A stretch of 64,000 bases of DNA from Perkinsus marinus ATCC 50983 (lineage: Eukaryota; Perkinsozoa; Perkinsida; Perkinsidae). The translations under genes and the position numbers were made by a program. Position 1 is the stretch's first letter; every line of letters begins with the position of its first letter. This document shows, one piece after another, positions 1 to 64,000 of the stretch. The stretch spans positions 129,755 through 193,754 of the forward strand of contig NW_003209596.1 of assembly GCF_000006405.1 (NCBI RefSeq), in the 5' to 3' direction. The notes under the pieces were generated by a model. The model had not been told where the DNA came from and made no database searches. It saw nothing but the letters and a program-made list of their open reading frames with translations.

Positions 1-116
1 TTGCTGAGGTCCATGAACACCTCCCGTTTACGGGTTTCCATCACAGCATGACCCTCCTTCCCAATAGGGACGTTTTCAGACTGCTGAGAGTGCTGTGAAC
101 GGTTGCTAGAGAGCAT
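1..116 (-). CDS. Mitotic cyclin, copy 0 (5' end only)
   Basis: This is the first coding exon of another copy of the cyclin gene in the tandem array; the rest lies off the left edge. The sequence is nearly identical to 3304-3418 of copy A. The ATG at 114-116 is chosen because the frame upstream has no other ATG before an in-frame TGA. A 3' splice-like CAG about 40 nt upstream could accept a cis intron or a trans-spliced leader. The visible part encodes the start of the N-terminal regulatory region. Confidence 0.75.
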   Translation of the reverse strand, partial: MLSSNRSQHSQQSENVPIGKEGHAVMETRKREVFMDLS

Positions 117-277
117 AATAGATAGAAGTTGTTTGTTAGAGTCGATATCGACCACTGTTGCGAATCGCGCTCGCCCTCAAAAATCGATCATTCTTGCAAA
201 GTGCATGTATGATGCAGAATGTCGTCAACAAACACTACGTTCCTTAATATAATCAATTACCCCATACTACCTTACGA

Positions 278-394
278 TTATTTAAGGGACAGTTTCACAA
301 TCCTATCGCATTCCTCAGACGTGAGGAAGTCGTCGAATATCATCAACAACGGCTCATTCAAGGGGGAGGACGGCTCGAGGGAAGACGATTTCAT
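278..394 (-). pseudogene. Prolyl-4-hydroxylase-like exon fragment, unit 1
   Basis: A 38-residue reading frame (ATG to TAA) ends in the motif FDDFLTSEECDRIV, which resembles the N-terminal edge of the 2OG-Fe(II) prolyl 4-hydroxylase domain (typically a phi-D-x-F-L-S/T-x-E-E-C pattern). No catalytic HxD or distal His exon follows before the next cyclin exon about 110 nt downstream. It is therefore a stranded first exon or relic carried along by the tandem duplication, not a working enzyme. It recurs at the same place in all four units of the array. The family assignment rests on one short motif. Confidence 0.4.
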
Positions 395-569
395 CAGAAA
401 CACAACTAAATCAATTATGTAGAAGTTGCATAAAAGTACAGTGTGTGTTAATCTGATGCGCAAATATGTGTTGTTTTCTGATATTAATTGCGAAGCGAGC
501 GGAGCATATACCGCAACAACGGGCACTTTCACGTTGTGCGTGCGTGCAGAATTATTCTGACTTGACTAC

Positions 570-770
570 GAAGCGTGGAAGGTTGTCAGATAGACCAAAA
601 GACTCCTCTATACGCGGAGGTTTTGGGCAGAATCGGAAAACTCGATTCTGCGAACAGCTCGAAGAGATATGCACGAAAAACTTTAATGACGGAGAAATGT
701 CCTACCCGGGGATCGAAACGGGGACCTACGTCAAATTCATTGATTGAGTCCATGGACGTGGACTCAGTGA
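570..770. other. Cluster of three hairpins between cyclin units (unit 1)
   Basis: Three stem-loops lie within 200 nt: CCTC/GAGG at 605-620, a perfect 9-10 bp stem at 627-651 and GAGTCCA/TGGACTC at 746-765. The stretch around 709-727, read on the minus strand, contains GTTTCGATCCC, close to a pol III B-box. Homologous sequence is present in units 2 and 3 (about 3880-4065 and 7235-7425), where the second stem is degraded. No complete tRNA fold can be drawn. It could be a decayed SINE or an RNA gene; function unknown. Confidence 0.3.
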
Positions 771-1000
771 GCTCCGCCCCTTCGTCACGAAGGGCAAGTT
801 TATCCTCCACAATAACACACATTTGCATATCAAATCCACACATACTGTATAAAGACTAACGCAATAAGAATATATAACATCGGTTCAGACGAACGAAAGA
901 CAAACGATTGAGAAACCAACAATAATATCCTCAATGCATTCGGAAAGGTAATAAAATCTATATCACCCTCTAGCATAGAGAATATAAGGAATATAATAAA

Positions 1001-1115
1001 GAGTTTCACCCGCGATATGACAAAGACCAGTGAAAATAATTTCACGACTACTGCATATCGCCAATATTGCATTTTAACAAAAATACGCCACTTCACGTAA
1101 AACGGTTGAAACTCC
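1001..1115. mobile_element. MITE-1 copy 1
   Basis: Short non-coding element of about 115 bp bounded by inverted termini of the form GGAGTTTCACCCG...GTGAAACTCC. Its core includes a GCATATCGCCAATAT-type segment shared by all family members. Intergenic, between cyclin units. Confidence 0.7.
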
Positions 1116-1577
1116 ATAATATAAACGACCATATGCACCATGCAAATCACACAAAAAAACTGACAATAACAAACACGTCGTTCACATATATCCCCAACTA
1201 CTCCTCCATAACACAACAGACATATAAAGTCATTTAACCATGATAATAACATGTGCTCAAAAATCAACAGTAAAACCCAACTCACTGAGAAGAACTAATA
1301 GAGACCAGCATGACTATTCCCAACACAATACTGCTCACAGAAAGTATTCGTCACTCTGTAGTATAACTCATGCATTGCGTGCTTACAGCAGCATACGAAA
1401 CTAATTGAATCATGCAACCGATCACATACGACGATAATAATCACGAGGCTTCATTTTACAAACGAATAAGCGTCCAACAACTGGCATTCCTCAGGACGAT
1501 AGTCTCTAAAATCATAGACAATTTCTTGCGTGATAAATCAGCATTGTACACGAGATGAAACTCTCCAGCTTTAATCT

Positions 1578-3418
1578 TCATCCGAGCACCATACGGGACA
1601 CACTCCGGAACCTGAAAACAACAACAAATAAAATCAAATCCATTTGCATTTCCAATATAACTCTAACGCCCTCAATATTGAATTCAGTTGACCAATTAAA
1701 CTCCATTTCCTCTCATTCACGAGCGATGCTCACATCACGACCTATAGTATTCTCCCACACCCCACTCACTTAGAGAGTTGAAACTTCTTCTTCACAGCCC
1801 TGAGTTGCGTCCCTGAATGGTCCTCATTGGTAGCTACTTGCAATAATGCACATAGTTCCTTCGCCACCACCTTCACGTCGTGCTCAGTGTTAGGACAATG
1901 TACGGCCACATGTGGCGGCCACGCTGTCGGCTTCCTCAACAACTTGTTGGATAAATACAAGGCGCCTGCCGCTAACTGACTTGCGGAATACCTCAACATA
2001 CTATACCTGATCAAAATAGAAAAAATTGATAATGTCGAAATTATAGGATATTATATTAAAACCAGATAGAGGTAAACATTATATAAATATTTCGCGGTTA
2101 AACAGATATATAAAATGAAATAATAGAGTTTCACCCGTGACGTGAAAAAAAGTAGAAACATATTTCCCAAGCCACTGCATACCGCCAATATCGGGGTGTC
2201 CATCGAGTACTACGCCACTTCACGTGAAACGGGTGAAACTCCAGTACATACAGTGAAACGTACACTAATGTAGCCATACAATATAGAACAGAGACAAACC
2301 CACTTACTCTGGCAATGCAAGCTCCAGACAATACTGGGATAAGAAGAAGTGCTTCTCATCGGCTTCCATAACCTTAGCATACCGCAACAGGAAGAACATC
2401 GGCGACGGGGTAGTCATACAGAACCTGAAGCAAACACCAATACAACACTAAAAGAGGGAAGAGACACTTACCCAAGCGTGTTGAGAATGTCAACTTCCAT
2501 CTCCATCACTTCATGACGTTGATAAGTCCTGTCGCATATACTGACAATGTCCTTCATCTCGGGAGGATATATATCTTCGTATCTGACAAGAACACCATCT
2601 TCTTCTCATACCACTCCTCAACCAATTTCGACTCACTTAGAAGCAATCAATAAACAAGTAACACCAACCAACTGCAGTCGTGTACGTGGGAGACTAGGAC
2701 ATTGCTCAAGGTAGCGATCAATCAAGTTAACCTGAAAACACACAAAATCATCAACCAAGGGAGCACCATCGATAGCTACCGTTAAGTAGAGCGTCTCAGG
2801 AACCAACTTGAACTTCCAGTGGACCTCAACCAACCAATCGATCAGAACTGCACGCATACGCTGAGTGATATCATTCTGGGTTCTCTGCATGTAGTCGCTG
2901 GACTGTCTGTATCTGAACCGGAGAAGATACCTTCCTCACTGAGGGATGATCAAGCCGACTTACTTTTGTTCAACGCCGTTCATATTGACGAAGATAGGGT
3001 TGACATATTCCGCCACGAACTGAGGGTCGCCGAGATCCTGAAAATCGTCCCTCACTGGAGGGATGAACTCCTGAGTGAACGTCACTTGACGATCCTCTGG
3101 GGGGATGGTGTCCTTCCAGTCAATCACTGGGCTGATGGACTCCATTCTAGCCGGTGTGGTGCCCTGCATGATAGTATCATCAAGATCGTCCCCTAATCGT
3201 GCCTTGCCTCGCGAGGCCGCGCCTGTTGTCATCCTGCAAAACCAACCAGAATCACCACCAAGACGAGACTCACCCGTGTGAGCAGGCAGAAAGTTCGAAG
3301 TGTTGCTGAGGTCCATGAACACCTCCCGTTTACGGGTTTCCATCACAGCATGACCCTCCTTCCCAATAGGGACGTTTTCAGACCGCTGAGAGTGCTGTGA
3401 ACGGTTGCTAGAGAGCAT
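1578..3418 (-). CDS. Mitotic cyclin (A/B-type), copy A
   Basis: Encodes a cyclin, the activating subunit of a cell-cycle CDK. The spliced order on the minus strand is: N-terminal exon (to about 2970); first cyclin-box exons containing [20 protein letters not shown] and [10 protein letters not shown]; an exon with [12 protein letters not shown]; an exon with [18 protein letters not shown]; the C-terminal cyclin fold ([13 protein letters not shown]); and a last short exon ending at TGA 1578-1580. Introns have GT-AG ends and compatible phases. The N-terminal REVFMDLSN matches the destruction-box form RxxLxxxxN (as RTALGDISN in B cyclins) with F for L, suggesting APC/C-dependent turnover. The start ATG at 3418 is the first in frame after an upstream stop. 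A MITE-1 copy sits in the intron near 2126-2242. The cyclin call is secure; A versus B is not resolved. Confidence 0.85.
2126..2242. mobile_element. MITE-1 copy 2, inside a cyclin intron
   Basis: The terminal inverted repeats GAGTTTCACCCGTG and CGGGTGAAACTCC bound about 117 bp. It lies in the intron between the last two large exons of cyclin copy A, as do the matching copies in B and C, so this insertion predates the array expansion. Confidence 0.75.
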
Positions 3419-3578
3419 AGTAGATAGAAGTTGTTTGTTAGAGTCGATATCGACCACTGTTGCGAATCGCGCTCGCCCTCAAAGATCGATCATTCTTGCA
3501 AAGTGCATGTATGATGCAGAATGTCGTCAACAAACACTACGTTCTTAATATAATTAATTACCCCATACTACCTTACGA

Positions 3579-3695
3579 TTATTTAAGGGACAGTTTCACA
3601 ATCCTATCGCATTCCTCAGACGTGAGGAAGTCGTCGAATATCATCAACAACGGCTCATTCAAGGGGGAGGACGGCTCGAGGGAAGACGATTTCAT
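3579..3695 (-). pseudogene. Prolyl-4-hydroxylase-like exon fragment, unit 2
   Basis: Same 38-residue frame as at 278-394, with the FDDFLTSEECDRIV motif intact and again stranded just upstream of a cyclin gene (copy A). No other P4H exon is found in the unit. Confidence 0.4.
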
Positions 3696-4301
3696 CAGAA
3701 ACACAACTAAATCAATTATGTAGAAGTTGCATAAAAGTACAGTGTGTGTTAATTTGATGCGCAAATATGTGTTATTTCCTGATATTAATTGCGAAGCGAG
3801 CGGAGCATATACCGCAACAACAGGCACTTTCACGTTGTGCGTGCGTGCAGAATAATTCTGGCTTAACTACGAAGCGTGGAAGGTTGTCAGATAGACCAAA
3901 AGACTCCTCTATACGCGGAGGTTTTGGGAAAGATCGGAAAACTCGATTATGCGAACAGCTCGAAGAGATTTAAACGAAAAACTTTAATGACAGAGAAATA
4001 TCATACCCGGGGATCGAAACGGGGACCTATGTAAAATTCATTGATTGAGTCCATGGACGTGGACTCAGTGAGCTCCACCTCTTCGTCAGGAAGGGCAAGT
4101 TTATCCTCCACAATTACACACATTTGCATCTCAAATCCAAACATGCTGTATAAAGGCTAATGCAATAGGAATATATAACATCGGTTCAGACGAACGAAAG
4201 ACAAACGACTGAGAAACCAACAATAATATCTTCAATGCATTCGGAAAGGTAATAAAATCTATATCACCACCTAGCATAGGGAATATAAGGAATATAATAA
4301 A

Positions 4302-4418
4302 GAGTTTCACCCGCGATATGGCAAAGACCAGTGAGAATAATTACACGACTACTGCATATCGCCAATATTGCATTTTCACAGAGAAATACGCCACTTCATG
4401 TAAAACGGGTGGAACTCC
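4302..4418. mobile_element. MITE-1 copy 3
   Basis: About 117 bp with GAGTTTCACCCGCG at the left and a degenerate GGTGGAACTCC right terminus. It is intergenic and orthologous in position to the copy at 1001-1115. The MITE-2 insertion begins immediately to its right. Confidence 0.7.
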
Positions 4419-4423
4419 ATAAT

Positions 4424-4562
4424 AGTATGGGAATACATGTTTTCTTTTCTCAACTGAGCTCGTAAGTTTCCTCAAATCCATACGAAATCAACGATAATTT
4501 CTCAAAATTTCCATAATCCTGCCAACACATGTAGTTGACTATGTTCATATATCCCGACACTG
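4424..4562. mobile_element. MITE-2 (hAT-like) insertion between cyclin units
   Basis: A 139-bp element present only in this unit. It is flanked by a direct repeat of 8-9 bp (CTCCATAAT at 4415-4423 and 4563-4571) that is single in the empty sites of the other units (about 1112-1120 and 7792-7800). The termini AGTATGGGAATACATG and, reversed, CAGTGTCGGGATATATG are imperfect inverted repeats. TIRs near CAGTG with a TSD of about 8 bp suggest a non-autonomous hAT element (established family feature; assignment inferred). Confidence 0.7.
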
Positions 4563-5009
4563 CTCCATAATATAAACGACCATATGCACCATGCAAATCA
4601 CACAAAAGAACTGACAATAACAAACACGTGATTCACATATATCCCCAAATACTCCTCCATAACACAACAGACATACAAAGTCATTTAACCATGATAATAA
4701 CATGTGCTCAAAAACCAACAGTAAAACTAACGAAGACCAGCATGACTATTCCCAACACAATACTGCCCACAGAAAGTATTCGTCACTCTGTAGTATAACT
4801 CATGCACTGCGTGCTTACAGCAGCATACGAAACTAATTGAATCGGGCAAGCGATCATATACGACGATAATAATCACGGGGCTTCATTTTACAAACGAATA
4901 AGCGTCCAACAACTGGCATTCCTCAGGACGATAGTCTCTAAAATTTTAGACAATTTCTTGCGTGATAAATCAGCATTGTACACGAGATGAAACTCTCCAG
5001 CTTTAATCT

Positions 5010-6776
5010 TCATCCGAGCACCATACGGGACACACTCCGGAACCTGAAAACAACAACAACAAATAAAATCAAATCCATTTGCATTCCCAATATAACTCTA
5101 ACGCCCTCAATATCGAATTCAGTTGACCAATTAAACTCAATTTCCTCTCATTCACGAACGATGCTCACATCACGACCTATAGTATTCTCCCACACCCCAC
5201 TTACTTAGAGAGCTGAAACTTCTTCTTCACAGCCCTGAGTTGCGTCCCCGAATGGTCCTCATTGGTAGCTACTTGCAATAATGCACATAGTTCCTTCGCC
5301 ACCACCTTCACGTCGTGCTCAGAGTTAGGACAATGCACGGCCACATGTGGTGGCCACGCTGTCGGTTTCCTCAACAACTTGTTGGATAAATACAAGGCGC
5401 CTGCCGCTAACTGACTTGCGGAATACCTCAACATACTATTCCTGATCAAAATAGAAACAATCGATAATGTCAAAATCATATAATATCAGATTAAAATCAG
5501 ATAGATGCAAAAATATATTCCACAAGCCACTGCATACCGCCAATATCGGAGTTTTCACCGAGTACTACGCCACTTCACGTGAAACAGGTGAAACTCCAGT
5601 ATATACAGTAAAACGTACACTAATGTAGCCATTCAATATAAAACAGAGACAAACCCACTTACTCTGGCAATGCAAGCTCCAGACAATACTGGGATAAGAA
5701 GAAGTGCTTCTCATCGGCTTCCATGACCTTAGCATACCGCAACAGGAAGAACATCGGCGACGGGGTAGTCATACAGAACCTGAAGCAAACACCAATACAA
5801 CACTAAAAGAGGGAAGAGACACTTACCCAAGCGTGTTGAGAATGTCAACTTCCATCTCCATCACTTCATGACGTTGATAAGTCCTGTCGCATATACTGAC
5901 AATGTCCTTCATCTCGGGAGGATATATATCTTCGTATCTGACAAGAACACCATCTTCTTCTCATACCACTCCTCAACCAATTTCGACTCACTTAGAAGCA
6001 ATCAATAAACAAGTAACACCAACCAACTGCAGTCGTGTACGTGAGAGATTAGGACACTGCTCAAGGTAGCGATCAATCAAGTTAACCTGAAAACACACAA
6101 AATCATCAACCAAGGGAGCATCATCGATAGCTACCGTTAAGTAGAGCGTCTCAGGAACCAACTTGAACTTCCAATGGACCTCAACCAACCAATCGATCAG
6201 AACTGCACGCATACGCTGAGTGATATCATTCTGGGTCCTCTGCATGTAGTCGCTGGACTGTCTGTATCTGAACGAACGGCGAAGATACCTTCCTCACTGA
6301 GGGACGATCAAGCCGACTTACTTTTGTTCAACGCCATTCATATTGACAAAGATAGGGTTGACATATTCCGCCACGAACTGAGGGTCGCCGAGATCCTGAA
6401 AATCGTCCCTCACTGGAGGGATGAACTCCTGAGTGAACGTCACTTGACGATCCTCTGGGGGGATGGTGTCCTTCCAGTCAATCACTGGGCTGATGGACTC
6501 CATTCTAGCCGGTGTGGTGCCCTGCATGATAGTATCATCAAGATCGTCCCCTAATCGTGCCTTGCCTCGCGAGGCCGCGCCTGTTGTCATCCTGCAAAAC
6601 CAACCAGAATCACCACCAAGACGAGACTCACCCGTGTGAGCAGGCAGAAAGTTCGAAGTGTTGCTGAGGTCCATGAACACCTCCCGTTTACGGGTTTCCA
6701 TCACAGCATGACCCTCCTTCCCAATAGGGACGTTTTCAGACCGCTGAGAGTGCTGTGAACGGTTGCTAGCGAGCAT
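5010..6776 (-). CDS. Mitotic cyclin (A/B-type), copy B
   Basis: Second complete copy, with the same exon-intron plan as copy A: N-terminal exon with the REVFMDLSN destruction-box-like motif, the [12 protein letters not shown] cyclin-box exon, [22 protein letters not shown], the C-terminal cyclin fold and a final TGA at 5010-5012. Start ATG 6774-6776. Amino-acid differences from copy A are few (for example PNLSRTR against PSLPRTR after the [11 protein letters not shown] segment), and no stop or frameshift interrupts the exons. The MITE-1 in the late intron has lost its left end here. Confidence 0.85.
5508..5597. mobile_element. MITE-1 copy 4, left-truncated, in cyclin intron
   Basis: Only the core and right terminus (CAGGTGAAACTCC) remain. 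The left terminus present at the equivalent positions 2126 and 8794 is deleted, so the B intron is shorter. Confidence 0.65.
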
Positions 6777-6937
6777 AGTAGATAGAAGTTGTTTGTTAGA
6801 GTCGATATCGACCACTGTTGCAAATCGCGCTCGCCCTCAAAAATCGATCATTCTTGCAAAGTGCATGTATGATGCAGAATGTCGTCAACAAACACTACGT
6901 TCCATAATATAATTAATTACCCCATACTACCTTACGA

Positions 6938-7054
6938 TTATTTAAGGGACAGTTTCACAATCCTATCGCATTCCTCAGACGTGAGGAAGTCGTCGAATAT
7001 CATCAACAACGGCTAATTCAAGGGGGAGGACGGCTCGAGGGAAGACGATTTCAT
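6938..7054 (-). pseudogene. Prolyl-4-hydroxylase-like exon fragment, unit 3 (nonsense mutation)
   Basis: Same fragment as in units 1 and 2, but a G-to-T type change turns the GAG codon of the LNEPLL segment into TAG (near 7013-7015). The frame is thus broken in this unit, supporting the view that the fragment is not under protein-coding selection. Confidence 0.45.
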
Positions 7055-7664
7055 CAGAAACACAACTAAATCAATTGATTATGTAAAAGTTGCATAAAAG
7101 TACAATTTGTGTAAATTTGATGCGCAAATATGTGTTATTTTCTGATATTAACTACGAAGCAAGCGGAGCATATACCGCAACAACAGGCACTTTCACGTTG
7201 TGCGTCCGTGCAGAGTTATTCTGGCTTAACTACGAAGCGTGGAAGGTTGTCAGATAGACCAAAAGACTCCTCTATACGCGGAGGTTTTGGGCAAAATCGG
7301 AAAACTCGATTATGCGAACAGCTCGAAGAGATATGCACGACAAGCTTTAATGACGGAGAAATGTCCTACCCGGGGATCGAAACGGGGACCTATGTCATAT
7401 TCATCAATTGAGTCCATGGACGTGGACTCAGTGAGCTCCGCCCCTTCGTCACGAAGGGCAAGTTTATCCTCCACAATAACACACATTTGCATATCAAATC
7501 CATACATAGTGTATAAAGACTAACGCAATAGGAATATATAACATCGGTTTAGACGAACGAAAGACAAACGATTGAGAAACCAACAATAATATCTTCAATG
7601 CATTCGGAAAGGTAATAAAATCTATATCAACACCTAGCATAGAGAATATAAGCAATGTAATAAA

Positions 7665-7795
7665 GAGTTTCACCCGCGATATGACAAAGACCAGAGAAAT
7701 TTTCTCTGAGAAAATAATTTCACGACTACTGCATATCGCCAATATTGCATTTTAACAGAGAAATACGCCACTGCTCGTAAAACGGTTGAAACTCC
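7665..7795. mobile_element. MITE-1 copy 5
   Basis: Terminal GAGTTTCACCCGCG and GTTGAAACTCC bound 131 bp. An internal duplication of a short segment (TTTCTCTGAGAAA) makes it longer than its siblings at 1001 and 4302. Confidence 0.7.
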
Positions 7796-8249
7796 ATAAT
7801 ATAAACGACCATATGCACCATGCAAATCACACAAAAAAAAACTGACAATAACAAACCCGTCGTTCACCTATATCCCCAACTCCTCCATAACACAACAGAC
7901 GTATAAAGTCATTTAACCATGATAATAACATGTGCTCAAAAATCAACAGTAAAACCCAACTCACTGAGAGGAACTAATAAAGACCAGCATGACTACTTCC
8001 AACACAATACTGCCCACAGAAAGTATTCGTCACTCTGTAGTATAACTCATGCATTGCGTGCTTACAGCAGCATACGAAACTAATTGAATCGGGCAAGCGA
8101 TCACATACGACGATAATAATCACGGGGCTTCATTTTACAAACGAATAAGCGTCCAACAACTGGCATTCCTCAGGACGATAGTCTCTAAAATCATAGACAA
8201 TTTCTTGTGTGATAAATCAGTACGAGATTAAACACTCCAGCTTTAATCT

Positions 8250-10086
8250 TCATCCGAGCACCATACGGGACACACTCCGGAACCTGAAAACAACAACGAA
8301 TAAAATCAAATCCATTTGCATTCCCAATATAACTCTAACGCCCTCAATATCGAATTCAGTTGACCAATTAAACTCAATTTCCTCTGTCACGAACGATGCT
8401 CACATCACGACCTACAGTATTCTCCCACACCCCACTCACTTAGAGAGCTGAAACTTCTTCTTCACAGCCCTGAGTTGCGTCCCTGAATGGTCCTCATTGG
8501 TAGCTACTTGCAATAATGCACATAGTTCCTTCGCCACCACCTTCACGTCGTGCTCGGTGTTAGGACAATGTACGGCCACATGTGGCGGCCACGCTGTCGG
8601 CTTCCTCAACAACTTGTTGGATAAATACAAGGCGCCTGCCGCTAACTGGCTTGCGGAATACCTCAACATATTATACCTGATCAAAATACAAATAATTAAT
8701 AATGTCGAAATTATATAATATCATATTAAAATCAGATAGATACAAAAATTATATAAATGTTTCCCGGTTAAAGATATATAATATAAAATTAACGGAGTTT
8801 CACCCGTGATATGAAAAGAAACTAGTAAAAATATAATCCACAAGCCACTGCATACCGCCAATATCGGACTTTTCACCGAGGACTACGCCACTTCACGTGA
8901 AACTCCAGTACATACAGTGAAAGGTACACTAATGTAGCCATTCAATATAAAACAGAGACAAACCCACTTACTCTGGCAATGCAAGCTCCAGACAATACTG
9001 GGATAAGAAGAAGTGCTTCTCATCGGCTTCCATGACCTTAGCATACCGCAACAGGAAGAACATCGGCGACGGGGTAGTCATACAGAACCTGAAGCAAACA
9101 CCAATACAACACTAAAAGAGGGAAGAGACACTTACCCAAGCGTGTTGAGAATGTCAACTTCCATCTCCATCACTTCGTGACGTTGATAAGTCCTGTCGCA
9201 TATACTGACAATGTCCTTCATCTCGGGAGGATATATATCTTCATATCTGACAAGAACACCGTCTTCTTCTCATACCACTCCTCAACCAACTTCGACTCAC
9301 TTAGAAGCAACCAATAAACAAGTAACACCAACCAACTGCAGTCGTGTACGTGAGAGATTAGGACACTGCTCAAGGTAGCGATCAATCAAGTTAACCTGAA
9401 AACACACAAAATCATCAACCGAGAGGAGCATCATCGATAGCTACCGTTAAGTAGAGCGTCTCAGGAACCAACTTGAACTTCCAATGAACCTCAACTAACC
9501 AATCGATCAGAACTGCACGCATACGCTGAGTGATATCATTCTGGGTTCTCTGCATGTAGTCGCCGGACTGTCTGTATCTGAACGAACGGCGAAGATACCT
9601 TCCTCACTGAGGGACGATCAAGCCGACTTACTTTTGTTCAACGCCATTCATATTGACAAAGATAGGGTTGACATATTCCGCCACGAACTGAGGGTCGCCG
9701 AGATCCTGAAAATCGTCCCTCACTGGAGGGATGAACTCCTGAGTGAACGTCACTTGACGATCCTCTGGGGGGATGGTGTCCTTCCAGTCAATCACTGGGC
9801 TCATGGACTCCATTCTAGCCGGTGTGGTGCCCTGCATGATAGTATCATCAAGATCGTCCCCTAATCGTGCCTTGCCTCGCGAGGCTGCGCCTGTTGTCAT
9901 CCTGCAAAACCAACCAGAATCACCACCAAGACGAGACTCACCCGTGTGAGCAGGCAGAAAGTTCGAAGTGTTGCTGAGGTCCATGAACACCTCCCGTTTA
10001 CGGGTTTCCATCACAGCATGACCCTCCTTCCCAATAGGGACGTTTTCAGACCGCTGAGAGTGCTGTGAACGGTTGCTAGCGAGCAT
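8250..10086 (-). CDS. Mitotic cyclin (A/B-type), copy C
   Basis: Third complete copy. The N-terminal exon is almost identical to copy B. The cyclin-box exon (about 9484-9552) is intact, although the following intron has gained two bases, so the exon no longer sits in one long open frame with the next. The C-terminal exon reads YNMLRYSAS where A has [12 protein letters not shown] at 8250-8252, start ATG 10084-10086. All three copies appear functional by inspection, and near-identity suggests recent duplication or gene conversion. Confidence 0.83.
8794..8906. mobile_element. MITE-1 copy 6, in cyclin C intron
   Basis: The element starts GGAGTTTCACCCGTG and ends GTGAAACTCC, about 113 bp; position equivalent to 2126-2242. 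Confidence 0.7.
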
Positions 10087-10247
10087 AGTAGATAGAAGTT
10101 GTTTGTTAGAGTCGATATCGACCACTGTTGCAAATCGCGCTCGCCCTCAAAAATCGATCATTCTTGCAAAGTGCATGTATGATGCAGAATGTCGTCAACA
10201 AACACTACGTTCCATAATATAATTAATTACCCCATACTACCTTACGA

Positions 10248-10364
10248 TTATTTAAGGGACAGTTTCACAATCCTATCGCATTCCTCAGACGTGAGGAAGT
10301 CGTCGAATATCATCAACAACGGCTCATTCAAGAGAAAGGACGGCTCGAGGGAAGACGATTTCAT
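10248..10364 (-). pseudogene. Prolyl-4-hydroxylase-like exon fragment, unit 4
   Basis: Fourth copy of the fragment, at the right end of the array. The FDDFLTSEECDRIV motif is intact, with a few substitutions near the start. The flanking sequence further right (10400-10560) departs from the other units and lacks the hairpin cluster, marking the edge of the array. Confidence 0.4.
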
Positions 10365-10783
10365 CTGAAACACAACTAAATCAATTATGTGGAAGTTGCA
10401 TAAAAGTACAGTGTGTGTCAATTTGCAATATTCAATGTGCAAATATGTGTTATTTTCCGGTTTCAATGAGAATCAATATGAAACTATATCGCATATACAA
10501 TGTAACAACGACTATGAACATGTGTTGTGATCAGAGTACCCGTTTGGGACAGTGATAGCGACAACTTGTTCACTATGATTTATCCTCCACAATAACACAC
10601 ATTTGCGTATCAAATCCACACATGCTGTATAAAGACTAACGCAATAGGAATATATAACATCGGTTCAGACGAACGAAAGACAAACGATTGAGAAACCAAC
10701 AATAATATCCTCAATGCATTCGGAAAGGTAATAAACTGTCTGTCTATCACCGTATAACGTAGAGAATATAAGGAATCTTATGA

Positions 10784-10901
10784 GGAGTTTCACCCGTGAT
10801 ATGAAAAAGACCAGTGAAAATAATTTCACGACTACTGCATATCGCCAATATCGCGTTTTCCCAGAGAAGTACGTTACTTCACGTACAATGGGTGAAACTC
10901 C
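10784..10901. mobile_element. MITE-1 copy 7
   Basis: GGAGTTTCACCCGTG at left and GGGTGAAACTCC at right; 118 bp. Last element before the array homology ends. Confidence 0.7.
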
Positions 10902-10924
10902 AATGTAAACCAGGGATCAGTGAG

Positions 10925-11097
10925 GGGAAATATGCGCATGGTCGACCACATATGTTGGTGACAATAGGGAAATTCTGAGGGAATTTAGCAAAATTCTTGC
11001 GGGTTCCTGTACATTTCTACCCTAGTTTATCTATGAACACCTATAGTTAGTGAGTATAATCGAAGGGTCAGCTGAGGAAGGCGATCATATTTTGCAA
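10925..11097. mobile_element. MITE-2 copy, degenerate
   Basis: Left end GGGAAATATGCGCATGG and right end GATCATATTTTGCAAC match the MITE-2 termini, with the family's internal CACATATGTTGGTGACAAT segment. Intergenic, next to a MITE-1 copy. Confidence 0.55.
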
Positions 11098-11603
11098 CAT
11101 TGGAGCGCACACAGTCTGTATGATCGCTCCTGTCTGTATGATACAGAAGCCTTGTATTAGACTCCTTCGCACAACCGTCGCACGCGTGCAAAGAATAGAT
11201 TATGAGGGCACGCGCAGTTTTAAAGTATGGGATGCAGTCTGAATGGACAGGTTTGACGAGGTGAGACTCATTTACCAGTCATAAGGGATATTTTGGTTGG
11301 AATTCGAGGAAAAATAGACCTTGGTGAAAAGTTGTTTCATGGACAAGAGTCAGGTTTTTGGATGTTTTCTCCCTTCTTACACTGGATATGAAGCTGAAAA
11401 CATAGGTTTCGAAGGCGCTGAGTTAATTGGGTTTACTCTCACACGCAGGGCACACATTTTTGGTAGCCAGATGAGTATAACAGCGAAAATCAGCACCCCT
11501 AGACCTATTTATTTTCTAAAAAAAGGTGATTATGTACAACGCCCAATACTCTTGAAAGTTGTACATAGTTGTTCACCAAATGAAATTGTTAGTTTGATGG
11601 AAT

Positions 11604-11670
11604 GGTGTGGCGGTTAGTACGATATTCTGACGATTACAAGGTCGCAGGATCGATTCCTGGTAGCCGAAAT
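11604..11670 (+). repeat. tRNA-like / SINE-head-like segment
   Basis: The segment contains GGCGGTTAGTACG, similar to a tRNA A-box/D-arm, a CTGACGA loop (GAC anticodon position), and AAGGTCGCAGGATCGATTCC, similar to a T-arm with a degenerate B-box. The acceptor and anticodon stems do not pair well, so it is not a working tRNA gene. A tRNA-derived SINE head is the likeliest reading. Confidence 0.35.
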
Positions 11671-12154
11671 TCTATGTTTCGTCCTCGTAAGTCAGTAAGT
11701 GAGCCGAGTTATCCTAGCCTCCTTCCTGAAGGCCGTCCCGTAAGATCCTTAGCTTCCTTACTTTGAGGAAGCCTAAGTCATAACGAGGCGCTTCTCCTTT
11801 GAGGAAGACTTCCTAAGTTATAGGGCCTTCATTTTCGACAATTTGGAGAACTTTGCGACAGCTCGTGGCTTCAAGAACTTCCATATTGACGACGCAACTT
11901 AAAAAACTTCGGTCTCGACACAATGGTAACTTCTATTTCGCACGTAGAAGCATCAATGTGCAGTTGACGGAATTGAGACTTCTATGACGGAGTGCAAAGT
12001 TGAACTAGAGAGTTTTATCAACTCGGGCTTGAACTTCTATCGACCTCAGATGATTTTGAATGCTCTATGGTGGATTTGGAAAGTCTAAATGCGAATACGA
12101 TCTTTTGGCATCTGATTCGCCTTGACGTAATTGACGGCTAATTGAGAACAAACA

Positions 12155-12385
12155 ACATCTTTTCAACGCCTATTTGGAGAATAGTAACTTCTATTTGGAG
12201 GAGCGGGCGAAATGAAACTATAAGATTTTCGTTTAATAACTTCAATTTGGATGGAGGGGTTTAGGAACTCCAATTTGGATACAGTCAGTTAGGAACTTCA
12301 ATTTTTAAAGTTTAGTGAAGACAATTTCAGATCTAGCTCCTTCGAATAGAAGTTACTATTCTTCAAATAGGCGTTAAAAAGATGT
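12155..12385. repeat. Long inverted repeat (about 41 bp arms)
   Basis: The arm at 12155-12195 (CATCTTTTCAACGCC... through AATAGTAACTTCTAT) is matched in reverse complement by 12344-12385, with three or four mismatches and a spacer of about 150 nt. It could be a foldback element or another MITE family with a single member in this window. Confidence 0.5.
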
Positions 12386-12699
12386 AGATGTTAATAAGGT
12401 GTAGTAGGTTGGACCAGCCCTAATGTACAGCATTGCTCCTACCCTATGTGGGCCCTCTGGCATCGAGACGGCTTGTGGTTGGAAAACGCATTGAGGCTGC
12501 CTGATGTGCATCTTAGTTGCTGTGGACGTCTTTCAATGTCCTCAATTGATCAACTGAGTGTTGCCGATAGTGTATGGAGGTTTTCTGTGATAATGGCGGA
12601 CGAATAAGGAGACCCCAGCGTACACGCTTATACTTCATGACAGCACAGGTGATCACGAAATTGCCGATCGTTTTGGTGATAATGATATCAGTCATTCAT

Positions 12700-13400
12700 A
12701 TTTCGAGAGAGTTCACAGGCCGTGGCCGTGTGCTCTACGAAACGGGGAGGTCTACGATGGCAATTTCGAGGAGGGAGTTAGTCATGGGGACGTAAGACTG
12801 CTGTCACTCATCATGTTGAGTCGGGGCTCGTTAGCTTAGTTCCTGGTATAGGAATGTTGATGTTCATACGGATCCTCGCCAGGAGAACGGAAAACAAGGT
12901 ATCGGCCGGCCGGTCTACACTGGGAAAAAGGTGTCGAATTATGACGAAGGTAGCTGGAAATTTTTTTGTACGTTATGCAGACGATGCCATTGTGCGAGGA
13001 GGTACTTATCACGGTTAGGTTAGAGAAGGCCAGAAGGATGGGAAAGGTACATTGGGGGAGATGTGAATTAGGCGTCTACCCCTATCAGGACAAAGAGGGT
13101 TGTCATTGTTTTATATGAAAGGTCTTAGGAGTGAACGACAGTGCACAGTCGGGCTATGTTCTCAACTTACTTTTTCTTGGTGCTGGGCCAGGAGGACGGC
13201 AATGCTACCTACGTTTATGATGATGTCTTCACTCGAGGGGGAATGGGAGGATGATCTCTTCTAACAGGGACGTGGATGCTTCCTAGTAGAACATGCTTCA
13301 TTGGAGATTCTAAGTAGTATTAACTAGTTCTACTGAGTCTGTTGATGGTGCTGGACAGGGCAACTGGAAGACGCTATATGGACAGGGTCACGCTGTCTTG
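12700..13400 (+). CDS. Possible MORN-repeat exons
   Basis: Several separate short frames resemble the membrane-occupation-and-recognition-nexus repeat (Y-x-G-x-W/F-x-x-G-x-x-x-G): LRNGEVYDGNFEEGVSHG near 12740-12785, GRPVYTGKKVSNYDEGSW near 12905-12955, GQKDGKGTLG near 13030-13060 and DGAGQGNWKTLYGQGH near 13345-13390. They are in different frames and separated by candidate introns. I could not build a complete spliced model, and the exons may be decayed. Real MORN proteins in alveolates link membranes to the cytoskeleton; nothing here proves that role. Confidence 0.3.
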
Positions 13401-14062
13401 GGAAGGTACTGTTATCGCTGAGCTCACCAGCACTCATCTGCAAGGTCCGCGTCAGATGAGTCCACGTAAAACTTACGACTCTTGCTGAATCCATCATGGA
13501 TTGTATGGTCACTACATGGGGTCGCGCTTGAAGAGATGTACTTGCCGCGGAACCTTTGCGATCTAGCGATATCGGAGCTCAGCAGTGGAGGCTTCCAAGT
13601 TCACGTAATCAGCCGCCAATGCACAACTCCTCGAGTCAGGCAATAACGCTGGCTCTCAAGAGGGCGCTTTTGTGATGTACATGCTATTGTGGTTGTTACT
13701 GAATATACTCTCTCTATTAGCCTCCTGTCTAAGTTGTTGAGTTCGCTGAAATCTCAGGGAATGTACTTCCCGAGATCATATCTCACCGAAAGAAATGTTG
13801 TATCCACGTCGTTGTATGTATGAGAGCGACCGAACACACGTTTTTTTTGCTTATGTTTATGAGAGGTACCTACTGCGCCAATCCGTGAACTTCGTATATT
13901 GCGGTCCTTTCATTAGTCTTGTACAATCTAAGAACCTGCAAGTAAACGCTTCGCATAGGAGACACGCTTTGTGGATTCCGTCCTGATGTCACGAGAGCTG
14001 TCCCCGACTGTGTTCGACAGGGTCAGCGTTCCTCGTTTTGAATTAGCAGCCCAGTTTCTATT

Positions 14063-15050
14063 ATGCAATCAACTTGTCCTGACGTAGCCGACTTCAGCAA
14101 GATCTCTCATTACCCAGAGGGAGCTAATAAAGAGTTCCAAGACAAGGACAAGGATCAATTGCTAGAGTTTTTCCTTCCAAAATTTGAAGTCGATAGACCC
14201 TTGGCTCATCATCTCGACGGGCTTTTCGAGGTAGCCTTCATATGACGTTTTGTCACTTACCATTGTTACGGCTGTTGATGTCGTGGTCATATCGCTTCAG
14301 TGCCAGACCTGATTTCTGTCAGGTATTCAATCTTAACTCCGAGACAGTTTCAGTCGAAGTTGGTTCGGGTACGGGCCTTCTTACACGAGAGTTCAGTAAG
14401 CGACCTGGCAAGAAGGTGTACGCAACGGAGCTCTCTGAGGGTTTCATACAGCATCTCAGAGATGACGACAGAATAGATAAAGGCAAGGTGGAGATTATTC
14501 ATAGTAAGTCTGAAGTTTTCTACGACTCTTTTGAATCGCGCATGTTGGTAGGCACCGAAGACGATTTATGTCTACCTACTGAGAGCGACGGCTCGGTTGA
14601 CCTGGCAGTTCTTTGTGACGTATATCATCACCTCACACATCCACGGACTATAGTCCAGCAGCTTAAGCGATCACTGAAGGGTGAGAATCTTTCTATTAAG
14701 TCTCGACTAGAATAGATCGCGAGTTGCGATGGACCAGCGGAACCAACTCGTTCGAAGGTCATGGTGGAATTATTCTTATCTGTTTGTTTCAGATACCGGA
14801 AGATTAGTGTTGGTAGACTTCTGGCGAGACCCTAGTAAAAGCAGCAGAGAAGACAAGACTTGGGTAATCGAGCACTTGCGGGCCGATAAGGATGTCTTCG
14901 TTGAGGTGAGTCACAAAGACTTGAAATATGCACGTCAGAATTGGTGATATTTTTCTTTAGGAGATCCGATCGGTGGGTTTCGAAGTTGCCTCCGAGCCAG
15001 AGGTCGAAGGTCTCGTCGAGAACTACGTTGTGATTTTCAAGAAAGCATAA
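14063..15050 (+). CDS. Class I SAM-dependent methyltransferase
   Basis: Four exons join in phase: 14063-14230, 14323-14680, 14793-14905 and 14961-15050, giving 242 residues. The introns (92, 112 and 55 nt) have GT-AG ends. The glycine-rich SAM-binding motif VEVGSGTGLL opens exon 2. An acidic residue ending strand 2 (YATELSEG) and the post-motif LCDVYHHLTHP are typical of Methyltransf_11/25-like small-molecule methyltransferases, and VLVDFWRDP and ENYVVIFKKA supply the last beta strands. The substrate is unknown. It has no signal peptide and is probably soluble. The start ATG is the only in-frame one ahead of the fold. Confidence 0.8.
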
Positions 15051-15497
15051 GAAGTGTAATGAGATGATTTGATCCTTATGATATGATTCCGTATGACGCA
15101 ATGTTCAATTGGTTCTCGTAAAAAGCGAGCCGTGAATTTCCGAACACGGACTGGCTCCAAATATTCTTGTGCGAGTTAAGTGGGTCGTCGCGTTCAGTTC
15201 AGTATAATCGCCGCGGAAACGCTCAAAAGTGTGTCACACATAGAGAGAAAACGTTGAGGGACGAAGGTATGACCAAAGGGCTCTTTTTTGCGATGATCGA
15301 GATTACCTCATGAAATTTCAGCCCTATAGCCAGTGCAGAGGCTAGCGTCGAACTCGTTGTTGTACCAAGTAGTTGAAAATGCTTTCCTTTCACTGCGTAG
15401 TGGGCTTAGTCCGTACTAACAACCCAATAGCTCAAAGCTTGAACACGAGAAACGGTAATCAAATATCACACAACAATAAGAACACACAAACACTTTT
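15051..15497. other. Intergenic spacer between convergent genes
   Basis: I see no gene, element or clear signal here; this is the 3' side of both the methyltransferase (+) and the RING/IBR exons (-). Confidence 0.5.
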
Positions 15498-17233
15498 TTA
15501 ACTCTTAGCCCACGGAGCAGGTCTCCGATGAGGTTCAGGGTCGGCACGTGCGGTGTGTATCAGAGATCGCATCAGTTTATCGGGATAGCCATCGTTCAAG
15601 GGGAAGGGGCATCGGTGGTGAAGCTCTGCGCACTGAGGACACCTCGTGGAGGCCCGAGGAGCTGCTTTGATCGTAGAATAGCGCTCAAAATACGGGCAGG
15701 AGGTTTTGTGCCACCGACCGTCGTGAGCCGCTATGATGCGCTCATCTACACCACAGCCTCTGCAATATTCATAACCACACAAACATTTGATAGACTTGCT
15801 ATCACTCGAGCTGGGGTAGTTGCCAAGATAAGGACAGCCTTTAGGGCAGGGACGCCAGCCACGCTCAAACTTCTGCTTCAAAGTGAGCCTCTCGTCAGAG
15901 GAAGGTCTACTCGTATCAGGCTCCCGTAAAGGCTTTGGAACGTTATTCTGGGAGGCCCGAGCGGAGTGAAGCTTGTAATATGCGCCAGGGTCGAGGCACT
16001 TCTTAAGGAGAGCATCATTGGCCTCAACCGCAATGCTGTCACCACACACGGGACACTTCAAAGATCCCCCGCCGTTATCTGAGATCTGTTTTGTCAGAGG
16101 CTCCGCCAAACAGCCTTGATGGAATCGATGGTGGCACGGTAGTCGGAAGCTCTCCGAGGCTACGAGGATGCCTCGGCAACTGCTGCATCTCACTGCCCCT
16201 TTAAACAACGGCTCGTTGACTGGAACCGACGGCTTCACCGCTCTCATTGGGTCACCCTGAGAGATAGTGTGCGACTAGCAGAAGCCTCTACATTGGTCAC
16301 CTTCTGAGGTTCACTCTTGACCACAGCATTGCTACGAATGCCCGTCCGCGCAGTTGTTGGTTCCGCTTGAACCGAACCTAAATGTCCATTTCTTGTGTGA
16401 ATAGCCACAGCTCGAGACCAACCTTGCCGAGTGCTTCCGCTGGCCGCGGCTGCAGCGGCCACCCGCGCTGAGAAACCACTCCAGACAGAGCGTACAGGCT
16501 CGAGGGCAGCAGGCACTGTCGACTCCAGAAAGCTGACGCCCAACCTGAAGAATGCTCAATTCTCTTCGACGGTATTGTGCCCTACCGGCGTCCTGTATGT
16601 TGAGGGCATTCGATCTCTGCAGGGGCCTGCCCGCCTCTTATGAAGGCTTCAACGCTGCTCTCGAGGCACTTCTTGTGAGCATGGCAACCGCAGGGTAGAG
16701 TGAGTTCTAATTTTCCAGTTTTCTTGCAAATGACGCAACCCTCAGCAGGCTCTTCCCCCTCCGGCTCATCAGCAGTCGCGGCCTCCGAATTCATCTCTGC
16801 ATCGTCGCTGACCTCCTGAACGCGCATGTTGGTTTGCAGGAAGAGTTGCCCGAGCCTGCAAACACATGAAATCGAACGGAAATGATCAGAGGCCATCTCA
16901 TGCCTGCGATTATGCCGCCAACAGCGAATGTCCTGCAACGGAGTGTTGTTCTTCTCAATAGTTTTTTCGACGAATTGCCGAAGGCATTCCTTATGGACCT
17001 TGTCGCCACACGGAGTCCGGACCCCATCTCCCTCGTCGCCCACGATTTGGCCATCTTTGTCGCACAACCCGCATACGAAAACTCCAGCTGATGCCGTTGC
17101 AGGCGTGATGGAGTTCTGAAGCTCCGGCCAGTCCATCAATGCCTCCTCAGTGCCGTCCTCAACCTTCAAATTGACTCCTTCCCCCTTGGGAGGTGTAGAG
17201 GATTCATACGCCTTTCGCAGAGCCGAGAGGTAT
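15498..17233 (-). CDS. Multi-RING/IBR-like zinc-finger protein (3' part of possible OTU fusion)
   Basis: Three exons join in phase: 17233-16586, 16544-16301 and 16256-15498, with introns of 41 and 44 nt. Zinc-finger signatures in order: a RING-like finger (CGLC...PCGDKVHKEC...CWRH), a second (CVIC...PCGCHAHKKC...CPQH), a third standard RING (CSSC...PCHHRFHQGC...CPVC), then an IBR-like finger (CPKGCPYLGNY...CLCGYEYCRGC...HKTSCPYF) and a final RCPQCAELHHRC. The pattern resembles a RING-between-RING ubiquitin ligase, though no classical RING2 with catalytic Cys is clear. The likely role is a ubiquitin E3 or adaptor. The gene may not start here: the first exon begins at a good 3' splice site (GTTGCAG) and its phase fits the otubain-like exons upstream. 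An alternative start would be ATG near 17268. Confidence 0.7.
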
Positions 17234-17376
17234 CTGCAACAGTACACCCCTTCACACATTCCTAGCATACCCGGTTCTCCGACTTGTGCACAGTCAGCTC
17301 AAACAGTACCATGTTGCGGCTCAGGGAGGTATGCTCTCATTCTACATAACAAGTTTCAGGGCCTAACTCTTCGTAA

Positions 17377-19250
17377 TTAGTGAGATATCGAAAAGTTATA
17401 AAAAAATTTCCTCCACAAATTCTCAGCTGCATGTACAACGAGAGGAACCAGCATGAACGGCGTCAATGTACCATACTTCGGCATCTGCGTATCGGCGTCG
17501 GACTCCTCGCGACCTGACAGAGGCGGTACCGGCCTCTCATCGTCCATTGGGTCTTCGGGCATGGCACTAAGCTGTCGTTGAGCCTCTCCCAAATTCTGCA
17601 ATGAAAAATTGCTAGGAGTCTACTGAACACGTTTTACCTTCAAAACGTTGCGCATCTCTGTCAGTTCACAGCGAGCATCTGCTGGGTTTGCATAGGGGGA
17701 TGGCCGAGCACGAGCGTCCAAGCGGGGTAGTAGTTGGTCCACTACACTGCTGAGGTAACGAGACTGGCCCCAGAGGGCATGATATTTCGAGAGGACCTAT
17801 CAGGAAGACACAAATGAGGTGAGAAAAGTACATGCTTCACGCTCACTTGCTGCATGAACCCCTCGAATTCGTTACTGGCGCTAGGCTGCGGTGGCCCCTG
17901 GACGGGCACTCCTGCGGGCACAAGGGTAGCGTCGTCTATTATGGGAAGGATAGAGTATCTCTCCGGCTGAATCGGTATGAGTAGTTCGTAGTGGCCAGGT
18001 TGGAATAGGAGGTGGACTTGAGGCTCCTGAGGGCAGCGAAGGTCCAGCTCCCCCTAGGACCCGTAACTCACTGAAGTGCTGCCGCTGTAGTCGATGTTGT
18101 GCAGGGCTGTGCGGTCTCTAAAAAAGGTAAAGATGAGGGAAATCCGCGTTGGGAAGCATGTGCCACCTGTGGACCATTATGATCCTAACGCAGCAATCCA
18201 ATGCCCTCGGAGCCGCAGCCTGGACGAGGTCCGAGGCGTCCTCTTCCATCACAAGGACAGCTGACTCTATGAACCCTCCGGGGCCGTCGATACCTGGATA
18301 AGAGCCATGACCCTTCAGCTACCTGGGGCCCTCGACCGACCAGCATCCATCAGCCCATTGGCCCACTGGTCCCAAGTGAAGGAGCAATCAGCATCAGCAC
18401 CGGCAGTGCAAGGGTCCGACTTGTGCCGAGATAAATAATCCGCTACCAGCAACCGGATGGCGGCGACAAAGGCTTGGTCTATAGCAGGGGTATTCAGTGC
18501 GCGATGTATCTGCATAGTATTGGTGGGCCCCTGCGCCCTTCGTCGAAGTATTACCTCTGTGAAAATGCTCTTCTCCTCAGCTGTATTCCCAGCAGCAGTC
18601 TCCAGCCTGACCCGCCACGATGGGAGCAGGACAGCAAGAACCCTATAGGAACCTGCCAGGCCACAGATGAAGTCGTACGAGTTCGAGATGTATACAGTGT
18701 GGACCAAACCGTTATGCAGAATTATTCCTCCTCAGATGACTTGATTGCCGTTGACAATATTGTGACACTCGAAGACTCAGAAAGTTAACTCATTGGAGTT
18801 TCACCCGTGATATGAAAACACTAGTGAAAATATATTCCACGACTGCGTTTTTCACCGAGTGAAACGCCACTTCCCGTAAAACGAGTGAAACTCCATTGTA
18901 CAGTCACTATGAAATGCGCTATGGAGAGTTTCCCCTTATTACCAGCGAACATAGGATGGTTCCGTCCTTTATCAGTCATAGCAGCTAGCTTCTCGACAAG
19001 ACCTGTCAGTGCTACTGGACAGAAGAGCGCCGAATACTCCACAAAGCCATAGGCCAAGGCTCGGTAGTAGCAGTTTCCGTCTCCTCTGACGGTACGCCAA
19101 TACCGATAGGAGAGGACCAACTCCGAATATTGGGCGAGGAGGTTAGGATGGCCACTCGAACTGCTCTGGTCCTCAATACGTCCATCGAAGGTCGTTGGCG
19201 AGCCAACTAGTATCTAACTCCCAGCCCTCAGACCCAGTCGGAGCTGCTAG

Positions 19251-19298
<48 letters not shown>

Positions 19299-19475
19299 CC
19301 CTTCACTGCCAGGATCAATGACCGGCATTGGCTGCCGCATAACTGCCAGCTCCAAGGCTTTGGGGAGTGCAGCGTCTGAACAGCACAATGAGTCGGGATT
19401 GAGGGCTCGCCTATTACCACTGGACGAAGGCCTCTCGCTGGGAACCGTCGATGGTACCATAGTCAACAACTTCAT
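17377..19475 (-). CDS. Otubain-like OTU deubiquitinase (peptidase C65 type)
   Basis: Spliced minus-strand exons encode an N-terminal Ser/Pro-rich segment (ATG 19475), then the OTU catalytic motif RGDGNCYYRA with the nucleophile Cys, the helical region AFVAAIRLLVADYLSRHK equivalent to the otubain LRLLTSGYL segment, a middle exon ending ALDCCVRIIMVH, and the catalytic-His motif VHLLFQPGHYELL. Introns I could fix are 19298-19214 (85 nt, starting in a GTA microsatellite) and 18942-18653 (290 nt, containing a MITE-1), both phase-consistent. A further break at 18071-18054/18048 implies an 18- or 24-nt intron or a sequence error. Downstream exons add a helical extension. Otubains cleave ubiquitin chains. 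The frame may continue into the RING/IBR exons. Confidence 0.75.
18795..18894. mobile_element. MITE-1 copy 8, in otubain intron
   Basis: GGAGTTTCACCCGTG...GAGTGAAACTCC, 100 bp, flanked by ATT on both sides (a possible 3-bp target duplication). It lies wholly inside the 290-nt intron of the otubain-like gene. Confidence 0.75.
19244..19298. repeat. TAC/GTA trinucleotide microsatellite
   Basis: About 17 perfect TAC units on the plus strand. Read on the minus strand it is GTAGTAGTA..., and its first unit serves as the apparent 5' splice site of an otubain intron. The poly-Thr and poly-Val frames across it are artefacts. Confidence 0.85.
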
Positions 19476-19786
19476 GCATCGTACAGTTACCTTTCCCCCA
19501 CTAGTAACGCAAAAATGATATTCAATCCACAAGTGTAGTCGCAATAGTGAAGCATGTTGAACGGTATGATGAAGCAGCACTAAACATGTTCCTTATCAGA
19601 GCCAAGTCGCGAACCACGACCAGAGAAGGCCGTGAATGTAGGACCACCAGAAACCTAGAGACACGACTCTATACATACAGGCCTGACCCCGTCATGAAGA
19701 CGACTACCGAGTAGCTGCCGTAAGTAGTACTATAACGCGGACCTGTCGGTCCAGCGTTAACAGGTGCATAGCCGTCTTTGTCGGCT

Positions 19787-21551
19787 TCATAAACCTACGT
19801 GAGGATCATCACTAAGGACCTGCCCAGGCCGATCCCTCACCAGCCAGCACACTACAGCCACTGCGATGTCCAATACAGGCTGTGCTACGAGCAACGAATC
19901 CGCAATAGGCAATGAAAACATGGGCGCTGCCTTGACCTTGGTCAGCCTCTCAATGAGGTATAGTGTACTGACGAACTGAGGAGAATGATGCGAGATGGTA
20001 CAAGTTGAAAGTACTACTCCGTTGAATCCAAAAATGAAGCCGATCATCGTAATATAGTGCAGCATCATCTCCCACTGGACCACCACGTAATAAGCCCCAA
20101 CGATCCACAGTAGGCTCATAACCCCATTCACTATCTGGAGTTGGTAACTAACGACGACTGTACATGCACACACTGCGCTCTCCTGAGACCTACATGCGGA
20201 TACCCGCGACAGCGAGATGGAGGAAAAGTAGACCCAAAAGGACCGGCCGATACTTCCGCCGTACAGCCTCATTTGGGACGTGCGAGCCTCCTGCTGATGG
20301 TATGGGGATCATTAGAAAGGACTTTGTGAAATAAAACTACCACAAAGAGTCCCCTTGTATGGTTAACGCAACACAGAGAGCGTTTCAACAGTGGTACACT
20401 ATCACTATCCATCTACAGTAGACCTACGGGTCTAAGAGGGTAGCACTGCTCAGTGTAGGGACAACAGTCAGAGACTAGTCGCCGCCGTCCTAGAGCAAAC
20501 GCGAACCTCATGTAGCAATTACTATCATAGACAACTCCTCCACGGAAAAATAATAAACAACATGTGAGCAACATTCTCAGCTGCTACTACTACTACAACT
20601 ACTACCAATATCAACATACCCAAATCGTACATATAGCAGCCGCGAATCTCCATTGAAATCAACGACGCCATATAGACGGCGAACCACACATAGGTGTGAC
20701 CGGCCACTTATTACTATGCGACAACCGTTTTGGTTTTTCATACAGCACAACCATAAAAGTATCATCACCGCTTCTTGAACCTCTTCCTTCATCTGTGTTT
20801 TTAAGAGATATAATTTTGGGAAAGAACCCGTTTATGAAGAGCCGTGAGGCATGTTTAGTTGGAGTGCCGCAACAGCGTCGCTATAATAGCAATAATCATC
20901 TTCTTATATGGGATTCGGTAATTAGCCACCCTAAGGCGTTATATTAACTACACCAAGGCATCAGCATTCGCATTAGTAGTAGTAATAATAATAGTAGCAA
21001 CAATCAACCACGGAATTGCTGAGGATCGACAAGAGCTTTATCGTCACTAACTCCTGCGTCACGCCCCAGCACTTCACCAGTCACCGGCAATGACCAGCAA
21101 CAAGATGGTTGGCCTCTGCATATCAGCTCATCGTAGACAAAAATGAGACAGGTTGGCTTCCTCGCTCAGCAGGCGTCCAAGACCGATCCAGCTAGTCGAG
21201 ACGAGGGCGAAGGCAATGGATGATATGACCGGAGCCACGTCTCCGGACCGTCACCACTTGGAAAATTCCTCACTACGCAGTGCGGAGAAGTACCCACCCC
21301 TCCCATGGCGCGTGGGAGGGGAGGAAAAGCCTTGCCACTAATGGACCAGAGAGAGCAGTATTACTAGTAATGTTAACAGGACCGCCCAAGACCAGACTCA
21401 TAGTCACGATAGTGCCGTCCATAGAATAGGCAGCTAACTGCCATCCAAGTGCAGGAGACCAGTAGTAGTAGTACTGACGGGAATATGAGACAAAAACGCG
21501 CAAGCAACCTTGAGGAGGAGGAGGGCCATCAGATAGAGCACCCAAGAGCAA
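19787..21551 (-). CDS. Multi-pass membrane protein, function unknown
   Basis: Several minus-strand frames separated by candidate short introns are strongly hydrophobic in helical blocks: LGWQLAAYSMDGTIVTMSLV near 21400-21460, APVISSIAFALVSTSWIGLG near 21170-21240, TYVWFAVYMASLISM near 20650-20700, then a long last exon (20272-19787) with at least three membrane-spanning blocks such as GVMSLLWIVGAYYVVVQWEM and YITMIGFIFGFNGVVLSTC, ending at the stop by 19787. I infer a polytopic transporter-like or receptor-like protein of about 6-9 helices. The exon joins are not resolved and no family motif is recognised. Trinucleotide repeats of the TAC/AGT type interrupt the locus near 20580 and 20976. Confidence 0.5.
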
Positions 21552-21617
21552 TGGTACGGTATTATTAGTATTTTTGGATAAACGAGTCGCTAGAGTAGTA
21601 CTACCTACCCCGACCAG

Positions 21618-24600
21618 CTACTGAGTAACAGACGAAGCAGGAGAGGCCAGCGACTCTGCAGAGCTCTCTGGTGGTGTGTCACCATTACTACTCTGGCCAG
21701 CCACAACACGTCTCAGACCTTCCGCACTGAACTTCCGCACTTCACGGTCGGATTCCGTAGAAGTCTGGGAATACCACTGCTGAAGGACCACTTGCCGTAC
21801 GAGGCCCATATCCACGAATGCCCGGTAGATACCGGCAACATCCTTGGACGGCAGCCGGGCATCGTATATGGCACCAGCGAGGGACTCTATGAGCCGCTTC
21901 TGGTTGTGGAGTTCGCAGTTGTTAGGGCTACCGACACCAGTCTCAGTTCCCGTACCACAAACCGTACGTAGGAGGCTCTCCGCAGGCTTCAGCCGTACTG
22001 TCCAAGAGTCCTTCGACCATGCCAGACGCAAGTTTGATATCAACGCTGAAATCACTCTCCGTTCGAATAGTGCGTTTTTACCACCGAGCAAATCACCCGA
22101 GGCCTCCTCGTTCATCAACTGCGTTGCCGCGTCAAAATCTTTGCCCTTTAGGGCAGCACCGAGCTTGTCGAGCAAACCCTCCGTCTCGTCCTTCAAAAGG
22201 CCCATCTCTTCCAGCATCTCATCCAGGTCCTTGTCATCAGAGGGCTCCAAATGCTTCATCCTCTTCATCAGAGGACGAAGAAAGTGCAAACCCTTGTGGA
22301 CACCAGGGACACCGGCAATGCGCTTTGCTTGCTCCAAAACCTTAACGGCAAGATCGAACGACCGTTCATCAGAACCCAGGACCTTCCAAGATAGGATTAG
22401 CTGTGGATCGAACTCGCTAGGTTCCTCCGCTACAGAGTAATCACCAACTAGTAGCAAGGCGAATAGCCTATGGTAGAACTCTGGTGCTTTGGGGAAGTCC
22501 ATAGCCACGTCATCCAGAACCTCGAGGAAACCTCGCAAAACCAGGTTCAATACCTTGAAGGGGATAATGCCACGGCGGACCAACTCAACGATGAGCTCAG
22601 CGTCCTTAAAGGCCCCACGTGGGTCCTCTGCGCCCCAGTTGACCAGATTCTCAGCCATCTTGGATGGACAGCTCGGGTCGTTCTGGACCATAGCAGTGAC
22701 GTCGTTGAGGAAGGATTTCAAATCACCATCTTCACGGAAGTAGTCCCGAGAGTTCTTGAATTTATCGACCTTGAAAGCTCGTGCTTCCTGTAGCTCCCTC
22801 TCCTTAGCCTCCTTCTGCTCCTTCTTCTCAATGGCAAGTTCATCCATCTTCCGTCGGGCCTCATCCAGCTTGGCCTGCCGCTTAGTGTCCTCTTGGCCCT
22901 GTAGGGTAACAGACTTCACCGCTTTCTTGCTTCTACCCCCAACAGGATTGCCCTTGCGGTCCACCCAACCACGACTCCTGTTATCGATGAGATCCTGGAT
23001 CATAAACTTGAGCCTACTAGGGTAGTCCAACCTCTTGATATCCCTCAATCGTCTGATGAACGCCGTACACATATTGCGCCCACGATCGTACTGGTCTAGG
23101 GTGGACCCAATATTCAGCAATAGGATGCAAACACATTCAATGTAGTGCTCCTCGGGCTCATCCGACCGGAAAATAAGTTGACCAACGACCTCCTTGATAA
23201 CCTTGGCACTCAGTAGTTGACGTAGGAAGAGTTGCCCAATAAACTTCATGTTGCCCAGAATACGTTCCTTCTTCTTGGAGCGAATGACCTCCAACTCTTG
23301 AGCATCACCATTGGCCTTGGCCTCCTCCTCGGGTGTCGGAGCTAAATCCACTGGCAAGGCCTCGAACTCCTCTTGGCACTTAGTAATAAGAGCTCTTGTG
23401 AAGGTCATAGGCTTGTTAATATCGTCACCCTCGAACTCTGGCAGCACCCGGCGGAGTTGCATACACATGTCAGAATAGATCTCGCAGTAGTAGCTCTCCT
23501 GAATGGCCTTGTCGAAGATGGTCCGTACCACTAGCTCCAGCTTCCAACCTTCATCTATCTGAGACAAAAAACGTGATGGTAGAACGACAGAGGACGTGCG
23601 CCCGACTTACCCCTAGCTCGGCCAAACTAGCAGTGACCTGCATGAAGTTCTCAGCAGTGATACGGTTGAGGTTGGACATGACCAGACGATGGAGCTTCTC
23701 TTGAGGGGATACATCCTCAAGCTTCGCTGCCACCTTGTAGCCGTGCTCAGTAACCTTCAATGGGACCACTGGGGCGTTGGACCGTTTATACTGCTGTCGA
23801 CTCTGCTGACGATTGTACTTATCCCGCATAGCCTGCGGACCGAGCATGTCCTTGCGCCAATCACCACTGCCCAAGTGATGACCACCACCGCCACCATAAC
23901 CCTGCGGGCGTTGGCCCATCATACCCTTGCTGGTCGTTCTTCTCAGGCCGCCGCCGCCGCCAGTACCACCACCTGGTTGCCGTACTTGACTGGTGCTAGC
24001 AACAGAAAGGGTAACCAGTTGTGGCGGAGGGGTCTCATCGGCGAAATCGATCGGCCGCGTATCCCCCCGAAATGCCTCGGTCGCCGGAGCCACAAGGAAC
24101 ATACGGAGGAGGTCGTTGCGTGATAGAGGACCGGAAAAAGGAAGGGGCTCGGAAAGCGATTCCTAAGAACAACAGGAATTACGGCAGAATTCCACAACTA
24201 GAACACCTATACCTACCTCACTAGACTGAGCTGATGGAGTTTCCTCGCCCTCAGTGAGCTCCTCAGGGACCCCAGCAGCCTTCAGTGGTTCGCCCTCAGA
24301 CGAACTGGTCTCCTCCCAACTGTCCTTGTCCTTCGAGGCAGCCTCAGTCTCGGGGGTTGGCACCGAGGAAGTGATGACTGCCGCCGACTCTGGGAGACCC
24401 TCCTGCTCATGCTCCCCTGGCACAGTAACCGGCTGTGGAGCCACGACTGGACTGGGGTGGACGGCTGAACGGTCGATAGGGATATTCCTAAGAAAGGACA
24501 CCAATGGTCAACATACGGAACCATCACTCAAGCTTACTTGAATCCACGCTTCTTAGCGAGTGAGACCATCGTAGGAGGCGGTGTTTCTAATGCCGGTTTG

Positions 24601-26997
24601 GTGGCCGACACTGGGGCTTCTGGGACAGCTTCTGGCCTGCTAGCCTCGACAGTTGTCGTTGACGCCTCCTCCTGTACCGGCTCTGGCTGCTGCTGAGGAG
24701 GAGGGGGAGGAGTCACAGCGACCTTAGGCTTCCCGATAGCCCGACTGAACAGCTTCTTCCGCTCGAGGGTGACGGCTGAAGTCTCACCAAGATGGTTCGG
24801 ACCTTCCACGTGAGGAGCGACAGGCTCGTTGGCCGCTGCAGCAGTGCCACTAGTAGGAGCAGTAGAGACCTCCTTCTCAGTTGGTGACGTAACAGCTACT
24901 GTTGGAGACTTCTTAGCGATAGCCTTATTGAAAGCTAGTTTTCTTCCACCATACTGAGTACCCGACTTAGCCGCAGACGAACTACTGAGATCACCACTAG
25001 CCGGGGGCTGCTGAGGAGACGGCTCGGAGGGCATCGATGGTGGAGGAGGAGAGGACATCTCTACCTCCTCACTAGAGCTCGGCAGGCCCGGCTGAGGGTA
25101 CATGGGCATCATCATTCCAACACCCCCTTGGGGTGGCTGGGGATACATAGGCATTGCCGGCTGTTGTGGCTGCATCATCGGAGCACCATACTGAGGTCCA
25201 ACGTAGGAGGGAGGAGGCGTGCCATAAGGAGGCATACCACCATAAGGGCCTCCCATTGGGTACATAGGAGGGACACCACCAGCAGGAATGAAGCCCAGCT
25301 GTTGCTGCTGTTGTTGAACACCATGCTCAGCGTAGTCTTCACGCTGACCGTCCCTCTCCTGGGCCGAGGCCTCAGAGGGCCCTTCAGGTTTACCGGTAGA
25401 AGGAGGAGCTGCCTGCTGTTGCTTGGGATGCTTGGAATCGATAAGTGGCGGCTTGGTAGAGGACGGCAGTGGCTTCCGTAGGGCAGCATTGAGGAGCTTC
25501 TTCCTATCGTTCACCCCACGATAGTCATCATGATGGGAAGCCTCTCCCGAGGAAGTGCCAGATGAATGAGGCTGGACAGTCTCAAAGCCCTCGGCTGCAT
25601 CAGCCGAAGGGCCCGTCGGAGCCCCACCGGCAGCAACTGCCGCCTGGACTGGCCTCTGGCGAGACACTGGTCTCCCGGTAGTAGCCGCTGTAGTAGGACG
25701 AGTTTCACCAGTCTTCTCTTCCTCCACGACACCAGAGTCGACACGGGCCGCCGGCCTAGTCGTGGGGCCCGCAGGAACCGCCGCATTGTCCTCGCTGGTG
25801 ACAGGCTTGGAATCTTTAGTTGTACTAGTAGCAGGTTGGTCGACCAACTTCACCTCCTGACCAGTACTAGGGTCAATGATTGTCAACGGTTTCCGAGGGC
25901 GACCACCCGGGACCGAGGTTGCTGATCCTTCTCGTCGAGGTGGGCCAGGGAATGGGCGCGCGCCAGGGCCCATAGTGCTCCCTCGACTAGGAGGACCTCC
26001 ACTAGGAGTATTGCCACCACGAGAGGTAGCAGATTGTTGAATACTATTATCATTCAAATGTTGCGCTTGTTGTTGAAGATGCGACTCTTCACCACCCATA
26101 ATGCCAGAGGCAGTATCACTGGCATTCCCAATAGTCGCACCACTGTGGGGGGGTTGTTGCTGTTGGGGACCACTACCAGGCCGAGGCATCGGTGGTGCCG
26201 ACATAGGACCACCGGAATCCATAGGAGTACCATATGGCGGAGCCCCAGCATACATACCACCACCAGGATAACCACCTTGAAGATGCTGAGGTGGAGGAGG
26301 AGTCATCATGGCTGCTTGCATGGGATACTCCTGTCCAGGCATCCCATAAGGCATGCCCTGCATCGGTACATAGTAGGCTGCTGCACCACCAGGAGGGCCC
26401 ATACCAGGTGCCATCTGATAACCGTAACCGGCGGACATCATAGGTGGTGGGGGAGGCTGGGACGTGGGCCCACCGTAGGCCATATAGGGGGGCATGGCGG
26501 CGAAGCCATATCCCTGAAAACAATGACAGCTAATCACGCAGCAAGCATGGTTATTCATCAAGATGTGATTCCAAGAGTGAAATGGACGCCCTTCTAGAGT
26601 CTCCTTCCCGGGCGAATGTGATTTTCCAAATTTTCGAGCGCCGTGACCGATCGCAAAATTTCACCGATTTTCCTTGGCGCGAGAGCATTACCTGATGGAC
26701 GAATTGCTGAGGCATTCCCATTTCCTCCATCATATAACCACCACTAGGAGTATAATAACAACCTTGTGGCTGTTGTGGCTGTTGATAAGTAGCGTGAGGG
26801 GGAGGTGGGGGCGGTTGTTGCTGCATGCCTTGGTTCATAGATGCAGCAGCTCCCTTACCCTTCCCTTTACCAGGCCCATTAGGGCCCCATGGACCACGGT
26901 TGTTGCTATTGCTGGCCGGTCCTGTTCCACCACCCATATTGTTAGAAGATGATTGTTGTTGTTGCTGATTAAAGCTTGTATTTGCTGTTGTAGACAT
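21618..26997 (-). CDS. eIF4G-like translation initiation scaffold (MIF4G domain)
   Basis: Five exons join in phase: 26997-26692, 26513-24538, 24487-24217, 24162-23611 and 23558-21618, giving 1681 residues. All introns have GT-AG ends; three are 50-54 nt and the first is 178 nt. Residues 1-850 are low complexity, rich in Gly, Pro, Gln and Met, with repeated GG(Y)PG-like and poly-Gln stretches. From about residue 1000 comes the MIF4G fold (LHRLVMSNLNRITAENF, EGWKLELVVRTIFDKAI, INKPMTFTRALITKCQEEFE, GNMKFIGQLFLRQLL), the helical platform that binds eIF4A. A second helical region (about 1330-1600) may be an MA3-like domain. The role is assembling the cap/eIF4A/eIF3 complex in the cytoplasm. ATG 26997 follows no in-frame upstream ATG. 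Confidence 0.88.
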
Positions 26998-27689
26998 GGC
27001 ACCCCAACTGGGCAAGATCTAGACTCGTCAGTGACCGAAGTTGAGTGCTTTTCGGCGGGACGACGACTCAAAATCAAGCCCTGAAAACATCAGAATTATT
27101 ATCACCCGATCCCCGCTGCCTCCCATAGTAAACTCTATGATGAAATCAAACGAATTGAGTATTTCCTTGCTAGCGACTGCGACCAATTGCGCCCGAACTA
27201 AGCGGTCAGTTCTGAATCCTCCTCAAAAAAACCACGGAAATACCATTCAGTACGCCCTAAAGTAAGTCCCGACACGCTGGGGGACCGATGGGTGGCCACT
27301 TCCTATGCGATCCTACATGTGCACGTTCACACCGAACCGGCTTAAGGAACACAGCCCCTCGAATTCATCGATTGTCTGGGCGCGCGCTTCGTGCTGCGGT
27401 CCGAAAGAGATCAATTTGTCGTGCAAAGTGTTGAGACTTTCGAGCGGAGAAAAGTCCTATGGTCCCATCGTGGGGACCATCACGGCGCCCTGCCTCTCCC
27501 CCTTGTGGTCCGACTCTTCGAAGAAAACTGAACTATGTGCAATGCTTGTGAACTGAGCAATGCTGGTCATCTCGGGTGGGACGCGGTTGTCCTAAGGCTT
27601 TATCAGGATGAACCGTTTAGTCTATACTCGTGTACAGGAATCAGAGTTGACTGGCGAGACCCATGTTCAGAGGAGTTGCTGTTTTCACT
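26998..27689. other. Divergent intergenic region, eIF4G / RabGGTase beta
   Basis: This 0.7-kb spacer between head-to-head genes must hold both promoters. I see no convincing reading frame, repeat element or recognisable core promoter motif. Confidence 0.5.
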
Positions 27690-29035
27690 ATGACAGGGGG
27701 AAGTAGTCAGCCTCCACTACTCGTGGACAAACACGAGAAGTACATCTACGATCTCGATACACCAGACAAGTAGGAATGCTTCTGGCTGACCTAAAGAGGA
27801 ACTATTACCTTTATCAGGGCGCTCACCATGGACTTTGTATTGTCCGAGTCTATACGGATGGGGGGCGCGTAGGTTCGTTGTGAAGTGGACCCATCACTGT
27901 CTCGTGTGGAAGGTACTGGGGTATCACCGCTCTAGACGTGCTGGGTAAACTGGATGCCCAGAGTTACACTCGACGGGATGATGTCCTTAACTTTATCGAT
28001 TCCTGCAGGGGTCAGGATGGTGGTTACGGGTAGTGGAGGCCATGACTGGACACTTGAGGGTGAGGAGGAGTTCCCCGCAGGTTTTTCCCGGGTATGGATT
28101 CCCACATAAACTCAACACACTATGCACTACTGGTTCTGGCCGAGCTTGATGCGCTCGACACACTGTCCCCGGAGGAGCGCCTTGAAACGAGGCGTTTCGT
28201 CATCAGCATGCAGACCAGCGATGGTGGCTTTCAGGGCGATTACAGTGGGGAGGTGGATGGCCGTTTTTCTTACTCGGCTGTGGCCATCCTCTCGTTGCTG
28301 AATGCGGTGGGAGCTCCCGAAGGTAGATACCACTCCTCCTTCACTTCTGGATATAGTAGGCGTTGATTTCTCAGAGGCTGAGGACCAAGACATCGATCGT
28401 CAGAGAGCAGTTGCATGGCTACGCTCGTGCCAGAATTACGATGGGGCCTTTGGTTCAATCCCTGGGGCTGAGAGTCATGCCGCCTACACCTTCTGTGCTG
28501 TGGCCGCATTGGCGTTGCTGGGGGAAGAGGCTGATGAGATAGATAACTGGCGATTGGGACACTGGCTGGCCGAGAGGCAAATACCCAAGCATGGCGGCTT
28601 CAATGGTCGCCCTGAGAAGGTCTTGTCAGTTCGACTTGAAGGTGGTTGGGATCGTCTCGATCCTCAGGCTCCTGATGTCTGTTACTCATGGTGGATAACG
28701 TCCGCTCTGTCCGTGCTTGGCAAACTGCATTGGATAGATAGCGATGCTCTTACTGGGTTCATATTGCGGGCACAAGAGGAGGAGGATGGAGGTATAGCTG
28801 ACAGGTAGTAGTATCATTGATATTGAGTTAAGTTGCGAGAGGAGTGGTATGCAGACCTGGAGACGTGCCGGATGTCTTCCATACCTTCTTTGGTCTGGCC
28901 GGCCTGAGCCTTCTCGATACGAGCGGCTCATTCCATCTCCGGCCGGTGGACCCGGTCTGGGCCTTACCGCTGGACACAGTGCGTCGTCTTGGCCTTGCTA
29001 CGGGGAAGGGCCGTTCTGGCGGTACTTCAGCGTGA
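27690..29035 (+). CDS. Rab geranylgeranyltransferase (type II) beta subunit
   Basis: Six exons join in phase: 27690-27769, 27818-27868, 27913-28029, 28081-28322, 28375-28804 and 28855-29035 (introns 44-52 nt), giving 366 residues, close to the usual length of about 330. The repeated prenyltransferase alpha-alpha barrel motifs are clear: [51 protein letters not shown] and [12 protein letters not shown]. The zinc/substrate region PDVCYSWWI has the Cys ligand, followed by [13 protein letters not shown] with the His ligand. The GGFNGRPEK wording distinguishes RabGGTase from FTase or GGTase-I. It pairs with an alpha subunit and Rab escort protein to prenylate Rab C-termini. Confidence 0.92.
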
Positions 29036-29140
29036 TCAGTTTTACCGAGTTTTCTTGAATGCCAGATGGCTGTTGGGTTTAGTACTTACTAGAGGTGGTA
29101 GTGCTTGTTGTTGTAGTGGCAGTGGACTAACCTCGAGAGC

Positions 29141-32100
29141 ATGTCTTTAGCCGACTCCTTCTTGGCGGATTTGGACGACGTTCTGGTAAGGCAGGCATGA
29201 GTGTTTCGATATGAACCATTAGTCACATTTTAAAACCGAGTAGGAAAACATGCACATGGTCAACTACATGTGTTGGTGATAATGTTAGAATTCTGAGGAG
29301 GCTCTGGAAATCTTGTGGGCGCTTCCACTCCAATTTGTATGTAAACTTTTCAATCACCGAGTGAGCGAACGTATATTCCAACTCTGTTTTGAAATCAATA
29401 AGAACGCTTTTAAGAATAGCCTGTCGCTTCCCTATTGGGCATTGCCTTTGTTATCAGCACAATGTATATATGAATGGTTATGATCAGCATAGCTCGCGCC
29501 TTCTGCCTTGTTTGAGGCCTCTTATATCGACAGGGTTTTAAAGTGAACTGAGCGACATATGAAAATTACATGGTAAAGTTAATATGAAGGCTCGTGGCGA
29601 TAGGCAGTCGCTTTGTTATTTTATATTATGTCTGTTCTTAGAATGTTGTCTACGTATGTTTATTTTCTCCGAGCAACCTTGTGTTAGGACGCTCGGCCTG
29701 TTAATGAGGACACGGGAGACGATAAGAGTAAGGTTGCTGAGGCCCTTCAAGATGGAGAGGATGAGAAGGTGCCCTTGGGAGGTAATGCAACAGGCAAGAG
29801 GATTGGAAGGATGAGCGTTGTCAGAGGATGAGAAATTGGAAGACACGTCAGTTGGCGTGTCTCAACTGCTGGCTGATGAGGAGTTTCTGTCGACTATGCA
29901 GCGGATAAGGGACGCCTCGAGTGCGATGGAGAACGGGGAGGAGGATGAGGAAATGAAGGACAGCACTACGGCTAGTTCTGAGGTAGCGATATGATTATCG
30001 AATCGCTGTGGAATATTATCTAGATGACTCCGTCTACTACGGCTGGTACGGGGACAAAGAAGGCCGAGTATGAGCTGTTGTCAAAGTGCAACACAGTTGC
30101 TGTTACTATTGATGAGGATATCTACCATATCCATCGTTATGTTAAGAAGGTAGTGAAGACGTTAAACCACAGGTCTGTCCCGCCTCAATTGAGAATCTTA
30201 GAAGTGCTTTATGGTTGATTGTTTGCATTTCGTATATTCCTAAGTCGTTCATTTCTGTCATCGCAATGGTCGTATTAGCCCGCGGTGGCAGTAGGGTGTG
30301 TTTTGGTGAAGTTGTGATGGGTTTCATCATCAGGTGTACTCTAAGAAGTTTCCCGAGTTGGAGAGTATCGTGTCGATGCCGTTGGATTACCTCAGAGTCG
30401 TTCAAAGGCTCATCGAAAAGGAGGAGGCTGGTGTGTTCGGTAACGCTTCAGGTGAGGGACTAGGCGCCTTGTGGAGGGGAAGTAGGGCCTTCATCCCAGG
30501 TCCGAACGCTACACTAGATATGTCCAAAGTGGACCTCTCCGACCTGCTACCGAACAACGTTATTGTGGCTGTCACCGTTACAGCCACCTCCAGCGCTGGC
30601 AGTGGAGTTAGGCTGCCTGCTCGAGAGAACGACGAGTTGTTAGCCAACATCACTGCTGCTAACGACTTGGCTGACTGCAAGAACGACATTATGATTTTCC
30701 TACAGGTGAGGACGTTATTGTTGGGCACGCGGAGGGGAGGAGTCTTATTCGTCATTGCAGGGACAGATGGCTAAGCATGCCCCCAACCTGAATTCTCTTT
30801 TGGGGGCTCCTTTGGCCGCCAGGTTGATCTCAAGCGCTGGCGGTGTGGACAAACTGGCTATCATGCCTAGTCAGAACATCGAGCATGTTGGAGCGCAGAA
30901 GAAGCAGTTGAGTGGTAGGGCGGCCGGCGGGAGCTGATCGCAGTGTTGGAATATATGTTCGCTTCCTCAGCTGGCCTCAGGAGTTTCCTTACGTGCTGTA
31001 GAAATTTATATACGAATTTGATTAGAAGCGTACAGAAATTTCCTCAGAACATGTAGTTGACCATGTGCATATTTTCACACAGTGGCAGATAGTCTTTGCT
31101 TACACGAATGGCGTTTATGGTTGATTGAGTTTCATCAAGGTATGGGGGCATCGACTGCCGCGTCGGTGAAGCAAGGCCTGATCTGGCAAAGTGATATCGT
31201 TGTTATGACCCCGCCTGACTTCAAGCGGAAGGCTGTGAGGCTGTTGTTGGGCAAGTCGGCTATTTGTGCGAGGTAGGGAAGTTTTAGTATATGAGTTGGC
31301 TGAATGAGCTGATGTTGCTCAGTGTTGGAATATACGTTTGCTTTCTTCGGCTGAGTTGAAGAGCTCATTCATTTATTATGAAAGTTCACATACGAATTAG
31401 GGTAGAAGTGCCCAGAAACCTTTGTGAATTTCCCAAAATTTCCTCAGAATTTTCATATTGTTATCAACACATGTAGTCGAGTAAGTGCATATTTTTCTCT
31501 CAGGGTGGACAATTCCCTTCATATCAATGCGGGTAGTGCGGACGAATCAGCTCGACTGGGCAAGATTGGCGTTAAGCTGCGCGAAGATGTTCTGGCCTCC
31601 TTGGTAGAGCACTTGGGAATTGGCTCGTGGGCTCATTGTTGGTGTTCAGGGAAAAGCACAGGCGCCGCCTAAGGCGCGAGAGAAGAAGCCATTGCCGCGC
31701 CCGGATGAGCTGCCAGGCCCCAGGAGGGGAGGGAAGAGGCATAGGGCGATCAAGGAGAAGTATGGTATGAGTGAGGCTAGGAAGCAGGTTAATAGGATGA
31801 AGGTGAGGCCCTGGGTACACGGAGGCAAACCTTTTTTATGAGTATCCTCTGTGAGTACTATATTGAGTTTCAATGCCACCAGCTTGCTCGTGTGGAAAAC
31901 TCAAAAGCGCAACAAACAACAGTTATGGCCCCTCTGGATTTTCTCTATCTCCCTTGGGTCGGCCAAGGAAGGATTTGTCGATGATTTGTGGTTCAGTTTG
32001 GAGAGGAAGCTGAAGAAGAGTTGAACATGAACGAAGCGTTCGGGCGAGGGTTGGGCATGCTGTCGGCAGCGGCTCAAGGTGCTGGCCAAGGCCTTGAGGG

Positions 32101-32505
32101 TATCGGCCGTGTTGGGCAGGTGGGATGGCTGGTAACGGCAGAGGGGAGGATGGTAGTGTTTGTTGTTAGAGTGCGGCGAAGCAGGATAAGAAGCGGAGAC
32201 AGTTGATGGAGAGCATGTTGCACAATCAGAAGCTGAGTGCAACTAGAAGGCAGCGACTTGCTGCTAGCAGTGGCAATAGCGGCCTTTCTAGTAGCCTGGC
32301 TTTCACGCAGTTTGAGGTAGTTGTGTGGGGTATGGTATGTTGCTGGTACGCTCAGAGGGTTTAGGGTATCGAGCTGGCTGATCCGAATCGAACAGCAGAG
32401 AATCAGAACAAGAGGGCGGCGGCTATTGATGCCGCTCATAAGGCTGCTCAGAAGCAGGGCGCGGCTCAGGACTACTTCAATGAACTTACTGGCTTCAAGA
32501 AATAA
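29141..32505 (+). CDS. PRPF31: U4/U6 snRNP protein Prp31
   Basis: Opens with MSLADSFLADLDDVL (exon 1, 29141-29185), then exon 2 from 29688. Later exons give YSKKFPELESIVSMPLDYLR, the Nop domain (IVAVTVTATSS; AKHAPNLNSLLGAPLAARLI; LAIMPSQNIEHVGAQKKQLS; IWQSDIVVMTPPDFKRKAVR), a basic stretch (GGKRHRAIKEKYGMSEARKQ) and the C-terminal DYFNELTGFKK ending at TAA 32503-32505. The Nop domain binds the 15.5K-U4 snRNA complex and Prp31 bridges U4/U6 to U5 in the tri-snRNP. Three introns carry MITE-2 copies: 29186-29687, 30915-31139 and 31273-31503; the others are short. Confirmed joins keep phase. Confidence 0.92.
29232..29386. mobile_element. MITE-2 copy in Prp31 intron 1
   Basis: Left end AACATGCACATGGTCAACTA and right end CGAACGTATATTCCAACTCTG-like match the family in reverse orientation. 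It lies wholly in the 502-nt first intron. Confidence 0.65.
30941..31083. mobile_element. MITE-2 copy in a Prp31 intron
   Basis: The left terminus CAGTGTTGGAATATATG and right terminus CATATTTTCACACAGTG form an imperfect inverted repeat; about 143 bp inside a 225-nt intron (30915-31139). Confidence 0.75.
31320..31505. mobile_element. MITE-2 copy supplying a Prp31 3' splice site
   Basis: Begins CAGTGTTGGAATATACG and ends GTGCATATTTTTCTCTCAGGG. The terminal CTCTCAG, corresponding to CACACAG of other copies, is the acceptor of the intron 31273-31503, giving the in-phase join CAR-VDNSLHI. Confidence 0.7.
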
Positions 32506-32699
32506 GCTACTTTACGATTTCACCTTAGTCGTGTTGGGTTGTCAATGGGCACAGTCCTCAGAGTTGTTGGTGTCCATGAGAGCTCCTAAGGCGTGGTGGA
32601 TGGTCGCTGCATGGTGCGGTTGCGACGGAGAGAGTGCGGAGACGGTAATTTCGAAGGTAGTGGTATGGGAGGGGGGCGGCGAGCATTATAGTGGAGCAG

Positions 32700-35408
32700 A
32701 TGTCCCTCCTTGAGGAACAAGTAAGAATGTTCGATCCGGAGGTGGTCTCGGCTCTCATGGGGTCATCATTCATCGAGGTGAGTGGGAGGAATCTTTGTGC
32801 ATGCGTGCATGCCTGGTCGAGTGGGCAGGCTATTGAGGAGGAAGATCGAGATGCTGAGGCAGTACAGAAGCATCTCACTGAGGAGCGAGCTGCTGACTCG
32901 CACTTCCTCAAGTGGTTTGATGACTCTCATTACGAAGAACATAATCACGGACCGTTAAAGCGTAGGCGAGCCTTCAGAATTGATCAGTTTTGGGAGTATT
33001 CGTACACGTTTCGGTTGCAGTGCCAGGTGTCGTCGTTTTCTCAGCTTACCACCCCGAGGTTAAAATACGCCGGGCATTCGATCGGCTGAAGGAGTTCCTA
33101 GACATGGCCGGACAGGACATCTTTGGGAATCTTCGTCAACAGAATGCGATACTGGGAGAACAGTTCGCATCGTTGTTGGAGAGGACGGTCGGAGGTGGGC
33201 CCCTGTGGATTTTTGGTAGGGATGCTTTATAGCAGATAGCATGATAGAAGACCTGAAGGCTCTGATGGAGGTCTTTACTGCGGAGTTGGAGCTGCTAGAT
33301 AAGACTGCAAAGAACTACAAGACGGAGGCTGTAGGGAGGTGGTGTTGTAGGGGCGATGTGGTGATTCGGTGGTCTCAGCTGGCTCAAAGTGATAGGGGCG
33401 AGAAGCTGAAGGTGGAGAGTGTGAACATCGTTAAGGATGTATCGGACAAGTGGGACAAGCTGAGTAGGGCAGAGTTGGCGGAGTTATGGTATGGCGGTTA
33501 TAGGTGATGCCACAACGGAGGGGGAGGCCAGAGATATCCTTCGAGAGAACAGCGAGAAGGTTAAGACACACCTGGCCAATATCAAGTAGTAGAGGCTCGA
33601 GTTTAGAGGGGCGGGGACGGTCTGAGTTTTTTAGGGCAAGCCCGTTGATGACAGATGTCAAACCTGATTCGTGAGTCACTCTAGTGAGATCACCCTCGAG
33701 CGCCCCTTTTACTTTAGTAAGAAGGAGTTCTTCACTGAGATGGCAGGGGAGTTGATCGGACAGATGCGGTCCTATGTCCCTACTAGTGATAAGTAGTACT
33801 GCTCGAGAGAACAACGGGTATTACTCTAGACTTGCTGTGCCTCAGACGGGTCGAGGATCCCGACCATCTGGCTGACATTCAGTGGTCAGTTGGCACGCAC
33901 GGCTTCGCCTCTAGGGCTAACGACCTGCACGCCTTCATGGACCTGTTGGCCAAGTTGCATGGTGGGGCTTGGTTGCTGGTCTGCTGTGGAGGAATCGAAT
34001 GATGTCAGTGCTGTTGAAGGAAACAGCGGCGAAGATTCGCTTGGACACCTACGTGGGAAAAGGGGTCTACACCATGCCCTGGCCAAAGGGGAAAAGGGTG
34101 ATCCTGGTCTGGCCTGCTGTGAGTGGGACTGAGCTCTTGTTTAGGATGACCAGCAGGAAGAGGGCCGCATTAGAGCTCTCCTGGGGAAGTACCATTCAGT
34201 GTTGGGAACCAATGATCAGGATGTGAGTCAATGTCATGGTTGGCGGGGACGGTGTGATGCTTAGGAGTACTATGCGGAGAAGAAGAAGCGGTTGGAGCCG
34301 CTGCAGATGTTCTCGAGAAAGTATGGCACTCAGGGGAAGCTGATAGGAGGTGGAGGAGGAAAGCAGGATAGGGGTGTGGGAGGTGGCAGCTCCGCGAAGC
34401 ATGAGGAGGAAGGGGAGGAAACATCCTTCATTGAGGTGAAGAAAGGTCTTGATTTGGAGAAGCTCGTCCAGGAGGTCTCGAAGGACATGGTCAACTCGGA
34501 GGCTGCAGTGGTAGGTCAGCTGATGGTGGAGGGGAGCCGGTGGGGTGGCTGCGAGTGGCAGTTGGTTTCAGGCGGAAGCCGACGCGGAATTATCGAAGAA
34601 GGGTGGCACGAAGGTCTCTGTTGACGACGAGGAGGAGCGTAGCCGTGCTGAGCAGAAGGGCCGTGGAGAGCATGAGATTGGGGAACACCATGGAGGAGGA
34701 GAAGAGGAGGAGGAAGAGGAGCACGACACCATGGATGACGATGACCACGAGGAGGGTGGTGCAGATGGGAGGGACAGACACGAGGACGACCACCACCACA
34801 GTAGTGTTGCACCCGGGTCTGATGCTGCCCACAAGGCTGGAGATGGTGGGCATGGAAGTGGTGGCAATGATGACCATCATGTACACGAGCACGAGGATAT
34901 TGGAGGTGGGGATGGGTTACCGTTATGGATCTCAACGGAGCCACTGTCCATAGATCAGCAAGGCAGCGGTGAATACGACTATTTGGATGGCGTTAAGGAG
35001 CTTTTTGATGAAGACCAAGAGGGTGGGGACCGCTCTGGTGGGAGATGGGCACTTCGTAGGTTACTGTTAGGCAAGAAGGAAGGCTCTTCGAGCTTTGTGG
35101 AGAGGCGGGTTGAGGTGTCTGTTCATGGCGCACAGACGACGAAGACACCGAAACGGCCGACCAAGGCCTCTGGTAGCCTCCTACAGGCAGGCCCGGGTGG
35201 AGGTGACGATGAGGAGGAGATGGAGGAGGACGGCGGTGAGGAGGATATGGAGTTCGCGGGAGATGATGAGGAGGAGGAGGAACATGGCGCCGGTGATGGT
35301 GATGATGATGAAGAGGAGGGAGACCATGGTCATGCTGGTGATGATGGAGAGGGGACGACGAATCAGCAGCAGGGGGAGAGCGTGGATGGTCAGGGAGAAG
35401 AGGTATAG
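32700..35408 (+). CDS. Unrecognised multi-exon protein with very acidic C-terminal tail
   Basis: The first exon is 32700-32777 (MSLLEEQVRMFDPEVVSALM), joined in phase to 32829 (AIEEEDRDAEAVQKHL). Further coding blocks include VKIRRAFDRLKEFLDMAGQ (33060-33190), MIEDLKALMEVFTAELELLD (33241-33330), KVESVNIVKDVSDKWDKLS (33410-33480), LERPFYFSKKEFFTEMAGEL (33690-33760), TYVGKGVYTMPWPKGKRVIL (34045-34110) and a Lys/Gly-rich block (34270-34460). The last exon (about 34560-35408) is dominated by Asp, Glu, His and Gly, with runs of up to seven Glu. I cannot name a family. Helical, coiled-coil-prone segments and a histone-chaperone-like acidic tail are visible, but no function should be assumed. The 3' boundary could instead continue into the next gene. 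Confidence 0.5.
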
Positions 35409-35559
35409 AGGCTGCGCCCTAAGTCGCTAATCTCAAAATCATTAACCTCATTGTTGATTCGTTGGAGCTGAGATCTGGCGGTAGTGGACGACGTGTCCTT
35501 CTTAGGGTAACCATGCTCATTATGATGTAGAAGGACTAGACCAGGGAATAGGAGAAGGG

Positions 35560-38500
35560 GAAGCAGGCGATGTGGGTCTCAGCAGTACGGTAGAGTAACA
35601 ATCTGCTCTCCAGGGCAAGGCGGAGCTCCTAGACGTTCGGCTGACGATGGAAGGGTCCGTGCCAATGACAGTAGATGCTCTTAAGAAGAGTGAAGAGCAC
35701 CCCAAGGAGAATATGGAGGAACAGCAGGACGTAGGCTGAGCACCTGCCTTGAGCAACGGTCAGGAAGTGTCAGGTTTTGCTGGTGAAATATCAAGTGCTG
35801 GTATCAAGGATCGATGGGGCGATCAATGCTTTGAGGGCAACTGGCATGATCAGGGACTCACTGCTTGCCTTTGCTGATAGGATTGAGGAGTCTAGTAGTA
35901 ATCTGATTGAGAAGTGACGGAGGAGTGGTATGAGAATGAGTTTGAATTTGTGTGGTTTTATTAGAATGTGGCTGACAAATAAGAAGGAGGTGCGCCGTAT
36001 CATAGGCGACAAGGGAGTGTTGAAACTGGACGAGATCAATCCCTCTGGTACGTGGGCGCAGTCCATCGCGTCTCTCGCAGTGTTTCTGTAGAGTCTCGGA
36101 AGCACGTGGTGAATGCTTATGAGAAGCTGGTGAGGATGTACGTATTGATTGAGAAGGCTCGGGCCGCCTGGAAACTTGTTGGGCCTCAGTACAGCGAGTG
36201 GGGCTCCGAGGTGATGAGGTGTGCTAGAATATTTGTTCGCTGATCTCAACTGAGCTCGGGAGTTCATATACGAGTTCGGGTAGAAATGTACAAAACCAAT
36301 GAGAATTTCTCAAGAATTTCCTCTTAAGTATCATATTGTCACCGCACATGTAGTTGACCATGTTGCTGCTGCTGTTGGCAGTATGTAGAATGGTAGTAGG
36401 ATCGCGAAGCGGACGAGTCAGCATTGGGAGAGCCAGAGGCGGCATCAGCTGTGGGAGTACCTGGGATCGACGACTATCGTACGAGTAAACCCTACTCATC
36501 ACCTGAGAGTGAGTGAATTCTGCTAAGCTGCGTGGCTCTGCATTGAAGTGGTTGTTGTGGTAGGGTCTTCCAAGACGGCAGGGAATGTGTGGTACGTGAT
36601 GAGAGATCGGTACTTTGGGGAGAAACTGTGTCAGTGTCTGTTGGACACAGAACATGATGCTCTGATACACAACATACGCAAGGCCATGGAGGTTCCGGAG
36701 GATGTAGGCCGTAGCACGCAGATCTTGCCGATGCCCTGGAGTGAACTGCTGTATTGGAATATATGTTCGCTCTCCTCAGCTGAGCTCGGGAGTTTTCTCA
36801 CTAATTATAGGAGTTTATAGACGACATGAAGTAGAAGTGTATAAACACCAATGAAAAATTTCCTAAAATCCCCTCAGAATTTTTTTATTGTCACCGACAT
36901 ATGTGGTAGTGCTCGTGCAGGCCTGTGATCCGGCTACTATCTGGAGTGAAGGGCAGGTGATACCAGAGATCAACATCGAAGAGGAAGATCCGAATGATCA
37001 CGAGCTGCAAGGCAAGGTCACGCCAGAGTCGGAGGAGACAGATGTCTAGTATGTGGGCGCATGAACTCAGTGTTATTTCTAGATCAGCTGATGGTGTCTT
37101 GTTCGCGGGTGCTTGTGTCTGCGCAGTGCGAGGATTTTTCAATGGTTTACGGCAGTCCATCTACGGCCTCCTCTGCTGCTAGTAGCGATGGAGGGCAGGT
37201 CATGGAGGAGAGTGGTGAGCAGGTGAGCTGCCGTGAATGTGTAGGAGCAACTTGATGCAGATGAGAGAGACTCTACGATGACCATGTCATTGGGGCCTCC
37301 AACCAGTAGCGACTATCCCAGCGCCAACACCAGCTCGCTGGAAGAATCGTCCGTGGATGTTTCGAGTGTGAATATTGACGCGGTCTTGGCATCATCGAAC
37401 CAGGCAGTGACAGCTGCCAGGCCTTCCTCTACGTTTCGTGGCTACTCTGAAGAGGTGGTCAGGTGAGGAGCTACGTATAGTGTTAGTGTAGAAGATTGCT
37501 GTAGGGCTGAGCTCAGCTTGCGGGATGCGGCCATACAGGACTTGCAACGTGGTCTCTCTCTCAAGGCTACGGAGGTGATAATTTCGTGGCGCGTGACGCT
37601 TTCGGTCTCCAGCTCCTACGCAGGTGAAGCGTCTTGAGAATGAGCGCGACTCGTTGGTGGAGGAGCTCGGGAAGGAACGGGCTGCTAGGGAAAGAGCAGG
37701 GCGAATGGAAACCGAAGCTCAGCGGCAACTAGGAGAATTGAAATTAGATTATGGTAAACCGGAGTGACTGAGGCGAACGGTATTCGAACTGTTTTCAGAA
37801 ATGTCGCAAACCTCCCTGCAGGCCCGGGTCCAATCTTTGGCGGAGTCGTTGAGAGCCTCTGAAGAGAAGTGTGCTGAGCTGGAGGGTTACGGTATGCGGT
37901 ACAAGGCAGTTGAAGACGAAGTAAAGAGGCTTCGAAAAGAACTCGAGGTGCGGTATGGACAACGATGGAGGGAATTGTGATGGTGGTGTTGTAGGAAGCT
38001 CGAGAGGTCTCCTCAGCTTCGGCGGCCAGTCTGCATAAGCTCGCTGCGGAGATGAGCTCACAGGCTGAGACATTAGCCCAGGCTCAAGTGAGTGGAGGGA
38101 TTGCTGTGGGCATGTGGTTGTTGGTGTGAACCAAACCCTTTTGCGAAGTGATATTTTCAACACCTTCGAAAATCTACTTTGAGTAATGTCAACATGATAA
38201 CAACGTGAATCGATTAAAATCACTTCAGAAGCGTTCCGTAGTCTTTATTCGTACTCTCGCATGAGAAAGCCATCTTTAAAATCTAGATATGCATAACTGT
38301 TTGCTTCGCACTGTAGAGTGAGCGAGACCTGGCTCGTCGGGATCGAGATGCAATAGAAAGGCAGATGAAGCACTTGGAGATGGAGTGTGAGAGGAAAGAC
38401 AGGTCGCAGTGAAATTCGGAATAGCAGCTTTGTAAGGGATATGTGCCAGGGACTTGGAGGCTGCGGAGGCGAAGTTGAGCGTGGTGAAAGCCAGAAAAAG

Positions 38501-40641
38501 GGAGCTGGCTGCTGCGAACGAGAGGTGGGCTCTAAAAGGCACTATGGACGAGTCGTTGCTACTAGGGACAGTGCTACGACGGTTGCTGAGGCTCAGAGGA
38601 GGGTGGATGCCGAGATTGCGCGGCTGACTGAGAAGCAGGAGAGGGAGGTCAGTCAGATCAGTGTGGGGGAATATATGCACATGGTCAACTACATGTGTTG
38701 GCAAATTTTGGGAAATCATCGTTGGTTTTCGTAGACTTTTACCCAAAGTCCTGCGTGGATTTCCATAATGTAGCGAGGAAACTTACACGAGCTCAGTTGA
38801 GGAAACCAATCATATATTCCCACACGGGGTTAGGGAGTGACAGATCAAACTGGTCCTCCAGTTGTAGTGCAGGTTATAGCGGTCAAACAGCGGCTTGTGG
38901 AACTCCACTCTAGGGAGATCGAGGGGCTCAGGGTAGGGTGCATCGCGGCGTTGTATGTGTGAATCGGTGTGAACTGGGTAGGCTCAGCTGGGCATGGCTG
39001 AATCAGCTCGATTGCAAGCCTCGCGGAGAGCTGAGGAGTTGGAGGCAACTTGTGATGAGTTGAAGGTAGACAGTTTCTTTATGACGTATAGAGGAGGAGT
39101 TTGCAGGTTGCTCACGCTCGCTCTACTGCGGCTCTCCAGCGTGAGCTCGTTGAGGCTCAAGGCATGCTGCAGTTACAAGTGAGTGGATGGACATGGGACA
39201 AGATTAATATCCCCTCACTGGCAGAGGTTTGAGACGGAACGCGCGACCAATCTTGCCGAGGACCGAGCGGCTGTTGTGGAGGAGATGCAACAAGAGTGTA
39301 AAGTTCTGAGGAGCAAAGTTGAAGTAAGTGGAAAACTTCCCCAGCGGTAGCATATAAACTGTTGTCAGTTGTTGCGGACTGAACTGGACGAGGAGCGAAC
39401 GTCCAAAGTAAGGGAGCTGAGCTCAGTGCGAGGCGAGATCGCGGTGTTGCGGGAAAGGCTGAGCTCGTATGAAAAAATGGAGGAAGATATGACTATAGCA
39501 GTTCAAGCAGCTATCTCTCTGGAATCGACATGTGAAAGTGGCATGGTTGTTGTCAGTTTTGGTTAGGGGGAGATTGGCAGGCACACCGGGTGGTGACACG
39601 GGTGGAAACGACGCAGTGATTTCGGAGGTGTTGGGGTCGATCCCAGTGACTTCTCGCAGGAGGGTCAAGGAGAACCTCCTCCTCACGAGGCGCTTGCAGG
39701 ACCTCACGGCTCAGCTAACCAGTTACAAACAGAAATACGAAACGGCGTAATGACGCTAGTGATGATGACCCTGTCGTGCCCTTATTGTGCGATAGTTTAC
39801 GACATATTTCGTTCCTGTGTATTCGTATGGCAAATTTTACATTTTGTCATCAAAGGAGTTTTATCCTAGTGATGAGGAAAACACAAATGAAAATTATATT
39901 TGACAATTATTGCATACCACGAATATCGCGCTTTTCACTGAGTATTACGCCACTTGACGTAAAACGGGTGAAACTCCAATAAATAGTATGACTAAATATA
40001 TAGATGGAGTTTCACCCGTTTTACGTGAAGTGGCGTAGTACTCTGCGAAAAAGGCGATATTCGCGGTATGCAGTAGTCGTGAAATATGTTTTTCGCACTA
40101 GTGTTTTTCATACTATGGGTGAAATCCTAGTATTTTTTATTATTGCCTCAGGACTAGGGAGGCTGATGCTCTTCGAGAAGAACTGGAAGTGTCCACGAAA
40201 AGGCTAGGGGAAGCTTCTAGACCTCAACAATACATCGCCGAAAGTCTTAAGTATGGAGGGAATCACTCGCAGATGTTTCCTCATCCTGTGGACCTCAGAA
40301 ATCGAGATCTTGAGATTGCGAAGTATCGGGCACGGCTAGGCGAGGCGGAGGCGGAGGTGAGCTGCGATGTACCCAAACATTCCACATGGTTTCCTTCATA
40401 TGAGATATCGAAGTTACACAAGGAGCTCGAGGGCTCACGAGAGAAGATTGCCGAGGTGGAAGGGGATATACGTCGGTTACTGTCTCTGAGAAGCAAAGGA
40501 AGCCACAAGCACTCGATGAAAACCGCGCTGCCAGGGGGAGCTCGTTCGCTCGCCTCAACTATCGCCACATTGCGATCTACTTTGCCTGTGAATGTTCAAA
40601 ACAATTGTCCAGTGATACTGGAACCGTCGGGCATGCAGTAA
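35560..40641 (+). CDS. Long coiled-coil protein, many exons
   Basis: A chain of short plus-strand exons encodes almost uninterrupted heptad-like, charged sequence, for example AELLDVRLTMEGSVP (about 35620), HVVNAYEKLVRMYVLIEKAR (36105-36165), RLENERDSLVEELGKERAAR (37625), QARVQSLAESLRASEEKCAE (37812), EAQRRVDAEIARLTEKQERE (38588-38650), ELDEERTSKVRELSSVRGEI (39378) and READALREELEVSTKRLGEA (40153). It ends at TAA by 40641 after a Ser-rich tail. Introns with confirmed phase include 36219-36399, 38663-38872 and about 39748-40151; the last contains two MITE-1 copies. It resembles myosin-tail, golgin or centrosomal proteins in composition only. The start exon is not identified, and part of the 5' end may belong to the preceding gene. 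Confidence 0.55.
36217..36375. mobile_element. MITE-2 copy nearly coextensive with an intron
   Basis: Starts GGTGTGCTAGAATATTTG and ends near GTAGTTGACCATGTTGC. The intron 36219-36399 begins within the element's first bases (GTGTGC) and ends about 25 nt after it. The join after WGSEVM keeps the phase into IAKRTSQHWESQRRHQ. Confidence 0.65.
36748..36916. mobile_element. MITE-2 copy nearly coextensive with an intron (second example)
   Basis: Starts CTGTATTGGAATATATG and runs to CACCGACATATGTGGTAGTGC. A phase-consistent intron of 170 nt (36741-36910) covers almost exactly this element, and alternative splice sites also fall within about 10 bp of its ends. The flanking exons encode LPMPW and VQACDPATIWSEGQ. 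Confidence 0.65.
38659..38825. mobile_element. MITE-2 copy supplying a 5' splice site
   Basis: Inverted orientation. Left CAGTGTGGGGGAATATATG and right CATATATTCCCACAC are near-perfect inverted termini. The preceding exon (ending EREVSQIS at 38662) uses the GT in the element's fourth and fifth bases as donor; the acceptor at 38871-38872 is 47 nt past the element. Confidence 0.75.
39855..39977. mobile_element. MITE-1 copy 9
   Basis: Left terminus GGAGTTTTATCCTAGTGATG (diverged), right terminus CGGGTGAAACTCC. One of two copies in a single intron of the coiled-coil gene. Confidence 0.65.
40006..40127. mobile_element. MITE-1 copy 10, inverted relative to copy 9
   Basis: Starts GGAGTTTCACCCGTTTTACG and ends CTATGGGTGAAATCC. 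It lies 28 bp from copy 9 in the opposite orientation, so the two could fold into a long hairpin within the intron of about 404 nt (39748-40151). Confidence 0.7.
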
Positions 40642-40727
40642 TTTGCGACTACTTTCTGTCACTGATATACTGTGTTGGGTCTTTACGGTGGCTCCATGTA
40701 TTTGATAGTTGCATTGTAGCCTTTTGA

Positions 40728-43163
40728 ATGGCGAGCCGCACGAGTAGCATTACCGCACTGGAGTCTGTCTATCGCAGGATGGGCCGTAGGGCTGCGAACA
40801 TTGATGCAATTGTTGACCATCTCAGACGTCTCCGAACAGATGACTTGGTATACGGCCTCAACAGGCTAGGTTCTGCTGCTGGGGGATGTCAAGGAAAGGA
40901 GGGATTTTGGGAGGCGGCCACGATCGAGCTTCGAGGACGACTAAATGAGATGGTATTAACTCAAGGGGCTCATTCAGCTGAGACAAAAAATGTTCACCAG
41001 ATGAAAATGTTCCTAAATGCAAATTCGAAAGGAAACTGTTGGCAGAATATGATTTTTCGCATGTGGAAAGTTGGAAATGAGTTCCTTCCTGGATGAATCG
41101 TTAGTATTAGTTGCAGTCTGAGAGAGAGGCTAGCAATTGCTTGTTTGTTCAGACCCCAACGCATCTAGGCCTCGCAGCTAGCCTTCTCTCGAGTTTGCCT
41201 TCTATCGATCATTCTATGAGGAAAGAGGTTCTATCGGCTGTAGCGATGAAGATGATGACAGGGAGCACTGCGAAGGGCAGTTCAGCAATAGACCTCAAAG
41301 ATTTGTCAAGGTGTCTCCACGCGGTCGCCAAGTAATAGGCTCATGCCATGGTAGCGAGCGCCTCGTATGTAGCTTCGCTTCAGGAATGGCGATAGCAATG
41401 GGATAGGGAAATTGGTTGGCGTCAATCTGGACTCGAGATCGGTGTCATATGGGAACGCTCAGGACTGTGCTATGGCTGCTGGGGCTCTAGCCAAGGCTGG
41501 AAGCAGCGTGGAAACTCGTCGACTTATGGCCAAACTTGCCCGGAGGAGCGTTGAAGTCTCGGAAGACTTCACACCTCAGGGAATTGCTATGCTTTGTAAT
41601 GCGTATGCCAAGGCCGGCGTTAGAGAAGGGGAATCTCTTATACGTTTCTTGGTGCCTAATATTGTCCTCAAGGCTGCTGAGTTCACTGGAGTCGACTGTG
41701 CAATCGTATTGAATGCCTTCGCGCGGCTGAAAATTAAGGATGAGCCCGCCCTGCAGCGGCTCAGTAAGAGAGTGACGGAGCTCTTGAGAGAGAACCATGG
41801 CGGTGGTAATAGTCTAGGTCGAGTTGCGACACAGTCACTTAACGCCATGGCGAAATTGAATTATATAGATGCCGGTTTTATACGAGCTATACTCGTTTGG
41901 TGCGAGAAGGAGTCTACTGATATTGCCAGGTGGAGCCCGCAAGACATGTCCCTTTTCTGTCATGGTATCGTCCGGGTCGGTGGTCGCCCCTCAAAGGAGC
42001 TCATATCTCGCTTGGCAGAGACGGCTTCCTCTCGAATAAGCGAGTTTGACGGTCAGGCTATCTGTCTGGTCTGGGGGGCACTGGCCGATCTCGAGGTGCC
42101 TCTCTCACTCGTGCGTAACGTGTTTGAAGTTGGCTCCAGGCGTTTGGCTGAATGTCGAAGTAAGTCAGCTAAGGACGCTGTTTATAGTCTGCATGCTATG
42201 GCCAAGGTTGGTTACTATGACTGGGCCTTCCTTGAAACAGTGGTGGTTGGGTCCTTATCTGGTAGAATGGGAGCTCTCGTGAAGCATAGCCAGCTCATTG
42301 CAATGCTGTCGCCCGACATCGCCACGTACTTGACTGGGGGCCAGCCCACCGAGCGGCAGAGGGTCGTGGCGGAGGAATTCCTGGCGAACTTGGTGGAGTT
42401 GTTACAGAGCGAGCCGAGCCTTATGGGAAAAGATCTCACGAGTGGTCAGTTGGCGATGTTCCTCCTTGGTTTGGCTAGATGCAACCATAGCAAGGCAGTG
42501 GAATTTGCCAGCGGAGTGGTACCGTTAATAGCGTCGAAAATGGCACCTGTCAGCGGTGACACGAGGCCGTTGGCTGTTGTACTCACCGCGCTAGCATTGC
42601 TTGACTTTACTCCCCAGAAGGCGCTACTAGACCTCTTGGGCAAGGCCTATTGGGAAAGGGTGGATTGGTTGGGAGATTCAGTACAGCAAATAGACCCGTG
42701 TCTCAATGCCCTTCTACGGCTAGACTTGGTTCACCGAGCTATGCCGCTTTGGAGAGGATTGCTGAAGTCGCGTATTAATTCCGCGATGGATCATAGCTCT
42801 ATTGCAGCGGGTGGTGAGAAACTTGCCATCGCGGCTCATGCCGTCTCAATGGCGACCGGCGTGCTCCCGAGAGTATTCATGGGGGCATTGGTGCATCTCG
42901 ATGAGGTCGGCTGTAGGCAAGTACTCGGGGCCCTCCTCGGTTCTGGGGTTAGGAACCTCGACGCGCTGCCCTTGGCAACGCTACGAGACCTGATCAAAGC
43001 GGAGGCTGGTACGCCTCGATCGGGTAATGGTAGGATCCACTCTGAAGTTGGGACGGTATTGGAGCTGCAGATGGGCCTGCCAGTCGTGAGCGAGGCTGTG
43101 GTGGCCGACCTTTTCCTCGTAGACTTGCTAATTGACGTTTCTGATTATGTTGATGTTTCATGA
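40728..43163 (+). CDS. Helical-repeat protein resembling organellar OPR/HPR/FAST-type RNA binders
   Basis: Three exons join in phase: 40728-40952, 41117-41331 and 41384-43163, giving 739 residues. A degenerate repeat of roughly 35-45 residues recurs, with a signature like [D/Q]-x6-NA-[hydrophobic]-A-[K/R]-[L/A]: AMAAGALAKAG, AMLCNAYAKAG, AIVLNAFARLK, TQSLNAMAKLN, LFCHGIVRVGG, CLVWGALADLE and YSLHAMAKVGY. Such repeats mark heptatricopeptide/octotricopeptide and FAST/RAP families, which bind organellar RNA in alveolates and algae. I see no RAP domain at the C-terminus. A targeting peptide is possible: MASRTSSITALESVYRRMGR is Ser/Arg-rich and lacks acidic residues in its first ten positions. Family assignment is by pattern, not search. 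Confidence 0.65.
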
Positions 43164-44055
43164 CCCGAGGCGGAGTTTGGTTCATGTCAGTAGTTGCGAA
43201 GAACTTTGAGAAAGAAACTTCGAATTCATACAAAACGAAAGTGATCTCGTTGGGAATCTGGTGCTCCACACTGCTTTGCTCCTTGCTCGCTTTGCTTCGA
43301 AAGGTTCCAACTCGATCTCATGCGGATTTCTGATGGAAACTCGGTGTACTAACGCATGCCAAATACATCCACATACGTATTGACGATCGAGTACCAGTGG
43401 GAATGTACTTCTTCGAAGAACATTCTATTCGAACTGGATACACGAAGTCGTACAGCCATCGAGGTTGGTGATAACAACGATAAAGAATTCACCAGTATTC
43501 ATAGGGACCTCGAACTCAACGATCACCAGGGAAATCGTTCACGACTATGGGGGCCGACAAACTGGCACAATCGTGTTTAGGAAGACAAAACATGTTCGCG
43601 TATCAGTTGGTCAATATTCGAGTTATGTGTAATAACCAGATAATTTTGCGGTCTGTTGTTATAGACGATTTTTACGATTATTGGATCGAAACTCATCGAA
43701 GGTGACTTGAATTGGTAGAAATGTATGAAAGCCCATTATGCACAAACTTCTGAATGGTGAGCGACTCGTGCGAAAAGTATTCCGAAGAAGAACAGGTTTC
43801 CTGGTACATCCTTATGGAAGTTTGTTATAAGAATCTCATGTACTCGATGCTATCTAATGCATGCGTGATATACGTGTCCAGTACAAAGTGAAATTTGCTA
43901 GTGTTCCACATTATGAGGCTGGACTTCCAATGTGTCATGACCCGAAATGTACTTCTGTTGGAGATTCCAACTTGGAGTTGGTCGACTTCAAGTGACTTAA
44001 CACTGGCCAGATGAACGGAAACTTTCGATCAACACACAGTGAGGGGGAATAGCAA
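43164..44055. other. Intergenic, nothing recognised
   Basis: No convincing exon, repeat or element. The small frames here lack domain features or splice context. Confidence 0.4.
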
Positions 44056-44790
44056 TCAGCATATCAACCCATCGTCGGCACTCTCATCTCCATCTTCGGC
44101 CTCTTGAGCAGTGGAAGTCATACTCACCGTGGGGTCCCTCGGTGGTTCCAATCCCAACGGGTCTTTGAATGCAGCGCTTCTTGATGTGAGGCTCAAACTG
44201 GCCGACCCTGATTCCGACGGGCTTTGCTCTGATCTGAGGATAGACCATCGAAATGAGCACCACGGCATCGGGGAGTATTACCTCCTCGACGACTGGTCGA
44301 AATGTGATCCATCTTGGGCTGCGGAAAGGTAGTCTTCCCTGAAGAAGAGGCCACACTTGCGAAGTTCTACTTCGATTGCTAAGCTTTGCTATAAACAATC
44401 TCCGTAGTGGAGCTGAGTCTATCGTGGCAGTATATATCGACATCTTACTATTAATGCATGTTTCCAGTGGCCGATCCAGATTTGGCAGCGAATCGATAAC
44501 GATGAGCGTGAATTCCTCACAGCATCGATTACGCACCGGCTCCATGCAATTTGAGTCTTATATTGAAAATTTTAGCCTTGAAGTCGTTCTGTCGTATTTA
44601 CAGTCTCTAGATGGTGTGTACTGCACTTACAATTGCTGGTCTTTCTCTTTCCATCCAGGAGGCAACAGCGACTGATACGCAGGTGTGGCATCGAGAACTT
44701 TGCTGAGCGTCAAATTATGCTTCTTCACATACCTGCATGCGACATCCATCAGTGACACTCTATTCGTAGTAGTAGTACGCATAATAAGCA
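44056..44790 (-). CDS. Possible small hypothetical gene
   Basis: Minus-strand segments with coding character: VSLMDVACRYVKKHNLTLSK and YQSLLPPGWKEKDQQL (44760-44627), then IEVELRKCGLFFREDYLSAA (about 44375-44315), then a tail ending DGDESADDGLIC with a stop at 44056. GTGAGTATG near 44130 would be a good donor. I could not connect all exons in phase and recognise no family. Confidence 0.3.
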
Positions 44791-44829
44791 TAGTAAGGAT
44801 GCTCAGGTGACAAGAAAGGAACATAGGCC

Positions 44830-45292
44830 TCCATTGCTGGGTTCAGTCGGCATGCAATCTCGGTCTGTTCTCCGTGAATTCTCATGAACCTACTGTTGCC
44901 ATATTATCTGTGTCAACTGATACCGGTGATATCAGTTCCGGTTCACCTTGCCGTATGATGTATGACTAGTAGTTCCCGAACAGTGACTCCCTCTGGCCTC
45001 GGAGGATCCGATACCACTCCATCAGCACATCGTGGGGGTTCGAGGAAAACAGGTAGGTAAGGCCCTACGGGTTTCTTACTCGCCATAGAGCCTCATGCAA
45101 TTATTCACCGATGAGTGTCACCATCACTGACACCACTGTGCGTTAACACAATATCAAAATAACGAGAGGAGCAGGGAAAGTGTCTTGAGAGGTAAATGTC
45201 AACTCATTCCCCATCAATAATGATAGCAACTGTATAGTTACGGGGCCTAAACTATCGAGCTCCTCTTAACATTCCATGCAGTGGAGGCTCAT
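44830..45292. other. Spacer downstream of MBF1, nothing recognised
   Basis: No gene or repeat is evident. It serves as 3' flank for MBF1 (-). Confidence 0.4.
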
Positions 45293-45865
45293 TTAGTTGC
45301 CGGCCTTGGCCTTGGGCAGTCGAGTACCAAGAATCCTGTTGAGCTTGCTGATGATGGCTCCGTTAGGGATAGCCTTGCCAGACTCATACCTGAGCATAAT
45401 AGATGAATATGGTTGCAAGTTGGGACCCGTACTCATTAATGACGGTGGGCTTCTCGTTGATTGCCTTAGCAAGATCAGCTTGACTCATCTTCTTAGCCAA
45501 CCTGGCCTGCTGAAGGGCGTGTCGGAACTCAGTGCTGATATGAGGATGCTTGTACACCTATAATCACAAGACAATGAGACACCTCAGTCTTCGTGTCACT
45601 ATCCTACAGCGTTGTCCTGATCGAGCTTGGCAGCATTGGCGGGAAGTCCCTCCTTGGTACTCATGTTCTGTCCACCACGCCACTTAGCGGTCACTTCAAC
45701 GTCTTGACCAGTCGTGAACCGACCAAGGGTAAATAGAGAGCAGCATGGGATCTAAGTTGGTCATCACCTCCTGGCGTCGTTTACTGCAGTCCTGCTCGCT
45801 GGGTTCTTCGGCCGACCCTTGTTGAGAACCACAGGGTTCCAGTCCTGCGACACATCAGCTGCCAT
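45293..45865 (-). CDS. MBF1: Multiprotein bridging factor 1, copy 1 (splice acceptor of intron 1 altered)
   Basis: Exons 45865-45768, 45713-45608, 45557-45433 and 45389-45293 add to 426 nt, 141 residues, the normal size. The N-terminus MAADVSQDWNPVVLNKG and the segment VTAKWRGGQNMS match the MBF1 domain. The Cro/C1-type helix-turn-helix reads ARLAKKMSQADLAKAINEKP and then YESGKAIPNGAIISKLNRIL. MBF1 is a nuclear coactivator and ribosome-associated factor. The odd point is intron 1 (45767-45714): where copy 2 ends ...TTCAG, this copy ends ...TTCAC, so the canonical AG is missing. Either splicing uses another site, the transcript is defective, or it is a sequence error. The C-terminus (GTRLPKAKAGN) is complete here only. 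Confidence 0.8.
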
Positions 45866-46193
45866 ACGAACCATTTTATTGAGATATAAAGCTTATGTTC
45901 AACTGCAAAGATCCATTGAGTTCTTCGGGTGGTTATATGTCTCTAAGCTATCCATTTGTTTTAGCGCGCGCCATTTCGAGATTTCGCACAGGTCCCCGGA
46001 TCTATCCCTGGCAGCGGTCATTTTCTATTTCGTCTGGTAGTATAGAACCGATCTCGCGAGTAAAACTGATGATCATGCTCCATGGGATTCGATCCGACTT
46101 GGGAGGCCCTCACTATCACTAGTTATCATAATAAGAACGAGTTGGGTTCCCGTCGAGATATAGTCGTTGGACTTTGTGGGAAGGGGAGCCCGT

Positions 46194-46360
46194 TGTAACT
46201 CCGGAACCTCTTGTTCCGCTAGAGATACGTGATACATCACTCCCCACTTCCTCAATACTCAAGTCATTACCGCTAATAGATGCCATAATCAACAGGCAGA
46301 GTAGTAGAGACATAAGGGGAAAAGATGCAATGATCAATGGCGTGACGCCCTTCTCCTTGG
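46194..46360 (-). repeat. Partial 3' LTR of element E2
   Basis: 167 bp identical or nearly so to 55524-55690, in the same orientation. The rest of the LTR (equivalent to 55691-55814) is absent at this junction; a 50-bp piece of it reappears inverted at 50133-50182. Confidence 0.85.
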
Positions 46361-49300
46361 TGTTGCCATCGGACGGAGCGATGCGCACAATACCACGAGC
46401 GAAGAAGAGGATGATTCCTAATATTGTGTGATGAGTATCCTTAGGCTATAACTGAGCTATGTAGCTTCGAGTGCTAGCTTGTAGCATAGGTTTGATTATA
46501 GATAAGTATAAGTTCTTGTCTTGTTCGGATCCAAGGATCTCTACTTGATTATCTGCTTCTACTACTAAGCTACCTTGGAGTTGGGTTATCACTTGGAAAC
46601 CTCTCTCTATCTCCAACAATCATCCGAGAATGAATTTCGAGACCGACGCCTTATCTGATACTATGATGGAATCTGAGCGTGCTCAGCGTAGACTTCGCCG
46701 TAATGAGGTTACTGAGCGTATGATCGCTCAGAGTCATGATTTTGTTTCGATTGGTGATGAAACTGATGTTGCTGGTGTTGGTGATGACCAGCTAGGTGTA
46801 GCTACTGTGGTGAATTCTGGTTTGACTGAAGCTGGTGAACGTGTTAGTGCTTCTAACCAGGATTATGTTTCTCATGCTCATAATCTTCCTGATCCTCCCC
46901 ACACCACTGACGATCCTTCAAGGGGTGACTCATCTGGCCGAGGTAGACCGGTGAATGGGCGGAATAATCAGCGTTTGCCACCTCGTGTTGCTCCTCGAGT
47001 TCCTCATTCTTCGAGAAACTCTCGTTTAGAGCCAGTGAACAGTAGCTTTGCGACTGATATTGGTATGGCTCAGGTTATTTCTACCTTGGTGTCTCAGGTT
47101 GGGACGCTTGCGACCACTGTACAAGGCCTATCTCCGATCACTATCAAGAATGGGTCATATGGGTCCTCTGCTGATGCGTTGGCTCGCAAGGAAGCAAGAG
47201 CAGAGCTAGCTGTTGCTCGTTTCCCGGTGTTTGTGGGAAACCATCGATATAAGGGTAGTGGCCCATGTTGTACTACCATCAGAGGTCATTTGGCATCGTT
47301 TGACCGCTTGCTTCGTATGAATTCTATAAAAGCTGGATCTCGAGTTTCGTATTTTATGCTGCTATATTCCCTGGATGATCCTGTCCGTGCCCGACTAGAT
47401 GCAGTAGTCGCTCAGTCGGGGTTATCGACGGAGTCGGTTGTTGAACCTGATGATGGTATTGACTTTGCAAACAAGTATTATTCGCTTCGTAAGTCCCTCT
47501 TATCCTGTTACTTAGACGCTATTGAGATCACGCGCCTTCGAAGAGAATGGCATAGTTTGGAGATGAAACCACAACAGCCCTTCTCCGAGTTCTCTGACCG
47601 GATTGACGAGTTGTGTGTTGGACTTTCACTGGTAGGCTCAACAGTGTCAACTGATGAGGTTTGGGATAAACTGATTACCCAATCTTGTTCTCCGTATGAT
47701 GATTTGGCTCTTATGTATAAATTACAAGGTACAAGTTTGATGTTGGCCCGTTCATATTTGGTATCTCGCGCTAAATTGGTACAACAGCGCTCACAGTCTG
47801 CTGGAGTGGCTTTAGAAGCTACTCGCATTCCCTTTGACTCTTTGGCGAGTGCTGCGGAAGATGTCTCGAAGTCTGGTGGTCATGGTGACTCGGTTAAGAG
47901 TGTTACTGGGAAGGTGAATTCTCGTTCTGTGAATCTTAAGCGCTTACCCACCAATGCCTGTAGACGATGTTTCCGGGAAGGTCATCTTGCTGATGCTTGT
48001 GATAGTGAGATGCCTACAGATATATCTCTCCGATGTCTTGGTTGTGGTTTTTATGGTCATAAATTGTCTGATTGTCGTATGGCTAAGTCGAGGAAGTTAT
48101 CGTGTAAGCGTTGCTCTGGTACTGGACATATGTCTTATATCTGCAGACAAGACCGAGTTGTTGAGTCCCAGGAAAGAAGATCTGCTGATCTCACTAAGAG
48201 TGAGGAGAAGGCTGTCCCCGCCGATGGAGATCAAGGTGGTAGTTCAAAGAAGAAGTCAGCCCTTCTCTCTGTAGTGGAACCTACTGCTCCTGCTGCAAGT
48301 TGGTTTTCGTTTTTGAATTGTACTACTGGTATTGAGGGATTGGATGACGGTCCTCATGATCCGTTGAAAGCTAACGTCTCACTGCGGTCATATGATGTTA
48401 ATGTGGGTGATTTAGAAGTGTCAGTTATGCTCGATACTGGAGCTGGTAGATCGTTTATCCACAAGTCTGTTCGTGATTCACTGAATTCTGTTTATATCCG
48501 TGAGACTCGTGCTATATCTGCATCAGCTACTTTGGCTGATTCAACTGTCATGCGGTTCACTGAGGCTATTCGTGTGACAATTGTGACTCCACAGCCATCT
48601 GGGGCTGAAGCTGGTGTTTGGCTTTTGGTATCTCCTGTGCTCAGCTGCAATATGATTTTGGGCATGAATGCTTTGCGAAGTTTGTCGCTTCTGGTATTCG
48701 TGAGCAGCGATGCAACACTACTGAGAGCCTCTCTGACTGAAGTTGATGTCCGCCGTGCTATTTCAGACAGTGCTACTCGTATAATGACTTGTCAGGATAA
48801 TCCTCCAGTTGAAGAGCAGCCTGTTGACTCGTCATCTTCTGGTTGTGCGAGTCCATTGCCTGACGACTCCTCACCTTCGTGTTGTGATTTTACGTCGCCG
48901 GACGACTGCGGAATGCCCGAGTTGCTTTATGACACACAGTTGTGCCGTATAGTTGATGGGCATGATGATGTAGAGGGGTTTAATAAGTTTGTATCTGCGA
49001 CGATGTTGAATTGGGGGAGCAAGAATACACAAGATGATCTTGAGCAGTCACCTGAGTGCAATCTTGCTACCTCTTCTCCTTCGCCTTCAGATGACCAGTC
49101 TCCTTGCACTCTGCCTCCGGTATTCGGTGATGTTGGTTATGGGCAATCTACTGTATTTGTTGGTCTTACACCAGATCGTCATGTTTGCTCTGATGGCAGT
49201 ACTAGAATGGCACTGCGTTATACTTATGATATTCCATGGTTATCTAATAAGAGATTGCCACGTCCCTTGAAAGAAGACTGGGCTCGTCTTTTCAAGAAGG

Positions 49301-50132
49301 ATGCTATGTTGGTACAGAAGCTCAAGAAGGAAGGACATTTTGATGCTTATGATAATGTCTTCCGTAAATATGAAGACCAAGGAGCTATGGTGGAGATTCC
49401 TATCAAATCTGATGATTTTGCTCAGATTGATGCTGTTATACCACATTTTCCGGTTTATGCTCCGAGTGCGGTGTCTACGAAGGTTCGTCCCGTCATCAAT
49501 GGTATTTATTATAGGGGTATCATCGGCAATGGTCGAGGAGATGAAGATCCGAAGGCTAATACTCTCCGTAGTACTATACCCTCTCTCACCGTGTTCCGTT
49601 GTTATGAGCACGTGTATTTGAGTGATTTGAAGATGGCCTTTTATCAGCTCGCTAATGCTCCAGCTGCTAAGTATGTTTTTTGCATTGTTTGGAACTCTCG
49701 TGTGTTTCGTCTGAGAGGTCCCGGTATGGGGGCCCCTCATGCACCATCTTGTTTGCAAGATGCGGTGTGTCGTCTAGGCAAACTTTCGGTTGCTAAATTG
49801 CCTATTCCCATTTCTAAGAAGCTCGAGTCGGAGAAGTTTGGTCGAAAATGTATCTGTTGGAAACCGTATATGGATGATGTTGTTCTTGGTGCTACTTCAC
49901 GTTCACTACTTGATGTAGCTCATACGGCTTTCACTTCTGCGTGTGATCGACGAGGTTTTCCCTTCCAGCCTGCTAAGGAAAGAGATCGGCCTCCAGCTGA
50001 GGGTGAGAGCTCTGTTAGTGTGTTGGGATATGGGTGGTATCCTCAGGATGTCCTGGGTCCACAACGAGCTTCTCAACAACTTCCTAGTAGAGGAATGTTG
50101 CCAGCTAACCCGACATACTGTCGGGGGGTAGT
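46361..50132 (+). mobile_element. Second retroelement E1, 3'-truncated, embedded in E2's left end
   Basis: Starts at the break in the E2 LTR with TGTTGCCATCGG; a TGTTG...CAACA interval (46361-46617) ahead of the frame could be its own LTR, but no second copy is seen to prove it. It contains the gag-PR-RT frame 46630 onward. RNase H and integrase are missing; the sequence changes to the inverted E2 LTR fragment at 50133. Confidence 0.6.
46630..50131 (+). CDS. E1 gag-protease-reverse transcriptase polyprotein (incomplete)
   Basis: One open frame, ending 1238 residues downstream at 50346 after crossing the element junction. Gag-like helical region (about 190-400, with LRREWHSLEMKPQQPFSEF), three consecutive CCHC/CCHC-like zinc knuckles near 445-510 (CRRCFREGHLADAC, CLGCGFYGHKLSDC, CKRCSGTGHMSYIC), an aspartic protease motif LDTGAG near 602, then reverse transcriptase with VRPVINGIYY, YLSDLKMAFYQL and an intact YMDDVV catalytic box near 1080. 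The order and the missing RNase H/integrase show truncation. The lineage is unclear: the RT wording is not typical Ty3, and Bel/Pao or a divergent clade is possible. Codon use is AT-richer at third positions than in the E2 frame. Confidence 0.78.
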
Positions 50133-50182
50133 TGTCACTCCTAGATCCATAAATAGTATCTTGCTGAGTCATCACGACAATG
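50133..50182 (+). repeat. Inverted 50-bp E2 LTR fragment
   Basis: TGTCACTCCTAGATCC...GACAATG here is the reverse complement of 55765-55814 with one mismatch, so it points opposite to the E2 LTRs. It marks a rearrangement joint between E1 and the 3' end of E2. Confidence 0.88.
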
Positions 50183-50186
50183 TCTA

Positions 50187-53100
50187 TCACTGTATATATC
50201 CTCTCTGGCTGAGCAGCTCTATCGATTCGGAGCTGAGCTTGCCATCCGGTTCGAGGAAAGTACCAGAAGTTGAGAACTTCACTTCGGACTTAGAAACCGT
50301 AACCAGCCTTCTTTCACGCGGCTGTCTACGGAACCAGAACAGATGAGTAGGGGACGCATACGGTTCAACCTTGACCTTGTCACGCAGAGGCTCAGACACG
50401 ACTCTACCAACATCAAGAGACTTTACCTGGCCGTCAAGTTCCTCGACTTCGAACATAATCATCATGTCTGGAGTGAGAGAGTTAAACTCGACCTTCATGG
50501 CCTGGTGGTCTTCTCCCGCGACGTCAGAATAGCAGGGATCAGGGCAATAGGGGACGCACTGTCCACGGCTGACAGGATCTTCCTCACCACGCAGGTAGAC
50601 GAGGGAGCCATCGACGTTTCCAATACGGAAGGGGCCTAGGGCCACCCGGCCACCATAACCACGTAGCTGGACAACAAAAACCAAATCGCCCTCGTGCAGG
50701 TCGTTGCCGTAAGAGCCAGAGCGCCACTTCTCGGCGCGCGAGATAGCAGCAGCTCGGCTGCGATCTCTAGATCTTCGTTTCTGCTCAACGATGATGTTCA
50801 GCATGTTCTCGATCTTCTCCGGATCCGCCGGACCCGGATCATTATCACCGTAGACAACTTCAAGTAAGGTTTTAGGCTTCTTTCCTGTAACAATCTCATA
50901 AGGACAATAGCCACATCCATCTGCAGCAGAAGAATTATGGAGCAGTCGGGCAGCTGCGACGAGAGCCTTCAGCTGGACCGCACCGGTAATGACCTCGCCA
51001 GAACGACGAATGACATACTTAATCTCCTTTACCGCAGCCTCAGCGATACCGTTCCCTCTCGGCCAATACGGAGGTGATAATGTCCTCGTCACTTGATGAC
51101 GTTCAAAGAGAGATTTCACAGTCGCCGAGCAGAAGCCTGCATCATTGTCATGGGTGATCGAATCAAACCACCCCCATCGGCTTACCCAAACATCGTAAAG
51201 GGCCAAGGCAGTCGACTGAGCAGACTTGTCATCGACCACGCACGCTTCAAGCCAGCCTGTCACCTTATCAACGACAACCAAGACATAGAGACCATTGAAG
51301 GGTCCCAAGTGATCCATAGCGACCGAGGAGAACCTTCTGGCCTCAACCGGGATAGTGGAGAAAAGGTCATACCGCGGGCTGGCAGCAGCGGCACGCGCAG
51401 CGTGTCTGGCGCACCCAACGCAAGTGCTGCAGTAGGCGTCGATGTCAGGGCTCATCTTGGGCCACCAGACTGTGCTCATCATGGCGCGGAGCATCCTTTC
51501 AGGGGAAGCATGGCCATCACCATGCGCTGCTTCCAAGGCTTGCGAGCGATCTCCTTCTGGGACATAAGTTCGGATCCCGCCCTTGGAGTCTTGGTAGACC
51601 CAGTCCGGATCAACTCTCCGTACTCGATTAGAATTAACGAGACCGATAAGCTCAGGAGGTACATCTTCCTCAAGTCTTTGACCCGCAACAGGGAGCACGG
51701 CCACGCCATCGTCAGTTGAAAGGCTGTCGTTCATGAGAGCCTCGTCGTCTTCCTCAGAGCACAGTGAGCTATTGTCGAAGTTATCAGACACCAATACAGC
51801 TGTTGTACTGTACACCCCCATAGTGTCAGTATCAGCCTCGGCGAGAACTCTCGAAAACATATCCGATAGGCAGTTCTCAGAGCCACGACAGTGAAATATT
51901 CTGACGAATGGGAGCACATCAACAACGCTCTCGACCCATCGACACCAGCGTTTATACCGGACTTGATTACGGGTGAACTCGGAGTAGTCAGGGACAGCCT
52001 GAACTTTGTGAATGGCAACTGCACTGTCGGAGTGAACAACGACAGGCGCTCGTCTCCCGCTTTTGGTAGGGATTAGCAGCAGCACCCTCGCTCTGCGGAG
52101 ACCCTCTACCAGGGCGAGACCTTCACAGTCAAAGGTTGCATAACGTTTTTCATGCCCACGGAGACGACGGCTGCCGACCATAAGCACAGCACCATGTTCA
52201 GCCAAAATGTCCGGCGTCGGGCCAGAGTACTCAGAGTTTAGATCACCCATATCCGAGAGTGCGCCTGGGCACTCACCGAAACGTACTCTCCACAATACAT
52301 AGGATATCCCACAGTCGCTGGCATCTGTCTGCAACACAAAGCCTTCGCCCTCCTCGAGCTCAGAGTCGATCGGTTGAAAAGCGAAGACATGCTGCCGCAA
52401 GGCCGATCTCAGCCAATCAAAGGCAGCATCATGCAGGTCGGTCCATTTGTAGGGCTTATTCTTCCCGAGAATATCTTGTAAGGGAGCAAGATTCACTTGT
52501 AACTCACCTTGACCATAAGCCGCTCTTAGGTAGTTGATAGTCCCCAACAATGACTGTAGCTGCTGCCTATTGAGAGGTCTAGGGAGTGACTCCAGAGCCG
52601 CCACAGCCGCTGGCTCCGGTTGCCACCCATTGGATGACAGTCTCATTCCGAGAAAGCCGATGATGTCGGTAGGAGGTTGAGTTTTCTCAGGGCTGATGGG
52701 AATATGGTAGTCCGCCAGACGCTTACAGATAATCTCGAGAACAGCTCTCGTAGTTTCTACAGAACAGCCGCATATCAATATATGGTCGACAAAGGTCAGA
52801 ACGACAACTCGTCCCTTGAACTTATCGAGCTCAGATATACCAGATAGGATCCAGTGTATTTGACGACTCCACCAATATGGAGCCGTGCACAGGCCTTGCG
52901 TAAGAACCTTCCACCGGAAGGTATGGTATCCCAAGGTAGCGCCTAGAAGCTCAGAAGACTGCGGAGACACTCGTACCGTGTAGAAGGCATCCTTCACATC
53001 CAACGAAGCAAAGGAGGTAGCCCAACGAGGAATCTGAGCTAGTAAGTGCTCAGTATGGGCCTCATCGGGGAAGCAATAAACCGGTAGACGTTTGTTGACA

Positions 53101-55451
53101 GATCTTAGATCCGTCAACAACCTCCACGCGCCGCTTTTCTTGCGCTTCAGAAAGCATGGGGAGATCCACTGATCAGGTGGACCGTCTTTGTCGATGAACT
53201 CGATGTAGCCCTTCTTCTCATAGTCACGGAGAGTCTCCTCCGCGATCCTACGCTTTTCTGGAGCTAGTGGATACCCTCGGTGACGTATAGTGGGATGCCG
53301 TTTCTTGCACTCAATGTTGGCGACAGGTAGAGGCGGTAGCTGATCGCCTCCATTTTGCTTAACACTGATTAGTCCCAAAGAGGCCACCTGGGGGATATGT
53401 GACCTATTCAGCTTCGGGCATGGTGAGAAGACAATATCTGTCTTCGCAAAGTCAAGTTTTGCTTTCAAAAGGCGAAGGCAGTCTATCCCGGCGATGACAT
53501 CAACATCCACTGGTAAATTCTTCACCAGATAGGCCTTGATCTCCAAGGTGGCAGCAGAAGGATCCGTCTTGATAAGAAGCGAGACCGGTTTCGCTGTGCA
53601 AGTTCCACCAACACCAGTGATTGTGATATCTGGCCGTGAAGGATCAACATGAGAGCAGGGAGTAGAAGAGCGATTCGACCCTACCAAAGTGACTTGGCTA
53701 CCGGAATCCAGTAGTGCTCTGAAGGGTTTGGATTTTGCTCGACCATCGTAGAGGTTCACAAGTAATAGATCATGTTCTCGTAGTTGACCACTCACCTCCC
53801 CGGCGATGCTGTTATGTCCGTCCCCTGAACTCGCCGGCACGGCATATGAAACCGCGACCGCCGTAGATACGAAGTGGGATGTACACTGCGGATCACCACA
53901 CTGGTCTTGCTGTGGGCTCCCATCTTTCTCAATAGCGACACTGCTCTTCACCACTCTCTTCGGACATTCCGAAGCTCGATGACCTTTCTCGTTGCAGTCA
54001 AAACAGCGGCCCTCCTTGAACGCTAGGTCCTTCTTAGGATCACGCTTGTTGTTCTTGACGTCAACCTTGGTAGGTTTGGCGCTACCCTGAGAGAATTTGC
54101 CATCAGCGACCTTGTGCTTCTTCTTATTACGGGCCTTTCGTGACCCGTCAGGTTGCTTCTGGTCGGTGTCACCCGACTTGGCTAGGCCTTGAGGAGCATG
54201 GGGATCTACATTAGGGTCGCCGCTTGGACTGTAGTATAATTCAGGTCCCACTCCTCGCTGCTCAAGCGCTTCCGATTTCAGTGCTGACAACTCAGCCTTC
54301 GGCAGCACACGGAGAGCCAGTCCTGACTCTCTCATACACATGACAGTTTCGTAGAACGCGTCGTAGTCGCCTGCCACCGACAGCTTACTCCACCACAAGG
54401 TCATGAGGCGTCGCCATGATGCGTTAGACAGCATAGCGCTCAGCAGTCTGTCTCGACGTTGAGGCCACGTGATACCACCATTGGTCACAAGTAGCGTCCA
54501 TAGCTCTTCCTCTTCCCCGAGGAGAGAACATAGGGTGTCATTCTCGACAGCTACGATAGATGACCAACCCGCCATGACTTTGGCGATAGAGATCTTCGGC
54601 CGTTCATCATTGATGGCCTTCCGAACCAACTCGATCCATTCGCGGATCACGGTGGTATACTCCACGTAGTCACTCTTGAACTGAGAACGTTGGTGTTCGG
54701 ATGCCTTCGTCAGGTCACAGCCATGCCATTTGTGCCATCCCGCTGCCGCAAGGTAGTTCGACTGCGAGCACACCGAAACCAAGCAACGTCGTAGAGCAGA
54801 GGTAACAGATAGCGGGAAAAGGTAGACCAAGGTGAGTAGTTCGACAGTCGGGCTAGCCCTAGAAGCTGAGAGAGATCTGTCGAGTTTGTCGCAGAAATCA
54901 CCAAACTTTTTCGATCGGCTGGTAGCATCGACTTGACGTGGGGTTTTCTTGCTGTGCTTGGCACTTCTAGAGCACGGAGAGTTAGGTAGATAACCGATAT
55001 CCCAGTTCTCACTGAACTTGTTGATATTGGTGCCAAGAGCTTGGCCATCTCGACCGATAAGAGAGGTCGTCGATGAAATCCAAGGGTTTTTGCCTACCCC
55101 CAAGATAGTGACTAGGAGCTCGTACGTACTCATCATTAGAGCACCCTCTAGGCGAGGTAAGGACAAGTTCGCATCCCCAGCACGAGGGTCGGCCTCGGCC
55201 ATCAACGCATCAATGGCCGCCAAGTTGCGCTTAGTGTGATTCGGCACACCTAGCGGTGGTAGCAAGATATCCGATGACAGGGGAGTAGACTGACGGCTCC
55301 CATATCTCTCATGATCATCCCTCTCCGAGGCTTTGTCATCTTCGTCAGGGCCATCATCAGACTCGGTGCCGTTGTCGTGGCTCTCCTCTTCCTCATAGTC
55401 ATCAGCGATGTCTTGCCCATGACCCGTCCTAGTAATGATAGCCGATACCAT
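50187..55451 (-). CDS. E2 Ty3/gypsy-type gag-pol polyprotein (RT catalytic box altered)
   Basis: A single uninterrupted frame of 1754 residues from the first ATG after the LTR and primer-binding site; the frame is open upstream through the LTR. Domain order and rough positions: gag; CCHC knuckle CFDCNEKGHRASEC (about 480); protease ALLDSGSQVTLVG (about 575); RT (TDLRSVNKRL about 780, SLDVKDAFYTV about 815); RNase H LQTDASDCGISYVLW (about 1040); integrase zinc finger with H..H...C..C (about 1320-1360) and catalytic core DHLGPF, HDNDAG and AEAAVKE (about 1380-1470). RT before integrase defines the Ty3/gypsy order. The YxDD box reads FVDH: CAT at 52782-52784 replaces the second Asp, which should abolish polymerisation. 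Otherwise intact, so inactivation looks recent. Confidence 0.88.
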   Translation of the reverse strand: MVSAIITRTGHGQDIADDYEEEESHDNGTESDDGPDEDDKASERDDHERYGSRQSTPLSSDILLPPLGVPNHTKRNLAAIDALMAEADPRAGDANLSLPRLEGALMMSTYELLVTILGVGKNPWISSTTSLIGRDGQALGTNINKFSENWDIGYLPNSPCSRSAKHSKKTPRQVDATSRSKKFGDFCDKLDRSLSASRASPTVELLTLVYLFPLSVTSALRRCLVSVCSQSNYLAAAGWHKWHGCDLTKASEHQRSQFKSDYVEYTTVIREWIELVRKAINDERPKISIAKVMAGWSSIVAVENDTLCSLLGEEEELWTLLVTNGGITWPQRRDRLLSAMLSNASWRRLMTLWWSKLSVAGDYDAFYETVMCMRESGLALRVLPKAELSALKSEALEQRGVGPELYYSPSGDPNVDPHAPQGLAKSGDTDQKQPDGSRKARNKKKHKVADGKFSQGSAKPTKVDVKNNKRDPKKDLAFKEGRCFDCNEKGHRASECPKRVVKSSVAIEKDGSPQQDQCGDPQCTSHFVSTAVAVSYAVPASSGDGHNSIAGEVSGQLREHDLLLVNLYDGRAKSKPFRALLDSGSQVTLVGSNRSSTPCSHVDPSRPDITITGVGGTCTAKPVSLLIKTDPSAATLEIKAYLVKNLPVDVDVIAGIDCLRLLKAKLDFAKTDIVFSPCPKLNRSHIPQVASLGLISVKQNGGDQLPPLPVANIECKKRHPTIRHRGYPLAPEKRRIAEETLRDYEKKGYIEFIDKDGPPDQWISPCFLKRKKSGAWRLLTDLRSVNKRLPVYCFPDEAHTEHLLAQIPRWATSFASLDVKDAFYTVRVSPQSSELLGATLGYHTFRWKVLTQGLCTAPYWWSRQIHWILSGISELDKFKGRVVVLTFVDHILICGCSVETTRAVLEIICKRLADYHIPISPEKTQPPTDIIGFLGMRLSSNGWQPEPAAVAALESLPRPLNRQQLQSLLGTINYLRAAYGQGELQVNLAPLQDILGKNKPYKWTDLHDAAFDWLRSALRQHVFAFQPIDSELEEGEGFVLQTDASDCGISYVLWRVRFGECPGALSDMGDLNSEYSGPTPDILAEHGAVLMVGSRRLRGHEKRYATFDCEGLALVEGLRRARVLLLIPTKSGRRAPVVVHSDSAVAIHKVQAVPDYSEFTRNQVRYKRWCRWVESVVDVLPFVRIFHCRGSENCLSDMFSRVLAEADTDTMGVYSTTAVLVSDNFDNSSLCSEEDDEALMNDSLSTDDGVAVLPVAGQRLEEDVPPELIGLVNSNRVRRVDPDWVYQDSKGGIRTYVPEGDRSQALEAAHGDGHASPERMLRAMMSTVWWPKMSPDIDAYCSTCVGCARHAARAAAASPRYDLFSTIPVEARRFSSVAMDHLGPFNGLYVLVVVDKVTGWLEACVVDDKSAQSTALALYDVWVSRWGWFDSITHDNDAGFCSATVKSLFERHQVTRTLSPPYWPRGNGIAEAAVKEIKYVIRRSGEVITGAVQLKALVAAARLLHNSSAADGCGYCPYEIVTGKKPKTLLEVVYGDNDPGPADPEKIENMLNIIVEQKRRSRDRSRAAAISRAEKWRSGSYGNDLHEGDLVFVVQLRGYGGRVALGPFRIGNVDGSLVYLRGEEDPVSRGQCVPYCPDPCYSDVAGEDHQAMKVEFNSLTPDMMIMFEVEELDGQVKSLDVGRVVSEPLRDKVKVEPYASPTHLFWFRRQPRERRLVTVSKSEVKFSTSGTFLEPDGKLSSESIELLSQRGYIQ

Positions 55452-55523
55452 GGTGTCGGGAACGGGGCAGGGTGGTTGCACATCCTCGAAGGCAACGTTC
55501 CCTGCCCCACGGTGGGTGCCAAT

Positions 55524-55814
55524 TGTAACTCCGGAACCTCTTGTTCCGCTAGAGATACGTGATACATCACTCCCCACTTCCTCAATACTCAAGTCATTAC
55601 CGCTAATAGATGCCATAATCAACAGGCAGAGTAGTGGAGACATAAGGGGAAAAGATGCAATGATCAATGGCGTGACGCCCTTCTCCTTGGAGACAGTACG
55701 CATGTCATTGCGCGGAGTAACCGATAACAAGTTCGGTGGAAAAGTAAAGACATACAACTGATAGCATTGTCGTGATGACTCAGGAAGATACTATTTATGG
55801 ATCTAGGAGTGACA
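55524..55814 (-). repeat. 5' LTR of element E2
   Basis: 291 bp, ends TGTCACTCC...GGAGTTACA in the element's sense. It carries the promoter by definition, but no clear core motif is recognised. Confidence 0.85.
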
Positions 55815-55827
55815 CCCGTGTCTGTCC

Positions 55828-57180
55828 TACTTCTCTGCAGTGGTGAAGTTATTAGCAATGCGGCCGCCACCAAGATCAGGTCGGGAGCTCCCTAGATATC
55901 TGGGCACGCCCTCTAGCCTACCAACACGGAATGGGGAGGCAGCACCGGAGGCGATCAGCTTGCATAGTGGCATGGTGGAAGAAGGAGGCTCAGAGAGGTC
56001 ATGCCACTGTTTCCGTCATCTCACAAAAGTCATAGCATCTCCATTCCAGGCGCCAGTCCTTCCTGCTAGCCACTCAGTCGGCGATCACCAGAGTCAGACC
56101 ACGACTTGATGACTTTAGTTTCGGGTAGGGTAGTATCAACTACTGGTGTTGTGGTTGATAACGTGGTAGGAGTTGGACGCAAGTCATGGAGCTTGCCAAC
56201 GACTGCATACCTCAGCGGCCTGCACAGTTGTGGGTGTCAGAAAGGCTCTTACATGATTCTGAGCAGTTGGCCATCGCCAGTGCTCTCTTCATGGGAATTG
56301 CATTTGCTGGGCTAATGGTAGTATGCTGAATACAAGTAGATGTGATGAGAGTATCGTCTCGGTAGGTTCCATCTGTCGATTGGCTGGAGCGTTCGGAGCA
56401 ATACGCTATGATTGTCGCTCCCATATACGTCACTTTTATGAGCCTTTCGGGTCTGTCCGCCCTCTGCAGCGTCACGGCCTCATATGCTCGTAGTCTGGCA
56501 TTTAATAAGGTGACCATCATCACCTACCATACCTCATCTTCCTCTCAACCTACGAGTAGGTACCTTACCCTATGCTACCCCGTTTCGTGGCCGAGCTCAA
56601 GTCCGGTGGCTATTGGATGTTCTTTCGCGAACCAGCCTTCTGGTTCCTCACCAGTGCTACTAGTCTCGTTTGCGGTCTGGCATGTGGCGCGTAGGTATCT
56701 GTTCAGGCCCTCTTCTCAAACGTATTCGCTTTACATTTTCAGGGCCCTTCTATATGGTCTGAAGCATGCCCTTGTGGCTCTGGTGCTTTTTTTGTTAGTA
56801 CTATTTTGCCAGGTAAAAGGTTCCTATCTGTCCATGTTTCGGATCATGACTCAATTTTCCAGGCGTACATTTGGATCTGGTGGCCAAGGATGTTGAGGTC
56901 CCATCAGGAGGAGATGCTCGCGGAGGTAGTACCTGCTTGGCCAGTGTTATCAACAAGCCCATGCATGGTATCAGGTTCGAGAACGCGAATTCGCCCGCTC
57001 CCAGAGGAGGTTCAAAACGAGCCGCAGTTCAGCTAGTACGGATATGGGCGCAAGGACGTTCAACAGGTCGGTACTGTGTAATGCGCTTAACAGCGACTTG
57101 CTCTTTTCCGCAGTTATCGTGACGAGGGTCTTAGCGGCGAATTCGGTTCCGTGATGGGGATGGTTTGATATAAGGGAATC
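55828..57180 (-). pseudogene. Gene Y, copy 1 (degenerate)
   Basis: Homologous to copy 2 at 58288-59661 but damaged. A 4-bp insertion (CAAA near 56717-56720) shifts the frame of the exon that reads RIREEGLSRYLRATCQ in copy 2. The exon DAMTFVR is followed by a TGA where copy 2 has a TAC codon. The donor after LRLVLNLLW has changed from GTGAGC to GCGGGC. It lies just beyond the retrotransposon's right TSD. Together these make a protein product unlikely. Confidence 0.65.
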
Positions 57181-57438
57181 CACTCATTTTATTCGTCCTC
57201 GTTCCTATCACGCGGACTGTCACATTTTCAGTCATTGTTGATAACAGACAGACACAATCTCACAGAAGGGGTCGTGGATGTAATCGTTTGACAATATTTC
57301 ATTTACTTAACTCACTTGTGATTGTTACAACCAGGAGAACGGCATCGTTTTTTTATGCTGGTCTCCCTCATTTTCTCCTATCGACGACCGCATACATTGG
57401 TTTGTTCCATCTACAGAGGATTGTGTTCGCGGGATCAT

Positions 57439-57951
57439 CTAGGCTCCGTTAGGGATTGCCTTGCCAGACTCATACCTGAGCATAATAGATGAAAATGGTT
57501 GCAAGTTGGGACCCGTACTCATTAATGACGGTGGGCTTCTCGTTGATTGCCTTAGCTAGATCAGCTTGACTCATCTTCTTAGCCAACCTGGCCTGCTGAA
57601 GGGCGTGTCGGAACTCAGTGCTGATATGAGGATGCTTGTACACCTATAATCACAAGACAATGAGACACCTCAGTCTTCGTGTCACTATCCTACAGCGTTG
57701 TCCTGATCGAGCTTGGCAGCATTGGCGGGAAGTCCCTCCTTGGTACTCATGTTCTGTCCGCCGCGCCACTTAGCGGTCACTTCAACGTCTTGACCAGTCC
57801 TGAACCGACCAAGGGTAAATAGAGAGCAGCATGGGATCTAAGTTGGTCATCACCTCCTGGCGTCGTTTACTGCAGTCCTGCTCGCTGGGTTCTTCGGCCG
57901 ACCCTTGTTGAGAACCACAGGGTTCCAGTCCTGCGACACATCAGCTGCCAT
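57439..57951 (-). CDS. MBF1, copy 2 (C-terminally truncated)
   Basis: Exons 57951-57854, 57799-57694, 57643-57519 and 57475-57439, giving 121 residues. All splice sites are canonical, including the intron 1 acceptor TTCAG that copy 1 lacks. The duplication joint puts a TAG right after KAIPNGA, removing the last 20 residues (IISKLNRILG to the end), which include the final helix of the helix-turn-helix domain. It could encode a partly functional or dominant-negative protein, or be on the way to a pseudogene. Confidence 0.75.
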
Positions 57952-58287
57952 ACGAACCATTTTATTGAGATATAAAGCTTATGTTCAACTGCAAAGATCC
58001 ATTGAGTTCTTCGGGTGGTTATATGTCTCTAAGCTATCCATTTGTTTTAGCGCGCGCCATTTCGAGATTTCGCACAGGTCCCCGGATCTATCCCTGGCAG
58101 CGGTCATTTTCTATTTCGTCTGGTAATACGATCTCGCGGATAAAACTGATGATCACAGCACATGTTCCATGGGGTTCGATCCGATTTGAGAGGCGCTCAC
58201 TATCACTAGTTATCATAATAAGAACGGGTTGGGTACCCGTCGGGGTATAGTCGTTGGACTTTGTGGAAAGGGGAGCCCGTGTCTGTC

Positions 58288-59661
58288 CTACTTCTCCGCA
58301 GTGGTGAAGTTATTTGCAATGCGGCCGCCACCAAGATCAGGTCGGGAGCACCCTAGATGTCTGGGCACGCCCTCTAGCCTACCAACACGGAATGGGGAGG
58401 CAGCACCGGAGGCGATCAGCTTGCATAGTGGCCAGGTGGAAGAAGGAGGCTCGGGTGCAGGGACTGACCATTCAGAGAGGTCATGGCACTGTCTGCGGTA
58501 TCTCACAAATATCATAGCATCTCCATCCCAGGCGCCAGTCCTTCCTGCTAGCCACTCAGTCGGCGATCACCAGGGTTAGACCACGACTTGATGACTTTAG
58601 TTTCGGGTAGGGTAGTATCAACTACTGTCGTTGTGGTTGATAACGTGGTAGGAGTTGGACGCAAGTCATGGAGCTTGCCAACGACTGCATACCTCAGCGG
58701 CCTGCACAGTTGTGGGTGTCGGAAAGACTCTTACATGATTCTGAGCAGTTGGCCATCGCCAGTGCTCTTTTCATGGGAGTTGCATTTGCTGGGCTTATGG
58801 TAGTATGCTGAATACAAGTAGATGTGATGAGAGTATCGTCTTGGTAGGTTCCATCTGTCGATTGGCTGGAGCGTTCGGAGCAATACGCTATGATTGTCGC
58901 TCCCATATACGTCACTTTTATGAGCCTTTCGGGTCTGTCCGCCCTCTGCAGCGTCACGGCCTCATATGCTCGTAGTCTGGCATTTAATAAGGTGACCATC
59001 ATCACCTACCATACCTCATCTTCCTCTCAACCTACGAGTAGGTACCTTACCCTATGCTACCCCGTTTCGTGGCCGAGCTCAAGTCCGGTGGCTATTGGAT
59101 GTTCTTTCGCGAACCAGCCTTCTGGTTCCTCACCAGTGCTACTAGTCTCGTTTGCGGTCTGGCATGTGGCGCGTAGGTATCTGCTCAGCCCCTCTTCTCG
59201 TATTCGCTTTACATTTTCAGGGCCCTTCTATATGGTCTGAAGCATGCCCTTGTGGCTCTGGTGCTCTTTTTGTTAGTACTATTTTGCCAGGTAAAAGGTT
59301 CCTATCTGTCCATGTTTCGGATCATGACTCAATTTTTCAGACGTACATTTGGATATGGTGGCCAAGGATGTTGAGGTCCCATCAGGAGGAGATGCTCGCG
59401 GAGGTAGTACCTGCTTGGCCAGTGTTATCAACAACTCCATGCATGGTATCAGGTCCGAGAACGCGAACTCGCTCACTCCCAGAGGAGGTTCAAAACGAGC
59501 CGCAGTTCAGCTAGTACGGATATGGGCTCAAGGACGTTCAACAGGTCGGCACTGTGTAATGCGCTTAACAGCGACTTGCTCTTTTCCGCAGTTATCGTGA
59601 CGAGGGTCTTAGCGGCGAATTTGGTTCCGTGATGGAGATGGTTTGATATAAGGGAATCCAC
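58288..59661 (-). CDS. Gene Y, copy 2, unknown function (apparently intact)
   Basis: Minus-strand coding blocks: FAAKTLVTITAEKSKSLLSA...LRLVLNLLW (59610-59480), followed by a GTGAGC donor; RIREEGLSRYLRATCQ...EGWFAKEHPIATGLELGHET (about 59210-59060); LRAYEAVTLQRADRPERLI and VTYMGATIIAYCSERSSQS (about 58990-58860); and a last exon RTGAWDGDAMIFVRYRRQCH...GGGRIANNFTTAEK ending at TAG 58288. Intron ends were only partly resolved and no ATG was fixed for the first exon. I do not recognise the family. The plus-strand hydrophobic frames over the same DNA are judged to be shadows because the minus-strand blocks fit splice sites better. Confidence 0.5.
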
Positions 59662-59984
59662 TCATTTTATTCGTCCTCGTTCCTATCACGCGGACTGTCA
59701 CATTTTCAGTCATTGTTGATAACAGACAGACACAATCTCACAGAAGAGATTGTGGATGTAATCGTTCGACAATATTTCATTTACTTAACTCACTTGTGAT
59801 TGTTACAACCAGGAGAACGGCATCGTTTTTTACGCTGGTCTCCCTCATTTTCTCCTATCGACGACCGCATACATTTATTTTTTTCATCGGGAGAGGATTG
59901 TGTTCGCGGGATCATCACGGGTGAGATCCGGCGTAGGTTTTTTGATCCTTCTCATTTCCAGTCACTTTTTGATCAGTATTGAGC

Positions 59985-62023
<2,039 letters not shown>

Positions 62024-62181
62024 TATTCCTGCGATAGAGTTGAGATACTGAGTGAGTTTCATAGCGGAAAATAAGGCTTGTTGTGTTTTGAGTGAAGTTG
62101 GGCGTTAAGCGAATTGAAGTACTTGACGACAGACATTGCATACCCGAGAACGGTCAAATCCAAATAAGTTGATAAAACATC

Positions 62182-63480
62182 TCAGTTAGCCGAAGCCGTC
62201 TTCAATGGCACATTCAATGAATAAAGGAGCTGATACCAAGGGTCTCTATTTGAGATGGTGAACCATCTTGGACAGACACAACTCTCGTACGTTGGTACCA
62301 CGTAGTTGATACTAACGAAAGCATCTTCATCTCCAGTGAAGAAATCTATGGGTCTGTTGAGGATATCCATACACATATCGATAGTTCGGCACTGGGGATT
62401 CGCCAACCAATGGAGAAGTTTTAGCCACATGTAGACTGTTCACCTGCCCACTTGTGACCAGGGTGTCCGAGGATGCCCGCGGGCATCCCAAATTCATCTG
62501 GATAGCACGGCCACATCACTCCATTTACATCGCCCCACCTGCGATGTCTTATAGTGCAAACTTCTACGTATTGCTTAGAGCGAGATGCTCTTATACGCAT
62601 AGTTGCGTTTTATCAGTAGTATCCCGTTGACACCTAGCTGCACTCAACTTGAGTGACTCAAGTGTAACACAACTCGTCTATCTTCACGTCAGAAATACAT
62701 GACAGTAAGGAATTCGCCATGGCACAGCACTGGAACACCATGATACTGATAGCCCTTAGCAACAAGGCGGTTCACCTCTCTTTTCGGCATCAGCGGCTAA
62801 CTCCGCCTCCGAAGCCTGACGGAGTGCACACTATGTTATACTACAGACAATGGGTACTACAACGTTCAGAGTAGTTTAGGCTCTAGGTCAGCCAGTTGCA
62901 AGGAAGGATCTTCACTGAGCGTGATCCGAGCTCATCATGATCGAGCACACCAAACTGGCCCTCAACCGTTTGGTAGATCTTTCTGAGCTTTTTTAACCTG
63001 CGGAAAATCAGAGGTACGCGAGCGCGACCGTCCCGATTCCTTTCGGATTCCATCGCTTCGTGATCCATCAGGAGCTGAGCCTGCTGCCTGTAAACCTACA
63101 ACAGCCACCGTGCGTTCACACCCCACTACTACACCTGCAGACCGTTTTCCATCACGACAGCTTCTCTCTGGTCACCTAACTCCTCCTCTACGTCCAGTAG
63201 TATCGCTTCATCAATCTGCAAACACCGAAATAGTCCCTCCAGGAGTACGATGTGCCCACACCAGGGACGTTGAGACCATTCCTCGCGCTGTCCCGCCATC
63301 CACACAGTGCACTGCGAGCTGCGATGATCTGCTCCAGTCGAGCAATATAACCATGCACGTCATTGCGCATAGCCTATCGCAGACTTGGCCAACTGAGACG
63401 CTGCGCCTAAAGTGCCCCCAACATCATCCCTGGATCCGCCTTTATCAGTACTCACCTGACGCACTTCGTGAGGTAGGCGC
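62182..63480 (-). CDS. Possible multi-exon hypothetical gene
   Basis: Three minus-strand blocks have coding character: about 63370-63188 (VHGYIARLEQIIAARSALCG), 63068-62890 (FRRLKKLRKIYQTVEGQFGV) and a last exon 62430-62182 (LHWLANPQCRTIDMCMDILN, then CPRWFTISNRDPWYQLLYSL) ending with TGA. No family is recognised, and splice joins between blocks are not proven. It converges with Rpt2. Confidence 0.3.
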
Positions 63481-64000
63481 TGAACTTGGTCACCTTATCT
63501 CAGTGGCTGGCCACATATATGCCGCAGATGCCAGAGATACGGAATTCGAGCGCTGAAATCATATACCACGAAGTGATCCGCAACACCGTACATGTAGGAA
63601 GAAATACCCCCTATATTCAGCCATTAGATGGTCCTCCTCTACACTTAGCTGTTGTTTGTCACGCTTCAGCCCATGAGGGCATCGAGAACGTCTCCCATTG
63701 ATGTTGTAGTAGCTCCGAATGAGCCCCCTGTCCACCCTCTGTCACGTTCCCTAGGACCATTCAGCTCATCCTACTTGGAATGCATATTCGCGATATTAGT
63801 ATCCTCGATGAAGTCTTGCGGAACTACAAAGAGCAGAGATGTTAGTCGCGGGGAGAATGCCTTTGTCATTCCCTGTGACATGAGGCCACCATCTATCTGA
63901 GTACACCCTCTCCTCCAGCACACGTAGGCAAACTAACAGTCACAATACAAGATGAGAGTGCTCTTCTATCGCCGTTTACAAAGCCCTACTTATCTGGTCC
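63481..64000. other. Right edge, nothing recognised
   Basis: Short frames on both strands without motif, splice context or repeat similarity to the rest of the window. Confidence 0.35.

Follow-up and report, generated by a model that had tools for sequence, protein, structure and literature searches.

Three introns of a coiled-coil gene of the oyster parasite Perkinsus marinus consist largely of copies of a short repeated element, MITE-2, which raises the question of whether the element made these introns or settled in introns that were already there. The gene lies in the window, a stretch of 64,000 nucleotides that was analysed as a whole, and an earlier note on this DNA proposed that MITE-2 carries usable splice sites and so creates or enlarges introns, as introners do. 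Enlargement is the part of that proposal that held: MITE-2 very probably lengthened pre-existing introns whose splice sites lie mostly outside the element, and the evidence favours a hAT-like MITE making introns grow, whereas introner-like gain is not supported.

The MITE-2 family

MITE-2 is a 185-bp, non-coding element with short, imperfect inverted termini that start with CAGTG (CAGTGTTGGAATATATG and, on the opposite strand, CAGTGTGGGAAAATATG). Identity between the flanks is maximal at 8 bp (0.403 versus 0.268 in shuffled flanks; n=63 copies, including some haplotype duplicates), the length of the target site duplication. Both features agree with the hAT-like nature suggested earlier: MITE-2 is a hAT-type transposon, non-autonomous, and duplicates 8 bp of its target on insertion. 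Its left-terminus pattern has 808 matches genome-wide with at most two mismatches (428 + 380) and the reversed control has none, so that the matches are not due to chance. The copies are old (median identity to the consensus 86%, n=70), and a GT (CA|GT) is present in the termini on both sides. Domain matches place a hAT dimerisation domain at 14 sites, all above the cut-off, with 0/14 genomes in the control. MITE-2 may be mobilised in trans by a hAT transposase. No description of the family itself was found in the literature searched. As a class, the hAT-superfamily MITEs found in introns are likewise short and non-coding, with CAGTG-starting inverted termini and an 8-bp target duplication, and they too occur in many copies both within introns and between genes; no structural difference separates MITE-2 from them.

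Introns of the coiled-coil and Prp31 genes

MITE-2 is present in all three coiled-coil introns and accounts for 72-79% of each, in agreement with the earlier note. The donors that it placed in or near the element's termini (36219, 36741 and 38663) do not agree with the joins indicated by the P. olseni homologues, themselves gene predictions, which would place the donors of introns 1, 2 and 3 at 8, 45 and 13 bp outside MITE-2. Intron 1 (36211-36399, plus strand, 189 nt) has its donor at 36211, giving a GSE|DRE join that shows no gap relative to P. olseni protein P0004, and a donor at 36219 shifts the frame. Its MITE-2 copy occupies 36219-36363 on the plus strand (nhmmer E 6.7e-27; match 36221-36363, model positions 3-167), with an extrapolated start and a right terminus that is lost or degenerate; when the element is counted as complete, only 18 nt of the intron remain besides the element and the target duplication. 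Intron 2 (36704-36920, plus strand, 217 nt) replaces 36741-36910, which leads to a stop codon. The alternative 36741-36909 keeps the frame open but adds residues that P0004 does not have, while 36704-36920 yields EVPED|ACDPATIW against EVSED|VCHPATIW in the same P. olseni protein. The unaided gene model also ended the exon at 36703 and used the acceptor at 36920, with a spurious exon (36780-36830) between them. The copy in this intron (36749-36919, plus strand; nhmmer E 1.8e-37; match 36751-36919, model 3-170) again has an extrapolated start and a lost or degenerate right terminus. An exonic insertion at 36741, with flanks joining in frame at a weak (6/8) target repeat, was considered and rejected, the upstream flank being intron according to the P. 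olseni protein.

For intron 3 (38648-38872, plus strand, 225 nt), the donor at 38648 is preferred to that at 38663: it aligns without a gap to P. olseni P0002 and P0003 and agrees with the gene model, while 38663 adds 15 bases, that is, five codons in frame, which neither protein has. The position 38663 stays a less likely candidate because the donor at 38648 reads GTC, with a base (C) that is rare here at that place (0.01). The MITE-2 copy (38661-38827, minus strand; nhmmer E 7.5e-29; match 38663-38825, model 3-183; both ends extrapolated) is inverted relative to the gene, and it is the right terminus that faces the donor, not the left terminus as had been described for all three introns. On the corrected ends, if they are right, the terminal CAGTGTTGG, which had been put forward as containing a ready donor, would hold no donor of these three introns.

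In the Prp31 gene, the intron 31273-31503 (plus strand, 231 nt) has its donor 47 bp upstream of a MITE-2 copy (31320-31503, plus strand; nhmmer E 9.2e-47; match 31320-31497, model 1-178). Its acceptor AG falls in the right-end region of the element, as previously noted, and the resulting ICAR|VDN join fits human Prp31. Another intron of this gene, absent from the earlier note, extends from 30915 to 31139 (plus strand, 225 nt; P. olseni P0001 and human Prp31 share the join KKQLSG|MGAS) and encloses a copy at 30941-31084 (plus strand; nhmmer E 7.8e-33; match 30941-31083), 26 bp past the donor and 55 bp ahead of the acceptor. The 561-bp contig that encodes P. olseni P0001 has 432 coding bases, and the remaining 129 are insufficient for a 225-nt intron, which is consistent with an intron that lacks MITE-2 in this relative.

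Splice sites, residual lengths and element-free paralogues

In the loci analysed, introns were delimited by a gene model for whose training MITE-2 had been masked. From 54 intron-assigned matches, 21 haplotype-copy (L009, L010, L038) or tandem-array rows were removed, leaving 33, of which 7 were truncated and 26 full-length; six of the latter have a model splice site inside the element (L022:172, L035:1431, L035:3001, L044:3001, L051:3001 and window:36749), and the other 20 are cleanly enclosed, 11 in sense and 9 in antisense orientation. All 20 donors are located outside MITE-2 and none within 5 bp of it, and just two acceptors are that close. Within 8 bp of an element end there are four acceptors and one donor, never both together. 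The enlarged introns measure 183-362 nt (median 228). Once MITE-2 is subtracted, the median is 63.5 nt, compared with 50.5 nt in 616 MITE-2-free introns, a set that includes some haplotype-copy introns (Mann-Whitney p 0.98); three residual lengths (18, 26 and 29 nt) fall below the 5% quantile of introns in this genome (33 nt). In 13 of the 20 copies a stop in the exon's frame lies within an exon-element flank.

Among the copies left out of the 20, window:36749 was assigned to intron 36704-36920 by the P. olseni protein. The model donor is 3-4 bp inside MITE-2 in L022:172 and in L035:3001, the latter interpreted, on visual inspection only, as a copy inserted at an acceptor. The donor L022:175, in a MITE-2 terminus, is predicted by the model, and the public protein P0005 of P. 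marinus implies it as well. The splice position of L044 was assigned by eye against a near copy in C142, and its acceptor falls in the duplicated target GTTTCAGA. In favour of the claim that MITE-2 carries usable splice sites are a right end that may act as acceptor in a few copies, the donor L022:175 and the truncated copy L026:3481.

The joined flanks of 30 MITE-2 sites were searched in the genome for element-free copies. Element-free paralogues were found at three sites and the intron was retained at all three: C71 and C251 for L016 (39 nt each), C253 for L047 (63 nt) and C267 for L039 (120 nt). Introns without MITE-2 at the same positions, which the earlier note had named, for related species, as contrary to its reading, occur here in paralogues, and the search for intronless counterparts of the 30 sites found none. 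A second copy (at least 85% on both flanks) accompanies 12 of the 30 sites, with MITE-2 present in 12/12, as judged by spacing and, in C76 (window sites), C69 (L038) and C142, by the sequence itself; there were no empty alleles, and hence no polymorphic insertion. The L015/L016 pair was counted separately, L015 having a partial MITE-2 copy. A same-strand comparison of 646 introns yielded no pair of end-to-end similar MITE-2 introns from unrelated genes, and the 38 end-to-end pairs it contained correspond to duplicated gene copies (27) and to the L032/L033 tandem arrays (11).

Probable growth of existing introns and its alternatives

The normal residual length, the splice-site offsets and the paralogues that keep their introns together indicate enlargement of existing introns. 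MITE-2 would insert into short introns of about 50 nt, duplicating an 8-bp target, and the insertion would be tolerated, with splicing of the lengthened intron continuing mostly at sites beyond the element; both this order of events and the splicing are deduced. For a target at the 3′ splice site, duplication would supply a second AG and MITE-2 would be absorbed into the intron, a situation that we infer most clearly in L044 and that is possible at 31503 and in L022:3001. L022:172, with P0005 in agreement, and L026:3481 run counter to growth, and the other copies with a model splice site inside MITE-2 and the three short residual lengths also weigh against it. The large MITE-2 family adds length to introns that are very short in Perkinsus, and it can serve as a background for judging real introners. 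Guessing intron ends from element ends lets a secondary MITE insertion mimic an introner; here, what was probably a false case of intron gain is removed and the intron ends of the coiled-coil gene are corrected.

A tentative alternative, rather unlikely, is that MITE-2 as a rule enters existing introns and that a minority of introns now obtain one splice site, usually the acceptor, from the element or its target duplication. The four acceptors and one donor within 8 bp point in this direction, as do 31503 (which fits human Prp31), 36920 (which fits P. olseni), the L044 acceptor and the L022:175 donor, but these counts are small and probably close to what random positions in 50-nt introns would yield, and the AGs at 31503 and 36920 may come from the element, the target duplication or the old intron. 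It is improbable that this minority has already taken over a splice site (an acceptor from the right terminus or the duplicated target at 31503, 36920 and L044, a donor from a terminus at L022:175) while 36211-36399 and L026:3481 may be exonic insertions, that is, incipient introners among copies that are mostly passengers; if true, a single family would show the passage from passive passenger to intron maker.

Insertion into exons with de novo creation of introns, through splice sites in the termini or the target duplication and followed by drift, is very unlikely and was rejected because of where the splice sites lie, the residual length and the paralogues. Gozashti et al. (2022, PMC9860276) define introners by similarity within 5 exonic/10 intronic bases at both splice sites and treat similarity confined to the intron interior as secondary transposon insertion. 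The introners described there resemble MITE-2 as non-autonomous DNA transposons with inverted termini and target duplication within introns, but similarity near both splice sites occurs in 0/20 clean and 0/26 full-length MITE-2 copies. The one case among the 33 is the truncated L026:3481, introner-like on paper, in which both model splice sites are within 5 bp of extrapolated ends and about 40 nt on the donor side are not in the match. Creation of introns would also accord with the GT in both termini, the 18 nt left in 36211-36399, the L022:175 donor and the age of the copies, which makes drift possible. The introner elements of Amoebophrya described by Farhat et al. (2021, PMC7789003) are likewise intron-associated in a myzozoan parasite and have MITE-like inverted repeats, but their repeats overlap non-canonical exon-intron borders, whereas introns with MITE-2 have GT-AG ends, most of them lying outside the element. 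That the gene models are wrong and there are no introns at these places is scarcely credible: the home-made model did split MITE-2 in 6/26 full-length cases, but human Prp31 matches across both Prp31 joins, the importin-alpha and HisRS joins have no gaps, the coiled-coil joins agree with P. olseni proteins and a public P. marinus protein is identical to the L022 gene model over all 146 residues.

Splice sites of the MITE-2-bearing introns

The introns of Perkinsus marinus that carry MITE-2 most likely hold ordinary MITEs nested within them, from a family that is new but of a kind already known. According to Gozashti et al. (2022; PMC9860276), introners need similarity near both splice sites, whereas similarity in the intron interior marks secondary TE insertion, and it is the latter class that the MITE-2 introns fit. 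The main text of that paper does not name Perkinsus, and among the papers searched only one, on Amoebophrya (PMC7789003), mentions Perkinsus together with introners or with MITEs.

Introns were predicted with a two-strand hidden Markov gene finder trained on DNA of the surveyed loci after masking of MITE-2, which converged on donors G|GTRRG, acceptors YAG|G and 616 introns with a median of about 51 nt. The complete Prp31 was recovered with its Nop and Prp31_C domains, and the model at locus L022 equals a public P. marinus RING-finger protein (P0005; 100% identity over 146 residues). Gapless homology placed the predicted joins in HisRS (L047) and in importin alpha (L041), where the element lies 17 bp away on each side; another L022 gene (2.2-3.8 kb) has a match in solved HPF1, whose alignment is too loose at the join to serve as a check.

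The surveyed loci were the first exact left-terminus matches, a non-random sample, and 20 copies were kept from 54 intron-assigned hits. An element end lay within 5 bp of the predicted donor in 0/20 copies and of the predicted acceptor in 2/20. Both predicted splice sites lay within 8 bp of the element in none of the 20, and the published introner rule was passed by 0/20, by 0/26 full-length and by 1/33 copies. Residual introns had a median of 63.5 nt vs 50.5 nt in the 616 introns without MITE-2 (p = 0.98), 11 elements were sense and nine antisense, and 13 of the 20 had a stop in the exon's frame within a flank. Several observations count against the nested reading: at L022:172 the donor CAA|GTGAGG falls within the element's terminus according to both the gene model and P0005 (acceptor 137 bp past the element); at L035:3001 the model donor is 4 bp inside the element and the acceptor is inside too; at the truncated L026:3481 both model splice sites are at most 5 bp from the extrapolated ends, although the match falls some 40 nt short on the side of the donor; and three of the 20 residual lengths are below 30 nt.

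For the coiled-coil gene, the earlier note had the introns start inside the element's left terminus or up to about 10 bp from it. Alignment of the spliced product to P. olseni P0004 (FOZ61_008900), P0002 (FOZ61_008899) and P0003 (FOZ60_014422) put the donors upstream of the element, at 8, 45 and 13 bp from its first base, the third copy being inverted. Intron 1 spans 36211-36399 by this alignment; the earlier note's donor at 36219 shifts the frame. What remains of this intron besides the element, a further point against nesting, is 18 nt for a complete element and 44 nt for one whose right end is lost. Intron 2 spans 36704-36920 (EVPED|ACDPATIWSEG vs P. olseni EVSED|VCHPATIWSEG); the proposed 36741-36910 encounters a stop, and the variant 36741-36909 brings in residues absent from P0004. 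Intron 3 is placed at 38648-38872 by P0002 and P0003. Its proposed donor at 38663 is in frame and adds five codons absent from both proteins; the GTC donor at 38648 is of a type rare in this gene model, which leaves 38663 a small chance of being used.

In Prp31, the intron at 30915-31139, absent from the earlier note, has its donor 26 bp before the element and its acceptor 55 bp after, and 73 nt remain besides the element and the duplication. At 31273-31503 the acceptor does lie at the element's right end, as had been described, with the donor 47 bp upstream of the element. Because the flanks (left TTGCTCAG, right TCTCTCAG) resemble copies of one target, MITE-2 may have inserted here at a 3' splice site that already existed, with the caveat that the CAG of the flank is also the element's own start.

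Corresponding introns without the element

P. olseni P0001 has the same join as Prp31 at 30915-31139 (KKQLSG|MGAS), and its 561-bp contig, 432 of them coding, leaves 129 bases for all introns. We infer that P. olseni has no MITE-2 at this site if the contig is genomic, as the protein's first residue at a predicted exon start suggests; the argument is void if it is a transcript.

Within the genome, a search with the two flanks of each of 30 sites joined together found a paralogue spanning the site without MITE-2 for three: L016 (contigs C71 and C251, 39-nt introns), L047 (C253, 63 nt) and L039 (C267, 120 nt). In all three the paralogue has an intron at the same position as the MITE-2-bearing one, and no MITE-2 match was present in the four paralogue stretches. 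The search found no intronless version of any site. Twelve of the 30 had a near-identical second copy, always with the element.

The window (C212:129755-193754) has a second haplotype in C76, covering 22206-37581 (95.6%) and 48341-53489 (98.9%), and both haplotypes carry the four MITE-2 introns of the matched stretch. The 38.6-kb copy falls outside this comparison because the matching part of C76 is N (C76:130344-139549, 9.2 kb, loci L010 and L011, opposite window 37.6-48.3 kb).

The MITE-2 family

The consensus of 185 bp, built from 32 of 43 aligned copies, starts with CAGTGTTGGAATATATG and ends with GCATATTTTCCCACACTG, an imperfect inverted repeat. Flank identity is highest at 8 bp (0.403 vs 0.268 shuffled; 63 copies). 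Such a peak is as for hAT elements. The left-end pattern, with up to two mismatches, gave 428 + 380 matches genome-wide and its reversed control 0. The copies are old, given a median identity to the consensus of 86% (n = 70). Of 139 hits outside the tandem arrays, predicted genes held 33, all of them in introns, and the other 106 lay elsewhere. None was in an exon, although exons make up 116.5 of 301.7 kb of the surveyed DNA; the zero is given no weight, because the gene model is hardly able to call MITE-2 sequence exonic. The left end of MITE-2 has apparently given rise to a small satellite by amplification: in the 59-bp tandem arrays at L033:788-1177 and L032:5240-5781, the units match the element's first 53-55 bp. 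Matches to the hAT dimerisation domain occur at 14 places (C25:229346 and 13 others), some in ORFs of 725-850 aa, and these are candidate sources of the transposase.

Other features of the window

An inverted repeat at 39889-40094, whose two arms of 90 nt are 86% complementary and separated by 26 nt, is probably another MITE-like family. The long ORF at 46630-49668 is probably a retroelement, judging from weak zinc-knuckle and aspartyl-protease matches, both under Pfam's cut-offs. A prenyltransferase gene (27663-29197; PF00432, E 2.3e-87) lies immediately upstream of Prp31, and the gene model fuses the two in C76. Tandem gene copies occur at 1612-9631 (three) and 55998-59452 (two), with introns 84-100% alike by intron comparison.
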